Part shown: positions 1 through 64,000 of the stretch, one piece after another
Numbering within the stretch: the first letter of the stretch is position 1
Layout of the letters: the number at the start of each line of letters is the position of its first letter
Assembly: GCF_000585375.1 (NCBI RefSeq)
Contig: NZ_KK073874.1
Span: forward strand, 868,001 to 932,000
Length of the DNA: 64,000 nt
Origin: Cryptosporangium arvum DSM 44712
GTDB lineage: Bacteria; Actinomycetota; Actinomycetes; Mycobacteriales; Cryptosporangiaceae
Reading direction: 5' to 3'
Notes under the pieces: model-generated
Seen by the model: the letters and a program-made list of their open reading frames with translations, nothing else
Told to the model about the DNA's origin: nothing
Database searches by the model: none
Translations under genes and position numbers: made by a program

Positions 1-60
1 CGGCACGCGCTCTCCGTAACCACCCCGCAACGGTGAGCCCGCGACGAAGGGCACTCGACG

Positions 61-1398
61 ATGAGAGCAACCCGTGCTGTCGGTGCGGCGCTGGCCGCTG
101 GATTACTCCTGGCCGGCGCCGCGTGCACCAGTTCGGACGACGGCAAGTCCGCCGACGGGAAGGTTCGGATCACGGTCAACTGCGAACCCCCGAAGTCCGC
201 GGCGATCGACCGGCGCAGCTTCGAGGAGGACATTGCGATCTTCGAGAAGCAGAACCCGGACATCGACGTCGTCGCGCACGACGCGTTCCCGTGCATGGAC
301 CCGAAGACGTTCGACGCGAAACTGGCCGGCGGTCAGATGGAGACCGTCTTCTACGTCTACTTCACCGACGTGGCGAACGTGATCAAGCGCAAGCAGGCGG
401 CGGACGTCTCCGAGTACGTCGACGCGGTGAAGGGCTACGGCGACATCCAGGCCTCCGTGACCGACATCTTCACCAGCGACGGCAAGACCTACGGACTGCC
501 CCGCACGAACTACTCGATGGGCCTGATCTACAACAAGGCTCTGTTCACCAAGGCCGGTCTCGACGCGTCGAAGCCTCCGACGACGTGGGAAGAGGTCCGG
601 GCGGCCGCGAAGAAGATCGCCGGGCTCGGCAACGGCACCGTCGGGTACGCCGACTACAGCGCGAGCAACCAGGGCGGCTGGCACTTCACCGCCGAGATGT
701 ACTCGCAGGGCGGCACGATGGTGTCCGAGGACGGTAAGAGCGCGACGGTGAACACGCCCCAGGGCAAGGTCGTGCTCCAGACCCTCAAGGACATGCGCTG
801 GACCGACGACAGCATGGGCTCGAAGCAGCTCCTGCAGATCACCGACGTCCAGCAGATGATGGGCTCCGGCAAGCTGGGCATGTACCTCTCGGCGCCCGAC
901 AACATCCCCGAGGTCGTCAAGAAGTACCAGGGCTCCTACGACGACCTGGCGATCGCTCCGATGCCCGGCGCCAAGGGAACGCTCCTCGGCGGCGACGGCT
1001 ACATGTTCAACCGCAAAGCGACGCCGGAGCAGATCCGGGCCGGCGTGAAGTGGGTCGAGTTCCAGAACCTCACCCCGGGCACCGGGGCGAACAACTGGGA
1101 GCGCGCGGCGAAGAACAAGGCACCGGTCGGGTTGCCGCAGCCCAACCTCTGGACCGGCGCCACCGCGGACGCGGACAACAAGCTCAAGGCCCAGTTCGCG
1201 AACGTACCGGTGGAGAACTACCAGCTGTTCCAGACGACCGAGGTGCCCGGGAAACTCGAGCCGCCGCAGGCGCAGCAGATCTACTCGGTCATGGACGGGG
1301 TGATGTCGTCGGTGCTCACGAACCGCAACGCGAACATCGACCGGTTGCTCTCCGACGCGTCGGACAAGATCGATCGCCTGCTGGCGAACCAGCGCTGA
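61..1398 (+). CDS. Sugar ABC transporter substrate-binding lipoprotein
   Basis: This 445-residue protein is the extracellular solute receptor of a carbohydrate importer. It starts with a lipoprotein signal ending in LLLAGAAC, which makes Cys22 the lipidated residue, followed by a Ser/Asp-rich linker and a family-1 sugar-binding fold of normal length. A GAAGGG ribosome site lies about nine bases before the ATG. The stop overlaps the ATG of the first permease by one base (TGATG), so the importer is translationally coupled. The linked cytoplasmic GH13 enzyme suggests an alpha-glucoside or oligosaccharide ligand. That substrate is inference; the family assignment is secure. Confidence 0.9.
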   Translation: MRATRAVGAALAAGLLLAGAACTSSDDGKSADGKVRITVNCEPPKSAAIDRRSFEEDIAIFEKQNPDIDVVAHDAFPCMDPKTFDAKLAGGQMETVFYVYFTDVANVIKRKQAADVSEYVDAVKGYGDIQASVTDIFTSDGKTYGLPRTNYSMGLIYNKALFTKAGLDASKPPTTWEEVRAAAKKIAGLGNGTVGYADYSASNQGGWHFTAEMYSQGGTMVSEDGKSATVNTPQGKVVLQTLKDMRWTDDSMGSKQLLQITDVQQMMGSGKLGMYLSAPDNIPEVVKKYQGSYDDLAIAPMPGAKGTLLGGDGYMFNRKATPEQIRAGVKWVEFQNLTPGTGANNWERAAKNKAPVGLPQPNLWTGATADADNKLKAQFANVPVENYQLFQTTEVPGKLEPPQAQQIYSVMDGVMSSVLTNRNANIDRLLSDASDKIDRLLANQR

Positions 1399-2330
1399 TG
1401 GCCGTCCCCACCCTGATCGCCCCGGCCCCGCGGCTCGCTCCGAGCCGCGGGGCCCGGCCCCGGCGGCGCCGCCGGGTCACCGAGAACCTCACCGCCTACG
1501 CGTTCCTCGCCGGAGGGTTGCTCTGCTTCGGGCTGTTCTCCTGGTATCCGGCGGTCCGCGCGCTGATGCTGGCGTTCCAGCAGTCGAACTCGGTCGATTC
1601 GGCCACCTGGGTCGGGCTGGACAACTTCCGGCTCCTGTTCGCGGACCCGGAGTTCGGCGCGGCCTGGCGCAACACGTTCACGTTCACCGGGTTGGCGCTG
1701 GTGATCGGGTTCGCGGTGCCGTTCGCGCTCGCGGTGCTGCTCAACGAGTTGCGTCACGCGAAGACGTTCTTCCGGATCGCCGTGTACCTGCCGGTGATGA
1801 TCCCGCCGGTCGTCACCGCGCTGCTGTGGAAGTGGTTCTACGACCCGGGGCCGGGCCTGTTCAACGAGGCGCTCCGGTTCCTCCACCTGCCGACCTCGAA
1901 CTGGACGAACTCGACGTCGACCGCGCTCGTCTCGCTCGTTCTCGTTGCCACCTGGGCCAACCTCGGCGGCACCGTATTGATATATCTAGCCGCGCTCCAG
2001 GGAATACCAGGAGAGCTGTACGAAGCCGCGGAACTCGACGGCGCCTCGCTCTGGCAGCGCATCCGGCACGTGACGATCCCACAGACCCGGTTCGTGATGC
2101 TGATGCTGCTCCTGCTGCAGATCGTCGCGACGATGCAGGTCTTCACCGAGCCGTACATCATGACCGGCGGCGGTCCGGAGGACGCGACGATCACGGTGCT
2201 CTACCTCATCTACAAGTACGCGTTCGTCTACCTGGACTACGGAAGCGCGTGCGCGCTCAGCGCGATGCTGCTGGTGTTCCTCGGGGCGTTCTCCGCGGTC
2301 TACCTGCGCCTGACCCGGGAGGCCTCGTGA
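1398..2330 (+). CDS. Sugar ABC transporter permease (MalF type)
   Basis: A 310-residue integral membrane protein forming one half of the translocation pore. After a basic, proline-rich N-terminus (residues 1-35), about six hydrophobic helices follow. The cytoplasmic EAA loop reads YEAAELDGASLWQRI, the contact point for the ATPase. The ATG at 1398 overlaps the stop of the binding-protein gene, and its own stop overlaps the GTG of the next permease. No ATPase gene follows. In actinomycetes such importers commonly share the general sugar ATPase MsiK, encoded elsewhere; that is known of the family, not shown here. Confidence 0.9.
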   Translation: MAVPTLIAPAPRLAPSRGARPRRRRRVTENLTAYAFLAGGLLCFGLFSWYPAVRALMLAFQQSNSVDSATWVGLDNFRLLFADPEFGAAWRNTFTFTGLALVIGFAVPFALAVLLNELRHAKTFFRIAVYLPVMIPPVVTALLWKWFYDPGPGLFNEALRFLHLPTSNWTNSTSTALVSLVLVATWANLGGTVLIYLAALQGIPGELYEAAELDGASLWQRIRHVTIPQTRFVMLMLLLLQIVATMQVFTEPYIMTGGGPEDATITVLYLIYKYAFVYLDYGSACALSAMLLVFLGAFSAVYLRLTREAS

Positions 2331-3190
2331 GGACGCTGGTCTCCGCCTCGACGCTGGTCCGCCACCGCGTTCTCTACTGGACGGTGTTCGGCGGGGTGGT
2401 CGCGGCTTTTGTGCTCGCGTTCCTGTTCCCCGTGTACTGGATGGTCGTCGGCGCGATGAAGTCGCCGGAGGAACTGGTGCGCACCCCGCCCACCCTCGTG
2501 CCCTCGCAGTGGCATCCGGAGACCTACCGGGACGCGTGGGACACCCTCGACCTGGCCACCCACCTCGGCAACACCGCGCTGCAGGCCGCCGGGGCCTGGG
2601 CCCTGCAACTCGTGTTCTGCACGCTCGCCGCGTACGCGCTGTCGCGGCTGCGGCCGGTGGGCGGCCGGGTGATCCTCGGCGGCATCCTGGCCACGCTCAT
2701 GGTGCCGGCGTCCGCGCTGCTCGTGCCGAAGTACCTGACGATCGTCGACGTGCCGCTGGTGCACGTGAACTTGCTGAACAGCCCGCTCGCGATCTGGCTG
2801 CCCGCGGTCGCGAACGCGTTCAACCTGTACTTGTTGAAGCGGTTCTTCGACCAGATCCCGTCCGAGTTGCTCGAGGCGGCCGAGATCGACGGCGCGGGCG
2901 CGGTCCGGCGGCTCTGGCACGTCGTGCTGCCGCTGTCGCGGCCGGTGCTCGGAGTGGTCTCGATCTTCGCGGTCGTGGCGGTCTGGCAGGACTTCCTCTG
3001 GCCGCTGCTCGTCTTCTTCGACACGAACAAGTCGCCGATAAGCGTCGCGCTCGTGCAGTTCTCCTACGACGCGCCGGTGAGCCACGTGATCGCCGGAATG
3101 GTGATCGCGAGCGTGCCGATGGTCGCGTTGTTCTTGGTGTTCCAACGGCACATCATCGCCGGGATCGGTGCGGGGAGTCTCAAAGGATGA
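2327..3190 (+). CDS. Sugar ABC transporter permease (MalG type)
   Basis: The second permease, 287 residues, starts at GTG 2327 overlapping the previous stop (GTGA). It has six predicted membrane helices and the EAA loop LLEAAEIDGAGAVRRLWHV. The tail ends in the typical permease sequence FQRHIIAGIGAGSLKG. The stop overlaps the ATG of the GH13 gene (ATGA), so binding protein, two permeases and hydrolase form one coupled transcription unit. Length and topology match MalG-type proteins. Confidence 0.9.
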   Translation: MRTLVSASTLVRHRVLYWTVFGGVVAAFVLAFLFPVYWMVVGAMKSPEELVRTPPTLVPSQWHPETYRDAWDTLDLATHLGNTALQAAGAWALQLVFCTLAAYALSRLRPVGGRVILGGILATLMVPASALLVPKYLTIVDVPLVHVNLLNSPLAIWLPAVANAFNLYLLKRFFDQIPSELLEAAEIDGAGAVRRLWHVVLPLSRPVLGVVSIFAVVAVWQDFLWPLLVFFDTNKSPISVALVQFSYDAPVSHVIAGMVIASVPMVALFLVFQRHIIAGIGAGSLKG

Positions 3191-4701
3191 CGTGGTGGCG
3201 CAGTGCCGCGATATATCAGATCTACCCACGCAGTTTCGCCGACGGGAACGACGACGGCGTCGGTGACCTCGCCGGGGTGCGGGCCCGGCTGCCGTACCTG
3301 GCGTCCCTCGGCGTCGACGCGCTCTGGTTCAACCCGTGGTACCCCTCGTCCGGGGCGGACGGCGGTTACGACGTCATCGACTACCGCGACATCGACCCGG
3401 CGTACGGCACGCTCGCCGAGGCCGAGAAGCTGATCGCGGAGGCCCGGGTCCTCGGCCTGCGGACGATCGTCGACGTCGTGCCGAACCACGTCTCGCACCG
3501 GCACCCGTGGTTCGCGAACGGCCAGCGGGAGCTGTTCTGGTTCCGCGACCGCCCGAACAACTGGACCTCGGAGTTCGGCGGCTCGCCCTGGTCCCAACTG
3601 CCGGACGGCTCCTGGTACCTGCACCTCTTCACCGCCGAGCAACCCGACCTGAACTGGACGCACCCGGTGGTGCGCGAGGAACACGAGGACGTGCTGCGGT
3701 TCTGGTTCGACCGGGGCGCCGCCGGAGTGCGGATCGATTCCGCCGTGCTGCCGGTGAAGGACCCGGCGCTTCCCGACGTCGGTCCGGCGGGGCCGCACCC
3801 CTACGTCGACCGGGACGAACTGCACGACATCTACCGATCCTGGCGGGCGATCGCGGACTCGTACGACGCGATCCTGATCGGGGAGCTGTGGCTGCCCGAC
3901 GCCGAGCGGTTCGCGAAGTACCTGCGTGCCGACGAACTGCACACCGCGTTCAACTTCGACTTCCTCGCCTGCCCGTGGGACGCGGCGCGCCTGCGGGCGT
4001 CGATCGACACGACGTTGGCCGCGCACGCCCCGGTGGACGCGCCCGCCACCTGGGTGCTGTCCAACCACGACGTGACCAGGGTCGTGACGCGGTACGGGCG
4101 CGCGGACACGTCGTTCTCGTTCGAGGCCAAGCGGGCCGGGGTGCCCTCCGACGTCGCGATGGGCACCCGCCGGGCCCGGGCGGCCGCGCTGCTCGCGATG
4201 GCGTTGCCCGGTGCGGTCTACGTCTACCAGGGCGAAGAGCTCGGCCTACCGGAGTACGAGGTGCCCGCGGACGCGATCCGCGACCCGATGCACGCCCGGT
4301 CCGGCGGGATCGACCCGGGCCGGGACGGGTGCCGGATCCCGCTTCCGTGGAGCGGAACGGCCCCGCCGTACGGGTTCGGCTCGATGCCGACGTGGCTGCC
4401 CCAACCGGCCGGGTGGGGGTCACTGAGCGTGGAGGCGCAGGACGGCGCACCCGATTCCGTGCTGACGCTCTACCGCGACGCGCTCCGGCTCCGGCGCCGG
4501 TTCGAGGGCGGGCTGCGCTGGCTCGATTCGTCCCCGGGGGTGCTGACGTTCGCCCGCGGGTCGGGCGAGACCTGCACGGTGAACCTGTCGTCCGCACCGG
4601 TTCCGCTCCCACCCGGAGACGTGATCCTCACCAGCGCGCCCCTCACCGACGGTCAGCTCCCGAGCGACGCGGCCGCCTGGGTAGGTTTACGCGTCACTTA
4701 A
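3187..4701 (+). CDS. GH13 alpha-glucosidase-like hydrolase
   Basis: A 504-residue glycoside hydrolase family 13 enzyme without a signal peptide, so it probably acts in the cytoplasm on sugar brought in by the adjacent importer. The N-terminal IYQIYPRSF motif starts the catalytic barrel. The nucleophile is Asp184 in GVRIDSA, the acid/base is Glu233 in IGELW, and the transition-state stabiliser is Asp295 in SNHD. The C-terminal beta domain is short. Family members include oligo-1,6-glucosidase, alpha-glucosidase and trehalose-acting enzymes; the exact specificity cannot be read from sequence. The ATG overlaps the permease stop. Confidence 0.88.
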   Translation: MTWWRSAAIYQIYPRSFADGNDDGVGDLAGVRARLPYLASLGVDALWFNPWYPSSGADGGYDVIDYRDIDPAYGTLAEAEKLIAEARVLGLRTIVDVVPNHVSHRHPWFANGQRELFWFRDRPNNWTSEFGGSPWSQLPDGSWYLHLFTAEQPDLNWTHPVVREEHEDVLRFWFDRGAAGVRIDSAVLPVKDPALPDVGPAGPHPYVDRDELHDIYRSWRAIADSYDAILIGELWLPDAERFAKYLRADELHTAFNFDFLACPWDAARLRASIDTTLAAHAPVDAPATWVLSNHDVTRVVTRYGRADTSFSFEAKRAGVPSDVAMGTRRARAAALLAMALPGAVYVYQGEELGLPEYEVPADAIRDPMHARSGGIDPGRDGCRIPLPWSGTAPPYGFGSMPTWLPQPAGWGSLSVEAQDGAPDSVLTLYRDALRLRRRFEGGLRWLDSSPGVLTFARGSGETCTVNLSSAPVPLPPGDVILTSAPLTDGQLPSDAAAWVGLRVT

Positions 4702-4748
4702 GTTAGCGAGGCGACGGTCACTCGGCGTTGATGTGGGACGATCGGCCC

Positions 4749-5312
4749 ATGACGAGCCAGGGTTTCGCGCGGGAGTCGCGCGCCGGGGTGTTCACCCTGG
4801 TCTGCCTGAGCTTGTCGGTCGTCCTGCACACGGTGGCGGCCGGCTCGACGCCGTCGGCCCCCGCGATTCTCGCCGGGGCCGGTCTGGTGCTCGTCGTGGC
4901 GTTCGCGCTCGCGGGGCGCGAACGCCGGTTCCCGCTCATCGCCACGGTGCTGATCGGTGCGCAGTTCGGGCTGCACTACCTGTTCGAGGCGCTGCCGCAC
5001 GCCGGTCACCACGGCGAGGCCGCGATCGCGAGCGTGCCGCTCCCACCCGGAATGGTGCTGGCGCACCTGGTCGGCGGGCTCCTGGCCGCGCTCTGGCTGC
5101 GCGGTGGTGAGGCCGCCGCCTGGCGGCTCCTGCGCTGGATGGCGCGTGGTGTCTCGCCGTTGCGCGGGCTCTGGTTCGTCCTCTGGACGCTCGTCGTGCC
5201 GGCGTCGCGCCCGGCGCTGCCGGTTTCGACGACCCGCGCGATCGCGCGCCCGGCGCCCGGGTGGCGCCACAGCGTGATCCGCCGAGGCCCACCGGCTCTT
5301 TCGGCGGCCTGA
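4749..5312 (+). CDS. Small integral membrane protein beside ycnI
   Basis: A 187-residue protein with three or four hydrophobic helices within about residues 15-150, a His-containing loop (HAGHHGE) between helices, and a basic, proline-rich tail. I do not recognise a named family. ATG 4749 is chosen because it sits at the start of the first helix region; TTG 4728 and ATG 4731 are possible upstream starts and no ribosome site is convincing. It lies 160 bases before a ycnI-like copper gene in the same orientation, so a role in copper handling is possible but unproven. Confidence 0.6.
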   Translation: MTSQGFARESRAGVFTLVCLSLSVVLHTVAAGSTPSAPAILAGAGLVLVVAFALAGRERRFPLIATVLIGAQFGLHYLFEALPHAGHHGEAAIASVPLPPGMVLAHLVGGLLAALWLRGGEAAAWRLLRWMARGVSPLRGLWFVLWTLVVPASRPALPVSTTRAIARPAPGWRHSVIRRGPPALSAA

Positions 5313-5474
5313 CCGCGTCCCGATCCGGCCGTGGTGCGTCGCTCGGCGGTGCCGTCACCGAACTGATCGATCGTGCTCGTCGTGCTCCGGCACGGCCGAG
5401 CGCGCGCCGCCGCGTCCTCTCCGTGCGGGCGGCCCCTCCGACTTACCCGTGAAACCCCTGGAAAGGATCTTGAA

Positions 5475-6239
5475 ATGACGGAAACGACGGACCGGCGGCC
5501 CACCGGCCGGTTCCTGGCCCGCGCGGCAGCGGTCGTGCTCGCCACCGGCGTCGCGGCGCTGGGTCTCGCCGGGCCGGCGTCCGCGCACGTCCGGGTCGAC
5601 CCCGGCGAGGCCACCCAGGGTGGCTACAGCGCGCTGACCTTCCGCGTGCCGAACGAGAGCTCCACCGCCGCCACGACGAAGCTCGAGATCGCCCTCCCGG
5701 CCGACTCGCCGTTCGCGTCGGTGTCGGTCAAGCCGGTGCCAGGCTGGAAGGCCACCACCACCTCGGGGAAGCTCGCGAAGCCGATCGAGGCGCACGGCAC
5801 CCAGGTCACCGAGGCGGTCAACCGGGTCACGTTCACCGCGACCAGCAAGGCCACCGGCATCCAGCCCGGCGAGTTCCAGGAGTTCGAGATCTCGGTCGGC
5901 CCGCTGCCGGAGGACAAGGACAAGCTCTTCTTCAAGGCGCTGCAGACGTACTCGGACGGCGAGGTCTCGCGCTGGATCGAGGAGCAGACCGGCAGCGAGG
6001 AGCCGGAGAACCCCGCTCCGGAGCTGAAGCTGGTCAAGGGCGTCGCCGAGGGTGACGGCCACGGTGATGCCGACGCCGAGCCGAGCGCGGCCGCCGCGAC
6101 GTCGTCGACGAGTGACTCCGGTGGCAACGGGCTCGCGATCGGCCTCGGCGTGGCCGGGCTTGTCGCCGGTGTCGCGGGGCTGATCGCCGGTCTGATGGCG
6201 CTGCGTCGCTCCACGGCGACGTCGGCCTCCGAGTCCTGA
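5475..6239 (+). CDS. ycnI: YcnI-family copper-binding exported protein
   Basis: A 254-residue DUF1775/YcnI protein. Residues 1-36 form a signal peptide ending in GPASA, so the mature protein begins with His, the residue that binds copper in characterised YcnI proteins. The central beta-sandwich holds the family motif of a Trp in PGWKA. The C-terminus carries an acidic, His-containing spacer, a membrane helix (about residues 217-241) and a short basic tail, so it is anchored at the outer face of the membrane. A GGAAAGGA ribosome site precedes ATG 5475. The role is probably copper capture or delivery. Confidence 0.85.
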   Translation: MTETTDRRPTGRFLARAAAVVLATGVAALGLAGPASAHVRVDPGEATQGGYSALTFRVPNESSTAATTKLEIALPADSPFASVSVKPVPGWKATTTSGKLAKPIEAHGTQVTEAVNRVTFTATSKATGIQPGEFQEFEISVGPLPEDKDKLFFKALQTYSDGEVSRWIEEQTGSEEPENPAPELKLVKGVAEGDGHGDADAEPSAAAATSSTSDSGGNGLAIGLGVAGLVAGVAGLIAGLMALRRSTATSASES

Positions 6240-6313
6240 CGATCGCCGGGCCCGGCCGCTCGCCGCTCGATCTGGCCGGGTTCGCGCCGCACCGGACGAT
6301 CGAGGACATCGAC

Positions 6314-6577
6314 GTGTGCGGAGACGGGCGTGCGGTTCCCGGGATGGTCGCGCGGTTCTACCGCCGGCCCGACGGGAACCGCATCGCCTCGCTCGGGCAT
6401 TACACGTACGACGGGCGCGACACGCTGCTGGCCTGGGGCTGGGTCGGCGATCCGCACTGCGCTTTCCACGCCGTGGGGCGTCCCGGGCACGGTTGGGACG
6501 CCCCACGGCCCGGCTGTCCCCGGGCCGAGCTGGTGCTCGACGAGGCCGACCGGGTCGTCGGCGTGCTACTGGTCTGA
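6314..6577 (+). CDS. Small hypothetical protein, true start probably further upstream
   Basis: The protein is 87 residues from GTG 6314. It contains RFYRRPDGNR, a Trp-Gly-Trp stretch and two Cys residues, and has no membrane segment. I do not recognise it. The reading frame stays coding-like back to position 6239 (reading TIAGPGRSPLDLAGF and onwards), with third positions rich in G or C, and CTG 6236 would overlap the ycnI stop as CTGA. A 113-residue protein starting at 6236 is therefore likely. The 3' end overlaps the converging gene by 12 bases. Confidence 0.5.
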   Translation: MCGDGRAVPGMVARFYRRPDGNRIASLGHYTYDGRDTLLAWGWVGDPHCAFHAVGRPGHGWDAPRPGCPRAELVLDEADRVVGVLLV

Positions 6578-6940
6578 GCCCACCCCGACTGGGGCCGGCT
6601 GGATCCGGGTGGCGTGGCGGACGGCCGCGATCGAGGCCGCGGTGAGCGCCAAGCCGCTGGTCAGCGCGATCGTGTGCAGGACGGGGTCGGCGATCGGGAC
6701 GAACGCCACCACCGCGACCGGGAGCTGCAGGCCGGCGATCAGCGCGAACAGCGCGCCCCGGTTCCGGCGACCCCAGAGGTACGCGGTCCAGAGCGGTGCG
6801 GTGACCACGGCGAGCGTGAGCACGTCCAGCGCGGAGTGCAGGTACGGGTTGGTGACGCGGTCATGGGCGAACGCCGAGGCGGGCGCCGCTACGGCCAACA
6901 GGGTGAATGTTCCGGTGAGCACGATGAACAGACGACGCAC
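6566..6940 (-). CDS. Small membrane protein with signal-like N-terminus
   Basis: A 124-residue protein. The N-terminus has the form of a signal peptide or first helix ending near APASAFAHD, followed by three hydrophobic helices separated by short loops and a polar C-terminus. It converges on and overlaps the preceding small gene by 12 bases. I recognise no family. Its place between ycnI and the cupredoxin/DyP pair makes a link to copper or respiratory functions conceivable, but nothing in the sequence proves it. Confidence 0.6.
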   Translation of the reverse strand: MRRLFIVLTGTFTLLAVAAPASAFAHDRVTNPYLHSALDVLTLAVVTAPLWTAYLWGRRNRGALFALIAGLQLPVAVVAFVPIADPVLHTIALTSGLALTAASIAAVRHATRIQPAPVGVGSDQ

Positions 6941-7033
6941 GACGTCCTCCTAGGCTGCACGGGCCCTCACTGATCGAGGTTAGGCGATGACCGTGCGTTG
7001 AGGAAGGCTGTCCTAAGTGCTCATCGTCCCCAG

Positions 7034-7474
7034 CTATTGCGCGGCCACCTCCAGCACGCCACGCATGCCGCTCTCGGCGTGGTAGAGGCAGGGGAACGGG
7101 TACTCGCCCGGCTTCTCGACCGTCACCCGGAGCGTCGCGGTCTGCCCGCCGTTGACGTTGCCCGCGGTGTTTTCCACGACCGTCATGTCGTGCGGGGTCA
7201 CCCCGACGTTCTGGAGGCGGAACTCGATGACGCCCGGCCGGGCCCGCACCCGGTCCGGTTCGAAGCGCAGGTCGTCGGTCATCGTCACGGTGATCCGCTG
7301 GACGCCGTCCGGCCCGCGGATCGCGGCCACCGCGGGAGCCGCCGAGGTGCTCGCGGTCACCGGCGCGTCCGAGCGCCCGAGCCCGCCCGGCCCGCCCTCC
7401 GGCCCCCACGAGGCGCACCCCGTCAGCACGAGTAGCCCGGCCGCCGCCGCGCCGACCACGACCCGCGGCGTCAC
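7034..7474 (-). CDS. Cupredoxin-domain lipoprotein
   Basis: A 146-residue exported copper protein. The signal ends in LVLTGC, so Cys20 is lipidated. A linker of about 35 residues follows, then a single cupredoxin domain (residues 58-146). The four type-1 copper ligands are visible: His95 in TPHD, Cys129, His132 and Met137 in CLYHAESGM. The ATG overlaps the stop of the upstream DyP fusion gene by four bases (7471-7474), so the two proteins are made together. EfeO-type iron systems also pair a cupredoxin domain with a DyP peroxidase, but no EfeU permease is present. An electron- or metal-transfer partner for the peroxidase is the natural inference. Confidence 0.88.
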   Translation of the reverse strand: MTPRVVVGAAAAGLLVLTGCASWGPEGGPGGLGRSDAPVTASTSAAPAVAAIRGPDGVQRITVTMTDDLRFEPDRVRARPGVIEFRLQNVGVTPHDMTVVENTAGNVNGGQTATLRVTVEKPGEYPFPCLYHAESGMRGVLEVAAQ

Positions 7475-10002
7475 TGCCCCAGCTCCTCGAAGAGGTGTTG
7501 CCCGAAGTACTCGCCGTTGGCGACGCCGCCGGGCATCGCGAAGAGCGCGCTGGTCTCGTGCCGGATGAAGCGGCTCAGCCGGTCGTTGCCGGCGACCAGG
7601 TTCTGCTGCACCGGGACGAATCCGGTACGCGGGTCGGCCTGCCAGGCCAGGAAGATCAAGCCCGCCTCCACCCCGCCGCCCGGCAGCGGATCCGCGTACG
7701 AGTACCCGCGCCGCAACATCGCCGCGCCCGAGTTGAACGCGGCCGTGGCGAGGCGCATGTGCGAGTCGGCGGGGATCAACGGCTGACCGTCGGCGCCTCG
7801 TTTGCCGAAGTTCGCCGCCGTGGTCTCGACCCCGCCGGAGAGCGGGGCGCCACTGTCCTTCTTCCGCCCGATGACGTGCTCCTGCACGGCGACCGGGAGT
7901 TTCTCCCAGTCGTCCAGCAGCATCCGGATCCGGCGGACGACGAGGTACGAGCCGTTGGTCATCCAGCCGTCGGCGGCGAACACCTGCCGGCCGAACGTCG
8001 CCTCGTCGGGTTTCGGGTTCCTGGTGCCGTCCAGCTGGCCCATCAGGTTGCGGACCGTCGCGCCCTCGTTCGTGGTGACGCCACGGCCGCGGGTGAAGCC
8101 GGCGAACTGCCAGCGGGGGGTCGCCACCCCGGCGGCGAGCTGCTCCAGGGTGCGCAGCGCGGAGTAGACGACGACCGCGTCGTCGGCGGCGACGAGAACC
8201 CCCAGGTCGCCGTCGCTGCGTGACGGGTCGAGCGTTTCGCCCCGGAACGCGGGGAGCGGGGTCAGCGCCGCCGGGCGGGCGGTCGCCGGGAAGCCGGGTC
8301 GGCCGAACAGGCTGGGGCCGAACCCGACCGTGATCGTGAGGGAGGCCGGCCCGCTGTCGGCGGTCATCGTGTCGGTGCGGTCGCTCGCCGGGCGTCCGGC
8401 GGCCAACGCCTCGGCGGCGGTCGTCCAGCGCTGGAGCAGCGAGCGGAGCGCGGCGGCGTCGGCGCCCGGGACCAGGTCGAAGGCGGCGATCCGCGCGTGG
8501 GCCTGGCGCTGCGTCGGGGTGGCGATGCCGGCCTGGCGGGCGCCGTGGAACGGCACGGTCTGGCGGCCGACCGAGCCGAGCGGCACGGTGCCGACCTCCG
8601 GCGTGGCCGCCGGCGGTTCGGGGCTCGCGGCCGCCTGCAGCCCTGCCCCGGCGACGGCTCCGGCCCCGCCCGCCACGGCCAGCCCCACCGCCTGCCGCCG
8701 ACTGATCCGCCCGCCCCGGGCTCGCATCCCCGGCGCACCCGCCGCACTCACCGCCCCGACCGGCTCCCCGGGTGCCCCGACGGGCTCGCGCGGCCCCGTG
8801 GCCGGCTCACGCGGCACGGCACCCTGCTCGCGCGGCTCCTCGCCCGGTTCGTTCCGCGCCGTAGCGGGCTCGCGCGCCCCGGCAATCGCCGCATCCGGCG
8901 CAGCGTCCGGGGCCGCGTCCGGCGTCGCGTCCGGCGTCGCGTCCGGTGCCGCATCCGGCGTCGCGGCCGGTGTCGCGTCCGGGGCGAGGGCTGCGGCCGG
9001 TGTCGGGACGGCCGGTCGGAGGTGGCGTCCGCGGACGAGGTGGAGGGCCAACGCACCCACCAGCCCGAGCCCGGCTCCGAGCCCCACCGCCACCGAGAGC
9101 CGGTCCACCACCAGCGGCAGAACCGTCGGCGCCGACGAGCGCCAGAAAACCGGCAGGTCCGGAAAACCGGACGCGACCGCGACGCAGACCCCCACCACCG
9201 CCGCCGCCCACGGACCGGCGTCGTGCCGCCGAACCAGCAGCCAGATCGCCAGCCCGCCGATCGCCCACACCGCGAACTGCGGCAGCAGCGACACCACCTG
9301 GTTCGACTGCTCCAACCGCGCCACCCCGACGCTGTGCGCGACATCCGACACCACGACCGCGCCGACCACGAAGGCCAACCCCCGGCGAAGCAGGAGAGCA
9401 GGCACCGCCAGAAGCGCCAGAACCCCGGCGAACCATCCCCACGGCGCCGGCCCGGGCACCCAGGCGAGCACCCCGGTGCCCGCCAGCGCCTCACCGCGGT
9501 AGTCGAGCGTGACCGTCCACCGGCTGATCTCGTGGAACTCGTCCGGCGCTTGGCTCACCAGCGGCGGGAGCGTCGTCTGCATCCAGTGGGTGCGGTGGTC
9601 GTGCCAGCGGAACGACTGGTCGTCCGAGAGCTTCCGCCAGCGGGGCGGCTTACGCGGGTCCGCGCCCGCCGGCACGGTGGTCACGCCGAACCGGTCCGCG
9701 TTCAGGTAGTAGGCCGGGGAGTTCTCGTTGACGAACACCCCACCCGGGCCGATCTTCGCGTAGGGCTCGTCCTGGTACCCACGCACGACGACGTCGGTGT
9801 CGGTCGAGTTCCGGGCTTCGAGCTTGCTGCCGTTCTCCACCACGCTCAGCTCGACGCCGGGCACCCCGTCGTAGTGCTCGAGCGTCGTGCGGAAGTTCGT
9901 CGCGCCGACACCGCCGACGGTGTGCGCGGCTGCCGGCCCGGCACCGATCGCGAGCAACGCCGTGACCAGCGCTCCGATCACAGCCACCCGACGCAACCAC
10001 AT
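7471..10002 (-). CDS. Membrane protein fused to DyP-type heme peroxidase
   Basis: An 843-residue fusion. Residues 1-26 are a Sec signal peptide ending in GPAAA, so the mature N-terminus is His27. Residues 27-180 form an ectodomain of unknown family with a cluster RWHDHRTHW. About five membrane helices span residues 185-325. A linker (331-425) holds PDAA/PDAT repeats. A twin-arginine motif, SRRQAVGLAVAGG, starts at 434, followed by a hydrophobic stretch. Residues 470-843 are a complete DyP/EfeB peroxidase with GQLDG at 655-659 and proximal heme ligand His748 in DSHMRLA. The normal DyP family is about 400 residues, so the N-terminal half is extra. Heme peroxidation at the outer membrane face, with the coupled cupredoxin, is inferred. 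Confidence 0.85.
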   Translation of the reverse strand: MWLRRVAVIGALVTALLAIGAGPAAAHTVGGVGATNFRTTLEHYDGVPGVELSVVENGSKLEARNSTDTDVVVRGYQDEPYAKIGPGGVFVNENSPAYYLNADRFGVTTVPAGADPRKPPRWRKLSDDQSFRWHDHRTHWMQTTLPPLVSQAPDEFHEISRWTVTLDYRGEALAGTGVLAWVPGPAPWGWFAGVLALLAVPALLLRRGLAFVVGAVVVSDVAHSVGVARLEQSNQVVSLLPQFAVWAIGGLAIWLLVRRHDAGPWAAAVVGVCVAVASGFPDLPVFWRSSAPTVLPLVVDRLSVAVGLGAGLGLVGALALHLVRGRHLRPAVPTPAAALAPDATPAATPDAAPDATPDATPDAAPDAAPDAAIAGAREPATARNEPGEEPREQGAVPREPATGPREPVGAPGEPVGAVSAAGAPGMRARGGRISRRQAVGLAVAGGAGAVAGAGLQAAASPEPPAATPEVGTVPLGSVGRQTVPFHGARQAGIATPTQRQAHARIAAFDLVPGADAAALRSLLQRWTTAAEALAAGRPASDRTDTMTADSGPASLTITVGFGPSLFGRPGFPATARPAALTPLPAFRGETLDPSRSDGDLGVLVAADDAVVVYSALRTLEQLAAGVATPRWQFAGFTRGRGVTTNEGATVRNLMGQLDGTRNPKPDEATFGRQVFAADGWMTNGSYLVVRRIRMLLDDWEKLPVAVQEHVIGRKKDSGAPLSGGVETTAANFGKRGADGQPLIPADSHMRLATAAFNSGAAMLRRGYSYADPLPGGGVEAGLIFLAWQADPRTGFVPVQQNLVAGNDRLSRFIRHETSALFAMPGGVANGEYFGQHLFEELGQ
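8890..8985 (-). repeat. Tandem 12-base coding repeat (PDAA/PDAT linker)
   Basis: About eight imperfect copies of a 12-base unit (GCGTCCGGCGTC and variants on the plus strand) encode the repeated tetrapeptides PDAT, PDAA and APDA in the linker of the DyP fusion. The repeat lies between the last membrane helix and the internal Tat signal. It is likely to vary in copy number among strains, giving a flexible spacer. Confidence 0.75.
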
Positions 10003-10146
10003 GCACGAACCCGCAATCTCCTAGAGCCGACGTCCTGGGGTTGGTCGCTCGGGCGTCGCCCGCAGTTCCCCGAAGATCGAGATCGTCGTCACTGCGCCGA
10101 CGGCTGCTGGTTGCCTTGCTCCCGTGAGGGATTACGGTTTGTCGCC

Positions 10147-11373
10147 GTGACGTCCGTCTTCCCCTCTGAAATGGTCACAGTCGTCGGTATCGGTGCTGAC
10201 GGCTGGGCCGGGCTCGGGGACCCCGCACGTGACGCACTCCGCTCGGCCGAGGTCGTGTTCGGTAGTCGGCGTCAGCTCGGCCTGCTCCCCACCGATGTTC
10301 CGGCGGAGCGGATCTCCTGGCCACGGCCCATGATGCCGTCGATACCGTCGTTGCTCGCGGCCAACGCGGAGCGCCGGATCGCGGTGCTGGCCAGCGGCGA
10401 CCCCATGTTCTTCGGCGTCGGTTCGACGCTCGTGCGCCAGCTCGGGGCCGACCGTGTGCGGGTGTTCTCGCACCCGTCGTCGATCTCGCTGGCGTGCGCC
10501 CGGCTGGGCTGGCCGGAGGAGAAGATCGAGATCGTGAGCCTGGTGGGCCGCCCGACCGAGCGGCTGCACACGGCGATCCACCCGGGGCGTCGGGTACTGG
10601 CGCTGAGCGCGGACGGGACGACGCCGGGCGCGGTGGCGTCGTTGCTGGTCTCGCGGGGATACGGCGCGAGCACGCTGACCGTGCTGGAGCAGCTGGGCTC
10701 CGCCGACGAAGCGCGCCGGACCGTCCGGGCCGACGAATGGGACGGCGAGACCACGGCCGCGCTGAACGTGATCGCGATCGACTGCGTCGCGTCGCCGGAC
10801 GCCGCGCTGCTGCCGCTCGTCCCCGGCCTGCCGGACGAGGCGTACGACCACGACGGCCAGCTGACCAAGCGCGAGATCCGGGCGATCACGCTGGCCCGGC
10901 TCGCGCCGATGCCCGGGCAGCTGCTCTGGGACGTCGGCGCGGGCGCGGGCAGCATCGCGATCGAGTGGCTGCGCACGGACCGTTCCTGCCGGGCGGTCGC
11001 GATCGAGCACCGGCCCGACCGGGCCGCGCGGCTCTCGGGCAACGCCGCGTCGCTCGGGGTACCGGGCCTGACCGTGGAGGTGGGGTCGGTGCCGGGCGCG
11101 CTGGCCGGCCTCGACGCGCCGGACGCCGTGTTCATCGGGGGCGCGGTGACCGCCGACGGGGTCGTCGACGCGTGCTGGGAAGCGCTGAAACCCGGCGGCC
11201 GGCTGGTGGCGAACGCGGTGACGATCGAGTCGGAGGCCGTGTTGGCTCGCTGGCAGGCGTCGCTGGGCGGCGACCTGACCCGGGTCTCGATCAGCCGGGC
11301 CGCGCCGGTCGGCGGGTTCCTCGGGTGGAAGCCGATGATGCCGGTGACGCAGTGGGTGGTGACGAAGCGGTGA
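10147..11373 (+). CDS. cobL: Precorrin-6Y C5,15-methyltransferase (decarboxylating)
   Basis: A 408-residue CobL with the CbiE-like methylase fused to the CbiT-like methylase. The N-terminal domain (about 10-200) carries the VVGIGADGW start and the tetrapyrrole-methylase loop LASGDPMFFG. The C-terminal domain (about 215-408) has a SAM-binding motif, LLWDVGAGAGSIAIEW. The enzyme methylates C5 and C15 and removes the acetate side chain in the aerobic B12 pathway. GTG 10147 is preferred, with a GAGGG about 17 bases upstream; ATG 10171 is the alternative. Its stop overlaps the GTG of cobM. Confidence 0.93.
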   Translation: MTSVFPSEMVTVVGIGADGWAGLGDPARDALRSAEVVFGSRRQLGLLPTDVPAERISWPRPMMPSIPSLLAANAERRIAVLASGDPMFFGVGSTLVRQLGADRVRVFSHPSSISLACARLGWPEEKIEIVSLVGRPTERLHTAIHPGRRVLALSADGTTPGAVASLLVSRGYGASTLTVLEQLGSADEARRTVRADEWDGETTAALNVIAIDCVASPDAALLPLVPGLPDEAYDHDGQLTKREIRAITLARLAPMPGQLLWDVGAGAGSIAIEWLRTDRSCRAVAIEHRPDRAARLSGNAASLGVPGLTVEVGSVPGALAGLDAPDAVFIGGAVTADGVVDACWEALKPGGRLVANAVTIESEAVLARWQASLGGDLTRVSISRAAPVGGFLGWKPMMPVTQWVVTKR

Positions 11374-12116
11374 CAGTGCATTTCATCGGGGCCGGACCGG
11401 GCGCGGCGGATCTGATGACGCTGCGCGGGAAAGCGCTCATCGAGTCGTCGCCGGTGTGCTTGTACGCGGGTTCGCTCGTCCCGGCGGAGTTACTCGCGTG
11501 GTGCCCGGCCGGGGCGCGGCTCGTCGACACCGCCGCGCTGAACCTGGACGAGATCGTCGCCGAGCTGGTCGCGGCGGACGCGGCCGGCCTGGACGTGGCC
11601 CGGCTGCACTCCGGCGACCCGTCGGTGTTCAGCGCGATGGCCGAGCAGATGCGCCGGCTCGACGCGCTCGGCCTGGACTACGACGTGACGCCGGGTGTCC
11701 CGGCGTTCGCGGCGGCGGCCGCGTCGCTGAAGCACGAGCTCACCGTGCCGGGGGTCGGGCAGACCGTGATCCTCACGCGGACGTCGGCGCGCGCGACGCC
11801 GATGCCGCCGGGCGAGGACCTGGCGACGCTGGGCGCGAGCCGGGCGACGCTGGTGCTGCACCTGGCCGTGCAGCGGATCTCCGAGGTGGTCGCGGAGCTC
11901 GTGCCGAACTACGGCGCTTCGTGCCCGGTCGCGGTGGTCGCGCGGGCGAGCCGGGCCGACGAGGTGGTGCTGCGTGGAACGCTCGGCGACATCGCGGACG
12001 CGGTGGCCGGGGCCGGCATCGTCCGGACCGCGGTGATCGTCGTCGGGTCGGTGCTGACCGCCTCGGAGTTCTCGGACTCGCACCTGTACTCGGCCATCCG
12101 GTGTCGAGAGTCCTGA
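11370..12116 (+). CDS. cobM: Precorrin-4 C11-methyltransferase
   Basis: A 248-residue tetrapyrrole methylase. It begins with VHFIGAGPGAADLMTLRG, the family's glycine-rich opening, and has LHSGDPSVFSAM and the CobM-type core DVTPGVPAFAAAAASLKHEL. It adds the C11 methyl group to precorrin-4 using SAM in the cytoplasm. GTG 11370 overlaps the cobL stop (GTGA), and the 3' end overlaps the cobK start by 16 bases, giving a tightly coupled cobL-cobM-cobK operon. Confidence 0.94.
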   Translation: MTVHFIGAGPGAADLMTLRGKALIESSPVCLYAGSLVPAELLAWCPAGARLVDTAALNLDEIVAELVAADAAGLDVARLHSGDPSVFSAMAEQMRRLDALGLDYDVTPGVPAFAAAAASLKHELTVPGVGQTVILTRTSARATPMPPGEDLATLGASRATLVLHLAVQRISEVVAELVPNYGASCPVAVVARASRADEVVLRGTLGDIADAVAGAGIVRTAVIVVGSVLTASEFSDSHLYSAIRCRES

Positions 12117-12826
12117 TCCTCGGCGGCACCGGCGACGCCCGCCGGTTGGCGTCGTTGCTGATCGGCGGCCACGACGTGGTCAGTTCACTGGCGGGGAGGG
12201 TGCGTTCGCCGCTGCTCCCGCCGGGCGAGGTGCGGATCGGTGGGTTCGGCGGGGTCGACGGGCTGGCCGCGTACCTGCCGGGTTTCGACGCGGTGATCGA
12301 CGCGACCCATCCGTTCGCGGCCCGGATGACCGCACACGCGGTCGAGGCGTGCGCGCGGGTGGGGGTGCCGCTGGCGGTGCTGCGGCGCCCGGGGTGGGAC
12401 GAGGAGCCCGGTGACCGCTGGGTGCGCGTCCCGTCCGTTGCCGACGCCGCCGAGGCGCTGTCGCCCGGGCAGCGCGTGTTCCTGACCACGGGCGTCCGTG
12501 GCCTGGACGCGTTCGCGGGGGGTGACCAGTGGTTCCTGATCCGGTGCGTCGACCCGCCGTCGGTTCCGTTGCCGCCGCGCTCGTCCGTGCTCCTCGCCCG
12601 CGGGCCGTTCGCCTACGCCGACGAACTCGCCCTCCTGCGCGAGCACTCGATCGACGTCGTGGTGACGAAGGACAGCGGGGGACGCGCCACGTACCCGAAA
12701 CTCGAGGCGGCCCGCACCCTGGGCCTCCCGGTGGTCATGATCACGCGCCCCGTCCTCCCACCCTCCGCCAGCACGGTCGGCACCCCGGAGGCCGCCGCCC
12801 GCTGGTTGGAGAGTCAGGCCGGATAG
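12101..12826 (+). CDS. cobK: Precorrin-6A reductase
   Basis: A 241-residue CobK/CbiJ-family reductase that uses NADPH to reduce precorrin-6A. Visible marks are the nucleotide-binding VLILGGTGDARRLA at the N-terminus, VIDATHPFAARMT at about residues 65-77 and VVTKDSGG near residue 190. The GTG start lies inside the end of cobM. The 3' end overlaps the converging cobIJ gene by 13 bases (12814-12826). Length matches the family. Confidence 0.92.
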   Translation: MSRVLILGGTGDARRLASLLIGGHDVVSSLAGRVRSPLLPPGEVRIGGFGGVDGLAAYLPGFDAVIDATHPFAARMTAHAVEACARVGVPLAVLRRPGWDEEPGDRWVRVPSVADAAEALSPGQRVFLTTGVRGLDAFAGGDQWFLIRCVDPPSVPLPPRSSVLLARGPFAYADELALLREHSIDVVVTKDSGGRATYPKLEAARTLGLPVVMITRPVLPPSASTVGTPEAAARWLESQAG

Positions 12827-14316
12827 CGCCGCGGGGTGTAGACGGTGTGCCCGTCGGTGCGGGTCTGGGACGAACCGACGATGAGCAGCGTGCGCATGTC
12901 GATGTCGGCGGGGTCCAGTTCGCCGAGCCGGACGATCCGGACGCTCTCCTCCGGGCCGCCGACGTCCCGGCCGACGACGACCGGGGTGTCGGCGTCGCGG
13001 TGTTCGAGCAGCAGCGCCTTCGCGGCGACGATCTGCTCGCGCCGGCTCTTCGACGCGGGGTTGTAGATCGCGATCACGAAGTCCGCGGCCGCGGCGGCGG
13101 CCAGCCGGGACGAGATGACGTCCCAGGGCTTGAGGCGGTCGGAGAGCGACAGGATGCAGAAGTCGTGGCCGAGCGGCGCACCGACGCGGCTCGCCACCGC
13201 CTGGGCCGCGGTCAGGCCCGGCACGACCCGGACCGGCACGTGTTTCCAGCGCGGCTCCTCCGCGACCTCGAGCACGGCCGCGGCCATCGCGAAGACACCG
13301 GGGTCGCCGGAGGACACCACGGCCACCCGGGCGCCCCGCGCGGCCAGGTCCAGCGCGAACGCGGCCCGCTCGGCCTCGACCCGGTTGTCCGACGGGTGGC
13401 GGCGCTGGCGCGGGTTGGCCGGGACCCGGTCGAGGTACGGGCCGTAGCCGACCAGGTCGTCGGCGGCCGCGAGCGCCGCCTGCGACTCCGGCGTCTGCCA
13501 CTCCCGCCCGGCCGGGCCCAGCCCCACCACGACGACTTCGCCCGTCGACGCCGTGCTCGGAGCGGCCGGCGCCGGGGCGAGATCGGACAGGCCGGGGGAG
13601 AGGCGGCTCGGAAGCACCGCGATCGAGAAGTACGGCACGGTCTCCGGATCGACGTCGGCCAGCGGCGCCGTGCGCTCGGACGGCGTCGTCGCCCGCTCCA
13701 CGTACCAGGCCTCGTCGAGCCGGCCGGCCGTCTCGAGCGCCTCACGCACCGCGCCGAACGTGCGGCCGAGCTTCATGATCACGGCGGGGTCGTCCCCGGC
13801 CAGCCGGGCGGCAAGCGTCGCCGACGGCAGCGTTCCCGGCAGCACGGTGAGCACTTCGTCCCGCTCCACCAGGGGCCGCCCGAGCGTCGCGGAGGCCCCG
13901 CTCACCGACGTCACGCCGGGCACCACCGTGGCCTCGTAGCGGGGTGCCAGCCGCTTGTGCAGGTGCATGTACGAGCCGTAGAAGAAGGGGTCGCCTTCGG
14001 CCAGCACCACGACGTCCCGGCCGGCGTCGAGGTGGGCGGCCAGCCGCGCCGCACACGATTCGTAGAACTCGTCGAGTGCGCCCTGGTACCCGCCGGGGTG
14101 CGAGGTGGCCTCGGTGGTGACCGGATAGATCAGCTGCTCTTCGATCTGGCCTTCGCGCAGGTACGGGGCCGCCACCGAACGCGCGATGCTCCGCCCGTGC
14201 CGCGCGGAGTGGTAGACGACCACTTCGGCCGCGGAGATGAGGCGGGCCGCCTTCACGGTGACCAGCTCCGGGTCCCCCGGTCCCAGACCGACGCCGTACA
14301 ACCGTCCGCTCATCAC
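12814..14316 (-). CDS. cobIJ: Fused precorrin-2 C20- / precorrin-3B C17-methyltransferase
   Basis: A 500-residue fusion of two SAM-dependent tetrapyrrole methylases. The CobI half (about 1-240) begins LYGVGLGPGDPELVTVKA and includes LAEGDPFFYGSYMHL. The CobJ half (about 255-500) begins VVVVGLGPAGREWQTPE and includes SSGDPGVFAMAAAVLEV and IAIYNPASKSRR. CobI makes precorrin-3A; CobJ methylates C17 with ring contraction after CobG has acted. A CobIJ fusion is common in actinomycetes. The start overlaps the cobH stop (14313-14316). Confidence 0.95.
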   Translation of the reverse strand: MMSGRLYGVGLGPGDPELVTVKAARLISAAEVVVYHSARHGRSIARSVAAPYLREGQIEEQLIYPVTTEATSHPGGYQGALDEFYESCAARLAAHLDAGRDVVVLAEGDPFFYGSYMHLHKRLAPRYEATVVPGVTSVSGASATLGRPLVERDEVLTVLPGTLPSATLAARLAGDDPAVIMKLGRTFGAVREALETAGRLDEAWYVERATTPSERTAPLADVDPETVPYFSIAVLPSRLSPGLSDLAPAPAAPSTASTGEVVVVGLGPAGREWQTPESQAALAAADDLVGYGPYLDRVPANPRQRRHPSDNRVEAERAAFALDLAARGARVAVVSSGDPGVFAMAAAVLEVAEEPRWKHVPVRVVPGLTAAQAVASRVGAPLGHDFCILSLSDRLKPWDVISSRLAAAAAADFVIAIYNPASKSRREQIVAAKALLLEHRDADTPVVVGRDVGGPEESVRIVRLGELDPADIDMRTLLIVGSSQTRTDGHTVYTPRRYPA

Positions 14317-14942
14317 TCTTCCTCGCTGGCCAGCGCGTTGAGCGCCCCGGCCGTCATCGCGCTGCCGCCCCGGCGTCCGCGCACGATCAGGTACTCGAGC
14401 CCGAGGTCGTTGGCCGCCAGCGCCTCCTTTGACTCCGCGGCGCCGACGAAGCCCACCGGGATGCCGAGCACGGCCGCGGGGCGCGGCGCCCCGGCCGCGA
14501 TCATCTCGAGCAGGTGGAACAGGGCCGTGGGGGCGTTGCCGATCGCGACGACGGAACCTTCCAGGTGCTCACGCCAGAGTTCGAGGGCGGCCGCACTGCG
14601 GGTGGTGCCGAGCGACGAAGCCAGCGACGGCACGCGGGCGTCGTTGAGCGTGCAGATCACCTCGTTCGACGCCGGGAGGCGGCGGCGGGTCACCCCCGAG
14701 GCCACCATCTGCGCGTCGCAGAGGATCGGTGCGCCGGACCGCAGTGCCCCGATCGCTCCCGACACCGCGCCGGGGGAGAACGCCAGATCGTCGACCAGGT
14801 CGACCATGCCGCAGGAGTGGATCATGCGGACCGCCACCCGGGCGACGTCCTCCGGGAGGCCGCTCAGGTCGGCCTCCGACCGGATGATCGCGAACGAATG
14901 CCGGTAGATCTCCGCACCGTCGCGGATGTACTGCCCACTCAA
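14313..14942 (-). CDS. cobH: Precorrin-8X methylmutase
   Basis: A 209-residue CobH that moves the C11 methyl to C12, forming hydrogenobyrinic acid. The catalytic His is His42 in MIHSCGMVDL. The family core VASGVTRRRLP and NAPTALF motifs are present. The start is TTG 14942: an AGGAGG site lies eight bases before it, the resulting length equals known CobH proteins, and it overlaps the cobG stop as TTGA. Longer in-frame starts upstream run through cobG and give a spurious Arg-rich extension. Confidence 0.93.
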   Translation of the reverse strand: MSGQYIRDGAEIYRHSFAIIRSEADLSGLPEDVARVAVRMIHSCGMVDLVDDLAFSPGAVSGAIGALRSGAPILCDAQMVASGVTRRRLPASNEVICTLNDARVPSLASSLGTTRSAAALELWREHLEGSVVAIGNAPTALFHLLEMIAAGAPRPAAVLGIPVGFVGAAESKEALAANDLGLEYLIVRGRRGGSAMTAGALNALASEEE

Positions 14943-16087
14943 CGCGTGTTCCTCCTGGCGGCGGCCACGGCCGCGGGTAGCTCGTCGACACCGACGGGTT
15001 CGCCGTCGACCTGGTATCCGTCCGCGGTGGCCAGAACGTCCACATGGACGCCGGCCGGGTGCCCGCACCGCCGCTCGCACCCCGCGAAGTGCACGGGAAG
15101 CAGTTCACCGGGGTGGAGGAGCGCCGTCCCCGCGTCGGCCCGGACGTCGGCGCGTGACTTGGCGCACCCGGGGAGACCCGTGCAGGCCGACGCGCTCGCC
15201 CAGGCCGACGCGGGATCGGTGACCAGCCCCGCCTCGGCCAGCGGAGTCAGCGCCTCCGCCCCCACGCCCGGCAGCACCACCCCCCGCCACGGCGTGACGA
15301 TGATCTCGCCCCGCGCCACCCCGGCGATCGCGTCCATCTGGGTTGCGGTGAGCCGCCCCAGGGGCACCACCACCCCCAGCGCCCCCGCGAGTACACCGAT
15401 CGGGTCGGCGCCGCGGTGCGACGGAAGAGCGGAGGGTTCGACCAGGTCGCAGGCCAGCGCCGACCGCATCCGGCCGGCGACCCGCGCCACGGCGTCGTCG
15501 AGCTCGGACAGACGCCAGGCCTTGGAGGCCTGAGCGACGCGCTCCAGCAGGAAGCACCGCGCGGCGGCGATCAGGGCCGGAACGGCCTGGTCGGCCCGGA
15601 CCCGCAGCCCGCTGTCGACGCCGGCCAGCAGCACCGGCACCGGCTCGGAGCCGAGCAGGACGGTCACGTCGGCGCGCAACGAGACCACGTCCCGATCGGT
15701 GTCGATCGCGAACAGGAACCGGCCGGGCAGGTCGGCCAGTTCCGGGGATGCGCAGAGCGCCCGGTCGAGCGCGGATACCACCGCACCGAGCCCTCCCAGC
15801 GGCGACGCGACGACGTTGCGTACCCGCTCGTGCGTGGCCGAGGGCAGCAGGCCGGCGTCGGCCAGCCGCGAGGCCAGCGCGTCCGGATCCGTGACGCCCC
15901 TGATCTGCAGATTCGCCCGAGATGTGAGCTCCAGTGGGGCGAAGTCGCGCAACGCACGCCACTGGGTGAGGCTCACCACACCGCCGGGGATCCGCACCCG
16001 TGCCAGGCCGCCGTCGGCCGCCTCGTGCACCTGCAACGCGCCTGGGCAGCTGTCGGCAGCCTGGCGGAAGGGCACGGCGGTGGGCAT
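14939..16087 (-). CDS. cobG: Precorrin-3B synthase (oxygen-dependent)
   Basis: A 382-residue sulfite/nitrite-reductase-like protein. CobG converts precorrin-3A to precorrin-3B with molecular oxygen and marks the aerobic B12 route. The iron-sulfur ligands are Cys302, Cys308, Cys337 and Cys341 (CTGLPGC and CERRC). Two half-domains of the ferredoxin-like repeat are recognisable, for example SRANLQIRGV near residue 60. ATG 16087 is chosen because the protein then opens with the family-like PFRQAADSCPGAL. It heads the cobG-cobH-cobIJ operon, with start/stop overlaps throughout. Confidence 0.9.
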   Translation of the reverse strand: MPTAVPFRQAADSCPGALQVHEAADGGLARVRIPGGVVSLTQWRALRDFAPLELTSRANLQIRGVTDPDALASRLADAGLLPSATHERVRNVVASPLGGLGAVVSALDRALCASPELADLPGRFLFAIDTDRDVVSLRADVTVLLGSEPVPVLLAGVDSGLRVRADQAVPALIAAARCFLLERVAQASKAWRLSELDDAVARVAGRMRSALACDLVEPSALPSHRGADPIGVLAGALGVVVPLGRLTATQMDAIAGVARGEIIVTPWRGVVLPGVGAEALTPLAEAGLVTDPASAWASASACTGLPGCAKSRADVRADAGTALLHPGELLPVHFAGCERRCGHPAGVHVDVLATADGYQVDGEPVGVDELPAAVAAARRNTR

Positions 16088-16159
16088 AGCCCGGATGCTA
16101 CGTGTCGCTCCGGTGATCCCCCTTGGGCCCACTTGACGATTGCGACCCTGATCACCAGT

Positions 16160-16335
16160 GTTGAAAGGCCATGAGCGGTGTCAGGTGGAGGAAGCCGGTG
16201 TGAATCCGGCGCGGTCCCGCCACTGTCACCGGGGAGCGAGCCTGCATCTTCAGCCACTGCATCAGCGCGGGAAGGCAGCAGGGGAGTGTCGATCCGGGAG
16301 CCAGGAGACTCCAGGTACCGCTGACCACGACCCGG
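16160..16335 (+). promoter_or_regulatory. Cobalamin riboswitch upstream of cobN
   Basis: This segment has the hallmark pieces of an AdoCbl riboswitch: the core around 16190-16226 running through GGTGTGAATCCGGCGCGGTC to CGCCACTGT (the B12 box), and a downstream GGGAGCCAGGAGACTCC at 16296-16312. AGCGGT at 16174-16179 pairs with ACCGCT at 16317-16322 as the closing P1 helix. It ends about 20 bases before the cobN start, so adenosylcobalamin should repress cobN. No equivalent is seen upstream of cobL or cobG. Confidence 0.92.
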
Positions 16336-16349
16336 GGCGCGGACCCCGA

Positions 16350-19300
16350 GTGAGGACGCCCCGCGTGATCTTGCTGCTCTCGACGTCGGACACCGACCTG
16401 CTCTCGGCCCGGGCGAGCGGAGCCTCGTACCGGCTCGCGAACCCGGCCCGGACCGGCGTCGACGACCTGCCCGGCCTCACCGACGGTGTGGACCTGGTCG
16501 TCGTCCGGATCCTCGGCGGGCGCAGGGCCTGGGAGGAAGGGCTCGACGCGCTGCTGGCCGGGCCGTTGCCGGTGATCGTGCTGGGCGGGGAGATCGCGCC
16601 GGACGCGGACCTCATGCAGCTCTCGACGGTGCCGATGGGAGCCGCGGCGGAGGCGCACGCGTACCTCGCGCAAGGCGGGGCGGCGAATCTCCAGCAGCTT
16701 CACAACTTCCTCAGCGACACCGTCCTGCTCACCGGCCTCGGCTTCGAACCCCCTGCGGAAATGCCCACCTGGGGCGTTCTGGAACGCGAATCCCGGGGCG
16801 ACGGGCCGACCATCGCGGTGCTCTACTACCGGGCCCACCACATCGCCGGGAACACCGCGTTCGTCGAAGCGCTGTCCGGCGCGATCGAGGACGCCGGTGG
16901 CCGGGCCCTGCCGATCTTCTGCGCCTCGCTGCGCACCGCGCCCGCCGAGCTGCTGACGACGCTGCGCACCGCGGACGCCCTCGTCGTCACCGTGCTCGCG
17001 GCCGGCGGCACCAAACCCGCCACGGTCAGCGCGGGCGGCGACGACGACGCCTGGGACGTGGGCGCGCTCGCCGCGCTCGACGTCCCGATCCTGCAGGGAC
17101 TCTGCCTCACCAGCAGCCGCGCCACCTGGGACGCCAACGACGACGGGCTCTCTCCGCTCGACAACGCCACCCAGGTCGCGATCCCGGAGTTCGACGGCCG
17201 GATCATCACGGTGCCGTTCTCGTTCAAGGAGATCGACGCCGACGGCCTCACCGTCTACGTCGCCGACCCCGAGCGCGCCGCCCGGGTGGCCGGCATCGCG
17301 GTCAAGCACGGCATCCTGCGCCACATCGCGCCGGAGAAGAAGCGCATCGCGCTCATGCTCAGCGCCTATCCCACCAAGCACGCCCGGGTCGGCAACGCGG
17401 TCGGCCTGGACACCCCGAAGTCCGCGGTGAAGCTCCTGCAGGCGTTGGCGGACGCCGGCTACGAGGTCGGGGACCTCCCCGGCGTCGAGGCCCAGGACGG
17501 CGACGCCCTCATCCACGCGCTGATCAAAGCCGGCGGCCACGACACCGCCTGGCTCACCGAGGAGCAGCTCGCCGCGAACCCGGTACGGATCCCCGCGGAG
17601 ACCTACAAAAAGTACTTCGACTCGCTCGACGAGAAACTCCGCGAGGCGATGGAGCGCCACTGGGGCCCGCCCCCCGGGGAGCTCTACGTCCACGAGGGAG
17701 ACATCGTGCTGGCCGCGCTGCGCGGCGAGAACGTCGTCGTGATGATCCAGCCGCCGCGCGGATTCGGCGAGAACCCGGTCGCGATCTACCACGACCCCGA
17801 CCTCCCGCCGAGCCACCACTACCTGGCCGCCTACCGCTGGCTGGCCGCCGAGTTCCACGCCGACGCCGTCGTCCACCTGGGCAAGCACGGCAACTTGGAG
17901 TGGCTGCCCGGCAAGACCGTCGGGATGTCGGCCGCCGACGGCTCCGACGCCGCGCTCGGTGACCTGCCGCTGATCTACCCGTTCCTGGTCAACGACCCGG
18001 GCGAGGGCACGCAGGCCAAGCGGCGCACGCACGCAACGCTCGTGGATCACCTGGTGCCCCCGATGGCGCGGGCCGACAGTTACGGCGACATCGCCCGGCT
18101 CGAGCAGCTGCTCGACGAACACGCGAACATCGCCGCCCTGGACCCGGCCAAGCTGCCCGCGATCCGCGCGCAGATCTGGACGCTGATCCAGGCCGCGCGC
18201 CTCGATCACGACCTGGGCCTTGACGACCGCCCGCACGACACCGAGTTCGACGACTTCCTGCTCCACGTCGACGGGTGGCTGTGCGAGGTCAAGGACGTGC
18301 AGATCCGCGACGGCCTGCACGTCCTTGGCGACGCGCCGGCCGGTGAGGCGCGGGTGAACCTCGTCCTCGCGATGCTCCGGGCCCGCCAGATGTGGGCCGG
18401 TCAGGTCGCCGCGCTTCCGGGCCTGCGCGAGGCGCTCGGCCTCTCCGAAGCCGGCGACGAGGCCCGGTCCGATGTCGACACGATCGACGCGATCGCCCGT
18501 GACCTGGTCGCCGCCATGGAGGAACGCGACTGGGACCCCACCGTCGGGGCCGAGGTCACCGCCCAGGTCCTGGACGCCACGAGCGGCGCGGCCGACGCCG
18601 ACCGGGCCCTGGTGGCACGCGTGCTCGAGTTCGCGGCCACCGAGGTCGTGCCGCGGCTGAACAAGACCACCGACGAGATGGCGCACGTGCTGCACGCCCT
18701 GAACGGCGGGTACGTGCCGGCCGGCCCGTCGGGGTCGCCGCTGCGCGGTCTGATCAACACGCTCCCGACCGGCCGGAACTTCTACTCGGTCGACCCCAAG
18801 GCCGTACCGAGCCGGCTGGCCTGGGAGACCGGATCGGCGATGGCCGACTCGCTGCTCACCCGCTACCGCGAGGACACCGGCGACTGGCCCCGCTCGGTCG
18901 GCCTGTCGATCTGGGGCACGTCGGCGATGCGCACGGCCGGCGACGACATCGCCGAGGTGCTGGCGCTGCTCGGTGTCCGCCCGGTCTGGGACGAGCAGTC
19001 CCGCCGGGTCAGCGGGCTCGAGCTCATCGCCTCCGACGAGCTCAACCGGCCCCGGATCGACGTCACGATGCGCATCAGCGGGTTCTTCCGGGATGCGTTC
19101 CCGCACGTCATCGCGATGCTCGACGACGCCGTGCAGCTGGTCGCCGCGCTCGAGGAACCCGACAACTACGTCCGCGAGCACGTCCTGGCCGACCTGGCCG
19201 GCCAGAAGAGCGAACGCCAGGCCACGATGCGGCTGTTCGGGTCCAAGCCGGGCGCGTACGGGGCCGGTCTGCTCCAGGCGATCGATTCACGGACCTGGCG

Positions 19301-19946
19301 CGACGACAAGGACCTGGCCGAGGTCTACGCGGTGTGGGGCGGTTACGCGTACGGGCGTGACCTCGACGGCGTGCCGGCCCGCCCCGACATGGAGAACGCG
19401 TACCGCCGGATCAACATCGCGGCGAAGAACGTCGACACCGCCGAGCACGACATCGCCGACTCCGACGACTACTTCCAGTACCACGGCGGGATGATCGCGA
19501 CCGTCCGGGCGCTGACCGGCCAGTCCCCGAAGGCCTACATCGGCGACAGCACGCGCCCGGACGCGGTGCGCACCCGCAGCCTGCACGAGGAGACCGCCCG
19601 GGTCTTCCGCGCCCGGGTGGTCAACCCGCGCTGGATCGAGGCGATGCGCCGCCACGGGTACAAGGGCGCGTTCGAGCTCGCCGCCACCGTCGACTACCTC
19701 TTCGGGTACGACGCCACCGCGGGCGTCGTCGCCGACTGGATGTACGAGAAGCTGGCCGCGACCTACGCGCTCGACGCGGAGAACCAGAAGTTCTTCGGTG
19801 AGTCGAACCCGTGGGCGTTGCACGCGATCACCGAGCGCCTGATCGAGGCGGCCGACCGCGGCCTCTGGGAGCACCCGGACGCCGAGACGCTGGCGGCGCT
19901 CCAGGACCTCTACCTCGCGACGGAGGGCGACCTCGAGGACGACTAG
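16350..19946 (+). CDS. cobN: Cobaltochelatase large subunit
   Basis: A 1,198-residue CobN, the porphyrin-binding subunit of the ATP-dependent aerobic cobalt chelatase that inserts cobalt into hydrogenobyrinic acid a,c-diamide. Family marks include VVHLGKHGNLEWLPGKT (about residue 508), the YPFLVNDPGEGTQAKRR stretch and LWGTSAMRT-like motifs in the C-terminal half. GTG 16350 is chosen because it follows the riboswitch directly; GTG 16365 is possible. Translation from inside the riboswitch would be an artefact. The partner AAA+ subunits are not in the window. The stop overlaps the converging small gene by four bases. Confidence 0.95.
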   Translation: MRTPRVILLLSTSDTDLLSARASGASYRLANPARTGVDDLPGLTDGVDLVVVRILGGRRAWEEGLDALLAGPLPVIVLGGEIAPDADLMQLSTVPMGAAAEAHAYLAQGGAANLQQLHNFLSDTVLLTGLGFEPPAEMPTWGVLERESRGDGPTIAVLYYRAHHIAGNTAFVEALSGAIEDAGGRALPIFCASLRTAPAELLTTLRTADALVVTVLAAGGTKPATVSAGGDDDAWDVGALAALDVPILQGLCLTSSRATWDANDDGLSPLDNATQVAIPEFDGRIITVPFSFKEIDADGLTVYVADPERAARVAGIAVKHGILRHIAPEKKRIALMLSAYPTKHARVGNAVGLDTPKSAVKLLQALADAGYEVGDLPGVEAQDGDALIHALIKAGGHDTAWLTEEQLAANPVRIPAETYKKYFDSLDEKLREAMERHWGPPPGELYVHEGDIVLAALRGENVVVMIQPPRGFGENPVAIYHDPDLPPSHHYLAAYRWLAAEFHADAVVHLGKHGNLEWLPGKTVGMSAADGSDAALGDLPLIYPFLVNDPGEGTQAKRRTHATLVDHLVPPMARADSYGDIARLEQLLDEHANIAALDPAKLPAIRAQIWTLIQAARLDHDLGLDDRPHDTEFDDFLLHVDGWLCEVKDVQIRDGLHVLGDAPAGEARVNLVLAMLRARQMWAGQVAALPGLREALGLSEAGDEARSDVDTIDAIARDLVAAMEERDWDPTVGAEVTAQVLDATSGAADADRALVARVLEFAATEVVPRLNKTTDEMAHVLHALNGGYVPAGPSGSPLRGLINTLPTGRNFYSVDPKAVPSRLAWETGSAMADSLLTRYREDTGDWPRSVGLSIWGTSAMRTAGDDIAEVLALLGVRPVWDEQSRRVSGLELIASDELNRPRIDVTMRISGFFRDAFPHVIAMLDDAVQLVAALEEPDNYVREHVLADLAGQKSERQATMRLFGSKPGAYGAGLLQAIDSRTWRDDKDLAEVYAVWGGYAYGRDLDGVPARPDMENAYRRINIAAKNVDTAEHDIADSDDYFQYHGGMIATVRALTGQSPKAYIGDSTRPDAVRTRSLHEETARVFRARVVNPRWIEAMRRHGYKGAFELAATVDYLFGYDATAGVVADWMYEKLAATYALDAENQKFFGESNPWALHAITERLIEAADRGLWEHPDAETLAALQDLYLATEGDLEDD

Positions 19947-20233
19947 TTGGCGAAGCGCTGGACCGGTTCGATGATGTTCAGCAGCGTCGAACTGCACTCG
20001 GCGAACGCGACCTGCACCGCACGCAGCTCGTCGGCCGACGGCCCGTTCACGTCGTCCACCGCCTGCGCCATCTCGGCCGCCGACGTCGAGAGGTGCAACG
20101 CGGTCACCGCGAGCGCGTGCAGGATCGCGGGCGCGTCGACGAGCACGTCGGACTGCAGGGCCCGAGCCAGCGCGCCCGCGTCGGTGCCGAGGGTGTCGGC
20201 CAGATCCGTGACGGTATCGGCGGCGAACTTCAT
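19943..20233 (-). CDS. Small helical hypothetical protein
   Basis: A 96-residue protein, probably all alpha-helical, with no membrane segment or Cys pair and one Cys near residue 79. The ATG is at 20233 and the stop overlaps the cobN stop region by four bases on the opposite strand. The composition (Ala, Asp, Leu and Val rich, few basic residues) resembles a WXG-like or helical-bundle protein, but no specific motif supports that. Function unknown. Confidence 0.6.
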   Translation of the reverse strand: MKFAADTVTDLADTLGTDAGALARALQSDVLVDAPAILHALAVTALHLSTSAAEMAQAVDDVNGPSADELRAVQVAFAECSSTLLNIIEPVQRFAN

Positions 20234-20280
20234 GCCCGCGATAATGCCTCCTCCCCGCCAGTCGGCGCGGCCCCGTAACG

Positions 20281-20405
20281 GAGGGCATAAGTGGCGAAAC
20301 GGACCGGCGTGCCCGAGGGGTGGGAGGCACTCCGGGCGGTTTCGCCCCTGGCGAGGGAGACTGCATACGGTTGGAACGCTGACCAGCGAGAACGAAGGAG
20401 AACCG
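20281..20405 (+). other. Leader of the mtnKACB operon with stem-loop potential
   Basis: The interval before mtnK contains a GGGCG/CGCCC stem (20334-20338 with 20343-20347) inside a larger GC-rich fold, and a GCTG/CAGC mini-hairpin near 20378-20388. It does not match the SAM-I, SAM-II or SAM-IV cores I can recall. A regulatory RNA role is only a possibility. The AAGGAG site at 20394-20399 serves mtnK. Confidence 0.3.
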
Positions 20406-21578
20406 GTGGTCCTGGAACCCGCCGAGATCTGGGCCTATCTGATCGGGCGCGGATCGGTCCCGGCGACCGCCACCGGCACCGTGCGTGAGGTCGGCGACGG
20501 CAACATGAACCGCGTCTTCGTGGCGGTTCCCGACGACCCCGCGATCCCGAGCGTGGCCGTGAAGCAGGCCCCGCCGTGGATCCAGAAGCTCGGCCCGTCC
20601 GCGCCGATGAGCCCCGAGCGGGCGCTCATCGAAGCGAGGGCGCTACGCACGTTCGCCGAGTACGCGCCCAGGCAGACCCCCGCCGTCCGGGACGTCGACG
20701 AGACCCGGTTCGCGTTCACGATGGAGGACCTCTCCGACCTCACCGTGCTGCGTACCGCGCTCAACGACGGTGCCGAGATCGGCCGGACGTCAGCGGAGGT
20801 GGGCGAGCTCGTCGGGCGGGTCACGTTCGCGACCAGCGTCGCCGGCGCCGACCCCCGGGTGCGTGCCGCGCTGATCCAGGAGTCGGTGAACCCGCTGCTC
20901 GCCGAGGTCACGCTGCAGTACCTGCTGGGTGACCCGTTCGTCGAGGCCGAGCACAACCACCACCACCCGGCGCTCGAGGACGGGGTGAAGCGGCTGCGTG
21001 CCGACCCCGCCGTCCGCACCGAACTCGCCGCGATCCGCGCCGCGTTCGGCGCCAAGGCCCAGGCGCTCGTCCACGGCGACCTGCACAGCGGCAGCGTCAT
21101 GGTCGGCGTCCGCGACGGTGAACCGGTCGTGCGCGTTATCGACCCCGAGTTCGCGATGGTCGGTCCGATCGGCCTCGACCTCGGTCTCTACGTCGCCAAC
21201 CTCGTCATCGCGTCCGTACGCAGCCGGAACGCCGCCCACCTGGCGAGCATCGCCGAGTGCTGGGACGCGTTCTGCGCCGCCTGGCGCGAGGGCTGGCCCA
21301 CCCGCGTCGACAGGCTGCTCGACGACGGCTGGCTCCTGCGTGAGCTCCGCGACGTCTGGCACGACACGCTCGGGTTCGCCGCCGTCGAGCTGGTGCGCCG
21401 GGTCGCCGGCTACTCGCACGCGTCCGACCTCGAGACGCTGCCCGACCCCGGCCCGGCCTCCGCGCTCGTGCTCGACCTCGGCCACAAGCTGCTCGTCGAC
21501 CGCGAGATCTGCGGCCGCCGCCCGGATCCCCGCGCGCTCGCGCACCTCGTCAGCACCTCCTGGGAGGCCCGGCAGTGA
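20406..21578 (+). CDS. mtnK: 5-methylthioribose kinase
   Basis: A 390-residue protein-kinase-fold enzyme that phosphorylates methylthioribose in the methionine salvage pathway. The REVGDGNMNRVF ATP-binding loop sits near residue 29. The catalytic loop HGDLHSGS has Asp225, and the metal-binding Asp246 lies in DPEFAMVGPIGLDLG. GTG 20406 has a good AAGGAG site seven bases upstream. Its stop overlaps the next ATG, starting the coupled operon mtnK-mtnA-mtnC-mtnB. A second MtnK-like gene lies at 28285-29493. Confidence 0.93.
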   Translation: MVLEPAEIWAYLIGRGSVPATATGTVREVGDGNMNRVFVAVPDDPAIPSVAVKQAPPWIQKLGPSAPMSPERALIEARALRTFAEYAPRQTPAVRDVDETRFAFTMEDLSDLTVLRTALNDGAEIGRTSAEVGELVGRVTFATSVAGADPRVRAALIQESVNPLLAEVTLQYLLGDPFVEAEHNHHHPALEDGVKRLRADPAVRTELAAIRAAFGAKAQALVHGDLHSGSVMVGVRDGEPVVRVIDPEFAMVGPIGLDLGLYVANLVIASVRSRNAAHLASIAECWDAFCAAWREGWPTRVDRLLDDGWLLRELRDVWHDTLGFAAVELVRRVAGYSHASDLETLPDPGPASALVLDLGHKLLVDREICGRRPDPRALAHLVSTSWEARQ

Positions 21579-22603
21579 GGCCCGTCCTCGACGACAGCGT
21601 CCGCCTGACCGACGAGGGCGTACTGATCCTCGACCGTCGCGTCTTCCCCGCGCGCGAGGAGTGGGTGCTGACCCGCACCGCGGGCGAGGTCGCGGTCGCG
21701 ATCCGCGCGATGGTGACGCAGAGTTCGGGCCCGTTCTACGCCGGGCTGGCCGGGCTGCGCCTGAGCGCCCGCCTCCACCGGGGCGACGGTCTCGACACCG
21801 CTCTCCAGGCGCTGGCCGACGACGGCGAGCTGCTCACCGCCGCGCGGCCCACGAACAACCACGTCCGCGACGCCGTCCGCGAGGTGCTCGACGCCGTGGG
21901 CGCCGCCGGATCGGCCGACGAACTGGCCGAACTGGTCGAGGCCGAGACCGCCCGGTTGGAGGCCGCCTACCGGGGCGGCAGCGCCGAGCTGGGCCGGCTC
22001 ACCACCGAGCTGATCCCCGACGGCGCCCGGGTGATGACCCATTGCTGGATGGACGCGTACCTGATCGGGCTGGTGCAGCAGGCCGAGCTGGCCGGGCGCA
22101 AGTACGAGTGGGTCGTCACCGAGACGCGCCCCTACCTGCAGGGCGCCCGGCTCACCGCGCACACGCTGGCCGAGATGGGGCAGCCGCTGACGCTCATCAC
22201 CGACTCGACGGCGGCGTCGGTGCTCGCCGGTCAGGGCGCGCTCGGGTCGGTCGACGCGCTCGTCACCGCGGCCGACCGGGTGACGATGGACGGCCACGTC
22301 ATCAACAAGGTCGGCACGCTGTCGCACGCGGTGGCGGCGTCGGCGTTCGAGGTGCCGTTCTACGCGCTGGTGCTGGCCCCCGACCGCACCGCCGCGACCG
22401 CGTCCGACGTCGTGATCGAGGAGCGCGACGGCGCGGAGGTGCTGTCGACGCTCGGCTCGCGCACCGCGTCCGCCCTGGTCGAACGCGGCTACTACCCGGC
22501 ATTCGACGTCACGCCGCCGGAGTTCGTGCGGCGGATCGTCACCGACCGAGGCGTTTTCGAGCCGGCCAGGGTCGGCGAGTACCACGAAAGGCAGAACCGA
22601 TGA
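21575..22603 (+). CDS. mtnA: Methylthioribose-1-phosphate isomerase (divergent MtnA)
   Basis: A 342-residue member of the eIF2B-alpha/MtnA sugar-phosphate isomerase family. It has the AARPTNNH substrate motif, ETRPYLQGARLT, ITDSTAASVL and NKVGTL. Catalytic Cys157 (MTHCWMD) and Asp234 (AADRV) line up with the Cys/Asp pair of known MtnA. The usual HCNAG sequence is replaced by HCWMD, so it is a divergent branch. It converts the MtnK product to methylthioribulose-1-phosphate, the substrate of MtnB encoded downstream. The ATG overlaps the mtnK stop (ATGA-type coupling). Confidence 0.88.
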   Translation: MRPVLDDSVRLTDEGVLILDRRVFPAREEWVLTRTAGEVAVAIRAMVTQSSGPFYAGLAGLRLSARLHRGDGLDTALQALADDGELLTAARPTNNHVRDAVREVLDAVGAAGSADELAELVEAETARLEAAYRGGSAELGRLTTELIPDGARVMTHCWMDAYLIGLVQQAELAGRKYEWVVTETRPYLQGARLTAHTLAEMGQPLTLITDSTAASVLAGQGALGSVDALVTAADRVTMDGHVINKVGTLSHAVAASAFEVPFYALVLAPDRTAATASDVVIEERDGAEVLSTLGSRTASALVERGYYPAFDVTPPEFVRRIVTDRGVFEPARVGEYHERQNR

Positions 22604-23313
22604 CTCACACCGCACGCGTGGTCGTCCTCGACATCGAGGGCACGACCAGCGCGGCCGGGTTCGTGCAGGGCGACCTGTACGACTACGCCCGGCCGCGCCT
22701 CCGCTCGTGGATCGCCGACCACGCCGACGACCCGGCGATCGTCTCCGCCGTGGCCGACACCAGGGCCGAGGGCGGGCTGGCCGACGACGCCGACCTGGAC
22801 GCGGTCGTCGCGGTGTTGCACGGCTGGATGGACACCGACGTCAAAGCGACGCCGCTCAAGACGATCCAGGGGCAGCTCTGGGCGGCCGGGTTCGCCGCCG
22901 GTGAGCTGCGCTCGCACTTCTTCGCCGACGTCGTCCCGCGCCTGCGTGAATGGCACGAGCGCGGTCTGCGGCTGGTGTCGTTCTCCTCGGGGTCGATCGC
23001 CAGCCAGGTGCCCTGGTACCGGCACGCCGACGCCGGCGACCTCACGCCGCTGATCGAGGACTACTTCGACACGGTCAAGGCCGGCAGCAAGCGCGAGGTG
23101 AGCTCGTACGAGAAGATCGCGTCCGCACTCGGCGTCGCCGGTGACGACACGTTGTTCCTGACCGATCTGCCCGCCGAGCTGGACGCGGCCGCCGCCGCCG
23201 GGTGGCAGGTGATCGGCGTCCGCCGTGAGGGCGAGCCGAACTACGCCGCCGACTTCGGCGACCACCCGGTCGTCTCCTCGTTCGACGAGGTCGACGTGCG
23301 GGCCCGGGCATGA
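22600..23313 (+). CDS. mtnC: Enolase-phosphatase E1
   Basis: A 237-residue HAD-family enzyme that enolises and dephosphorylates 2,3-diketo-5-methylthiopentyl-1-phosphate to an acireductone. The nucleophile motif is VVLDIEGTT at residues 8-16, the second motif is SFSSGS near residue 128, and the third is FLTDLPAELDAA with its Lys upstream (KAGSKRE). The MtnC-specific IQGQLWAAGF is present. The ATG overlaps the mtnA stop and the stop overlaps the mtnB start. Confidence 0.94.
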   Translation: MTHTARVVVLDIEGTTSAAGFVQGDLYDYARPRLRSWIADHADDPAIVSAVADTRAEGGLADDADLDAVVAVLHGWMDTDVKATPLKTIQGQLWAAGFAAGELRSHFFADVVPRLREWHERGLRLVSFSSGSIASQVPWYRHADAGDLTPLIEDYFDTVKAGSKREVSSYEKIASALGVAGDDTLFLTDLPAELDAAAAAGWQVIGVRREGEPNYAADFGDHPVVSSFDEVDVRARA

Positions 23314-23948
23314 CCGGGCCGGATTACCGCACCGACTTCCGGGGCGTGCTCGAGGGCGCGGGGACGGCGCTGGCGGCGGAGTCGGCCCGGTTCGCCGGCA
23401 TCGGCTGGATGCGTGGGACGTCGGGCAACCTCTCGATCGTCCTCAACCGCGACCCGCTGCGCCTGGCCGTGACCGTCAGCGGCCTCGACAAAGGCGAACT
23501 GACGAGCGCCGACGTCGTCGTGGTCGACGAGCTGGGCCGCGCGGTGGCCGAACAGCCCCGCCCCGACCTGATCCCGTCCGCCGAGGCCGAACTGCACGCC
23601 CGGGTGGCGCAGCTCTCGGGCGCCGGCGCGGTGGTGCACGTCCACGCGCTGCAGGCCGTGCTCGCCGGGCACTGGTGGCCCGGCGGCATCGAGCTGCGTG
23701 ACCTGGAGATGCTCAAGGGCATCGGCCGGCTCGCCCACGACGAGACCGTCACGATCCCGGTCGTGCCGAACTCCCAGGACATGAAGGTGCTCGGCGACGA
23801 CGTCGCGAAGGTGTTCGACCCCGCGGTTCCGGCCGTTGTCGTCGCCCGCCACGGCATGTACGCGTGGGGTCGCGACCTGCTCCAGGCCCGTCACCACACC
23901 GAGATCGTCGAGTTCCTGCTGCAGTTCACGGTCGAGACACGCGGCTGA
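23310..23948 (+). CDS. mtnB: Methylthioribulose-1-phosphate dehydratase
   Basis: A 212-residue class-II-aldolase-fold dehydratase. Zinc ligands are in the VHVHAL motif (near residue 111) and in the C-terminal RHGMYAWG...RHHTE region. GWMRGTSGNLS near the N-terminus is a family mark. It acts between MtnA and MtnC. The last gene of the operon, it runs 23 bases into the converging regulator gene. The following pathway enzyme, MtnD, is encoded 9.4 kb away. Confidence 0.93.
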   Translation: MTGPDYRTDFRGVLEGAGTALAAESARFAGIGWMRGTSGNLSIVLNRDPLRLAVTVSGLDKGELTSADVVVVDELGRAVAEQPRPDLIPSAEAELHARVAQLSGAGAVVHVHALQAVLAGHWWPGGIELRDLEMLKGIGRLAHDETVTIPVVPNSQDMKVLGDDVAKVFDPAVPAVVVARHGMYAWGRDLLQARHHTEIVEFLLQFTVETRG

Positions 23949-24756
23949 GCCGCGCGAAGATCCCGGCGGTGGGGGAGCCGGGCTCGGGGCAGTAGACGAT
24001 GATCCGCTGGCCGGTCTCCGGGACGTGCAGCACCTGGCACTCGAACTCCAGTCTCCCGAGCTGCGGCGACACCACCGACTTCACGATCCGGCGCCGCTCC
24101 TCGACGTCGTGGGCGGCCCACAGCTCGGCGAACCGTTTCGAGGTGCCGAGCAGCTCGGTCACCAGCCGTTCGATTCCCGGGTCGCCCGGGTAGCGGGCGT
24201 ACGCGGCCCGCAGGTCGGCGACGGTCGAGCGGTTGAACGCCCGGGTGGATTCGTCGTCCCGGTGCGGGTCGCCGTCGGAGCGGCGGAACATCCAGCGGAT
24301 CATGTTCCGGTCGTCCTCGGGCACGAGCGAGAGGTCGCTCAGGAAGTGCGTCGCGAGTTCGTTCCAGGCGAGCACCGTGTAACTCGCGTCCACGACGTAG
24401 GCGGGGACGTCGGTGAGCGAGTCCAGCAGCACCCGGATCGCGGGGGTCAGGTCGCGGGCCGGGCCGGCGACCACCGGCGGGGTCTCGCCGGCCACCCGGA
24501 ACAGGTAATCGCGCTCGTCCCGGGTGAGCAGCAGGGCGCGGGCCAGCGCGGACAGCACCTGGCGCGACGGGTTGGGGCCGCGTCCCTGCTCGAGCCGGAT
24601 GTAGTAGTCGATCGACATGCCCGCGAGCTGCGCGACCTCCTGGCGCCGCAGGCCGGGCGTGCGGCGGCGGATCCCGTCCGGTAACCCGACGTCGGCGGGC
24701 CGCAACCGGGCCCGGCGCGTGCGGAGGAACGCGGCGATCTCGGTGCGCGGGTTCAT
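23926..24756 (-). CDS. XRE/MmyB-type transcriptional regulator
   Basis: A 276-residue regulator. Residues 8-75 form a helix-turn-helix with RRTPGLRRQEVAQLAGMS and YYIRLEQGRGPNPSRQVL, the MmyB signature. Residues 105-270 form the PAS-like MmyB ligand domain, which binds fatty-acid-like ligands in structural studies. It is divergent from an SDR gene with a palindrome in the 102-base gap; this pairing is typical of actinomycetes, where the regulator controls its neighbour. ATG 24756 gives the normal length; the reading frame continues upstream but is non-coding in character. Confidence 0.9.
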   Translation of the reverse strand: MNPRTEIAAFLRTRRARLRPADVGLPDGIRRRTPGLRRQEVAQLAGMSIDYYIRLEQGRGPNPSRQVLSALARALLLTRDERDYLFRVAGETPPVVAGPARDLTPAIRVLLDSLTDVPAYVVDASYTVLAWNELATHFLSDLSLVPEDDRNMIRWMFRRSDGDPHRDDESTRAFNRSTVADLRAAYARYPGDPGIERLVTELLGTSKRFAELWAAHDVEERRRIVKSVVSPQLGRLEFECQVLHVPETGQRIIVYCPEPGSPTAGIFARLSRVSRP

Positions 24757-24790
24757 GGCTCCAGCGTGCCGCAGCCCGCGCCCGCGCGGG

Positions 24791-24807
24791 TGGTAGCGCC
24801 GATACCA
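24791..24807. promoter_or_regulatory. Candidate MmyB operator palindrome
   Basis: TGGTAGCGCCGATACCA is an odd-length palindrome with perfect TGGTA/TACCA arms and symmetric inner CG pairs (mismatched only at the two positions next to the arms). It lies between the divergent MmyB regulator and the SDR gene, where an autoregulatory operator is expected. Confidence 0.5.
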
Positions 24808-24858
24808 GCCTCGGCACGTCTCTCCCGGGGTGGCCCCGACTCTCCGAGGCTTCGGGGC

Positions 24859-25593
24859 ATGACACAGATCGCCCTGGTCACGGGCTCCAACAAAGGCATC
24901 GGTCACGAGACGGCCCGGCTGCTCGGCGAGCGCGGCTACACGGTGCTGGCCGCCGCCCGCGATTCGTCGCGCGGCACGGCGGCGGCCGACGCGCTCGGCG
25001 CCACGTTCGTCCAGCTCGACGTCACCGACGACGAGTCGATCCGGGGAGCGGCCGCCCGGGTCGCGGCCGAACACGACCACCTCGATGTGCTGATCAACAA
25101 CGCCGGTCTGATCGGCGACCACGAGGAGGCGCGCGGCCGGCCCAGCGGCACCAGCCGGGAAGCGCTCCGGCAGGTCTTCGAGACCAACGTGTTCGGCGCG
25201 GTCGCGGTGACGAACGCGTTCCTGCCCCTGCTGCGCAAGGCTCCCTCGCCCCGGATCGTGAACGTCTCCAGCGAGGTCGGCTCGATCACCACGATCAGCG
25301 ACCCGGAAAACCCGCTCTACCAGCTGGTCGGAATTCCGTACCCGGCGTCGAAGACCGCACTGAACATGGTGACGGCGATGTACGCGAAGGAGCTGACGGA
25401 GGTGGATGTGTTCGCGGCCAACCCCGGCTACTGCGCCACCGACCTCAACGGCCACAGCGGTTTCCGCACCCCGGCCCAGGGCGCGGCGGTGATCGTGGCC
25501 TTGGCCACCGGCGAGGCTTCGGCTCCCTCCGGCCGGCTCTGGGGCGATCTCTCCCTCCTCGGCACCCCCGGCGACGGCGTCATCCCGTGGTGA
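24859..25593 (+). CDS. Short-chain dehydrogenase/reductase
   Basis: A 244-residue classical SDR. The Rossmann motif TGSNKGIGHE starts at residue 8, NNAG is near residue 78, and the catalytic Ser lies in NVSSEVGS with the YxxxK pair as YPASK. It is NAD(P)-dependent; the substrate is unknown. It is similar in layout to the widespread actinobacterial SDR/MmyB divergent pairs and is probably under control of the adjacent regulator. Confidence 0.88.
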   Translation: MTQIALVTGSNKGIGHETARLLGERGYTVLAAARDSSRGTAAADALGATFVQLDVTDDESIRGAAARVAAEHDHLDVLINNAGLIGDHEEARGRPSGTSREALRQVFETNVFGAVAVTNAFLPLLRKAPSPRIVNVSSEVGSITTISDPENPLYQLVGIPYPASKTALNMVTAMYAKELTEVDVFAANPGYCATDLNGHSGFRTPAQGAAVIVALATGEASAPSGRLWGDLSLLGTPGDGVIPW

Positions 25594-26074
25594 GCCGACT
25601 CAGGGCACGTCCTACGCCGTCAACGAGAGCGTCAGCGTGTCGTTCTTCGCGATCGAATCGACATGGGAGCGGACGAGTTGCTGGGTGAGGCCGCTGCTGC
25701 CATCGACGCTATGCCTGCCACGGACCGGGCCCGGCGGACCACCGCGATCCGTTCGGTGTTACCGAGTTCAACACGTCTCGTCGAGTGGGTCGATACGGGC
25801 CGGGCTCGGGGCGTTCCAGGCGCCGCCGCGGTGCGGCGATCTTCGGCGGCTCGGCGAACAGCAGGTCGCTGGACCGCGCGGCGATGTCCTCAGGTCTCGG
25901 GATGTGCAGCCTCGAGCACCGTTCCCCGACGTGGGTCTGCCGGCCCCGGAACCAGCGGGGCTCGGTGCCGACGGCGTCGGCGCGGAACGCGGTGGGGCGG
26001 GTGAAGAACGGATGGGCAGCCGTCTGACTAAATGGACTTCGTGCCATTAATGGGACGGTGCGTACTAAAAGGAC
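25594..26074. other. Gene-poor stretch with possible gene remnants
   Basis: No convincing complete gene is present here. A 112-codon frame on the minus strand (25709-26047) reads protein-like in its middle (RGRQTHVGERCSRLHIPRPED) with G/C third positions, but fades at both ends. On the plus strand a coding-like patch near 25663-25760 reads LLGEAAAAIDAMPATDRARR. These look like fragments of degraded genes or a short unknown protein. The edge near 26028-26065 is unusually AT-rich and may hold a promoter. Confidence 0.35.
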
Positions 26075-26088
26075 AGGAGGTAGCGTAC

Positions 26089-26118
26089 GTGTTCGGGTGT
26101 TCTATGATCGGGGAGTGA
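26089..26118 (+). CDS. Putative nine-residue leader peptide
   Basis: A perfect AGGAGG site (26075-26080) is followed eight bases later by GTG and nine sense codons (MFGCSMIGE) ending in TGA. Such a strong ribosome site before so short a frame, directly upstream of a run of stem-loops and a small membrane-protein gene, resembles an attenuation leader. There is no other evidence that it is translated. Confidence 0.3.
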   Translation: MFGCSMIGE

Positions 26119-26177
26119 CTGGCCGATTGCTCAACCGCCGAATGCTCTGGCGTCTCGGGAGCTTCGGGTTATTAGCT

Positions 26178-26345
26178 CGCTGACCGCTCGCATGTAGCCG
26201 GTCAGCGGGTCGCCACGTCACCACGTCACCACGACGAGCGGTCCGCGCGTTCGCAGGCAACCCTCTCGCCTGCGTCCTTCCCTGCACCCGAGTTCGAGCG
26301 TCGCGCTCGAAGGTGCATCGCGCGTCCCCGCCGCCGTCCGGCGGG
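26178..26345 (+). ncRNA. Structured leader with four successive stem-loops
   Basis: Four strong hairpins follow one another. CGCTGACCG (26178-26186) pairs with CGGTCAGCG (26199-26207). CGCAGGC (26252-26258) pairs with GCCTGCG (26268-26274). TGCACC/GGTGCA (26283-26288 with 26312-26317) encloses TTCGAGCG/CGCTCGAA (26293-26300 with 26304-26311). CCGCC/GGCGG lies at 26331-26344. The last sits just before the AGGAG site of the next gene. No known motif class fits; the two-hairpin 6C RNA is excluded because the loops lack C-runs. Confidence 0.45.
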
Positions 26346-26364
26346 TTCCTCACAGGAGACCCCC

Positions 26365-26565
26365 GTGAACCCCGACTTCGTTGCGTCCACCAACATGCTT
26401 CCCTACGACCCCGCCCTGCTCTGGAAGGCTGCGATCGTCCTCGTCGTGTTCTTCGGCGTTGCCCGGCTGATCTACAAGAAGGAGCCCCGCAAGGGGCTGG
26501 GGTACTCGATCACGGTCGGCGCTGCGGCCGCGGGCCTCGTCGCGTTCCTGCTCCTGCCCCAGTGA
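26365..26565 (+). CDS. 66-residue membrane protein
   Basis: A short hydrophobic protein with two helices (about residues 17-36 and 48-64) separated by the basic loop YKKEPRKGLGY. GTG 26365 has a clear AGGAG site seven bases upstream. Nothing identifies a family. It follows a long structured leader and is followed by two strong hairpins, so it appears to be a stand-alone transcript. The frame stays open for about 60 codons after its TGA stop, reading a Gly/Pro/Ser-rich sequence to a TAG near 26748. Confidence 0.65.
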   Translation: MNPDFVASTNMLPYDPALLWKAAIVLVVFFGVARLIYKKEPRKGLGYSITVGAAAAGLVAFLLLPQ

Positions 26566-26592
26566 TCGCCGGAGCTCCCGGTTATCCAGCGC

Positions 26593-26658
26593 CCCGTCGG
26601 CGTGACACCCGACGGGATCGTGCCGCAGTGCTCGCCGGGCGCGAAGGTCGCGCCCGGC
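26593..26658 (+). terminator. Tandem terminator-like hairpins
   Basis: Two perfect stems lie after the 66-residue gene. CCCGTCGG (26593-26600) pairs with CCGACGGG (26609-26616). The 11-base arm GCCGGGCGCGA (26634-26644) pairs with TCGCGCCCGGC (26648-26658) around a three-base loop. No U-run follows, as is usual for actinomycete terminators. They separate the small gene from the converging TetR gene. Confidence 0.55.
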
Positions 26659-26747
26659 AGCGGCCCGGGTGCCACCGACAGCGGGTCCAACGGGGGAGGG
26701 GTCGAATCGCCCGACGGGAGTGCGCGGTTGGAGAGCCCGCCGCTGCG

Positions 26748-27356
26748 CTAGCCGGCCCGGTCGCGGGCGACGAGCGCGGTCAGTTCGGTGGAGGTTCGGC
26801 GGATGTGGGCGGCGATGTCGACGGCCGCCGGGTCGTTCATCCAGCGCTGGAAGCCCACCTGGAAGATCGTGCCGCCGAATTCCGCGGTCAGGACGGCGTC
26901 GGGATCGGGGAGGCCGCGGGCGCGTAGGGCGTCGGCGGTGGCGGATTTGAGCGAGTGCAGTTTGAGCAGTTCGCGTTCGAGCAGGCTGGCGTTCGCGGAG
27001 ATCACCGCGAGGCGGCGGCGCGCGAACTCCTGACGTTCGGCGAAGAACGGGCCGAGCGCCTCGAACGCGCTGGTGACCAACTCGACCGGGGGCAGGCCCG
27101 CCGGTGCCGCGGCGACGGCCCCGGTGACGACCTCCTCGAGGAGGTCCGAGCCTTCGAACAGCACCTCGCGCTTGTCGGCGAAGTGCCGGAAGAACGTGCG
27201 CTCGGTGACGCCGGCCCTGGCGGCGATGCCCGCCACCGTCGCCTGCTCGAAGCCCTCGTCGGTGAACGCGTCGAGCGCCGCCATCAACATTCGTTCCCGG
27301 GCTCCGGGTTCCCATCGCGCCACGACGCTCAGTGTAGTGATGGCAGTGACTGACAT
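26748..27356 (-). CDS. TetR-family transcriptional regulator
   Basis: A 202-residue repressor. The helix-turn-helix covers about residues 20-66 and ends in AGVTERTFFRHFADKREVL. The C-terminal ligand domain has no recognisable specificity. It diverges from an NAD-dependent epimerase-like gene, and the gap and start region contain two related palindromes, one overlapping its own start codon. Autorepression and control of the neighbour are strongly suggested. Confidence 0.9.
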   Translation of the reverse strand: MSVTAITTLSVVARWEPGARERMLMAALDAFTDEGFEQATVAGIAARAGVTERTFFRHFADKREVLFEGSDLLEEVVTGAVAAAPAGLPPVELVTSAFEALGPFFAERQEFARRRLAVISANASLLERELLKLHSLKSATADALRARGLPDPDAVLTAEFGGTIFQVGFQRWMNDPAAVDIAAHIRRTSTELTALVARDRAG

Positions 27357-27357
27357 C
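27339..27357. promoter_or_regulatory. TetR operator, site 2
   Basis: GATGGCAG (27339-27346), a three-base spacer, then CTGACATC (27350-27357) form an inverted repeat with one mismatch. It covers the start codon of the TetR gene and shares its arm sequence with the perfect site 15 bases downstream. Confidence 0.6.
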
Positions 27358-27372
27358 GGGGTGTACCGTCAT

Positions 27373-27393
27373 TGATGTCAGCAACTGACATCA
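27373..27393. promoter_or_regulatory. TetR operator, site 1
   Basis: TGATGTCAG (27373-27381) and CTGACATCA (27385-27393) are perfect nine-base inverted repeats around CAA. The site lies 16 bases before the epimerase-like gene's ATG, in the position of its promoter or leader. It is the strongest operator candidate in the window. Confidence 0.75.
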
Positions 27394-27412
27394 CTAGGGA
27401 GCGCGATCATGC

Positions 27413-28297
27413 GTGTTTTTTGTCACCGGTGCCTCCGGAGGGATCGCGGGCGGCGTCGTGCCTGCGCTCGTGGAGGCGGGCCACGAGGTCGTCGGTCTGG
27501 TCCGGTCGGACGAGGGCGAGGCGAAGGTCAAGGCCTACGGCGCCGAGACGCGGCGGGGCGCTCTGGACGACCTCGACAGCCTGCGTGCCGGGGCCGAGGA
27601 CGCCGACGGGGTCGTCCACCTCGCCTACAACCACAGCGACTTCGCCGCCGCGGGCGCGCTGGAGCGGGCCGCGATCCAGACGTTCATGGACGTCCTCGAA
27701 GGCACCGGCAAGCCGTTCCTGTTCGCGTCCGGCGTCGCGCTGCACGAGCCGGGGGAGGTGCTCACCGAGGACGACCCGAGCCCGTTCTCCGGCCCGGAGG
27801 GCCACCGCGGGGGTGGCGAACAACTCGCGCTGAGCTACGCCGAACGCGGTGTCCGAGCCGTCTCGCTGCGCTTCCCGCCCACCGTGCACTACACCGGTGA
27901 CCACGGGTTCGTCGCCCACCTCGCCCGGGTGGCCCGCGAGCGGGGCGCCTCGGCCTACGTGGGCGACGGCGCCAACCACTGGTCGGCGGTCCACCGCGAC
28001 GACGCGGCGACGGCCGTCGTGCTCGCGCTGGAGAAGTCCGCGCCCGGTGCCGCGGTCCACGCGGTGGCCGAGCCGGGCATCCCCACCCGGGAGCTGGCCG
28101 AGGAGATCGGTCGTCAGCTGGGTGTACCGACCGAGTCGGTCTCACCCGAGGAGGCGCTGGCCCGTTTCGGCTTCGTCGGGATGGCGCTGGCCACCGACTT
28201 CCAGGCGTCGAGCACGCTCACCCGCAGGCGTCTCGGCTGGGAACCCACCGGCCCCACGCTGTTCGACGACCTCCGCGCCGGTCACTACACGCCCTGA
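27413..28297 (+). CDS. NAD-dependent epimerase/dehydratase-like protein
   Basis: A 294-residue extended-SDR protein, cofactor motif VTGASGGIAGGV at the N-terminus, acting on an unknown substrate. The expected opening MRVFVTGASG is split. ATG 27409 with a good GGGAG ribosome site is in a different frame because a T-run has six Ts where five would fit. The usable in-frame start is GTG 27413. Either GTG is used, or slippage or a sequencing error at the T-run is involved. The 3' end overlaps the converging mtnK-like gene by 13 bases. It is divergent from, and probably repressed by, the TetR gene. Confidence 0.82.
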   Translation: MFFVTGASGGIAGGVVPALVEAGHEVVGLVRSDEGEAKVKAYGAETRRGALDDLDSLRAGAEDADGVVHLAYNHSDFAAAGALERAAIQTFMDVLEGTGKPFLFASGVALHEPGEVLTEDDPSPFSGPEGHRGGGEQLALSYAERGVRAVSLRFPPTVHYTGDHGFVAHLARVARERGASAYVGDGANHWSAVHRDDAATAVVLALEKSAPGAAVHAVAEPGIPTRELAEEIGRQLGVPTESVSPEEALARFGFVGMALATDFQASSTLTRRRLGWEPTGPTLFDDLRAGHYTP

Positions 28298-29493
28298 CTC
28301 AGCCCGAGTGGCTCGGAGGTGAGGTCGGCCAGGACGTCGGGGTCGGGGCGGCCGTGGAGGGTGTGGGTGATGAGCACGCGGGACGCGCGCAGGGCTCGGC
28401 GGGCGGCCTGCACCCGCTGGTCCTCGGGCAGCGTCTCGATGTCGGCGACCTTCGCGAACCCGATCACGCGGCGCGCGACCTCGGCCCCGGCGTAGGTGAC
28501 CGCGTCGGTCCACACCTGCGTCAGCAACGACTCCAGAACCGCGTCCCCGTAGACGCGCGGATCCTGCCGGGACGGCCACCGGTCGCGGTAGGTCCGCTCG
28601 AACGAACCCCAGGTGACCCGCCCGAGCCCGAGCAGACGCCGGGCCCGGGAGTCCTGGCCCTGGGCCACCGCGCGGGCCGCGGCCAGCACGTAGTTGGCCC
28701 ACAGCATGCCGAGGTCGAAGCCGAGCGGCCCGTAGAAACCGAACTCCGAGTCGAACGCCCGCACCGACGGGTCGTCCCCGAACCGCACGAACACCGACCC
28801 GGTGTGCAGGTCACCGTGGAGCAGCGACTCCGCCCTGGTCATGAACGCGAACTTGGCCCGGCCGGCCGCGTGCTTCACGTCCGGGTCCCCGGCGAGCTCG
28901 GCCACGTCCGCCTCGTTCGACGGGTGCACGACGTTGTGGTCGTGGTCGACGAACGGCTCGGTGAGGACCAGGTCCTCGGTGATCTCGCACAGCTCGGGGT
29001 TGATCGCCCTGGCCACGGCCTGTTTGTGGGCCGCCGAGCCCACGCCGAACACCGAGGTGCCGAAGCCGACGTTCGCGATGTACTCGCCCAGCGCGGCTGC
29101 GGCCAGCTCGTCGTCGTCGGTGGCTTCGGTGCGCTCGTTGAGCACGGTGCGCCAGACCCGGTGATCGGAGAGGTCCTCGATCGCGAGCACGTACCGCGTC
29201 TCGTCGTAGAAGAGCAGGCCGGGGACGTGAGCCGGGTCGATGGCCTGGTGGGAGGCGAGCACGTACGCCTCGCGCGAGGAGCGCTCACGTGTCATCGGCC
29301 AGCTGGGGTCGGTGCGCACGTACGGCAGCGACTGCTTCAACACCAGCGAGCCGGCGCTGCCCTCCACGATGAACACCAGGTTGAGGTTGCCGTCGCCGAC
29401 CTCCCGGACCTGCGAGACCGTGCCCACCCGGGACGCCAGGTCCGGCAGCGAGGCGACGTAGTCCGGCACCGACTCGACGTCGAGAAGATCCAT
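28285..29493 (-). CDS. mtnK: Second methylthioribose-kinase-like protein
   Basis: A 402-residue MtnK homologue. REVGDGNLNLVF near residue 30 is the ATP loop, HGDLHTGSVF the catalytic loop and FDSEFGFYGPLGFDLG the metal-binding segment. MtnK-type features include WPMTRERSSREAY and DHDHNVVHPSN. It is the last gene after a ribose-type ABC importer, with a nine-base gap, so it probably phosphorylates the imported sugar. This context favours methylthioribose or a related thio- or deoxy-ribose. It differs clearly from the MtnK at 20406-21578, so it is not a recent duplicate. Confidence 0.9.
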   Translation of the reverse strand: MDLLDVESVPDYVASLPDLASRVGTVSQVREVGDGNLNLVFIVEGSAGSLVLKQSLPYVRTDPSWPMTRERSSREAYVLASHQAIDPAHVPGLLFYDETRYVLAIEDLSDHRVWRTVLNERTEATDDDELAAAALGEYIANVGFGTSVFGVGSAAHKQAVARAINPELCEITEDLVLTEPFVDHDHNVVHPSNEADVAELAGDPDVKHAAGRAKFAFMTRAESLLHGDLHTGSVFVRFGDDPSVRAFDSEFGFYGPLGFDLGMLWANYVLAAARAVAQGQDSRARRLLGLGRVTWGSFERTYRDRWPSRQDPRVYGDAVLESLLTQVWTDAVTYAGAEVARRVIGFAKVADIETLPEDQRVQAARRALRASRVLITHTLHGRPDPDVLADLTSEPLGLSQGV

Positions 29494-29501
29494 GAACCCA
29501 C

Positions 29502-30566
29502 CTAGGTCGGCTGGCCGGGAAGCGTCGCCCGGCGGGTGGACAACGTGTAGCTGAACAGCAGCGCGACCAACAGCACCGCGCCCTTCGCGACGTCCTGCAC
29601 GTAGTACGGCAGGCCCTTCATGCTGAAGCCGACGACCATCACGGTCACCAGCAGGGCGCCGAGCACGGTACCCCAGGCGTTCGGCACGTTCCGCCCGAGC
29701 ACCGACGTGCCCACCAGCGCGACCGCGACCGCGTCGAGCAGCAGCGAGTTGCCCGCCGAGACGTCGCCCTGGCCGATCCGCGCCGCGAGCAGCAGACCGG
29801 CCACCGAGGCGAGCACGCCGGCGGCGACGTAGGCGGCGCTGCGGTAGAGACCGACCCGGACACCGGCCAGCCGCGAGGCCTCCGGGTTGGCGCCGACCGC
29901 GTACAGCAGGCGGCCCCAGCGCGTCCGCTCGAGCAGGAACCAGACCAGCACCGAGATGACGATCAGCAGGATCGCCGGGAACGGCACCGGGCCGATCTTG
30001 CCCTGGGCGAGGTAGAGGAAGCCGTCGGTGAAGCGCCCCGGCGCGGTCGAACCGTCGTCGAGCGTCATCCGCGACGAGATCGACTTGCCGTCGACGAGGA
30101 CGAGTTTCAGGCCCATGATCGCGAACATCGTGGTCAGCGTCGCGAGCAGGTCGGGGATGCGGGCCCAGACGATCAGGGCTGCGTTGATCAGGCCGATCAC
30201 TCCACCGGCGATCAGCACGACGACGATCGCGACGCCGCCGACCTGGTTGCCGATGACCATCGTCCAGGCGGCGAGCGAGACCGCGAAGCCGGCGGTGCTG
30301 CCGACGCTCAGGTCGAGGCCGCCGACGGTCATCGCGATCGTGACGCCGAGCCCGGCGATGCCGACCGGGGCGGCGTAGACGAGCAGGCCCCAGAGGTTGG
30401 AGCTGGTGCGGAAGTTCGGTTCGCTGATCAGGAAGTAGGCCACCAGCAGGACGGTGACCGCGACGAAGCCGTAGCGGACGACGGCTTCGCGGAAAGAGAC
30501 GATGGTGGAGCTCTTCTCGACCGGAGCCGGAGACGGTTGCTCGGCTCGAGACTGCGTACTGCTCAC
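29502..30566 (-). CDS. Ribose-type ABC transporter permease
   Basis: A 354-residue membrane protein of the RbsC family. It has eight to ten hydrophobic segments, the GGLDLSVGSTAGF motif after the third helix and the RTRWGRLLYAVGANPEASRLAGV loop typical of this family. It pairs with the ATPase whose 3' end overlaps its start (30563-30566). It is followed by the second mtnK-like gene, suggesting an uptake route for methylthioribose or a similar ribose derivative. Confidence 0.9.
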   Translation of the reverse strand: MSSTQSRAEQPSPAPVEKSSTIVSFREAVVRYGFVAVTVLLVAYFLISEPNFRTSSNLWGLLVYAAPVGIAGLGVTIAMTVGGLDLSVGSTAGFAVSLAAWTMVIGNQVGGVAIVVVLIAGGVIGLINAALIVWARIPDLLATLTTMFAIMGLKLVLVDGKSISSRMTLDDGSTAPGRFTDGFLYLAQGKIGPVPFPAILLIVISVLVWFLLERTRWGRLLYAVGANPEASRLAGVRVGLYRSAAYVAAGVLASVAGLLLAARIGQGDVSAGNSLLLDAVAVALVGTSVLGRNVPNAWGTVLGALLVTVMVVGFSMKGLPYYVQDVAKGAVLLVALLFSYTLSTRRATLPGQPT

Positions 30567-32137
30567 TGCGCGACCTCTCCGGAAAAGGCGCGCACGACGT
30601 CGTCGCGGCTGACCTGTGAAAGGGGGGAGTCGAGGGTCAGCGCGCCCTCGACCAGAACGAGAACGCGGTCGGCGACCTCCAGCACCTCGTCGACGTCGGC
30701 GGAGAGCACCACGACCGCTCCGCCGGCGTTCGCGACCGCGCGGACCTGCTCGCCGATGTCGCGCCGGGCGCCGAGGTCGACGCCGCGGAAGGGCTCGTCG
30801 AGGAGCAGCAGCCGGGCGTTCTCGACCAGCCAGCGGCCGACGACGACCTTCTGCTGGTTGCCGCCGGAGAGCTCGTTGAGCTCGGTGCGGGGGCCGCGGG
30901 CGACGATGCCGAGCTTCTCGATGACGGTGGTCGCGCGGTCGCGTTCGGTGCCCTGGTTGAGGACGCCGACGCGGCTGGCGACCTTGGTGATGAACGGGAG
31001 GCTCAACGTGCGCTGGATCGACCAGCCGGGGAGCAGTGCCTGGTCGGCTCGGTCCTCCGGGACCAGGTAGACGCCGCTGCGGATCGCCTCCGCGGGCGAA
31101 CGCGGAGCGCGGGCCAGGTCGGCGAAGTCGGCGGTTCCGGCCGGCCAGCGCGCGGAGCCGAACAGCCCGTGCGCGAGTTCGGACTTCCCGGCCCCGATCA
31201 GCCCGACGATCCCGGTGACTTCGCCCCCGTTGAGGCTCAGGTCGAGCTCGGGGCTCTCCGCGAACAACCGCACGCCGCTCAGGCGCACCACCGAGGTGGT
31301 GGACGAGGAAGCCGCGTCGTCGGTGGTGGGGCGGTCGTGGTCGAGGACCGTGGCGCGCAGGCCCTCGGCGCTGTCGCCGAGCATGGCGGGCAGGATCACC
31401 GGCCAGCTGAGCGGCTTGGCGACGTCGGCGGTGACGCGCCCGTCACGCAGCACGACCGCGCGGTCGGCGATCGCGTCCACCTCGCCGAGCCGGTGGCTGA
31501 CCAGTAACACCGCGAGCCCGTCGGCACGCAGCTGACGCACGACCCCGAACAGCCGGTCGGACTCCGCGGACGACAGCGCCGACGTCGGCTCGTCGAGGAT
31601 CAGCAGTTTCGGGCGCTGCAGCAGCGTGCGCGCGACCACCAGCAGCTGGGCGTCGGAGATGCCGAGCGTCGCCACGTCGCGGCGCAGCACGGCGTCGGAC
31701 CAGCCGAGGTCGAGCACCTCGACCGCGCGGCGCGCGACCTCCAGCACCTCCCGGCGCCGCAGCGCCCACGACGCGCCGCCGCCGGCGAGCTCGTCGAACG
31801 CGAGGTTCTCCGCGACCGTCAGACCGGGCACGACCCCCTCGCGTACCCGCTGGTGCACGGTCGCGATTCCCCGGGCCCGCGCCTCGGTCGGCGACGCCAG
31901 CCGCACCGGCTCGCCGTCGACGAGGATCTCGCCGGTGTGATCGGGGTGCGCGCCGGCCAGGATCTTGATCAGCGTCGACTTGCCGGCGCCGTTCGCCCCG
32001 AGCAGCGCGACGACTTCACCGCCGACGATCTCCAGGTCGACGCCGCGCAGGACGACGTTCGGACCGAACGACTTGCCGACGCCCCGCACCGAAACCGTGG
32101 TGGTCCCGGTGTGCGGCGTCGATACAGGCGAGCTCAT
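30563..32137 (-). CDS. Ribose-type ABC transporter ATP-binding protein
   Basis: A 524-residue RbsA-type tandem ATPase. The first nucleotide-binding domain has LLGANGAGKSTLIK (about residue 45) and its signature reads LGISDAQLLVVARTL, a degenerate version. The second has the altered Walker A GLIGAGKSELAHGL and the intact signature LSGGNQQKVVVGRWL, as usual for this family. It energises the permease encoded immediately downstream. Start and stop overlaps place it in one operon with the binding protein, permease and kinase. Confidence 0.92.
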   Translation of the reverse strand: MSSPVSTPHTGTTTVSVRGVGKSFGPNVVLRGVDLEIVGGEVVALLGANGAGKSTLIKILAGAHPDHTGEILVDGEPVRLASPTEARARGIATVHQRVREGVVPGLTVAENLAFDELAGGGASWALRRREVLEVARRAVEVLDLGWSDAVLRRDVATLGISDAQLLVVARTLLQRPKLLILDEPTSALSSAESDRLFGVVRQLRADGLAVLLVSHRLGEVDAIADRAVVLRDGRVTADVAKPLSWPVILPAMLGDSAEGLRATVLDHDRPTTDDAASSSTTSVVRLSGVRLFAESPELDLSLNGGEVTGIVGLIGAGKSELAHGLFGSARWPAGTADFADLARAPRSPAEAIRSGVYLVPEDRADQALLPGWSIQRTLSLPFITKVASRVGVLNQGTERDRATTVIEKLGIVARGPRTELNELSGGNQQKVVVGRWLVENARLLLLDEPFRGVDLGARRDIGEQVRAVANAGGAVVVLSADVDEVLEVADRVLVLVEGALTLDSPLSQVSRDDVVRAFSGEVAQ

Positions 32138-32152
32138 TGTTTCTCTTGGTTA

Positions 32153-33271
32153 CTAGGCGGCGTTCGGCAGCCAGTCTGCCACCGACACGGTGTCCAGCTT
32201 CAGCTTCGGTTCGGCCTTCACGACGTCACCCACCGTGGTGATGCTCTTCTCCTTGAGCACCTGCTGAGTGATCAGCACGCCGGGGAACTGCACCGACGAC
32301 TCGTTGAACTGACCGGCGAGCTTCAGCGAGATCGTCCGCACCACCGCGGCGCCGATCTGGCCCGGGTCGGTCGCGGCGGTGGCCACCCACGGGCTGCCCG
32401 CGGCGGTCATGACCTCGAGGTCGGCGTTCGAGATGTCGATGCCGTAGACCTTCACCTTGTCCTGCAGGTTGTTCTGCTTCACGGCCTGGACGACACCCTT
32501 GGTGATCTCGTCGTAGGGCGCGAAGATCGCCTTGACGTCGGGGTGCTGCTTGAGCGCCGCGTCGACGAGCGGGATGTTGTCGGTCGCGGTCGACTCGGTG
32601 ACCTTGCCGGTGAAGAACACCTGCTGGAGCTTGTTGTCGGCGACGACCTTCTTCCAGACCTGGCCGCGCCGGTCGAGCGGGGCGAAGCCGGTGGCCGAGA
32701 CCAGGCCGACCTTCTGGTTCTGGCCGATGTCCTTGACCATCTGGTCGAGCACGGCCTGCGCCAGGCTCTCGTCGGACTGGCTGGTGTTGATGTATCCGGT
32801 GACGTCGGCGGGCAGCGCGACGTCGTAGACGATCGTCGGGATGCCGGCGGCGACGGCCTTCTTCACCAGCGGGGCGATCGTGTCGGTCTGGCCGTGGTCG
32901 ACGATGATCGCCGCCGGCTTCGAGTCGATCGCCTGCTGCAGGTCGGAGGCCTGCTTGGCGTTGTCGTTGCGCGCGTCGGTGACGGTCAGCTTGATGTTGG
33001 CCGCGGCCGCCTGCTTCTGGGCGCCCTGACCCCAGGCTTCGAAGTAGTCGCCCGCGCCACTCTGCCGGACGAGAGCTACCGTTACCGGGTCGGCGTTGAA
33101 AGGGCTGGGGAGCGGCGCACTGGCCGTCGGGCCGGTGGACGGCGAGGACGAAGCGTCACTCTCCGTCGAGTCGCTCTGCGAGCAGGAGGCGACGGCGAGC
33201 AGCGTGGCGAGCGCGCTGGTCGCGAAGAGCACGGTCCGGCGCGGACGCCGGGCAAGGGTCGTGATGGGCAC
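32153..33271 (-). CDS. Ribose-type substrate-binding lipoprotein
   Basis: A 372-residue periplasmic-binding-protein-family receptor. The signal ends in LLAVASC, making Cys30 the lipid anchor, followed by a Ser/Asp-rich linker. Sequences such as VALVRQSGAGDYFEAWGQG and AIIVDHGQTD show the type I sugar-binding fold. It is the first gene of the importer operon and diverges from mtnD across an 87-base gap. The start is GTG 33271. The ligand is inferred from the kinase and mtnD neighbours. Confidence 0.88.
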   Translation of the reverse strand: MPITTLARRPRRTVLFATSALATLLAVASCSQSDSTESDASSSPSTGPTASAPLPSPFNADPVTVALVRQSGAGDYFEAWGQGAQKQAAAANIKLTVTDARNDNAKQASDLQQAIDSKPAAIIVDHGQTDTIAPLVKKAVAAGIPTIVYDVALPADVTGYINTSQSDESLAQAVLDQMVKDIGQNQKVGLVSATGFAPLDRRGQVWKKVVADNKLQQVFFTGKVTESTATDNIPLVDAALKQHPDVKAIFAPYDEITKGVVQAVKQNNLQDKVKVYGIDISNADLEVMTAAGSPWVATAATDPGQIGAAVVRTISLKLAGQFNESSVQFPGVLITQQVLKEKSITTVGDVVKAEPKLKLDTVSVADWLPNAA

Positions 33272-33279
33272 GTGTTAGA

Positions 33280-33333
33280 GCATGCACCTGACCAGGAATA
33301 ACTCCTAGCGGCGGGGTAGGAATCCCAGCATGC
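33280..33333. promoter_or_regulatory. Divergent control region with paired GCATGC palindromes
   Basis: The gap between the importer operon and mtnD holds GCATGC at 33280-33285 and again at 33328-33333, and between them an inverted pair TCCTA (33303-33307) and TAGGA (33317-33321). The symmetric arrangement suggests a shared operator or promoter region for both directions. The binding protein is unknown. Confidence 0.4.
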
Positions 33334-33358
33334 GGAACGCAGCAAGGTGGAGGTTGTC

Positions 33359-33931
33359 ATGACATTACTGACTGTTTGGGCCGACGATTCGCCGTCCGAG
33401 CCGGAGCTGCGTACCGAGGAGCCGTCGGAGATCGCGGCCGTCCTGAAGGAACACGGCGTCCGGTACGAGCAGTGGCCGCTTGTGGATCTTTCGGACGATT
33501 CGACCAACGAGGAGGTTCTGGCTGCGTACCAGGACCGAATCGACGCGGTGAAAAAAACCGAGGGTTACATCCTGGTCGACGTCGTGCAGATGCGTCCGAG
33601 CGACGACCCGTCGTGGCCCGAGCTGGTGCGCACGTCGCGGGAGAAGTTCCTCAACGAGCACACCCACGACGACGACGAGGACCGGTTCTTCGCGTCCGGC
33701 TCCGGCATCTTCTACCTGCACGTCGGGGGCAAGGTGCACGCGGTGTTCTGCGAGGCCGGCGACCTGCTGTCGGTGCCGGGTGGCACCACGCACTGGTTCG
33801 ACATGGGCACGAACCCGGAGTACAAGTCGGTCCGGTTCTTCCACGACGAGGACGGCTGGGTCGGCAACTTCACCGGCAGCGCGATCTCGTCGAACTTCCC
33901 GACGTACGACGAGATCGCCGCCACCCGCTAG
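33359..33931 (+). CDS. mtnD: Acireductone dioxygenase
   Basis: A 190-residue cupin. The metal ligands of this family are visible as His101, His103 and Glu107 (EHTHDDDED) and His145 (GGTTHWFDMG). It oxidises the acireductone made by MtnC to the keto acid precursor of methionine, or to an off-pathway product depending on the metal. ATG 33359 is chosen because AGGTGGAGG ends five bases before it; an in-frame GTG at 33347 lies inside that ribosome site. It completes the salvage pathway begun by the mtnKACB operon 9.4 kb away. The stop overlaps the converging flavoprotein gene by four bases. Confidence 0.92.
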   Translation: MTLLTVWADDSPSEPELRTEEPSEIAAVLKEHGVRYEQWPLVDLSDDSTNEEVLAAYQDRIDAVKKTEGYILVDVVQMRPSDDPSWPELVRTSREKFLNEHTHDDDEDRFFASGSGIFYLHVGGKVHAVFCEAGDLLSVPGGTTHWFDMGTNPEYKSVRFFHDEDGWVGNFTGSAISSNFPTYDEIAATR

Positions 33932-35151
33932 CTGTAGCCGGACGGTTCGGGGTAGGCGCCACGAAGCAGGTGGTCGCCTACCTCGATCGCTTTGTGGGAC
34001 ACCGGGTCGTGCAGCGTGAGCGTCCGGACGTCCCGCCAGTAACGATCGAGGCCGGTGCCGGTCTTGGTGGCGCGGGCGCCGGTGAGCTCGAACACACCCT
34101 GGGTGGCGTCGAGCGCGGCCCGGGTGGTGACGACCTTCACCGCGGAGAGCTCCACCGACACCTCGCCGCGCTCGGCGTGGGTCAGCTCCCAGCCCCGGGA
34201 GGCCGCCGCCATCCACGCCGCTCCGGCCCGGTCGGTGAGCGCCCTCGCGGCCCGCACCTGCGACTCCAGTTCGCCGTACCGCACCCGCACCAGCGGGTCG
34301 TCGGCCGCCTCGGCGACCCCCGAGGTCGCCCACGCGCGTGACTTCGTCCGGGTGTACTCCGCCGCGAAGCGCAGCGCGCCCTCGGCGGTGGCCACCGCCA
34401 GCAGCCCGAGCAGGATCTGGAAGCCGAGCGCCGACAGGCTGGGATAGGCCGGGGCGTCCGGGTCGGTCTGCTCGCCCGGCCCCAGGATGTCCTCCTCGGC
34501 GAGGAACGCGCCGTCGAATGCGATCGATCCCGACGCCGACGCACGCTGGCCGAGCGAATCCCAGTCCTCGCCGTGCACGACGCCCGCGGTGCGCGTCGGC
34601 AGCGCGAAGCCGTACTTCTGGCCGGTCACGGTGTCGGTACCGGACGCGATCACTCGGTCGGACACCTCGGCGCCGGTCGCGAAGAACTTCTTCCCCCGCA
34701 CCAGGTAGCCCCCGGACGTCGGCTCGAGCTCCAGACCGGCGTCGCGCGGGTTGCCCGCGCCGCCCCACAGCCAGTTGTTCGCGGCGGTCTCGGTGGCCAG
34801 CCGCTCGACGACGTCGAGGCGCCGCGCCAGCCGGGTGCGCCAGTTGTGCAGGTAGTGGTAGCCGAGCACGTGCCCGATCGACGTGTCGGCCCGGCCGACG
34901 CGCGTGACCACCTCGAACGCGGTCAGCCAGCTCCCACCGTGGCCGCCGTTGCGGGCGGGGATCAGCAGCGGCAGCAGGCCGGCGTCGCGCAGCAGCTCCA
35001 CCTCTTTGTGCGGCGCGGCACCGGAGCGGTCACGGGCGACGACGTCGGAGCTGAGCTGTGCGGCGACCCGGTCGGCGACGGCGACCCAGCGGGCGTGCTC
35101 GGCCGGGTCCGGCCGGTCGGTGGCGGTGTCCGGGTGTTGCGGGTCTGTCAT
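33928..35151 (-). CDS. Acyl-CoA-dehydrogenase-fold flavin enzyme, DszC/SfnC-like
   Basis: A 407-residue protein of the acyl-CoA dehydrogenase superfamily. The N-terminal helices (PLLIPARNGGHGG), middle beta domain and C-terminal segment HDPVSHKAIEVGDHLLRG are closest to DszC/SfnC-type FMN monooxygenases of sulfur compounds. The catalytic Glu of true acyl-CoA dehydrogenases is not evident. Standing beside mtnD, a role in organosulfur use fits but is inferred. ATG 35151 is chosen; GTG 35166 would add five residues and abut the next gene's stop. A related acyl-CoA dehydrogenase function cannot be excluded. Confidence 0.82.
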   Translation of the reverse strand: MTDPQHPDTATDRPDPAEHARWVAVADRVAAQLSSDVVARDRSGAAPHKEVELLRDAGLLPLLIPARNGGHGGSWLTAFEVVTRVGRADTSIGHVLGYHYLHNWRTRLARRLDVVERLATETAANNWLWGGAGNPRDAGLELEPTSGGYLVRGKKFFATGAEVSDRVIASGTDTVTGQKYGFALPTRTAGVVHGEDWDSLGQRASASGSIAFDGAFLAEEDILGPGEQTDPDAPAYPSLSALGFQILLGLLAVATAEGALRFAAEYTRTKSRAWATSGVAEAADDPLVRVRYGELESQVRAARALTDRAGAAWMAAASRGWELTHAERGEVSVELSAVKVVTTRAALDATQGVFELTGARATKTGTGLDRYWRDVRTLTLHDPVSHKAIEVGDHLLRGAYPEPSGYS

Positions 35152-35166
35152 GGGCCGAAGTATCAC

Positions 35167-36030
35167 TCAGCGCAGGTGGGCGTAGCTTTCCGGGTTCGCG
35201 TCGAGGTAGTGGGCGAACGTGAGCGGAGGGTGCCCGGTGAGGCGCTCCACGCCGTCGCCGACCCGGCTCAGCGAACCGTCGGCGATCGCCACGTACGAGG
35301 TGACCCAGCCGGCCACCTCGAAGTCCGGCGCCCCGTAACCGGCCCGCGACGCGTACGCCTCCTCCACGGTCTCGGCCTGGTACCGGATCGGCCGGCCCAC
35401 CCGGCGCCCGAGTTCCTCCGCCGCCTCGTCCAGGCTGATCGCCACCGGCCCGGTGAGCTCGTAGGTCTGCTGGTCGGGAGCGGCGGCAACGAGCGCGGCG
35501 GCCGCGGCGTCGGCGACGTCGGTGGGGGCCACCGCGCTGACCCGGCCGGTGCCGCCGGGGCCGCGGAGGACGCCGTCCGGGCCGACCAGGGCGGGAAGCA
35601 TCGAGGTGTAGAACGAGTCGCGCAGGAACGTGAAGCCGAGCCCGGTGCCGCGGAGGTACTGCTCGGTGTGCCAATGGTCACGTCCGAACGTGAACGTGCA
35701 GTCCGGCGCGGCCCCGAGGAACGACAGGTACACGACCCGCTCGACCCCGGCCCTCACCGCGGCGTCGATGATCGTCCGGTGTTCGGCGACCCGGTCCGCG
35801 GACTCACGTCCGGAAACCAGGAACAGGGTGCCGACGCCGTCGAGCGCGCTGCGCACGGCCGGTGCGTCGGCGTAGCCGGCGCCGATCGACACCGTCGCCG
35901 CCGGTCCGTCGAGTGCGGTGGCGGAACCGCGGACCAGCAGGCGGTGGGGCACGTCCGCGGCGGCGAGTCGCGCCGCGACCCGCCGGCCGACCTGCCCGGT
36001 AGCACCGGTCACCGCAATGTCTCGTGTCAC
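35167..36030 (-). CDS. NmrA-type NAD(P)-binding oxidoreductase
   Basis: A 287-residue atypical SDR resembling quinone oxidoreductase 2 (QorB/YtfG). The dinucleotide motif is VTGATGQVGRRVAARL at residues 7-22. LSFLGAAPDCTFTFGRDHWHTEQYL and LRDSFYTSMLP are typical of that group. There is no YxxxK pair, as expected for NmrA-like members. Its stop lies just before the flavoprotein gene in the same orientation, so the two may be cotranscribed. Confidence 0.87.
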   Translation of the reverse strand: MTRDIAVTGATGQVGRRVAARLAAADVPHRLLVRGSATALDGPAATVSIGAGYADAPAVRSALDGVGTLFLVSGRESADRVAEHRTIIDAAVRAGVERVVYLSFLGAAPDCTFTFGRDHWHTEQYLRGTGLGFTFLRDSFYTSMLPALVGPDGVLRGPGGTGRVSAVAPTDVADAAAAALVAAAPDQQTYELTGPVAISLDEAAEELGRRVGRPIRYQAETVEEAYASRAGYGAPDFEVAGWVTSYVAIADGSLSRVGDGVERLTGHPPLTFAHYLDANPESYAHLR

Positions 36031-36133
36031 TCGACCACCTTATGGTGCGGTACGCGATTGCTCAGAGTGCCGAGTCGACCACACGGAATCGATCGAGCGG
36101 CCAGAATGAGGACTCCCGAGGTGAGGAGTTCCG

Positions 36134-36610
36134 ATGGAGGACACCCGCACGCTTCTGGAGGACTACGTCAGTTCGGGGAAGGTGATCCAGCTGGCGACGC
36201 TCGACGCCGCCGGGGCGCCGGTGGTGTGCAACCTCTGGTTCGCGAGCGCGTTCGGCCCCGATCGGATCTGGTTCATGTCGCGCCCCAACCGTGAGCACTG
36301 CGCGAACCTCCGGGCCGATCCCCGCGTCGCCGGCGCGATCCTCGCCATCGAGCTCGAGGGCATCGAGCAGGACGTCCGGGGAGTGACGTTCGTCGGCGCG
36401 GCCAGGGAACTGCCGACCGTCGGCATCGACGAGCAGATCGCCGCCTACTCCGGCCGCTGGCCGCAAGCCGCGGACGCGATCGCCCCGGAGGCGTTAGCCG
36501 CCGAGGCGACACCGCACCGGCTGTACGAGATCACGGTCGAGAAGTGGGTGCTCTTCGACGAGCTCTACTTCCCCGACCAACCCAAGCAGCCGGTGCGGGT
36601 CAGCCGCTAG
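36134..36610 (+). CDS. Pyridoxamine-5'-phosphate-oxidase-fold protein
   Basis: A 158-residue split-barrel flavin- or F420-binding protein. VIQLATLDAAGAPVVCNLWF and RIWFMSRPNREHCANL are the typical strands, and the C-terminal YEITVEKWVLFDELYF closes the barrel. The substrate is unknown; such proteins act on FMN, F420 or heme. ATG 36134 follows a GAGGTGAGGAG site. The stop overlaps the converging F420-type gene by four bases. Confidence 0.85.
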   Translation: MEDTRTLLEDYVSSGKVIQLATLDAAGAPVVCNLWFASAFGPDRIWFMSRPNREHCANLRADPRVAGAILAIELEGIEQDVRGVTFVGAARELPTVGIDEQIAAYSGRWPQAADAIAPEALAAEATPHRLYEITVEKWVLFDELYFPDQPKQPVRVSR

Positions 36611-37269
36611 GCGTCGGCGAGGGCTTTGCGGACCTTGTCGGCGGGGCCGGTGACGGCTTCCTGGAGGGACGAGCCGGCGTAGATGCCGCCGTAGGCCGGG
36701 GTGCCCGGCTGGTAGCGGCGGCCCTCGGCGAGCGGGCCGGCGTCCACGGCGTCGTAGCCGATCGTGTCCAGGAACGCGGTCACCGCGGCCTTCGCGTCGG
36801 CGTCGTCACCGGCGATCGCGAGCGCCGACCGGTCCGGAGCGCCGTTCGGCCGGGCCAGCGAACGCAGCGACTCCCAGTAGATGTTGTTGAACACCTTCAC
36901 GACGTGCGCGCCGGCCAGGTGCTCCTGCAGGAGTTCGCTCGCCGTCGTCGAATCGTCGTCGAGAGTGGGGAACTCACCGTCGCGGGCCGGGTAGTAGTTG
37001 TTGGTGTCGAGCACGGGCTTCCCGGCCAGCGGCTCGGCCGGAACCTGCTGGTAACGCCCGAACGGCACCGAGACCACGACCAGGTCGCCCGCCGCGGCCG
37101 CCTCGCTCGCGGTCGCCGCCCGCGCCTTCGGGCCGAGTTCGGCCACCAGGTCGGCCAGTGTGTCCGGTCCGCGCGAATTGCTCACGACGACGTCGTAGCC
37201 GGCCGCCACCGCGAGCCGGGCAACGGTGCCACCGATGTGTCCACTGCCGATGAATCCCACAGTCGTCAT
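36607..37269 (-). CDS. NADPH:F420-reductase-like NAD(P)-binding protein
   Basis: A 220-residue Rossmann protein of the F420-dependent NADP oxidoreductase family. GFIGSGHIGGTVARLAVAAG (residues 5-24) is the nucleotide site and SNSRGP at 31-36 fits NADP recognition. VFNNIYWESL and LDTNNYYPARDG are family-like. Whether it uses F420 or serves another dehydrogenase role cannot be decided. Its neighbour across the converging overlap is a split-barrel protein of a family that also contains F420 enzymes. Confidence 0.82.
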   Translation of the reverse strand: MTTVGFIGSGHIGGTVARLAVAAGYDVVVSNSRGPDTLADLVAELGPKARAATASEAAAAGDLVVVSVPFGRYQQVPAEPLAGKPVLDTNNYYPARDGEFPTLDDDSTTASELLQEHLAGAHVVKVFNNIYWESLRSLARPNGAPDRSALAIAGDDADAKAAVTAFLDTIGYDAVDAGPLAEGRRYQPGTPAYGGIYAGSSLQEAVTGPADKVRKALADA

Positions 37270-37305
37270 GTCGACGCCAACCCGGTCACCGCGCGGTGCA
37301 TTCCG

Positions 37306-37749
37306 TCACCGCACCCGGCGCAGCCAGCACTCGTCGCCGTTCTCGTCCTCGAGGAGGAGACGAACGGACGTCAGCTCCCGGATCGTCCACGCCTCGATGC
37401 CGAGCCCGGCCCGGACACGCAGCGTCGAGCCCTCCCGCGAGTAGGCGAGCGCGTAGGCGTCCCCGGTGTCCGGGTCGTCGGGCACCTCCACCTGACGCAC
37501 CTGGATCGACCCGTGCGTCGTGAACGTGAACTCGCGCCGGCTGATCCCGGACTCCTCCACCATCACGGCCAGCCCCCACGGAACCGAGCACCCGGTGAGG
37601 TCGACGGGCTGCCAGACGTTGCCCTCGAGTGTCGCCACCTGCGCGTCACCGGCCACGAGCGCCTGCGCGGCGCCCGGGGCCTCGGGCGCCGACCCGCAGC
37701 CCGCCAGCACGGCCGCGCCGACGAGCGCGAGCGCGGTGATCCGGAACAT
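37306..37749 (-). CDS. Small lipoprotein
   Basis: A 147-residue exported lipoprotein. The signal MFRITALALVGAAVLAGC places the lipidated Cys at residue 18. The mature part is a small beta-rich domain containing one Cys pair candidate (in TGCSVPWG and DECWLRR). ATG 37749 is chosen for its GGAGGG ribosome site six bases upstream and the signal peptide beginning there. Function unknown; resembles the META/lipocalin-like small lipoproteins only in general layout. Confidence 0.75.
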   Translation of the reverse strand: MFRITALALVGAAVLAGCGSAPEAPGAAQALVAGDAQVATLEGNVWQPVDLTGCSVPWGLAVMVEESGISRREFTFTTHGSIQVRQVEVPDDPDTGDAYALAYSREGSTLRVRAGLGIEAWTIRELTSVRLLLEDENGDECWLRRVR

Positions 37750-37845
37750 CCCCAGCCCTCCAATTATCGACATTCGCCCCGGTTTCGCATTATTGGTTGG
37801 CTCGGTTTCAGAACCGGACGGACGCGCCCGGAAATAGACTCGAGC

Positions 37846-38307
37846 ATGTTCACCAAGCGCTTCACGGTCGTGCCGGCCGCCTACGTGCTGCTCCGCCGCG
37901 ACGACGACCAGGTGTTGCTGCAGCTCCGCCAGAACACCGGCTACCTGGACGGTCACTGGGCGCTCGGCGCGGCCGGGCACGTCGAGCGGGGCGAGTCGGT
38001 GTTCGAGGCCGCCTGCCGGGAGGCCGCCGAGGAACTCGACGTCGGGATCGACCCCGCTGCACTGACGCCGCTCTGCGTGATGCACCGGACGAAGCGGTCC
38101 GGCCAGGCGATCGACGAACGCGTCGACTTCTTCTTCGAATGCCGGACGTGGCGCGGCGAACCGCGTCGGCGCGAACCGAAGTACGCCGCCGACCTGCGGT
38201 GGGTGACGCTGGACGCGCTACCGGAGCCGGTCGTCCCGCACGAGCGGCACGTGCTCGAAAAGCTGAGTGACGGGACACTCGAGGCGGTTGTACCGTTCGG
38301 CTTCTGA
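37846..38307 (+). CDS. NUDIX hydrolase
   Basis: A 153-residue NUDIX enzyme. The Nudix box is complete: GHVERGESVFEAACREAAEE at residues 45-64 followed by LDV. It hydrolyses a nucleoside diphosphate linked to an unknown group, probably in house-cleaning. ATG 37846 begins the first strand. The stop shares a base with the ATG of the methyltransferase (TGATG), so the two are coupled. Confidence 0.9.
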   Translation: MFTKRFTVVPAAYVLLRRDDDQVLLQLRQNTGYLDGHWALGAAGHVERGESVFEAACREAAEELDVGIDPAALTPLCVMHRTKRSGQAIDERVDFFFECRTWRGEPRRREPKYAADLRWVTLDALPEPVVPHERHVLEKLSDGTLEAVVPFGF

Positions 38308-39044
38308 TGACCGGCAGCCTGGAATTCCACAGTCCGCTCTCCCCGGAACGTGCCCGGCGGATCGTCGACCGGCTCGCCGGTGGCCACCCGGCGACCGTGC
38401 TCGACCTCGGCAGCGGCTGGGGTGCGCTGTTACTGCGCCTGCTGGACGCGATCCCGGGCGCGACCGGCGTGGGGATCGAGATCAACACCGACGACGTCGC
38501 GCGGGGCCGGGACCTCGCGCGCCGCCGCGGCCTTGCCGACCGGGTCGAGTTCGTCGAGGAGTCCGCGGTCGGCACCGAGCGCGGCCCCGCCGACCTCGTG
38601 CTCTGCGTCGGGTCCGGCCACGCGCTCACCGAAACCCCCGGCGACTTCGCCGGGACGCTGCGTGAACTGCGCCGTCTCGTGGCGCCGGGCGGGCGGGTCC
38701 TCTACGCGGAGGGCTTCTGGCAGCGCACCCCCACCGACGCCGAGCTGGCGCGGATGTGGCCAGGAGCCACCGGGGCCGACCACACCGACCTCGCCGGCCT
38801 CGTCGAGATCGCGGTCGGGGCCGGATTCCGGCCGGTGTGGACGGAGACCGCCACCGAGGACGAGTGGGAGCAGTTCGAATCCGGCTACCAGGCCGACCTG
38901 GAGGAGTGGCTGGCCGCCCACCCCACCCACCCGGACGCCGCGGCCCGGCGTCAGAAGGCCGACAGCCACCGGGCGAGCTGGCTCGGTGGCTACCGCAACG
39001 TTCTGGGTATGGCGTATTTGACCCTGGCGCCGGTCGGCCGGTAG
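38307..39044 (+). CDS. SAM-dependent methyltransferase
   Basis: A 245-residue class I methyltransferase. Motif I is VLDLGSGWGALLLRL near residues 31-45, and the following acidic residue lies in IEINTDDVARG. The rest matches a small-molecule methyltransferase; the substrate is unknown. It is translationally coupled to the upstream NUDIX gene. Nothing in the neighbourhood identifies a pathway. Confidence 0.88.
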   Translation: MTGSLEFHSPLSPERARRIVDRLAGGHPATVLDLGSGWGALLLRLLDAIPGATGVGIEINTDDVARGRDLARRRGLADRVEFVEESAVGTERGPADLVLCVGSGHALTETPGDFAGTLRELRRLVAPGGRVLYAEGFWQRTPTDAELARMWPGATGADHTDLAGLVEIAVGAGFRPVWTETATEDEWEQFESGYQADLEEWLAAHPTHPDAAARRQKADSHRASWLGGYRNVLGMAYLTLAPVGR

Positions 39045-39235
39045 CCGATCGAACTCGGGCGGCGCGAAAGGGGGCGGAGGGGGATGGCGGGCCGGTTGCC
39101 GTGCTGCCCCGAGCCGGCACGGATCCCGGCGCTCGCCTGCCCGAACGGACACTGCACCTCCGACCTTGCGTAAATCTTGTGCGGTAGCCGAGTCCCTGTT
39201 TACTGGGGAGTCAACAACTACGGGGGAGGGGACGA

Positions 39236-42112
39236 ATGCCCCAGTTCCGGCTGCTCGGACCGCTGGAGATGACGGTCGGGGATCGGGTCGTGAACCTGGG
39301 GCCGGTCAAGCGCCGAACCGTTCTCGCGGCGCTGCTCGTCGACGTCGGCCGGCCGGTTCGGGTCGAAACGCTCGTCGACCGCGTCTGGGACGACGAGCCG
39401 CCGGCGAAGGCGCGTGACGTCCTCTACGCCCACATCGCGCGGATCCGCAGCGCGCTCGTCGGGTCGAACGTCGTCGTCGAGCGGCGCTCGGGTGGGTACG
39501 CGCTGCACGTCGACCCCGACCAGGTCGACGCGCACCTGTTCCGGCGTCTGGTCGCCGAGGCGCGGGCGGAGGACTGTCCCGACGAGCGTCGGGCCACGCT
39601 GCTGCGTGCGGCACTCGACCTGTGGCAAGCGGCCCCGCTGGCCGACGTGCCCGGCAGTTGGGCGGCCGGCGTCCGGGAGAACCTGGAGCAGCAGCGCCGC
39701 AGCGCGGTCGCGCTCTGGGCCCGCACGCTGAGCGATCTCGGGCGACCCGCCGCCGTCGTCGACACGCTGCGGGAGTTGGTGACGGCCGAGCCGCTGGCCG
39801 AGCCTCTGCTCGTCGAACTGGTGCGGGCGCTGCACCGGGCCGGTCGCGCCGCCGAAGCGCTCGACACCTACGCCAGGGCCCGTGCCCGCATCGTCGACGC
39901 GCTCGGCGTGGAGCCCGGTCCCGAGCTGCGCGCGATGTACGAGGCCGCCCTGCACGCCGACGAGCGAACCGAGCAGCCGGCCTCCACGCCGACGGTGACC
40001 GCGGGGGAGAGCGGGCCCGTGCCGGCGCAGTTGCCGGCCGACGTCCCCGCGTTCACCGGGCGCGAACCCGCGCTGACCGAGCTGACCGAGCGCCTCACCG
40101 GTCCCCGCCCGGCCGGCGCGGTCGTCGTGTCCGCGGTGGACGGTACCGCCGGGGTCGGCAAGACCGCGCTGGCCGTCCGCTGGTCGCACCAGGTCCGTGA
40201 CCGTTTCCCGGACGGGCAGCTCTACGTCGACCTGCGCGGTTACGGCACCGAGCCCCCGGTTCCGCCCGCGGCCGCGCTCGCCGGTTTCCTCACCGCGCTC
40301 GGCGTCGCCGCGCGTGACGTCCCGCTCGACATCGACGAACGGGCCGCGCGCTACCGCACCGAGCTGTCCGGGCGGCGGCTGCTGCTGGTGCTCGACAACG
40401 CGTCCTCGGTCGAGCAGGTCCGTCCGCTCTTACCCGGGTCACCGACCTGCGCGACGCTCGTGACCAGCCGCGACGTTCTCAGTGGCCTGGTCGCGGTCGA
40501 CGGCGCGCACCGGATGTTCCTCGACCTGCTGGAACCGGCCGAGGCGATCGCGTTGCTGCGGTCGTTGGTCGGGCGCCGGGTCGACGACGATCCGGACGCC
40601 GCCGGCGAGCTGGGCGAGCAGTGCGGCCGGTTGCCGCTCGCGCTCCGGATCGCGGCCGAGCTGGCCAACGCCCGCCCGCAGAGCCCGCTGGCCGACCTCG
40701 TCACGGAGCTGGCCGATCACCGCGCCCGGCTGGAGCTGCTCGACGTCGGCGGCGATCCGCGGGCCGACGTGCGTGCCGTGTTCTCGTGGTCCTACCGGCG
40801 CCTCCCCGACCGCGTCGCGCGCATGTTCCGGCTGCTGGGCGCGCACCCGGGCGCGGAGTTCGACGCCTACGCGGCCGCCGCGCTCGCGGACGTCGACGTG
40901 AGCGACGCGGTCGGGGCGCTCGACGCGCTGGCCCGCGCGCACCTGGTCCGGCCGGTGGCGGCCGGGGCGTACGACCTCCACGACCTGCTGCGGGCCTACG
41001 CCCGGTCGGAGTCCGATCCGGGTGACGACACCGAAGCCGGGACGAGGCTGTTCGACTACTACCTCGCGGCCTCGGCCGCCGCGATGGACGTCCTCTACCC
41101 GGCCGAACGGCACCGGCGCCCCGTCCCACCGGCGATCCGCACGCCGCTGCCGGTGCTGCCGTCGGCGGAGGACGCCCGGGTGTGGCTCGACCGGCACCGG
41201 GCGGTGTTGATCGAGGTCGCGCAGCACACCGCGGCCCACGGCCGGTCCGACGTCACCGGCGCACTGGCCTCGACGCTCTACGTCTACCTCGACAACGGCG
41301 GGTACTCCGCGGACGCGCTCACCGTGCACAGCTGCGCGCTCGACGCGGCGTCGCGGGCCGGCGACCGGGCCGGGGTCGCCGCGGCGCTCTCGCACCTCGG
41401 CGTCGTCTACTGGCAGATGGGCCGGTACCCGGACGGGACGGATCACCTGGAGCGGGCGCTCGTCGTGTTCCGCGAGCTCGGCGACGCGGTGGGGGAGGCG
41501 CGGACGGTGGGCAACCTCGGGGTGATCTGCCAGCAGACCAGCCGTTACGTCGAGGCCGAGGAGCACCACACGGCCGCGCTCGCGCTGTTCCGGAAGATCG
41601 GCGACCGGGTGGGGCAGGCGAACACCGAGACCAACCTCGGCGACATCCTGATGCGGTTCGGCCGGAACGAGGAGGCGATCGACCTGCTGGCCGACGCGCT
41701 CGAGCAGTTCCGTGGGCTCGGGCACGACGGGGGAGAGGCGACCGCGCTCACGAACCTCGGCGAGGTGCACCTGAGCCTCGGACGGCCGGAGGAGGCCGCC
41801 GGCTACCTGCGTCAGGCGGTGCGGTTGTTCGCGTCGATCGGCGAGCGGTACGGCGAGACGTGTGCGCTCAACGGCCTCGCGGAGGCCGAGCTCGGCCGCG
41901 GCTCGGCGTCGGCGGCCGACCGGTTCGCCGAGGCGCTCGCGCTGGCCACGACGATCGGCGAACGGGCCGAACAGGCCCGGGCCCACCTGGGCCTGGCCCA
42001 GGCCACCGACCGGGCCCGGGAGCACCTCGAACAAGCGCTGGCGCTCTACACGGACCTGGGTTCCCCAGCCGCCGACGACGTCCGCAAACGGCTGGAGAAC
42101 CTCGGGACCTAA
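39236..42112 (+). CDS. SARP/AfsR-type transcriptional regulator
   Basis: A 958-residue multi-domain regulator. Residues 1-95 form the OmpR-type winged helix (RLLGPLEMTVGDRVVNLG), 96-240 the bacterial transcriptional activation domain, and 265-560 an NB-ARC-type ATPase with P-loop GTAGVGKTALAVRW near residue 303. Residues 690-950 hold about six TPR repeats (for example AGVAAALSHLGVVYWQMGRYP). Such proteins activate antibiotic or developmental genes. No biosynthetic cluster lies in the window, so its target is unknown. A GGGGAGGGG site precedes the ATG. Its stop is one base from the stop of the converging importer gene. Confidence 0.93.
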   Translation: MPQFRLLGPLEMTVGDRVVNLGPVKRRTVLAALLVDVGRPVRVETLVDRVWDDEPPAKARDVLYAHIARIRSALVGSNVVVERRSGGYALHVDPDQVDAHLFRRLVAEARAEDCPDERRATLLRAALDLWQAAPLADVPGSWAAGVRENLEQQRRSAVALWARTLSDLGRPAAVVDTLRELVTAEPLAEPLLVELVRALHRAGRAAEALDTYARARARIVDALGVEPGPELRAMYEAALHADERTEQPASTPTVTAGESGPVPAQLPADVPAFTGREPALTELTERLTGPRPAGAVVVSAVDGTAGVGKTALAVRWSHQVRDRFPDGQLYVDLRGYGTEPPVPPAAALAGFLTALGVAARDVPLDIDERAARYRTELSGRRLLLVLDNASSVEQVRPLLPGSPTCATLVTSRDVLSGLVAVDGAHRMFLDLLEPAEAIALLRSLVGRRVDDDPDAAGELGEQCGRLPLALRIAAELANARPQSPLADLVTELADHRARLELLDVGGDPRADVRAVFSWSYRRLPDRVARMFRLLGAHPGAEFDAYAAAALADVDVSDAVGALDALARAHLVRPVAAGAYDLHDLLRAYARSESDPGDDTEAGTRLFDYYLAASAAAMDVLYPAERHRRPVPPAIRTPLPVLPSAEDARVWLDRHRAVLIEVAQHTAAHGRSDVTGALASTLYVYLDNGGYSADALTVHSCALDAASRAGDRAGVAAALSHLGVVYWQMGRYPDGTDHLERALVVFRELGDAVGEARTVGNLGVICQQTSRYVEAEEHHTAALALFRKIGDRVGQANTETNLGDILMRFGRNEEAIDLLADALEQFRGLGHDGGEATALTNLGEVHLSLGRPEEAAGYLRQAVRLFASIGERYGETCALNGLAEAELGRGSASAADRFAEALALATTIGERAEQARAHLGLAQATDRAREHLEQALALYTDLGSPAADDVRKRLENLGT

Positions 42113-42113
42113 C

Positions 42114-43133
42114 TCAGCACTTGGACTTGTAGACGGCGTTGGCGCCCTCGCCGTCGATGTTGTCCTTGGTCAGGATCGTGAACCCGGTCTGCACCTTCGG
42201 CGTCACGCTGCCGCCGTCCAGCGAGGCCACCGCCGCGTCGACGCCGAACTTGCCGATCTCGGCGGGCTGCTGCGCGATCAACGCCTGCACCGTGCCGGCC
42301 CGCAGCGCCGCGACCTGGTTCGGTCCGGCGTCGAACCCGATCACCTGGATCTTGCCCGCTTTACCGGACTGCTTGATGCCGGTGGCGGTGCCCTCGGCCG
42401 AGAACAGGTTCAGCGCGAACACCCCGACGATGTCCGGGTCCTTCTGCAGCGCGGCGCTGATCAGGTTCGACGCGGTGGCCGGGTCGTTGTTCGAGTACTG
42501 GATACCGACGTACGTGAACTTCGAGTCGGCCTTGACCGCGTCCTCGAAGCCCTTGGCCCGCTGGTCGGTCGTCGAGATGCCGGGCGTGACGCCCATCGCC
42601 AGCACCTTGCCGCCCTGCGGCGCGAGCTTCTGGATCGCCTCGAACGCGGCCTTGCCACCACCGATGTTGTCCGACGCGATCGCCGACACCGCCACCGACG
42701 GGTCGTCGACGGTGGTGTCGACGAGCACCACCTTGACCCCGGCGGCCTTGGCCTGGTTCAGCGGCCCCTGCATCGCGGTGACGTCGGTCGGCGCGACCAG
42801 CAGCGCGTCCGGCTTCGAGGTGACCACCGAGTCGACGATCGGCTTCTGCAGCGTCGGGTCGAACTTCGTCGGGCCCTGCGTCTTGACCGTGACGCCGAGC
42901 TTCTTCGCCTCGGCCTCGATCCCGCACTGCATCGTGATGTAGAACTCGTCGCCCTGAACGCCCTGGACGAACTGGATGTTGTAGTTCTTGCTGGCCTTGT
43001 CGACGGAAGCCTGTGACGAGGCGGCGGGCCCGTTGTCGGCCGCCGACCCCTTCTCCTCGTCGGGTTTCGACGACGAGCACGCGGCCAGCGCGAGCGTGGC
43101 GGCACACAGTACGGCGAGGGGCATTCGTTTCAT
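42114..43133 (-). CDS. Sugar ABC transporter substrate-binding lipoprotein
   Basis: A 339-residue type I sugar-binding lipoprotein. The signal ends in TLALAAC, so Cys19 is lipidated, followed by a Ser/Lys/Glu linker. NIQFVQGVQGDEFYITMQCG begins the binding fold. The start ATG 43133 has GGAAAGG seven bases upstream. In actinomycete operons of this type the ligand is often a pentose or hexose. It is the last gene of a three-gene importer controlled by the divergent LacI gene. Confidence 0.88.
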   Translation of the reverse strand: MKRMPLAVLCAATLALAACSSSKPDEEKGSAADNGPAASSQASVDKASKNYNIQFVQGVQGDEFYITMQCGIEAEAKKLGVTVKTQGPTKFDPTLQKPIVDSVVTSKPDALLVAPTDVTAMQGPLNQAKAAGVKVVLVDTTVDDPSVAVSAIASDNIGGGKAAFEAIQKLAPQGGKVLAMGVTPGISTTDQRAKGFEDAVKADSKFTYVGIQYSNNDPATASNLISAALQKDPDIVGVFALNLFSAEGTATGIKQSGKAGKIQVIGFDAGPNQVAALRAGTVQALIAQQPAEIGKFGVDAAVASLDGGSVTPKVQTGFTILTKDNIDGEGANAVYKSKC

Positions 43134-44203
43134 GAGGACGCCTTTCCAATCAGCTTTGACCGGAGAGAGAAGCGCTGGGCGCCGGCGCCGCGAGCGGCGG
43201 CCTTCCGGCGACTCTGGTCGAAGTAGACGGCGGCGACCAGGACCGTGCCGACGGCGACGCCCTGCCAGAACGGCTGGACCCCGACGATGACGAACCCGGC
43301 CTGCAGCACCGCCGGGATGAACAAGCCGACCACGGTGCCGAAGATCGAGCCTTCGCCGCCGAAGATCGAGGTACCGCCGATGACCACGGCGGCGATCACG
43401 TTGAGGTTGGTGAGCGACTGGCCGGCGATCGTCGTCGTCCCGAACTGGGCCAGCGCGAGCACGGCCGCGAAACCGGACAGCAGCCCGGCCAGGCCGTAGA
43501 CCTTGATCAGGTGCCGGTCGACCCGGACGCCGACGCGCCGGGCGGCGAGTTCGTTCGAGCCGACCGCGTAGGTGTACCGGCCGAACCTGGTCCGGTGCAG
43601 GATCACGCCACCGATGACGACGACCACGAACGCGGTGAACGGCAACGCGGGGATGCCGAGGATCTTGATGTAGGTGTTGTAGTCGGTCATCACCTCCGGG
43701 ACGGCCCTGATGTCGATGCCGTCGGTGATGACCTGGGCCAGCCCGAGCGCCACCGACAACGATCCGAGCGTGACGATCAGCGGCGGGATCTTGGCTTTCG
43801 CGACCAGGAAGCCGTTGAGCATTCCCCAGGCCAGGCCGGAGACGAGCGCGGCGAGGACACCGAGCCCGGCGACGCCCCAGCCCTCGCCGCCGACGGCCTC
43901 CATCGTCTTGGCGCTGATCACCGACGAGAAGACGAGCACCGAGCCGACCGAGAGGTCGATACCGGACGTGACGATCACGAACGTCATGCCGACGGCGATG
44001 ACCGCCCAGACCGCGACGTTCTGCGAGATCAGCGAGAAGTTGCTGGTGGAGAGGAAGCGGTCGCCGGCGACGATCGAGAAGAACAGCACGATCAGCACCA
44101 GCACGCCGAGGATCCACACCGACTGGAGCGCGCCCAGCCGCTGCATCAGCGACGGGTGCGCTTCCTCGACGACGTCTTCCGGCAGGGTCTCGGTGGTGGT
44201 CAT
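43130..44203 (-). CDS. Ribose/fructose-type ABC transporter permease
   Basis: A 357-residue RbsC-family membrane protein with about ten hydrophobic segments and the TSGIDLSVGSVLVFSS motif. Loop RTRFGRYTYAVGSNELAARR is typical of the family. Start and stop overlap its neighbours by four bases (ATGA type), so it is cotranscribed with the ATPase and binding protein. The N-terminus has an acidic cytoplasmic extension of about 25 residues. Confidence 0.9.
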   Translation of the reverse strand: MTTTETLPEDVVEEAHPSLMQRLGALQSVWILGVLVLIVLFFSIVAGDRFLSTSNFSLISQNVAVWAVIAVGMTFVIVTSGIDLSVGSVLVFSSVISAKTMEAVGGEGWGVAGLGVLAALVSGLAWGMLNGFLVAKAKIPPLIVTLGSLSVALGLAQVITDGIDIRAVPEVMTDYNTYIKILGIPALPFTAFVVVVIGGVILHRTRFGRYTYAVGSNELAARRVGVRVDRHLIKVYGLAGLLSGFAAVLALAQFGTTTIAGQSLTNLNVIAAVVIGGTSIFGGEGSIFGTVVGLFIPAVLQAGFVIVGVQPFWQGVAVGTVLVAAVYFDQSRRKAAARGAGAQRFSLRSKLIGKASS

Positions 44204-44958
44204 CGGCCCACCTCCAGTGACCCGGTCATGGCGCCGACGAGTTGGTCGACGGTCGTTCCGGCGGCGTCGAACGTGGTGACGCGGGTGCCCAGGCGCAACA
44301 CCTGGACGCGGTCGGCCACCTCGAGCACCTCGGGCATCGAGTGCGAGATCAACACGACCGCCACGCCCTTGTCGCGCACCCGCTTGATCGTGTCGAGCAC
44401 GTTGCGGGTCTGCACGACGCCTAACGCGGCGGTCGGCTCGTCGAGGAACACCAGCCGAGCCGCCCAGGTGATCGCCCGGACGATCGCGATCTGCTGCCGC
44501 TGCCCACCCGACATCGAGCCGACCGGCGCACCCAGCGCCCGGACCGTGCCCCCGAGCTCGGCGAACCCGGCCGCAGCCTTGGTGCGCATCGCCTTCTCGT
44601 CGAGGAACCCCAGCTTCCCGAGCAGGCCGCGCCGCGGGATCTCGCGCCCCAGGAACATGTTCTGCACCGGGCTCAGGTGCGGCGCGAGCGCCAGGTCCTG
44701 GTAGACGACCTCCATGCCCAGCGCGGACGCCTGCTGCGGTGTCGTGATCCGCACCGGCGCCCCCTCGAACAGCAACTCGCCCGAGTCGAGCTCGAGGTTG
44801 CCGGAGAGTGCCTTCACCAACGTCGATTTACCGGCCCCGTTGTCGCCGATCAACGCGGTGACCTCGCCCGGGTACACCTCGAAGTCGACGTCGCGGAGTG
44901 CTCGTACGTGCCCGAAACTGCGATTGAGTCCCCGTGCTTCGAGGAGCGGCGTCGTCAA
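44200..44958 (-). CDS. Sugar ABC transporter ATP-binding protein (single domain)
   Basis: A 252-residue ATPase with one nucleotide-binding domain, unlike the tandem-domain RbsA type in the other importer. Walker A is GDNGAGKST, the signature MSGGQRQQIAIVRA and Walker B LVFLDEPTAALG, as in FrcA-type fructose importers. It is the first gene of the importer operon and lies 149 bases from the LacI start, with operator palindromes in the gap. Confidence 0.9.
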   Translation of the reverse strand: MTTPLLEARGLNRSFGHVRALRDVDFEVYPGEVTALIGDNGAGKSTLVKALSGNLELDSGELLFEGAPVRITTPQQASALGMEVVYQDLALAPHLSPVQNMFLGREIPRRGLLGKLGFLDEKAMRTKAAAGFAELGGTVRALGAPVGSMSGGQRQQIAIVRAITWAARLVFLDEPTAALGVVQTRNVLDTIKRVRDKGVAVVLISHSMPEVLEVADRVQVLRLGTRVTTFDAAGTTVDQLVGAMTGSLEVGR

Positions 44959-45012
44959 AACGGATCACCCCGTTCATCCGGTGGTAACGCACATTAGGCG
45001 TGTCCCGCGTCA

Positions 45013-45061
45013 CTGTCACCGGTGACAGGTAACGAATACGCAACGGATGTCACCGGTGTCA
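45013..45061. promoter_or_regulatory. Two LacI-type operators
   Basis: CTGTCACCGGTGACAG (45013-45028) is a perfect 16-base palindrome with a central CG, as bound by LacI repressors. A second, looser copy sharing the CACCGGTG core lies at about 45049-45061. Their centres are 34 bases apart, about three helical turns. They sit between the divergent importer operon and the LacI gene, so both are probably repressed. Confidence 0.75.
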
Positions 45062-45106
45062 GAACCGGGTGCCGACTGGGTAACATGCCGGTCCGGAGGT
45101 GACGCC

Positions 45107-46096
45107 TTGGCCACCATGCGGCAGGTCGCGGAGCGCGCGGGGGTGAGCGCGAAAACGGTTTCGCGGGTGGTCAACAACGACAGATACGTCTCCGAGGACG
45201 TCCGGCGGCGGGTCGAGCAGGCGATCGAGGACCTGCGGTACACCCCGAACCTGCTGGCGCGCACGTTCCGCTTCGGGCGCGACCCGGCGATCGGCGTCGC
45301 CGTGCCCGACATCTCCGACCCGTTCTTCGCCGCGGTCACCCACACCGTCGAGCAGGTCGCGCGCGGCCGGGGCGTCGCGACGTTCGTCACCAGCCTCGGC
45401 ACCGACGGCTCGCTGGAGCGCGCCGCGGTGGAGGCACTGCTCGGCCGCCAGATCGCCGGGCTCATCTCGACGCCGGTGAGCGCCGACCAGTCCTATCTGG
45501 AGCCCTGGAAGAGCAGGACGTCGCTGGTCTTCATCGACCGGCCGCCCCGCAAGCTGACCGCCGACACCGTGGTGGAGGACGACGTCGGCGGCGCGCGGAC
45601 GGCCACCGCGCACCTGATCGGGCACGGCCACCGCCGGATCGCCTACATCGGCGACGAAGTGCAGATCGCGACGACCCGTCGCCGCCTCGAGGGGTACCGG
45701 GCCGCACTGGCCGACGCCGGTCTGGACACCGACGAATCGCTCATCCGGTTCGCCGGTGCGGGCGGGAACGCGGCCGGTGACGAGGCCGCCGGGCTGCTCG
45801 ACGCCGACGACCCGCCGACCGCGATCTTCTCGTCGAACCCGAATTGCTCCATCGCGATCGTGCCCGCGCTGCAACGGCTCGACCGCACCGACGTCGCGCT
45901 GGTCAGCTTCGGCGACTTCCCGCTGGCGAGTTCGCTGCGCCCGGCGCTGACCGTCGTCGACCAGGATCCCGAGGCGCTCGGGCGGTTCGCGGCCACCCGG
46001 CTCTTCGACCGCATCGATCAGCCCGACCGCCGGTTGCGGCGGCTCACGGTACTCCCGGTGCGTCTCGTGGAACGAGAATCCTGCGGGAACACCTGA
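45107..46096 (+). CDS. LacI-family transcriptional regulator
   Basis: A 329-residue repressor. The helix-turn-helix lies at about residues 5-25 (MRQVAERAGVSAKTVSRVVN), with the sugar-binding effector domain at 60-329. TTG 45107 is preferred because a GGAGGTG site lies eight bases before it; ATG 45116 is 17 bases away and would shorten the N-terminus. It diverges from a sugar importer and carries its own operators upstream, so it should respond to the imported sugar. The effector is not recognisable. Confidence 0.92.
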   Translation: MATMRQVAERAGVSAKTVSRVVNNDRYVSEDVRRRVEQAIEDLRYTPNLLARTFRFGRDPAIGVAVPDISDPFFAAVTHTVEQVARGRGVATFVTSLGTDGSLERAAVEALLGRQIAGLISTPVSADQSYLEPWKSRTSLVFIDRPPRKLTADTVVEDDVGGARTATAHLIGHGHRRIAYIGDEVQIATTRRRLEGYRAALADAGLDTDESLIRFAGAGGNAAGDEAAGLLDADDPPTAIFSSNPNCSIAIVPALQRLDRTDVALVSFGDFPLASSLRPALTVVDQDPEALGRFAATRLFDRIDQPDRRLRRLTVLPVRLVERESCGNT

Positions 46097-46149
46097 ACTT
46101 CTGACCGGCCTCCCGCGTGCCTTCTCTACAGACGGCACAGGAGGCCAAC

Positions 46150-47535
46150 ATGACCGCCACGCTGAACAATCAGTACGTGCCGGCGCACGGGGTCAGGGCG
46201 CCGGCCGGTCGGGCCCCGGCCGTGCGGGTCGGCCCGATCCCGGTCCTGGTGGGTATCGGCGTCGGTGCCGTCGGCGCGCTGTGGCTGTGGTGGACGAACA
46301 CCACCACGATCTCCGGGCTGGGTGACTGGCTCACGAACGCGGGCCGTATCACCGGCCTGCTCGCCGGCTACGGCGCGATCATCCTGCTCGGGCTGATGGC
46401 CCGGGTGCCGGCGCTGGAGCGCGGCATCGGCACCGACCGCCTGACCCGGTGGCACGCGATGGGCGGGCGCTACACGGTCAGCATGCTCGTCGCCCACGGT
46501 CTCCTGATCACCTGGGGCTACGCGGTGACGGCCCGCACCTCGGTGGTCGGCCAGGGCCTGTCGCTGATCAAGGACTACCCCGACGTCCTCTACGCGACGA
46601 TCGGCGCGGTGATGTTCGTCGTCATCGGTGCGCTCTCGGCCCGGGCCGCCCGCAAGCGGATGAGCTACGAGGCCTGGCACCTGATCCACCTCGGCACCTA
46701 CCTGGCGATCGCGCTGTCGTTCCTGCACCAGTTCTCCACCGGCGCCGACTTCGCCGGCAACAAGCCCGCCCAGTACGCCTGGTCGGCGCTGTACGGCGTG
46801 GTCAGCCTGCTGCTGCTCTGGTACCGGGTGCTGACGCCGCTCCGCTCGGCGATGCGTCACCGGCTGCGGGTCGAGGGCGTCCGGATGGAAGGCCCCGACG
46901 TCGTCTCGGTGTACCTGAGCGGCCGGTACCTCGACGAACTCAAGGCCGAGCCCGGGCAGTTCTTCCGGTGGCGGTTCCTCACCCCGTCGAGCTGGTGGGC
47001 GTCGAACCCGTACTCGCTGTCGGCGCCGGTCTCCGGCGGACGGCTGCGGATCACGGTCAAGGAGGCCGGCAACCACAGCGCGTCGCTCGCGCAGCTCCAG
47101 CCGGGCACGAAGGTGATGGCCAGCGGCCCCTACGGCGCGTTCACCGGTGGTGTGCGGCGGCGCCGGAAGGTGCTGATGATCGGCGCGGGCGTCGGCATCA
47201 CGCCGCTGCGTGCGCTGCTGGAGACGCTGCCCGGCCGGCCCGGCGACATCACGCTGATCTACCGGGCCCGGCACATGTCCGACCTGGTGCTGCGGGCCGA
47301 GATCGAGGAGATCGCGTTCGACCGCGGCGCCCGCGTGCACTACCTGGTCGGCACCCGCGAGCAGCTCGGCGGCGATCCGCTCTCGGCCGAGCAGCTGGAG
47401 TACCTGGTGCCGAATCTGCGCCACCACGACGTCTACCTCTGCGGGCCGGAGTCGCTGACCGCCGCGACCCGTGAGTCGCTGCGCGACGCCGGTGTCGCGC
47501 GCCGGCGCATCCACCACGAGTCGTTCGAGTTCTAG
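46150..47535 (+). CDS. Membrane ferric-reductase-like flavoprotein
   Basis: A 461-residue protein. Residues 30-230 hold six membrane helices with heme-ligand candidates in RWHAMGGRYT and WHLIHLGTYLA, as in ferric-reductase-like domains. Residues 240-461 are a ferredoxin-reductase-type FAD/NAD(P) unit with FAD motif NPYSLSAP and nucleotide motif VLMIGAGVGITPL. It should pass electrons from cytoplasmic NAD(P)H across the membrane. An AGGAGG site precedes ATG 46150. It is followed by an FMN-binding protein and its flavin transferase, forming one electron-export unit. Confidence 0.9.
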   Translation: MTATLNNQYVPAHGVRAPAGRAPAVRVGPIPVLVGIGVGAVGALWLWWTNTTTISGLGDWLTNAGRITGLLAGYGAIILLGLMARVPALERGIGTDRLTRWHAMGGRYTVSMLVAHGLLITWGYAVTARTSVVGQGLSLIKDYPDVLYATIGAVMFVVIGALSARAARKRMSYEAWHLIHLGTYLAIALSFLHQFSTGADFAGNKPAQYAWSALYGVVSLLLLWYRVLTPLRSAMRHRLRVEGVRMEGPDVVSVYLSGRYLDELKAEPGQFFRWRFLTPSSWWASNPYSLSAPVSGGRLRITVKEAGNHSASLAQLQPGTKVMASGPYGAFTGGVRRRRKVLMIGAGVGITPLRALLETLPGRPGDITLIYRARHMSDLVLRAEIEEIAFDRGARVHYLVGTREQLGGDPLSAEQLEYLVPNLRHHDVYLCGPESLTAATRESLRDAGVARRRIHHESFEF

Positions 47536-47546
47536 GAGCTTGTTCC

Positions 47547-47990
47547 GTGCGTAAGTTTCTGTACGCCCTCCTCGGAACCGTGGCCGGTCTGGGCGGCCTG
47601 ATCGGCCTCAAGGCGAACCTGGCGCCGGCCGAGACGCCGGCGCAGGCCGCCGAGCAGCCGCCCGCGGCGGAGGTCGAGCAGCCCGCCGCCGACGCCGGGG
47701 CACCGGCGGGCGAGGCGAAGACCGCCACCGGCAACAAGGCGACGAACCAGTACGAGTCGTTCCAGGTCAAGGTCACGGTCTCGGGGCAGCGGATCACCAA
47801 GGTCGAGATCGCCGGGCTCACCACCAAGGACGCCCGGTCCAAGCAGGTCACCGGGGACGCCTTGCCGAAACTGCAGAAGGCGACGCTCGAAGCGCAGGGC
47901 GCCGACGTCGACACGGTCACCGGCGCGACCTACACGACGAAGAGCTACAAGGAGTCCCTGCAGAGCGCACTCGACCAGGCGGGGCTGTGA
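47547..47990 (+). CDS. Exported FMN-binding protein
   Basis: A 147-residue protein with an N-terminal membrane helix (residues 4-22), an Ala/Pro/Glu-rich spacer (25-65) and an FMN-binding domain (68-147). The flavinylation motif DTVTGATYT has Thr128 as the residue expected to receive covalent FMN. The adjacent gene encodes the ApbE enzyme that performs that attachment. Upstream is a membrane reductase, so this is probably the external electron carrier. GTG 47547 follows GGAGCTTGTTCC and its stop overlaps the apbE start. Confidence 0.9.
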   Translation: MRKFLYALLGTVAGLGGLIGLKANLAPAETPAQAAEQPPAAEVEQPAADAGAPAGEAKTATGNKATNQYESFQVKVTVSGQRITKVEIAGLTTKDARSKQVTGDALPKLQKATLEAQGADVDTVTGATYTTKSYKESLQSALDQAGL

Positions 47991-48799
47991 GCCTGACCGC
48001 GACGGCGTACGCGAGCCCGTCGCTCACCGCCGCGCTGCGGGCCACGCCGGTCCGGCGGGTCGAGGAGTGCATGGGAACGGTCTTCTCGCTCGACGCCCGA
48101 GGTGTCGGGGTCGACCCGGACGCGGTGGACGCGGCGATCCGCTGGCTGCACTGGGTGGACCGCACGTTCTCGACCTACCAGCCGGACAGCGTCGTCTCCC
48201 GGTTGAGCCGCGGGGAGCTGACCGTCGACGAGTGCCCGGCTGAGGTGCGCGAGGTGCTCGGGTTGGTGCGGGTGGCGTCGATCGCCAGCGACGGGTACTT
48301 CAGCGAGGCGCCGCACGGGTTCCTCGACCCGACCGGCATCGTCAAGGGCTGGGCGGTGGAGCGGGCCAGCGACATGCTCGTCGCCGCCGGCTCCACCAGC
48401 CACGTCGTCAACGGCGGGGGTGACGTCCAGCTGGTCGGCGAGGCCGGCGCCGGGCGCCCCTGGCGGGTGGGGGTGGCCCACCCGCTGCGCCCGCGCCGGC
48501 TGGTCGCGGTGGTGAGCGCGAGCGACGTCGCGGTGGCCACGTCCGGCACCGCCGAGCGGGGTCGGCACATCGTCGATCCGCACCGCGGTGCCCCCGCCGA
48601 CGAGCTGGCCTCCTTCACCGTCGTCGGACCGCGGCTGGCCTGGGTGGACGCCTGCGCCACGGCCGCGTTCGCGATGGGCCCCGAGCGCGGGCTGGCCTGG
48701 ATCGAGGGCCTGCCCGGGCTGGAGGCGCTGGCCGTCCTGCCGAACGGCCGTACCCGTCACACCACCGGTTTCACCGCCTGGGGCGCCCTGACGGACTGA
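47987..48799 (+). CDS. apbE: FAD:protein FMN transferase
   Basis: A 270-residue ApbE-family enzyme that transfers FMN from FAD to a Thr of its target. Motifs include MGTVFSL, LDPTGIVKGWAVER and NGGGDVQ, with SGTAERGRHIVDPHRG in the active-site region. The GTG overlaps the stop of the FMN-binding protein (GTGA), pointing to that protein as its substrate. No signal peptide is evident in the first 20 residues, as for many actinobacterial ApbE. The 3' end overlaps the converging DUF6069 gene by 43 bases. Confidence 0.9.
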   Translation: MSLTATAYASPSLTAALRATPVRRVEECMGTVFSLDARGVGVDPDAVDAAIRWLHWVDRTFSTYQPDSVVSRLSRGELTVDECPAEVREVLGLVRVASIASDGYFSEAPHGFLDPTGIVKGWAVERASDMLVAAGSTSHVVNGGGDVQLVGEAGAGRPWRVGVAHPLRPRRLVAVVSASDVAVATSGTAERGRHIVDPHRGAPADELASFTVVGPRLAWVDACATAAFAMGPERGLAWIEGLPGLEALAVLPNGRTRHTTGFTAWGALTD

Positions 48800-49152
48800 G
48801 CCGACTTGCCGAACGCGACCATCAGCACGACGTAGACGATCGTGTGCAGGCCGAGCAGGGTGCCGACGTTCGCGGCACCGTCGGCGGCTCCCGCGGACGG
48901 GATCAGCGAGAAGCCGTAGACGAGCGTGGCCACGGTGGCCCAGATCGCGTAGGCGTGGCGGGTGAACCGCTCCAGGACCGCCAGCAGCGCCCAGCCGGCC
49001 AGCCCGGCGACGACGCTCGTGGCCAGCACGGCCCCGGCTCCGACGGTCCGGCCGTCGGCCACCGGGTGCCCCCCGGTTCCCGCCCAGAGCACCAGGGCAC
49101 ACACCGCGGCGGCTCCGACCGCGGCACCGCGCTGGATGGTCTTCTTCGACAT
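48757..49152 (-). CDS. DUF6069-like membrane protein
   Basis: A 131-residue protein with four hydrophobic helices and conserved polar spots in RHAYAIWATVATLVYG and LGLHTIVYVVLM, resembling the DUF6069 group known from actinomycetes. Function is unknown. Its 3' end overlaps the apbE gene by 43 bases on the opposite strand, an unusually large convergent overlap for this window. The ATG is at 49152 with AGGAGG ten bases upstream. Confidence 0.72.
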   Translation of the reverse strand: MSKKTIQRGAAVGAAAVCALVLWAGTGGHPVADGRTVGAGAVLATSVVAGLAGWALLAVLERFTRHAYAIWATVATLVYGFSLIPSAGAADGAANVGTLLGLHTIVYVVLMVAFGKSAQSVRAPQAVKPVV

Positions 49153-49285
49153 TTCTGCCTCCTACCGGCTCGGACGATGCCACGAGCCTGGGGTTCGACC
49201 CCGCTCCACCGCTTCGTCACAAAGGCGAGAGCGGTTGCGACAAAGGTCGGTATCGGCCGCGAGGAGCCGGACCTAGCCTGACGAC

Positions 49286-50461
49286 ATGACGACCACCGAG
49301 TGCGCCGATCCCCGCTCCCCGTGGGGCCGCGGACACAGCCCCGGCCTCCGCGTCGAGCTCCCGATCGCGGTGGGGCTGACCGTGATCATCGGTGCGACGC
49401 TCCTCGGCCTCCCGGAGGCCGCGCACCGGCTGCTCGTGCTCGACCTCGTCGTCGCCGCGGTCAGCGTCGCGATGGTGCCGGTCATGCTCCGCTGGCCGGT
49501 GCCGGCGGCGATCGCCCTGGCCGTGCTGACGCTCGTCTCCCCGGCCGCGACGCCGAGCGCGTCGGCCGCGTCGATGCTCGTCGCCCAGTCGCGGCCGTTC
49601 CGGTTGGCCGCCCTGGTCGGGGTCGGCAGCGTCGCCGCTCAGGCCGTGCAGGCCGCGTGGCGTCCGACCGCGAGCCTGGGCTACGGCTGGTGGCTGGTGC
49701 TGATCACGGTCGCGTGGGCCGCGTTGATCGGCTGGGGAACCGTCATGCGGGTCCGGCGTGAGCTGCTGATCTCCCTCCAGGAGCGGGCCCGCCGGGCCGA
49801 GGCCGACCGGGACCGGCGGGTCGCCGAGGCCCGGCTGGCCGAGCGCACCCGCATCGCCCGCGAGATGCACGACGTGCTGGCGCACCGGCTGACGCTGCTG
49901 GCGACCTACGCGGGCGCGCTGGAGTACCGGCCGGATTCGGCGCCGGAGAAGCTCTCGGCCGCGGCCGGGGTGATCCGCTCCGGTGTCCGCGAGGCCCTGG
50001 AGGAGCTGCGCGGGGTGATCACGGTGCTGCGTGAGGACGAATCGGACGACGAGCTCCGTCCGCAGCCGAGCCTGGCCGACCTCGACCGGCTGGTCGGCGA
50101 GTCCCGGGACGCCGGGACGACGGTGGCGTTCGAGAACGACCTGGCCGAGGTCGACGCCGACGTGCCGGCCGCGACCGGGCGCACCGTCTACCGGATCGTC
50201 CAGGAAGGACTGACGAACGCCCGCAAACACGCCCCCGGTGCGCCGGTGACGATCGTGCTGACCGGCGCTCCCGGTGACGGCCTGCGGATCGAGCTGCGCA
50301 ACCCGGTGCCGGTGGCGACGACTGCGGAGCCGCTGCCCGGCGCCGGCCTGGGGCTGCTCGGCCTGACCGAGCGGGTCCAGCTGGCCCGGGGCGAGCTGGA
50401 CCACGGGATCGGTCCGGACGGCGAGTTCCACCTGCGGGTGCGGATACCCTGGCCCGCGTGA
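49286..50461 (+). CDS. Two-component sensor histidine kinase
   Basis: A 391-residue kinase of the HisKA_3 (NarL-partner) class. Four or five membrane helices span about residues 25-155, followed by a coiled segment (163-190) and the phosphoacceptor His195 in IAREMHDVLAHR. The ATPase domain carries NARKHAPGAP (N box) and GAGLGLLGLTERV (G box). The signal is unknown. Its stop overlaps the GTG of the response regulator (GTGA), giving a coupled pair. Confidence 0.92.
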   Translation: MTTTECADPRSPWGRGHSPGLRVELPIAVGLTVIIGATLLGLPEAAHRLLVLDLVVAAVSVAMVPVMLRWPVPAAIALAVLTLVSPAATPSASAASMLVAQSRPFRLAALVGVGSVAAQAVQAAWRPTASLGYGWWLVLITVAWAALIGWGTVMRVRRELLISLQERARRAEADRDRRVAEARLAERTRIAREMHDVLAHRLTLLATYAGALEYRPDSAPEKLSAAAGVIRSGVREALEELRGVITVLREDESDDELRPQPSLADLDRLVGESRDAGTTVAFENDLAEVDADVPAATGRTVYRIVQEGLTNARKHAPGAPVTIVLTGAPGDGLRIELRNPVPVATTAEPLPGAGLGLLGLTERVQLARGELDHGIGPDGEFHLRVRIPWPA

Positions 50462-51120
50462 CGCCTCCGGTGCGGGTCCTCATCGTCGACGACGACGCGA
50501 TGGTGCGGGCCGGGCTGACGATGATGCTCGACGGCGCCGGGCGTGAACCCACGATCGCGGTGGTGGGAGCGGTCGCCGACGGGGTGGACGTGCCGCAGGC
50601 GGTGAGCGCGCACGCGCCCGACGTGGTGCTGATGGACATCCGGATGCCGAAGCTCGACGGGGTCACCGCCACCCGGCGGCTGCGCCGTCGCCCCGAGCCG
50701 CCGGAGGTGATCGTGCTGACGACGTTCGACACCGACGAGCACGTGCTGCAGGCGCTGCGTGCCGGGGCCAGCGGGTTCCTGCTCAAGGACACACCGCCCG
50801 ACCAGCTCGTGGACGCGGTGCTCCGGGTCGCGTCCGGTGACCCCATCCTGTCGCCGCAGGTCACGCGGCGGCTCATCGACCGGGTCGCGGTCGAGGCCGG
50901 TGCGTTCGAGCGGGCCCGCGCCGCGCTGGACGCGCTGAGCCCACGTGAGCGCGACATCGTGCAGGCGGTGGCCTCGGGCCGGACGAACGCCCAGATCGCC
51001 GCCGAGCTCTTCGTCAGCGTGGCCACGGTGAAGTCGCACCTCACCCGCGTGCTCGTGAAGCTCGAACTCGACAACCGCACCCAGGTGGCCCTACTGGCCC
51101 ACGACGCCGGCTGGGCCTGA
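50458..51120 (+). CDS. LuxR/NarL-type response regulator
   Basis: A 220-residue regulator. The receiver domain (1-120) has the acidic pair VDDDA at the N-terminus, phosphoacceptor Asp60 in VVLMDIRMPKLDG and KDTPPDQLVDAV after the Lys. The C-terminal LuxR helix-turn-helix includes LSPRERDIVQAVASGRTNAQ. Partner of the upstream kinase. The 3' end overlaps the converging WYL gene by 30 bases. Confidence 0.93.
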   Translation: MTPPVRVLIVDDDAMVRAGLTMMLDGAGREPTIAVVGAVADGVDVPQAVSAHAPDVVLMDIRMPKLDGVTATRRLRRRPEPPEVIVLTTFDTDEHVLQALRAGASGFLLKDTPPDQLVDAVLRVASGDPILSPQVTRRLIDRVAVEAGAFERARAALDALSPRERDIVQAVASGRTNAQIAAELFVSVATVKSHLTRVLVKLELDNRTQVALLAHDAGWA

Positions 51121-52068
51121 CGCCGCGCGCGCGTAGCGCTCACCGGTGGCCCGGAGCGCATCGATGAACTCCGGCGGACCGACGACCTCGAAGTCGGCGC
51201 CGAGCCAGCCGAGCGAGGCCACCGGCCACTCCAGGTAGTCGCTCCGGATCACGACCCGGCAGCTCCCGGCATCCACCACCGACACGTCGGCCTCGCGGCC
51301 GAACGCGCTGCGGATCGCCGCCTCGGGCGCGTGCACGAGCACCTCGATCGTGTAGCGGTGCGGACGCTCGGCCTGGCGCTGCCGCACGAACGCGGCGGCG
51401 TCCTCGGCGGGGAGTTCGCGCTGGCGGAACCGGGCGCCGGTGGGCTGCGGCGAGCTCAGCCGGTCGACGCGGAACGTCCGCCAGTCGCCGCGTTCGACGT
51501 CCCAGGCGACCAGGTACCAGCGCCGCCCCATCGAGACCAGCCGATGCGGCTCCACCAGCCGGGACGTCCGCTCGGCGCCCCGGGCGGTGTAGGAGAAGCG
51601 CAGGCGCTCGTCGTCCCGGCACGCGCTCGCGATCACGGCCAGCGCACCGGCGTCGACCGTGGGCCCGCCGGAAAAGACGCCGGGGACGGTGTACGCACGC
51701 AGCGCCTCGACCCGGCGGCGCAGCCGCGGCGGCATCACCTGGATCACCTTGGTCAGCGCGCGCACCGAGGTCTCCTCGATGCCCTCGACCGCGCCGCCGG
51801 CCGCGGTACGCAGCCCGACCGCGATCGCCACCGCCTCCTCGTCGTCGAGCAGCAGCGGCGGCATCGCGGTGCCGGAGCGCAGCTGGTATCCCCCCGCGAC
51901 CCCGCGCGACGCGTCGACCGGATAGCCGAGCTCACGCAGCCGATCGACGTCCCGGCGCAGCGTGCGCTCGCTGACGCCGAGTCGATCGGCCAGATCGCCG
52001 CCGGGCCAGTACCGGTGGGTCTGCAGCAGGGAGAGCAACCGCAGCGTCCGCTCGCTCGTGTTCGCCAT
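51091..52068 (-). CDS. WYL-domain transcriptional regulator
   Basis: A 325-residue YafY/DeoR-like regulator. Residues 1-60 are a winged helix (LADRLGVSERTLRRDVDRLR) and residues 135-310 include the WYL domain with RLVSMGRRWYLVAWDVERGD. WYL regulators sense ligands through this domain. It diverges from an ABC exporter (gap 62 bases), so it probably controls that exporter. The 3' end overlaps the response regulator on the other strand. Confidence 0.9.
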   Translation of the reverse strand: MANTSERTLRLLSLLQTHRYWPGGDLADRLGVSERTLRRDVDRLRELGYPVDASRGVAGGYQLRSGTAMPPLLLDDEEAVAIAVGLRTAAGGAVEGIEETSVRALTKVIQVMPPRLRRRVEALRAYTVPGVFSGGPTVDAGALAVIASACRDDERLRFSYTARGAERTSRLVEPHRLVSMGRRWYLVAWDVERGDWRTFRVDRLSSPQPTGARFRQRELPAEDAAAFVRQRQAERPHRYTIEVLVHAPEAAIRSAFGREADVSVVDAGSCRVVIRSDYLEWPVASLGWLGADFEVVGPPEFIDALRATGERYARAASGPAGVVGQ

Positions 52069-52130
52069 GGCTCCAGGATGGTCGACATTGCGGTCAGGAA
52101 GTGGCCGGAATGACTTCTACCGTTGGTCTC

Positions 52131-53084
52131 ATGATCAAGACCTCCCAACTGACCAGGCACTTCACCGTGAAGAAGAAGACGGTCGAAGCAGTGAGCGGCT
52201 TGGATCTCGAAGTGCGGCCGGGTGAGCTCGTCGCGTTCCTCGGTCCCAACGGCGCCGGCAAATCCACGACGCTCCGGATGCTGACGACGCTCCTCACGCC
52301 GACGTCCGGCACCGCGGAGGTGGCCGGGTTCGACGTCGGCCGGAACCCGCGCGAGGTGCGCGAGCGGATCGGTTACATCGGCCAGGGCAACGGGGCCGGC
52401 CACAGCCAGCGCGGCCGGGACGAGCTGATCAGCCAGGGCCGTGCCTACGGCCTCGACCGGGCAGCGGCGCGCCGCCGGGCCGACGAGCTGGTCGAGTCGC
52501 TCGGCCTCGCCCCGGTCGCCGACCGGATCGTGTCCTCGCTCTCCGGGGGTCAGCGCCGCCGGCTGGACATCGCGATGGGGCTGATCCACACGCCGCCGCT
52601 GCTCTTCCTCGACGAGCCGTCCACCGGTCTGGATCCGCAGAACCGGGTCAACCTGCAGGAACACATCCAGCGGTTGCACGACGAACACGGCACGACGATG
52701 GTGCTGACCACCCACTACCTGGACGAGGCCGACCAGCTGGCCGAGCGGATCGTGGTGATCGACCACGGGAAGCTGATCGCCGACGACAGCCCGGCCCGGT
52801 TGAAGTCCGAGCACGTCGGCGACCGGATCGTGCTCACGTTCTCGTCCGCCGCCGACGCCACCCGGGCGGCGAACCGCGCGCTGGTCCTCGACGGACGGAT
52901 CGACGTCGCGGGCCCGACGGTCACGATCGCGGTGCCCGAGGGCACCCAGCTCGTTCCGAAGCTGCTGCGCAGCCTGGAGGAGGCCGGGATCGCGGTGGCC
53001 GCGGTCGAGGTCACCCGCCCGACGCTCGACGACGTCTTCCTCGTACTGACCGGCCGGAGCCTCCGGGAAGGGGCAGCAGCATGA
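52131..53084 (+). CDS. ABC exporter ATP-binding protein
   Basis: A 317-residue ATPase of the DrrA/daunorubicin-resistance type. Walker A is LGPNGAGKSTTLRM, the signature SLSGGQRRRLDIAMGL and Walker B LLFLDEPSTGLDPQ, with a C-terminal extension of about 90 residues. ATG 52131 fits the family N-terminus (MIKTSQLTRHF); ATG 52110 and GTG 52101 are in frame but lack a ribosome site too, and leaderless translation is possible. It pairs with the downstream membrane protein to export a drug, lipid or pigment. Divergent WYL regulator suggests ligand-induced expression. Confidence 0.9.
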   Translation: MIKTSQLTRHFTVKKKTVEAVSGLDLEVRPGELVAFLGPNGAGKSTTLRMLTTLLTPTSGTAEVAGFDVGRNPREVRERIGYIGQGNGAGHSQRGRDELISQGRAYGLDRAAARRRADELVESLGLAPVADRIVSSLSGGQRRRLDIAMGLIHTPPLLFLDEPSTGLDPQNRVNLQEHIQRLHDEHGTTMVLTTHYLDEADQLAERIVVIDHGKLIADDSPARLKSEHVGDRIVLTFSSAADATRAANRALVLDGRIDVAGPTVTIAVPEGTQLVPKLLRSLEEAGIAVAAVEVTRPTLDDVFLVLTGRSLREGAAA

Positions 53085-53839
53085 CCACGCTCGTTCGGGA
53101 CACCACCGTCGTTTTCAGCCGCGAGCTGCGGCCGGTGCTACGGAGCCCGTTCTCGCTGATCTTCACGATGGTGCAGCCGGTGTTCTTCCTGGCGCTGTTC
53201 GCGCCGCTGCTGCCCGACGACGTGTCCCCGGGATCCGGGAGCTCGCTGCAGTGGTTCGTGCCCGGCATCGTGGTGATGTCGTGCCTGTTCGGGACGTCGG
53301 TCACCGGCTCGAACCTGCAGCTGGAGATGCAGACCGGCTCGCACGAGCGGATGCTGGTCTCGCCGCTGAGCCGGCCCGCGCTGCTGATCGGGCGGGCGCT
53401 CAAGGAGATCGTCCCGATGCTCGCGCAGACCGTCGTGCTGATCCTGGCCACGATCCCGTTCGGCTTCCGGCTGCACCCGGTGGGTGTGCTCGTCGGCCTG
53501 GTGATCCTGTCGGTGTTCTGCGTCGGTCTCGGGGCGCTGTCGTACGCGCTGGCGCTGGCCAGCGAGGGCCAGGAGTGGATCTTCTGGACCGTGCAGCAGA
53601 CCCTGCTCTTCCCGCTGCTGCTGATCGCCGGGATCCTGCTCCCGCTCGACGACGGCCCGGGCTGGCTCAAGGCGCTGTCCCACGTCAACCCGCTCACCTA
53701 CCTGGTCGACGCCGAGCGGGTCCTGTTCGACGGCGAGGTGTTGTCGACCACCGTCGGCGCCGGGCTGCTGGCCGCCGTGCTGGTGGGGGTCGGCGGACTC
53801 TGGGTGGGTATCCGCGCCATGCGACGGGGCGCCGCCTGA
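53081..53839 (+). CDS. ABC exporter permease (DrrB type)
   Basis: A 252-residue ABC-2 membrane protein with six hydrophobic helices and the cytoplasmic N-terminus typical of DrrB. WFVPGIVVMSCLFGTSVTG and HVNPLTYLVDAERVL are family-like. The ATG overlaps the ATPase stop (ATGA). It should form the membrane half of the exporter; the cargo is unknown. Confidence 0.9.
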   Translation: MTTLVRDTTVVFSRELRPVLRSPFSLIFTMVQPVFFLALFAPLLPDDVSPGSGSSLQWFVPGIVVMSCLFGTSVTGSNLQLEMQTGSHERMLVSPLSRPALLIGRALKEIVPMLAQTVVLILATIPFGFRLHPVGVLVGLVILSVFCVGLGALSYALALASEGQEWIFWTVQQTLLFPLLLIAGILLPLDDGPGWLKALSHVNPLTYLVDAERVLFDGEVLSTTVGAGLLAAVLVGVGGLWVGIRAMRRGAA

Positions 53840-53901
53840 CCGCTGGGACCGGCGGCGGGCACCCGCCCGCCGCCTCGGCCTCGGCCCTCTTCCCGGGTGG
53901 G

Positions 53902-54594
53902 TCAGTACGTGAGGACGACTTCCTCGTCGCCGGTGCGGATCAGGTCGAGGATCGCGTCGGCCACCCGCTCCGGCGACTGCGGCGGCGGCATACCCGGCCG
54001 GTCGCTGAGCGAACCCGCGCGCAGCACGTCGTGGAACTCGGTCGCGGTGATCAACGGGTAGACGGTCGAGACCACGATGCCGTCGGCCGCGAGTTCCTTC
54101 CGCGCCACCGCCGAGAGCATGTTGAGCGCCGACTTGGTCGCCGCGTACGCGCCCAGGCCGGGCAGCACCAGGCGGGACGTCCCCGAGCTGACGTTCACGA
54201 TCGCGCCACCGCCCTGCCTGCGCATCGTCGGGATCACCGCCTGCATCGCGATCAGCGGCGCCACGACGTTCAGCTCCAGCACGGCCCGGAAGTCGTCCGC
54301 GTCGACCTGCTCGAGCGGCACGTGCAGGCCCTGGCCGGCGTTGTTGACGAGCACGTCGACGCGGCCGTACGCGTCGAGCGCCACCTGGACCGCGGTCGGG
54401 ATCTGCCCCGAATCGGTGAGATCGGTGGGGATGGCGATCGCGTCCGGCAGTTCGTCGGCGAGCGCGTCGATCCGGTCACCGCGGCGCGCGGCCAGCACCA
54501 GCCGGGCGTCCAGCTTCGCGGCGAGCCGGGCGGTCGCCGCTCCGATCCCCGCCGACGCCCCGGTGACGAGTACGACCTTCCCCGCGATGTCCAT
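53902..54594 (-). CDS. Short-chain dehydrogenase/reductase
   Basis: A 230-residue classical SDR. The cofactor motif is VTGASAGIGAATARL at residues 8-22, NNAG is near residue 86, and the catalytic pair is in VSSGTSRLVLPGLGAYAATK. Its substrate is unknown. It lies 47 bases from a divergent AraC-type gene, which may regulate it. Confidence 0.9.
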   Translation of the reverse strand: MDIAGKVVLVTGASAGIGAATARLAAKLDARLVLAARRGDRIDALADELPDAIAIPTDLTDSGQIPTAVQVALDAYGRVDVLVNNAGQGLHVPLEQVDADDFRAVLELNVVAPLIAMQAVIPTMRRQGGGAIVNVSSGTSRLVLPGLGAYAATKSALNMLSAVARKELAADGIVVSTVYPLITATEFHDVLRAGSLSDRPGMPPPQSPERVADAILDLIRTGDEEVVLTY

Positions 54595-54641
54595 GCCTCC
54601 ACGCTAGCCAACCTGAGGGTTCACGAGGCACTCTGTGATCC

Positions 54642-55064
54642 GTGGCCGTCGACCCCCGTCTGCGTGAGCTCGCGCTGCTGCGCCGTGTCCGCGACCGGAT
54701 CGACCGGGAGTACGCCGAACCGCTCGACGTCGAGGCGCTGGCCCGGGGCGTCCACCTCTCGGCCGGTCACCTGAGCCGGGCCTTCCGGGCCGCGTACGGC
54801 GAATCGCCCTACAGCTACCTGATGACGCGGCGCATCGAGCGGGCGATGTCGCTGCTGCAACGCGGCGACATGTCGGTCACCGAGGTCTGTTTCGCGGTCG
54901 GCTGTTCCTCCCTGGGCACGTTCAGCACCCGGTTCTCGGAGCTCGTGGGCATGTCCCCGTCCGCGTACCGTCGCCAGAAGGGTGCGCACGCCGAGGGCGT
55001 TCCGCGCTGCGTCGCCAAACAGGTCGTCCGACCGGTCAGGAATCGAGAAGCTTCCCCGGGCTGA
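54642..55064 (+). CDS. AraC-family transcriptional regulator
   Basis: A 140-residue protein consisting essentially of the AraC DNA-binding domain (two helix-turn-helix motifs within residues 14-115, e.g. HLSRAFRAAYGESPYSYLM and FSTRFSELVGMSPSAYR). No effector domain is present, so it is of the short type. The start is GTG 54642. The divergent SDR and the downstream VOC gene, 20 bases away, are likely targets or operon partners. Confidence 0.9.
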   Translation: MAVDPRLRELALLRRVRDRIDREYAEPLDVEALARGVHLSAGHLSRAFRAAYGESPYSYLMTRRIERAMSLLQRGDMSVTEVCFAVGCSSLGTFSTRFSELVGMSPSAYRRQKGAHAEGVPRCVAKQVVRPVRNREASPG

Positions 55065-55084
55065 CCTCACTTACCGTCATCGGC

Positions 55085-55495
55085 ATGAACATCACGATCG
55101 CGAACACGTTCCTGCCGGCCGACAACCCCGAGAAGTCGCTCGAGTTCTACCGGGACGCCCTCGGGTTCGAGGTTCGGCTCGACGTCGGCTACGGCGACAT
55201 GCGCTGGATCACGGTCGGCCCGCCCAACCAGCCGCAGACGTCGATAGTGCTGCACCCGCCGGCCGCCGACCCCGGCATCACCGACGACGAGCGCCGCACG
55301 ATCGCCGAGCTCATGGCCAAGGGAAGCTACGCGAGCATCGTGCTCTCCAGCGACGACCTCGCCGCCACGTTCGACCAGGTGGTCAAGAGCGGCGCCGAGG
55401 TCATCCAGGAGCCGATGGACCAGCCGTACGGGGTCCGCGACTGCGCGTTCCGCGACCCGGCGGGCAACATGGTGCGGATCAACCAGCAGGCCTAG
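55085..55495 (+). CDS. VOC-superfamily (glyoxalase-like) protein
   Basis: A 136-residue VOC-fold protein with two beta-alpha-beta-beta-beta modules: TFLPADNPEKSLEFYRDALG in the first and YGVRDCAFRDPAGNMVRI in the second. Metal ligand positions are not clear, so enzyme or resistance function cannot be told apart. It lies just after the AraC gene in the same direction, a common pairing. The stop overlaps a converging pseudogene. Confidence 0.88.
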   Translation: MNITIANTFLPADNPEKSLEFYRDALGFEVRLDVGYGDMRWITVGPPNQPQTSIVLHPPAADPGITDDERRTIAELMAKGSYASIVLSSDDLAATFDQVVKSGAEVIQEPMDQPYGVRDCAFRDPAGNMVRINQQA

Positions 55496-55987
55496 GGCCA
55501 CCGGCACTTCGGGAAGCCGGGGTCCGGCAGCATCTCCCCGTCCGCGTCGTAGGCACGCAGCGTCCTTCGTGATCCGGCCGCCGGACAGCGCGAGCCCGTC
55601 GGAGGGGGTGCCGAGCAGGTTGAGGAGCTTCGCGCTCTTGGCCAGGTCCTGCTGCTCCGGGGGGCCGCCGAGCCCGTAGGAGGCGAGGCAGCCCGGGACG
55701 ATCGACTCCCGCTCCCCGGTCGGCCGCTCCACCGACCGGGTGGGGACGGGCGACGGGGACGCCGACGTCGCCGGCGCGACCCGCTCCTCGTCACCACCAC
55801 GGAGCGCGCCCACGGCCACCGCCGCGGCGGCGGGCGCGAGCCACCGCCTCCGGGGCGCACCCCGGGCGGTGGTGACCTCGGCGATCAAGGCCTCGTCCCG
55901 CCGGCGCCACGCGGTCAGGAACGTCACCGAGACCGCGTCCTCGGCGACGCTCCACGAGCCGGTGAGCCGGAAGCAGTGGTTGTACAC
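55492..55987 (-). pseudogene. Degraded ECF sigma factor fused to an unknown lipid-linked or regulatory protein
   Basis: The upstream end reads as an ECF-type sigma factor region 2 (YNHCFRLTGSWSVAEDA, FLTAWRRRDE) without its first part, since a stop precedes GTG 55987 by a few codons. After the Arg/Asp turn it continues directly into another kind of protein (ALIAEVTTARGAPRRRWL, then a hydrophobic segment and a Ser/Pro linker). The last part is frameshifted: the natural tail LRAYDADGEMLPDPGFPK and its stop are in a second frame, with one base out of register near 55565. An internal deletion and a later indel explain this best. Confidence 0.7.
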
Positions 55988-55993
55988 CGCGCG

Positions 55994-57520
55994 CTAACGC
56001 TGTTGCATCAGATTTTCCGGCTGCCGACGGTGCTTCACCGCGTACATCGCCGCATCGGCGGCGCGGAGCAAGGTTTCCGGATCCTCCGCGCTGCCGACCG
56101 TCACCCCGATGCTCGCCCCGATGCCCAACCGGAGCTCGCCGATCCCGATCGGCTCGGACAGCACCCGCTCGATCCGGGCGACCAGCTGGGCCGCCGATTC
56201 GCGCGTAGCCCCGGGCATCAGCACCGCGAACTCGTCGCCGCCGAGCCGCGCGGCGGTGTCGGTCGGGCGCACGCAGCGGCGGATCCGCTCGGCCACGGCG
56301 ATCAGCACCGCGTCGCCGACGTGGTGGCCGTAGCGGTCGTTGATCGGCTTGAAGCCGTCGAGGTCGATCGCGAGGAGCGCGACCGCGTCCTCGCCGAGGT
56401 CGGCCGTCGCGTCCAGGCGCTCGGTGAACAGCCGCCGGTTCGCCAGTTGCGTGAGCACGTCGTGGTCGGCCTGGTGGCGCAGCTGGAGGTTCGCGTGGTC
56501 CAGCTGCCCGATCAGCCGTGAGTTCTCCCCGAACGACAACAGCTGGCGGACGACGACCAGGCCGGTGACCAGGCACATCGCGACGAGCATGCCCCAGCAG
56601 CGCAGCGTCAGCTCGTCGTCGATCACGAACGCGCCGAACAGCAGCAACTGCACCCCGCCGACGACCCCGTACGGGAGCACGCTGTAGGGGCGGCGCCGGG
56701 TCCGCAGGCGGAAGTGCTCGGGATCCACCCGGAACCGGAGCAGCTCGAGCCGAGGTCCGGCGGCGATCAGCGCTGTGGGGAGCAACTGGACGGCGAGCGC
56801 GACACCGGGATCGAGCGGCCCGGCGTAGATCGGGAGCACCACGATCTGTCCGACCAGCACGATCGCCGACGCGATCATCGTCGCCGCGGCCGGCAATGCG
56901 ACCGGGCTGTGGCCGCTCAGCACCAGCTTCACCGCGAAGAACCCGACCGCGAGAACGCCGACACCGATCACCAGACCGCCGATGACGCCGCCGCCGGTCG
57001 TGTTCGCGGCCCGCGGGTCAGCGAGCAGGAACCAGACCATCGCCCCGACCCCGGCCAGCACGATCGAGGCGTCCAGCAGGAACCGCTGCCGAGCCGCCCC
57101 GGAGCCGATCAGCATCGGATAGCCGATCAACGCGGCGAAGATCGCGGTCTGTCCGATCGCCAGGCAGGCCAGCTGTACCGGTCCGGACTCGGTCGTCTCC
57201 AGCCCGACCACGCCCTCGGCCGTGCGCAGGACGTCCGCGGTCACGAACACGCCACCGGCGAACGTCAGCAGCCGCCAGAACCGGTACGCCCGCCGATCGT
57301 CGCGTGCGTTGCGCGTCACGGCCAGCGCGCTCAGGAAGAACATCAGATCACCGGGGGCCTGGACGGCCCAGAACAGCGTGGTGCGGTGAGGTTCGGGCGT
57401 GTTGCCGAAGATCAGCCAGGAGGAGGCCAGCAGGAGTCCACCCACCAGGGCGAGCAGCCCACGATCCGTGCACGCCGCCCTGAAGAATGCAGAACGCTGC
57501 ACGCCGCGACCCTCCCGCAC
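55994..57520 (-). CDS. Membrane diguanylate cyclase (GGDEF)
   Basis: A 508-residue signalling protein. About eight to ten membrane helices fill residues 20-325; a short coiled segment follows (LIGQLDHANLQLRHQADHD), then the GGDEF domain with the intact catalytic motif GGDEF at 427-431. An inhibitory-site RPTD motif precedes it by five residues, so product inhibition by c-di-GMP is likely. The membrane part has no recognisable sensor family. It should synthesise c-di-GMP in response to a membrane signal. Confidence 0.92.
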   Translation of the reverse strand: MREGRGVQRSAFFRAACTDRGLLALVGGLLLASSWLIFGNTPEPHRTTLFWAVQAPGDLMFFLSALAVTRNARDDRRAYRFWRLLTFAGGVFVTADVLRTAEGVVGLETTESGPVQLACLAIGQTAIFAALIGYPMLIGSGAARQRFLLDASIVLAGVGAMVWFLLADPRAANTTGGGVIGGLVIGVGVLAVGFFAVKLVLSGHSPVALPAAATMIASAIVLVGQIVVLPIYAGPLDPGVALAVQLLPTALIAAGPRLELLRFRVDPEHFRLRTRRRPYSVLPYGVVGGVQLLLFGAFVIDDELTLRCWGMLVAMCLVTGLVVVRQLLSFGENSRLIGQLDHANLQLRHQADHDVLTQLANRRLFTERLDATADLGEDAVALLAIDLDGFKPINDRYGHHVGDAVLIAVAERIRRCVRPTDTAARLGGDEFAVLMPGATRESAAQLVARIERVLSEPIGIGELRLGIGASIGVTVGSAEDPETLLRAADAAMYAVKHRRQPENLMQQR

Positions 57521-57621
57521 CGGACCTCTGTTCGGTCAGATCGGCACGGAGCTCGGTCAGCTTCGTGTTCTGCGCCGCCGTCCTGACGCATAGGTGCGGG
57601 CAACCGGGGCATCACGCGACG

Positions 57622-58806
57622 ATGCGTGCTCTGACGTGGCAAGGTACCCAGAAGGTTTCCGTCGAGACGGTCCCCGACCCGACCATCCAGCAGCCGACAG
57701 ACGCGATCGTCCGGATGACGTCGACCGCGATCTGCGGCTCCGACCTGCACCTCTACGACGTCCTCGGAATGTTCCTCGACCCGGGCGACATCCTCGGCCA
57801 CGAGCCGATGGGCATCGTCGAGGAGGTCGGCCCCGAAGTCACCCACATCCGGCCCGGCGACCGCGTCGTGGTCCCGTTCAACATCTCGTGCGGGCACTGT
57901 TGGATGTGCAGCCGCGGCTTCTACGCCCAGTGCGAGACCACCCAGAACGTCGAGCAGGGCAAAGGTGCGTCGCTGTTCGGCTACACCAAGCTCTACGGAC
58001 AGGTGCCGGGGGCGCAGGCCGAGTACCTGCGTGTCCCGCAGGCCCAGTTCGGCCCGATCAAGGTCGAGTCCGAACACCCGGACGAGCGGTTCCTCTACCT
58101 GTCCGACGTCCTCACCACGTCCTGGCAGGCGGTCCGCTACGCCGACACGAACCCCGGCGACACGGTCGCGGTGATCGGTCTCGGCCCGATCGGCCAGATG
58201 TCGGCCCGGATCGCCAAGTACCTCGGGGCGAACCAGGTCATCGCGGTCGACAACGTGCCCGAGCGGCTGGAGATGGCTCGTCGGCACGGCATCACGGTGC
58301 TCGACGAGCGTGAGGTCGACGACATCCCGGCGGCGATCGCCGACCTCACCGACGGGCGCGGCGCGGACGGCGTCGTCGAGGCGGTGGGCATGGAGGCGCA
58401 CGGGACGCCGTTCCAGGAGTTCGCGCAGCGTGCCGCCGGGCTGCTTCCGGACGCGCTGTCGAAGCCGGCGATCGACAAGATGGGCGTCGACCGGATGGGG
58501 GCGCTGCGGACGGCGTTCGCGAGCGTGCGCCGCGCCGGGACCGTGTCGATCATCGGGGTCTACGGCGGCCAGGCCGACCCGTTCCCGATGATGGACCTGT
58601 TCGACAAGGGCGTGACCCTGCGGATGGGCCAGGCCCACGTCAAGCGCTGGGTCGACGAGATCATGCCCGCGCTGACCGGCGCCGACGACCCGCTCGGCAC
58701 CGAGGACCTGCGGACGCACTCCCTCGGGCTGGAGCAGGCCCCGGAGGCCTACGACATGTTCAAGGACAAGAAGGACGGCTGCATCAAGGTCGTGCTCAAG
58801 CCGTAG
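57622..58806 (+). CDS. Zinc-dependent alcohol dehydrogenase (formaldehyde-dehydrogenase-like)
   Basis: A 394-residue medium-chain dehydrogenase. Catalytic zinc ligands appear in ICGSDLHLYD and GHEPMG, and the structural-zinc loop in SCGHCWMCSRGFYAQC. The NAD site is VAVIGLGPIGQMSARIAKYL. It resembles glutathione-independent formaldehyde or related aldehyde/alcohol dehydrogenases by its insertion after the zinc loop. The substrate is unknown. ATG 57622 has no strong ribosome site. A strong terminator follows. Confidence 0.9.
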   Translation: MRALTWQGTQKVSVETVPDPTIQQPTDAIVRMTSTAICGSDLHLYDVLGMFLDPGDILGHEPMGIVEEVGPEVTHIRPGDRVVVPFNISCGHCWMCSRGFYAQCETTQNVEQGKGASLFGYTKLYGQVPGAQAEYLRVPQAQFGPIKVESEHPDERFLYLSDVLTTSWQAVRYADTNPGDTVAVIGLGPIGQMSARIAKYLGANQVIAVDNVPERLEMARRHGITVLDEREVDDIPAAIADLTDGRGADGVVEAVGMEAHGTPFQEFAQRAAGLLPDALSKPAIDKMGVDRMGALRTAFASVRRAGTVSIIGVYGGQADPFPMMDLFDKGVTLRMGQAHVKRWVDEIMPALTGADDPLGTEDLRTHSLGLEQAPEAYDMFKDKKDGCIKVVLKP

Positions 58807-58814
58807 GAGACACG

Positions 58815-58849
58815 AATCGGCCGGGTCGCCGCTCGCGACCCGGCCGATT
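58815..58849 (+). terminator. Strong convergent terminator hairpin
   Basis: A perfect 15-base stem (58815-58829 with 58835-58849) around a five-base loop lies between the alcohol dehydrogenase and the converging SDR gene. TT follows each side. It can stop transcription from both directions. Confidence 0.85.
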
Positions 58850-58855
58850 TCCGTC

Positions 58856-59656
58856 TCAGTTCTCGGCCGACCCCGGTTCGGCCATCCGCCGGTGCATCTC
58901 CGCTTTCGCCCGGTCGGGCAGGAACTTCGCCGCGGCCTCCTGCGCCTTCGTGGTGAGGCTCGCCGCGACGACGCGCGACTCGCCCTTCATCAGCGCCTCG
59001 AACCCCTGCTTCGCGACGTCGGCCGGGTCGTCCTTGCTGTCGCTCGCGCCGACCTTGGTGTCGAGCATGTCGGCGCGCTCGAAGAACCCCGTCTCGGTGG
59101 GGCCGGGCATCAGCGAGGTCACCGTGACCCCGGTGCCCCGGAGTTCGGCCTGCAGTGCCTCGGCGAACGACTGCACGAACGACTTCGACGCGTTGTACAC
59201 GGCCTGGTAGGTGCCCGGCATCGTCGACGCGATCGACGAGGTGAACAGCACCTTGCCCTCGCCCCGTTCCACCATGGCCGGTAGGACGCGTTTGGCCAGG
59301 TGAACCGTCGAGCGGACGTTGACGTCGATGATCTCCATCTCGTCGCGGAGATCGGTGTCCCGGACGAAGTCACCGCCGGCACCGCGCCCGGCGTTCAGCG
59401 CGATCGCGTCCACCGGGCGGCCGGCCGCCACGATCGCCTGATGGAGGTGTTCGACGCCGCTGGTGGACGCCAGGTCGATCTGGACGACGTCGACGCGGTG
59501 GCCGGCGTCGCGCCGCAGATCGATCGCGGCGGCGTTCACGTCCTCGTCCTCGGCGGTGATCAGCAGGTCGAAGCCGTGGGCGGCGAACTGCCTGGCCAGT
59601 TCGTACCCGATGCCACTGGACGCGCCGGTAACCACGGCGAACGGCTTGTTAGTCAT
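58856..59656 (-). CDS. Short-chain dehydrogenase/reductase
   Basis: A 266-residue SDR. The motif VVTGASSGIGYELARQFA lies at residues 8-25, NAGRG near residue 89, and the YNASKSFV catalytic pair after the conserved Ser. It has a C-terminal extension of about 50 residues rich in Lys and Ala. Such SDRs often follow stress or lipid genes; no partner is evident. It shares orientation with the PrsW gene upstream. Confidence 0.88.
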   Translation of the reverse strand: MTNKPFAVVTGASSGIGYELARQFAAHGFDLLITAEDEDVNAAAIDLRRDAGHRVDVVQIDLASTSGVEHLHQAIVAAGRPVDAIALNAGRGAGGDFVRDTDLRDEMEIIDVNVRSTVHLAKRVLPAMVERGEGKVLFTSSIASTMPGTYQAVYNASKSFVQSFAEALQAELRGTGVTVTSLMPGPTETGFFERADMLDTKVGASDSKDDPADVAKQGFEALMKGESRVVAASLTTKAQEAAAKFLPDRAKAEMHRRMAEPGSAEN

Positions 59657-59704
59657 CTGGGAACCTCCTCCGGTGTTTTCCAGGCGTGCCCGGAGGTCGG
59701 CGGT

Positions 59705-60508
59705 CTATGCCTGCGCGAGTGAGGGGCCGTGGCCGGACGGCACCCGGTGCCGGGCCGTCAGCCGATGAGTGGTCACGCCCAGCAGGCCGAGGCTCACGGC
59801 CGCGAGGATCGCGTAGGCGATGGTGTTCCCGAGCGAGTCCCACGCCGTGTGCAGAGCGACCGCGACGGCGAACACGCCGACGAACCGCATCACCGCGGAC
59901 GCGTGCCAGTGGCTCTCGGCGGCGTACCAGAGCGCGGCCGCGGTCAGACCGGTCCAGGCCATGTGCGCGGCCGGGCTCAGCACCCCGCGCAGGAAGAGCA
60001 CGTCGTCGACCGCGCCGATGTCGCCCTTCGACTGGATCAGCGTGACGAACGCGTAGCCCATCGTCTCCAGCGTCGCGAACCCGGCGCCGGAGGCCACCCC
60101 GATCAGCAGACCGTCGGCCGGCTTGCGGGGCTTGAGCACGAAGACCAGGACGAGCGGCGCGATCAGCTTCGCGCTCTCCTCGATCAGCCCGACCGCGACC
60201 ATCGGCAGCACCCCGAGGTCGTGCAGCGTGTCGTACTCCAGCACGCCGGCGGTCACGACGCCGATGACGCCGCCGACGAGTGCGGTGAGCGCGAGCGTGC
60301 CGCCGCTGACGCCGTACTCGATCCGGCGTCCGGCGAGGAACGCGACGAACGTCATCGGCACCACCGCGGCGCCGAGGAGGATCAGCGAGGGGATCAGATT
60401 CGGGTTCCCGGTGTCGAGCGTGGCCCGGCGCACGGCGTAGAACAGGGCCAGCCCGATGACCAGCACGGCCACCCAGGACCAGCGACGCGCGAACCTCATG
60501 ACGTCCAT
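59705..60508 (-). CDS. PrsW-family intramembrane protease
   Basis: A 267-residue protein with seven or eight helices. The PrsW active-site residues are visible as GLIEESAK, GAGFATLETMGY, SPAAHMAWTGL and ALHTAWDS. Members cleave membrane-bound substrates such as anti-sigma factors or small membrane proteins. The substrate here is unknown; no sigma/anti-sigma pair lies nearby, though a broken ECF sigma gene is at 55.5 kb. The upstream neighbour is the CAP protein gene. Confidence 0.9.
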   Translation of the reverse strand: MDVMRFARRWSWVAVLVIGLALFYAVRRATLDTGNPNLIPSLILLGAAVVPMTFVAFLAGRRIEYGVSGGTLALTALVGGVIGVVTAGVLEYDTLHDLGVLPMVAVGLIEESAKLIAPLVLVFVLKPRKPADGLLIGVASGAGFATLETMGYAFVTLIQSKGDIGAVDDVLFLRGVLSPAAHMAWTGLTAAALWYAAESHWHASAVMRFVGVFAVAVALHTAWDSLGNTIAYAILAAVSLGLLGVTTHRLTARHRVPSGHGPSLAQA

Positions 60509-60585
60509 CCCCTCGCTTGGTTGTTGTCAGCAACCTTCCCCGGGGCGTGGGGATTCACGTCAATGTGTAGCGCACCAGACAGCAG

Positions 60586-61377
60586 TCAGCCGGAAAAATC
60601 GTGCGTCAGCCACACCGTGCCGTTTTCGTCCCGGATCACGTCGACGCCGATCCGGGTCAGGTCCGGGTTCAGGATGTTCTTGCGGTGGCCGTCGTCCGGG
60701 GGAACCTCGGCCAGCATGCTGTCGGTCAGGCCGACCGCCATCTGGGTCTGGCCGCTGGCGTTGTCGTCGACCGGTCCGCCGGTGCCGACGTTCTCCGCGA
60801 CCGAGGACCACGAGACGCCCTGCGCGCTGATCCGGTCGCCGATGCCGGACTCGCCGTCGCACTGGTGCGAGAGCCCGCACCCGTCGGCCATCTGCAGGTT
60901 GTGTTCGTGGGCGGCGGCGACCAGTTTGGTGTCCATGGTCAGCGCGCCCAGGCCCTCCTCGGCGCGGGCCTCGTTGATCCGGGCCAGCACCGCGAGCTCG
61001 GGCGAACCGGTGCTCGCTCCGGGCGCCTTCGTCGAGCGGCGTGGGCTCGGGCTCGCGCTGCCCGGTTTCGGGCCGGCGGTCGTGCCGGTCGCGGCCCGGG
61101 GAGGCCCGCCGGCTAAGCGTGGCCGCGCGGCCGACGCGCTCGGGCTCGCCGACTCCGACGGCTGCGCCGACTCGTCGACCGCGGGGTAGTCCGTCGCCTG
61201 CGGCACGAGCGTCTCGGCGGTCTGGATCGCCGCGCTGGCGTCCCCGGAGTCCTCGCCGGTGAGGCCGACGACCGCGATGCCTCCGGTGGCGAGCGCGGCG
61301 ACGACGGCCACCCCACCGATTACGAGACGGGCACGGTTCGGCGAGCGGCGACGTCTGTGCACGGTATTCAGCCTCAC
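60586..61377 (-). CDS. CAP/SCP-domain exported protein
   Basis: A 263-residue protein. A basic N-terminus and one hydrophobic segment (about residues 19-40) anchor or export it; a Ser/Pro/Ala-rich spacer (45-120) follows, then a CAP domain (130-263) with NEARAEEGLGALTMDTKL, HRKNILNPDLTRIGV and a final HDFSG. Two Cys in GCGLSHQC probably form a disulfide. CAP proteins of actinomycetes are often lipid- or wall-associated; the function here is unknown. The start is GTG 61377. Confidence 0.87.
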   Translation of the reverse strand: MRLNTVHRRRRSPNRARLVIGGVAVVAALATGGIAVVGLTGEDSGDASAAIQTAETLVPQATDYPAVDESAQPSESASPSASAARPRLAGGPPRAATGTTAGPKPGSASPSPRRSTKAPGASTGSPELAVLARINEARAEEGLGALTMDTKLVAAAHEHNLQMADGCGLSHQCDGESGIGDRISAQGVSWSSVAENVGTGGPVDDNASGQTQMAVGLTDSMLAEVPPDDGHRKNILNPDLTRIGVDVIRDENGTVWLTHDFSG

Positions 61378-61658
61378 CTGTCACAGGCGAACCGTGAACG
61401 TCATTCAGTCGCGCTTAAGGCGAGTTTGCGGCCGATCTAATTCGCGCGACCTCGGCGGCGTCGGCAGCGACCTCTGCCCGGGGGCGTGGACGAGGACGGC
61501 GTCCACCAATTCGTCACGCTCGTCGCAGGAAAGTACCCGGGTCGTTAATTCTCCGGCAGAGGGTTGACACTCCGGGTCGCGCGCAAGACTCTGTGTTGCA
61601 CTCACTGCGCTTCATTGCATGATGCGCAACTCTGGCGCCCGCGTGAGGAGCCTTAACA
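61378..61658 (+). other. Intergenic region before proV, promoter-like
   Basis: This 281-base gap holds TTGACA at 61564-61569, a plausible -35 element without a clear -10 partner. Closer to the gene, TGCGC (61606-61610) and GCGCA (61624-61628) form an inverted repeat around TTGCAT-like sequence. It is probably the osmotic-uptake operon's control region. No gene or RNA motif was seen. Confidence 0.4.
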
Positions 61659-62735
61659 GTGACGGCAACCACGGCACGATCAGGCACACCGGAGCGGGCG
61701 GACGACCTTCCCAGCGCGGACGTGGACATCAGCGTCCGGAACCTCTGGAAGGTGTTCGGGCCGAAGGCCGACCGGGTGCCCACCGACCCCGAGCTGGCCG
61801 CACTGCCCCGCACCGAGCTCAAGGAGAAGACCGGCTGCCTCGCCGCGGTCTGCGACCTGAGCTTCGACGTCGAGCCCGGCCAGGTCTTCGTCGTGATGGG
61901 ACTGTCGGGCTCCGGCAAGTCGACGCTGGTGCGGTGCCTCACGCGGCTGATCGAACCGACCGCCGGTGAGGTCCTGATCCAGGGCCGGAACATCCGCGAG
62001 GCCGACGAGAAGGCGCTGCGCGAGCTGCGCCGGCACCAGGTCTCGATGGTGTTCCAGCACTTCGGGCTGTTGCCGCACCGCCGGGTGATCGACAACGTGG
62101 CCTACGGGCTGGAGATCCGCGGCGAGAAGAAGACCGACCGGCTGGCCCGGGCCCACGAGGTCATCGAGCTCGTCGGGTTGAAGGGCTTCGAGAACTCGCT
62201 GCCGCGTCAGCTCTCCGGCGGCATGCAGCAGCGGGTCGGCCTGGCCCGCGCGCTCGCCGGCGACCCGGGCGTGCTGCTGTTCGACGAGCCGTTCTCCGCG
62301 CTCGACCCACTGATCCGCCGGGACATGCAGAACGAGGTCATCCGGCTGCACCGCGAGGTCGGCAAGACGATGGTCTTCATCACCCACGACCTGTCCGAGG
62401 CGCTCAAGCTCGGCGACCGGATCCTGATCATGCGCGACGGCCGCCAGGTTCAGGTCGGTACCGGCGCGGAGCTGGTGGGCGCGCCCGCCGACGACTACGT
62501 GCGCGACTTCGTCCAGGAAGTACCGAAGGCCAACGTGCTGACGCTGCGCTGGATCATGCGGCCACCCGCGGCCGACGAGGTGCTCGACGGCCCCGAGCTG
62601 GACCCCGACGTGCTGGTCAAGGACGCGGTGCGGGCCGTGCTCGAAGCCACCGCCCCGGTGAGAGTCGTCGAGAGCGGCGAGTTGCTCGGGGTCGTCGGCG
62701 ACGCGGAGGTGCTCGGCGTGGTGGCGGAGTCGTGA
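61659..62735 (+). CDS. proV: Glycine betaine/proline ABC transporter ATP-binding protein
   Basis: A 358-residue ATPase of the quaternary-amine (ProV/OpuAA) class. Walker A is [14 protein letters not shown], the signature [16 protein letters not shown] and Walker [14 protein letters not shown]. The C-terminal CBS-like part is short (about residues 290-358). The start is GTG 61659, and its stop overlaps the permease GTG. It should drive uptake of an osmoprotectant such as glycine betaine. Confidence 0.9.
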
Positions 62736-64000
62736 GCATCGCGCTGCCCCGCACAAAAGCACTGGGCAGGCCGAACCGCGGCTGGAGCATCGTCGGCATC
62801 CTGGCCGTCTGGCTGGTCGGGTACGCGGCGTTCCACGGGAAACAGACCCTTGCGTTGGCCCCGGCCGACATCAACGGCTTCCACCAGTCGCTCAACGACC
62901 TGAACGGCTCGGTCGGGGCGAACCGGAACTCCAACCCGCTTTTCCTGTACTTCTTCAACGAGATCAAGGTCGGCATCGACCAGATCGTCGTGTTCCTGCA
63001 GCACCTGATCTCCCAGCCGGTCGGCGACCGGCCGCTGCCCTACGTCGGCTGGCTCGGCGTCGTCGCGCTGGCGACGTGGGCCGCGTGGGCGTTCGGCAAC
63101 TGGCGGGTCTCGCTCCTGACGCTGGCCGGCCTGCTGTTCGTCGGCGCGCAGGGCCTGTGGCAGGAGAGCATGGACACGCTCGCGCTGACGATCACCGCGG
63201 TGCTGCTCTCGTTGCTGATCGGCATCCCGCTCGGCATCTGGGCCGGCGTCTCCAACCGCTTCAACAACGTCGTCACGCCGGTGCTCGACCTGATGCAGAC
63301 GATGCCGACGTTCGTCTACCTCGCGCCGCTCACGCTGCTGTTCCTGATCGGACCGGCGGCCGCGACGATCGCCACGCTGATCTACGCGGTGCCACCGGTG
63401 ATCCGGCTGACCGCGCACGGCATCCGCGAGGTGCCCACCGACAGCGTCGAGGCGGGGGAGTCGCTCGGCTCCACGCGCGGACAGCTGCTGCGCAAAGTGC
63501 TGCTGCCGATGGCCAAGCCGAGCATCGTCGTCGGCATCAACCAGACGATCATGGCCGCGCTCTCGATGGTCACGATCGCGGCGCTCATCGACGCGCCCGG
63601 CCTGGGCCAGGTCGTCGTCCGTGCGCTGCAGACGCTCGACGTCGGCACCGCGTTCAACGCCGGCCTGTCGATCGTCGTGCTGGCGATCGTGCTGGACCGG
63701 GTGACGACGGCCGCGAGCGTGCGGGTGGAGCGGGAGGCCGGCCCGTCGAAGGCCCGGCGCTACGGCGCCCTCGGCGGTGGGGTGGCCGCGCTGATCGGCG
63801 TCTACCTCTCCTACACCTACGTCTGGGCGGCCGAGTTCCCGGACAGCCCGAACATCGGCTCGCCGATCATCCGTGCGGCGACGTCGGTGAGCGACTGGTG
63901 TCAGCTGCACCTGGCCGGTTTCACCGGTGGCCTCAAGGACGGTTTCACCGCGGCCGTGCTCAACCCGCTCGAGGCGCTGCTCTCGGGGTCACCGTGGTGG
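62732..64000 (+). CDS. proW: Glycine betaine/proline ABC transporter permease, cut by window end
   Basis: A permease starting at GTG 62732 and open at the window edge. The first 423 residues show an N-terminal part with a long external loop, then the transporter core with [19 protein letters not shown] and the EAA-type loop [20 protein letters not shown]. The core is followed by [16 protein letters not shown] and a second set of hydrophobic segments, so the protein is longer than the usual ProW. It pairs with the ATPase upstream. A betaine-binding protein is expected beyond the edge. Confidence 0.88.

Follow-up and report, generated by a model that had tools for sequence, protein, structure and literature searches.

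A predicted methylthioribose ABC importer encoded with an MtnK-type kinase beside mtnD in Cryptosporangium arvum

Why does a genome that has a methionine salvage operon with its own MTR kinase also carry a kinase of this family behind a sugar importer, next to mtnD? A locus of Cryptosporangium arvum DSM 44712 raises this question. We analysed it within the window, that is, the whole stretch of 64,000 nucleotides under study. MTR denotes 5-methylthioribose, a sugar that contains sulfur, and MTA the substrate of MTA phosphorylase (MTAP) and of MTA nucleosidase (MtnN). As judged from sequence comparisons, the locus very probably encodes an MTR ABC importer coupled to its own kinase.

Gene organization of the importer operon and the salvage genes

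Four genes of the locus are on the minus strand. They encode a sugar-binding lipoprotein predicted to be a 4ry8/MtrB-like MTR-binding protein (32153..33271; GTG start, lipobox VASC, PF13407), a double-domain ATPase of the RbsA/AraG type (30563..32137; two PF00005 stretches), a ribose-type permease of the BPD_transp_2 family (29502..30566; PF02653, 128.3 bits) and, as the last gene, the S-methyl-5-thioribose kinase MtnK2 (28285..29493; TIGR01767, 354.6 bits, cut-off 275). The top NCBIfam model of the ATPase was AraG (356.3 against a cut-off of 689), and the permease was below the cut-off for all 12 NCBIfam models listed. On the plus strand, mtnD (33360..33931) encodes acireductone dioxygenase (PF03079, 96.6 bits, gathering cut-off 27); it matched no NCBIfam model at E ≤ 0.001. 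The five genes are all intact, and their order agrees with the initial annotation, which had described an operon of binding lipoprotein, RbsA-type ATPase, RbsC-type permease and MtnK-like kinase diverging from mtnD. The gaps between the four minus-strand genes are 15, −4 (an overlap) and 8 nt, from lipoprotein to kinase, suggesting that they form a single operon. For mtnD, the ATG at 33360, which lies behind GGAGG, is a more likely start than the GTG at 33347; with this start, the divergent starts of the lipoprotein gene and mtnD are 88 nt apart.

The salvage operon is located 4 kb from the importer operon, on the plus strand. Its first gene is mtnK1 (20406..21578; TIGR01767, 292.7 bits, cut-off 275), whose start we corrected to about GTG 20406. 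It is followed by mtnA, encoding methylthioribose-1-phosphate isomerase (21575..22603; PF01008, 162.5 bits), mtnC, encoding acireductone synthase (enolase-phosphatase; 22600..23313; TIGR01691, 210.6 bits, cut-off 128.1), and mtnB, encoding methylthioribulose-1-phosphate dehydratase (23310..23948; TIGR03328, 174 bits, cut-off 137.05). The mtnA product fell below both NCBIfam cut-offs (PRK05720, 244.6/271; TIGR00512, 185.5/279). The mtnD gene beside the importer was the only PF03079 match in the host genome; as stated earlier, the nearby operon has its own MtnK and lacks mtnD.

TIGR01767 matched MtnK1 and MtnK2 and no other protein of the host genome. PMC2194712 gives the motifs of MTR kinases as GXGNXN, HGD, DXE-F, RR and the W-loop Trp. 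MtnK2 retains the G-loop (GXGNXN), the W-loop Trp, HGD, DXE-F and RR; in MtnK1, the W-loop Trp is the sole motif missing, with Ala in its place. MtnK2 is the more canonical kinase of the two, because it scored 354.6 bits with TIGR01767 versus 292.7 for MtnK1. Moreover, an importer-linked kinase was the only MTR kinase in 19 of the 30 salvage-type genomes examined. The description of MtnK2 as a 'second MtnK' was thus right in that the genome has two TIGR01767 kinases, and wrong if taken to mean an odd extra copy.

We propose the following route. The lipoprotein, given its kinship to 4ry8, would capture extracellular MTR; the permease and the ATPase, by their family, would carry it into the cell; and MtnK2, whose family and motifs were observed, would phosphorylate it to MTR-1-phosphate. 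MtnA, MtnB and MtnC from the neighbouring operon, together with MtnD, would convert MTR-1-phosphate to ketomethylthiobutyrate, and an aminotransferase would convert this to methionine. The steps of MtnA, MtnB, MtnC, MtnD and the aminotransferase to methionine are established pathway chemistry.

The binding protein and comparison with known systems

We compared the binding protein with proteins of known structure. The top sequence match was PDB 4ry8 (E 2.7e-50), followed by 5ulb (3.8e-37) and 3l49 (6.1e-17); the match to the E. coli ribose-binding protein was far weaker than that to 4ry8 (E 1.1e-15). Foldseek ranked 4ry8 first (1.1e-27), with 5ulb close (4.8e-26) and the next match at 7.9e-20. 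VIA-align gave the same order, with Z 38.9 over 312 residues for 4ry8, 36.7 for 5ulb and 31.9 for the next. The ligand of 4ry8 was taken from the entry title, '5-methylthioribose transporter solute binding protein TLET_1677'. This Thermotoga lettingae protein is the closest relative over the mature window binding protein in both sequence and fold; it differs in belonging to another phylum, and the identity is only about 33%. In a quick tree of binding proteins (102 rows), 5ulb, from Yersinia, clustered with enterobacterial MtrB-like proteins. The enterobacterial proteins matched the window binding protein at 31–34.5%.

In PMC3228920, mtrACB (with mtrY) of Bacillus cereus and enterobacteria is predicted to encode an ABC transporter that supplies MTR to methionine salvage. 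The window unit is likewise a three-part ribose-type ABC importer: an MTR-type binding protein, a ribose-type ATPase and permease in the same unit, and linkage to methionine salvage were all found. It differs from mtrACB as outlined there in that the kinase gene is part of the importer operon, mtnD is divergent and no mtrY-like gene is present. At the position of mtrY, the two enterobacterial stretches read (Erwinia, Rahnella) carry an LVIVD-repeat gene or a hypothetical one. PMC3228920 also ascribes MetJ boxes or a SAM riboswitch to mtrACB relatives, whereas Rfam, at gathering scores, detected no SAM riboswitch in the window; the only riboswitch there was a cobalamin one (16188–16311). Among seven related loci, L056 has a Streptomyces-metH RNA at its far end; Rfam detected nothing else in the seven, and so no SAM riboswitch. 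Control of the importer operon by a SAM or other riboswitch was rejected on these searches of the window and the seven loci.

To our knowledge, MtrA (YfnA) of Bacillus subtilis is not an ABC importer. It resembles the window importer in MTR uptake, which for the latter is predicted; its MTR influx is said to be authenticated by experiment in PMC5743806. The idea of an MTR ABC importer was already known from the mtrACB predictions in PMC3228920, and the window locus adds a further case. In this case the parts make up a compact, repeatedly conserved unit, apparently built for sulfur scavenging.

Conservation of the locus and the source of MTR

As the initial annotation had proposed, genomes were searched for the binding protein, permease, kinase and mtnD as neighbours. 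The arrangement of importer, kinase and mtnD was present in all three of the other genomes examined of the window genus. We then analysed 80 loci from genome contigs, the best 80 of 112 confirmed relatives, which span at least five actinobacterial families. Among these best 80, the order binding protein-ATPase-permease was retained in 78 (the two exceptions being contig ends), the kinase gene directly followed the permease gene in 77, a divergent mtnD lay within 700 nt beside the binding protein gene in 76, and mtnA, mtnB, mtnC and mtnD were all within the fetched flanks in 70. The arrangement is not due to chance, as it recurs in the three genus genomes and in most of these loci. In Jiangella (L047) and Nocardia aurantia (L081), mtnD was absent from the 10 kb flanks, and the importer and kinase were present. 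The binding protein is rare, occurring in at least 8 of 298 genomes of the order and at least 3 of 396 of the phylum, window genome included; these counts are lower bounds, with about 5–6 candidates scored per genome.

The MTA phosphorylase route into the salvage pathway bypasses MtnK. The host genome encodes an MTAP (431.2 bits, cut-off 306) and no MtnN above cut-off; a divergent nucleosidase-like gene was just below the MtnN cut-off (67.3 vs 73.8). Recycling of the host's own MTA should therefore not need MtnK, which is left without an obvious internal substrate. Because host MTA should enter through MTAP, the system probably serves to scavenge sulfur from MTR that other organisms release.

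We surveyed 33 hand-picked genomes carrying the cluster, representing 25 of the best 80 loci and 8 others: MTAP was over its cut-off in 17 and MtnN in one. Setting aside the genus and the Streptomyces/Nocardia group, 12 of the 13 salvage genomes had seemed, from the MTAP and MtnN models, to have no internal MTR source; a search with PF01048 reduced these to five firm cases. Of the 16 genomes in that search, all from outside Streptomyces, five have only a purine nucleoside phosphorylase of the superfamily. Five relatives thus possess importer and salvage genes and no recognised MTA-cleaving enzyme within the PF01048 superfamily searched. Agreia, Herbiconiux and Naasia include species with no recognised MTAP or MtnN. 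The extra PF01048 genes classified were a small nucleosidase-like gene (L129; PRK05634, 122.1 vs 129), three uridine-phosphorylase-like genes (L128, L113, L132) and a DeoD over cut-off (L106); the classification left out L109, L111, L112, L133, L134 and some short matches.

A wider reading, which we hold tentatively and lean slightly against, is that methionine salvage in some Actinobacteria may be an import-fed route, not recycling of their own MTA. MTR from microbes or plants would be imported, phosphorylated and used as a sulfur source, under cysteine attenuation in Streptomyces; in some lineages, a DszC/SfnB-like monooxygenase would add a further arm. If so, the five genomes with pathway and importer and no recognised MTA-cleaving enzyme would be its pure form, and the presence of mtnK, A, B, C and D in a genome could no longer be taken, as it usually is, as a sign that the cell recycles its own MTA. 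E. coli and similar bacteria without the salvage pathway excrete MTR, according to PMC3228920. That the importer, kinase and mtnD unit recurs across several actinobacterial families suggests trade in MTR as a sulfur compound within their communities; the unit also supplies a named gene set for testing such trade.

Sulfur-related neighbours and alternative substrates

A gene for a DszC/SfnB-like flavin monooxygenase (33928..35166, minus strand; acyl-CoA dehydrogenase fold) is convergent with mtnD, with a 4-nt end overlap, and is a possible accessory part. The protein is a relative, not a member, of DszC and SfnB, being below both cut-offs (NF043015, 258.6/850; TIGR04022, 227.6/430.9 bits). A homologue is convergent with mtnD in all three genus loci and in 19 of the best 80 other loci; the fetched stretches of the remaining 61 loci, which include all 49 of the Streptomyces group, showed none. 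Upstream of the operon, 46 of these 49 loci have an NF042934-like leader peptide by a strict pattern and two further loci by a looser one; the remaining locus is truncated by a contig end. The leader contains cysteine and scored 25.1 against a cut-off of 27 bits, with all 19 model positions covered. No conserved cysteine leader was found in the window genus: a search for short upstream frames with a Cys codon, filtered for Cys in the last 12 residues, gave candidates in L017 and L018 and none in the window or L016. The Streptomyces leader and the DszC/SfnB-like gene near mtnD point to sulfur scavenging.

Related binding proteins also occur on plasmids, and 11 stretches were read out of 218 records. 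SfnB, SfnG or MsuE genes were near the binding protein in five of the eight annotated alphaproteobacterial or Burkholderia stretches (L138, L139, L140, L144, L147); the others carried an acyl-CoA-dehydrogenase-family gene only (L143), mtnK-mtnA (L146) or neither (L145). Outside the eight were an unannotated stretch (L148) and two enterobacterial ones (L141, L142).

MTR uptake and salvage, as first proposed for this locus, is supported by the sequence and fold match to 4ry8, the mtn neighbourhood, the MtnK2 motifs, the host MTAP without MtnN over cut-off and the sulfur-linked neighbours and leader; binding and transport of MTR are predicted. The main alternative, which we consider unlikely, is import of 5-deoxyribose (or of 5-deoxypentoses generally), a by-product of radical SAM enzymes, with MtnK2 beginning its disposal through the DHAP shunt. 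Disposal clusters with predicted sugar transporters are on record in PMC6079011 and, like the window, combine an MtnK-like kinase, an MtnA-like isomerase and a sugar transporter; as described there, they end in a class II aldolase, whereas mtnB, mtnC and mtnD are the partners of the window unit. Three relatives (L021–L023) have the same importer family with mtnA and mtnK and without mtnB, C and D, and would fit 5-deoxyribose equally; two of them have a class II aldolase-type gene by the kinase gene, FucA-like in L021 and bifunctional aldolase/dehydrogenase in L022 (PRK08324-type, 930.8 bits, cut-off 831). In a quick tree built from 2olc and a hand-thinned set of 64 of the 103 kinases, the MtnK2 group was sister to the kinases of these three (support 92). 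Elsewhere in the host genome, FucA-like genes of the class II aldolase type number at least two, and one of them is about 8 kb away from the MTAP gene. Neither L149 (best 118.2/300) nor L150 (best 160.6/300), both FucA-like, reached any of the cut-offs listed; L151, an epimerase-type gene, exceeded its own (325.5/251). However, the window unit adjoins mtnD, which plays no part in the DHAP shunt, and lies near mtnA-C-B. No class II aldolase gene clusters with kinase and isomerase in the window, where the sole aldolase-family gene by the kinases is mtnB, above its own cut-off. With the L021 aldolase as query (E ≤ 1e-5), no match was obtained in the window and four in the genome, at 27–34% identity. 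The neighbours and leaders of the relatives are sulfur-linked, whereas 5-deoxyribose contains no sulfur.

Import of another organosulfur sugar or nucleoside (MTA, ethylthioribose, MTR sulfoxide or sulfone), on which the monooxygenase would act, appears very unlikely. The monooxygenase gene beside mtnD in the genus and the 19 loci would favour it, as would the Ala that MtnK1 has at the W-loop position limiting the 5-substituent. So would the binding-protein relatives of Rhizobium, Agrobacterium, Phyllobacterium and Burkholderia next to SfnB, SfnG or MsuE, near which no mtn gene is listed, an absence that is weak given incomplete gene tables. Against this, the title of 4ry8 names an MTR protein, MtnK2 retains the W-loop Trp, and 61 of the best 80 loci yielded no monooxygenase gene. 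Least probable of all is an ordinary importer of ribose or another pentose placed beside the salvage genes by chance; we rejected ribose as the ligand from the model scores and the fold ranking. Pfam does assign the importer to a ribose-type family, but the Rbs models were far from their cut-offs (RbsB, 66/337; ribose permease, 138.1/398; RbsA, 279.5/745 bits), VIA-align put 4ry8 first, and the mtn linkage is conserved across families.

Within the window, the predicted MTR importer and mtnD are separated by an 88-nt divergent promoter region (33272..33359) containing the inverted repeat TTCCTA-N9-TAGGAG. This repeat and the 16-nt core TAGGAATCCCAGCATG each occur once in the window, so neither is found by the mtnK1 operon. 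One match to the repeat compares with 0.01 expected in the window, and its arms are identical across all four genomes of the genus; the repeat is a putative operator.

The importer operon and mtnD in the window and in related genomes

The initial annotation had placed a lipoprotein-ATPase-permease-MtnK operon divergent from mtnD, and the gene coordinates bore this out. The operon lies on the minus strand and starts with a gene for a sugar-binding family lipoprotein (32153-33271); genes for an ATPase with two domains (30563-32137), for a permease (29502-30566) and for the 5-methylthioribose (MTR) kinase MtnK2 (28285-29493) follow in the direction of transcription, at intergenic gaps of 15, -4 and 8 nt. 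mtnD (33360-33931, plus strand) diverges from it at a distance of 88 nt, and its ATG at 33360 is preceded by GGAGG. The mtnK1-mtnA-mtnC-mtnB operon (about 20406-23948) had been described as having no mtnD of its own; in agreement, the whole host genome (an actinomycete; 9.2 Mb, single contig) contains one PF03079 gene, which is mtnD. As it also contains exactly two TIGR01767 kinases, both operons must share the window mtnD, if the pathway runs. Elsewhere in the window, 16188-19946 holds a cobalamin riboswitch and, behind it, a gene that we take to be CobN-like.

A search for importer, MtnK and mtnD as neighbours elsewhere, proposed in the initial annotation as a check, was positive in all three other genomes available for the genus, where the five-gene arrangement is identical. 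The binding protein was absent from G004, the sole family member of another genus. A wider scan of genome contigs then yielded 80 loci, the best of 112, and the families represented include Microbacteriaceae, Geodermatophilaceae, Jiangellaceae, Nocardiaceae and Streptomycetaceae. Among these 80 loci, the order binding protein-ATPase-permease was kept in 78 (the exceptions, L049 and L066, are contig ends), and the kinase came next in 77, with L040 as the true exception besides the same two contig ends. mtnD was divergent and less than 700 nt from the binding-protein match in 76 of the 80; L047 and L081 are true exceptions, L083 is a contig end, and L086 misses the distance by 3 nt. All of mtnA, B, C and D were within the fetched stretch in 70 of the 80 loci. 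The divergent genes of the Streptomyces loci are mtnD, mtnC and mtnB.

The prediction of an MTR ABC importer reportedly originated in a 2004 paper. PMC3228920 predicts such an importer for Bacillus cereus and enterobacteria, and PMC5743806 reports that MtrA of B. subtilis carries MTR into the cell. Our literature search (titles and abstracts, among the matches listed, with few subscription journals) found no paper on an actinobacterial MTR importer, on a kinase-importer-mtnD unit or on import-only salvage. The window unit would thus add to a known importer type; import-fed salvage is the bolder idea that it raises.

Ligand of the binding protein and substrate of the kinases

The NCBIfam sugar-importer models listed for the three importer parts all scored far below their cut-offs. 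In a sequence search against PDB, the binding protein matched 4ry8 from Thermotoga lettingae (E 2.7e-50) and 5ulb (3.8e-37), followed by the ribose-type subunit 3l49 (6.1e-17) and the ribose-binding protein of E. coli (near 1e-15). When a profile built from eight relatives was used instead, the E-values were 7.3e-79, 1.3e-51 and then 3.2e-22, a wider gap than in the single-sequence search. With a structure model (mean pLDDT 82.9; residues 3-49 below 50), Foldseek ranked 4ry8 first (1.1e-27), with 5ulb close (4.8e-26) and the third match at 7.9e-20; VIA-align also ranked 4ry8 first (Z 38.9, rmsd 2.3 over 312 residues), followed by 5ulb (Z 36.7) and all others at 31.9 or less. The 4ry8 entry is titled '5-methylthioribose transporter solute binding protein TLET_1677'. 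In a quick tree, 5ulb, from Yersinia enterocolitica, clustered with Erwinia and Rahnella plasmid proteins. The Erwinia plasmid relative is preceded by an oxidoreductase gene and followed by an LVIVD-repeat gene, an order that fits the ybdH-mtrB-mtrY set described in PMC3228920.

PMC2194712 describes the following MTR kinase loops: the GXGNXN motif, a W-loop whose Trp caps the methylthio group, the HGD motif, DXE with a Phe after it, and an RR pair. In our alignment MtnK2 keeps all of these and, judged by sequence, looks like an orthodox MTR kinase. MtnK1 (20406-21578) keeps all except the W-loop Trp, which is Ala, and may accept larger 5-alkylthio groups; among the aligned kinases, this Ala was otherwise found only in Trujillonella and Blastococcus, in kinases not linked to an importer. 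Some relatives depart from the G-loop motif at its first Gly: all 48 kinases linked to importers in the Streptomyces group have Ser, and at the Microbacteriaceae and Geodermatophilaceae loci 12 of the 16 other kinases have Thr. A quick kinase tree divided the importer-linked kinases into the window type and a Streptomyces/Nocardia type that groups with MtnK1. The importer is thus accompanied by MTR kinases from either group, an argument that their substrate is the same. After setting aside three DHAP-type genomes from the 33 searched, the importer-linked kinase was the sole MTR kinase in 19 of the 30 salvage-type genomes (positions matched to loci by hand; further matches below 43 bits).

Possible external MTR and the 5-deoxyribose alternative

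The host has an MTA phosphorylase (PRK07823, 431.2 against a cut-off of 306), and none of its four PF01048 genes scored over the cut-off as an MTA nucleosidase. Besides the MTA phosphorylase, these four encode a purine nucleoside phosphorylase, a futalosine hydrolase (186.6 against 124.7) whose gene neighbours a presumably MqnD-like one, and a divergent MTA/SAH-nucleosidase-like protein (L010 1489-2313; 67.3 against 73.8), beside a gene that we assume to be Nudix-type. MTA phosphorylase can replace nucleosidase plus kinase, as stated in PMC3228920; the retention of two host kinases therefore suggests external MTR as a source. Among the 33 cluster genomes, MTA phosphorylase exceeded the cut-off in 17, namely four from the genus and 13 from the Streptomyces/Nocardia group. 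MtnN did so in a single genome, Cryobacterium G305, which is also the genome whose importer has no kinase. Five of 16 genomes (G252 Trujillonella, G299 Herbiconiux, G300 Agreia, G301 Naasia and G304 Glaciihabitans) had one PF01048 match each, and all five matches are purine nucleoside phosphorylases, with PRK08202 scores above the cut-off. These five have importer, kinase and pathway genes, and no recognised enzyme of the PF01048 superfamily leading from MTA to MTR or MTR-phosphate.

The main rival ligand of the window importer is 5-deoxyribose. In three loci from other families of the order (L021 5101-13468, L022 2359-11608 and L023 7917-14899), an importer of the window family sits between mtnA and mtnK, and neither mtnB nor mtnC nor mtnD was matched in the stretches. 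L021 has a class II aldolase gene, below all cut-offs listed, near genes that are presumably GntR-like and DeoD-like; in L022 a bifunctional aldolase/dehydrogenase gene lies beside the kinase. From their gene content, these loci look like a DHAP shunt fed by the window importer family, which keeps 5-deoxyribose in play. DHAP-shunt clusters can contain sugar transporters (PMC6079011). FucA-like aldolases are also encoded outside the window in the host genome, so the host may have a shunt of its own, but nothing links it to the importer. One such class II aldolase gene (L149 1501-2007; G000:C1:1202787-1203293) lies about 8 kb from the MTA phosphorylase gene (L007), and here a DHAP shunt fed by MTA is possible.

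Sulfur-linked neighbours and leader peptides

A DszC/SfnB-like monooxygenase gene, below the cut-offs of both models, is convergent with the window mtnD and overlaps it by 4 nt. Homologues convergent with mtnD were found in 3/3 genus loci and in 19 others among the best 80 of 112; the distance is less than 340 nt in 13 of these 19 and reaches as much as 5.3 kb in the remaining six. SfnB, SfnG or MsuE genes were near plasmid relatives of the binding protein in five of eight annotated stretches read; the remaining three had mtnK-mtnA (Sinorhizobium meliloti), an acyl-CoA-dehydrogenase-family gene, and none of these. The five stretches in question, from Alphaproteobacteria and Burkholderia (L138, L139, L140, L144 and L147), have SfnB, SfnG, MsuE or LLM-type sulfur-acquisition genes as neighbours and no mtn gene listed; their binding proteins may bind another organosulfur sugar.

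A conserved 23-residue reading frame with a Cys-Arg end precedes the importer operon in the Streptomyces group. It was found in 46 of 49 loci with a strict pattern; a less stringent inspection added L085 and the Nocardia locus L081, and in L083 the contig ends too early. On both strands of 88 loci, a looser pattern gave 48 matches, each lying upstream of the binding-protein match at less than 700 nt, and none anywhere else. The leader, present in L056 and 47 further Streptomyces-group loci with MKTLLLVRRLYVDLLRSTTASCR as its commonest form, resembles NF042934 'putative leader peptide' (25.1 bits; cut-off 27). Cysteine-codon leader peptides before cys operons are known in other Actinobacteria (PMC1262725), and this leader may sense cysteine too. 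In Geodermatophilaceae, an upstream frame with CPELCC occurs in L031 (9744; L020 is the same sequence) and L038 (9734); the C-terminal half of these Cys-rich frames is common to two genera, and the frame is possibly a cysteine attenuator. No common leader was found in the window genus; an inverted repeat is conserved there.
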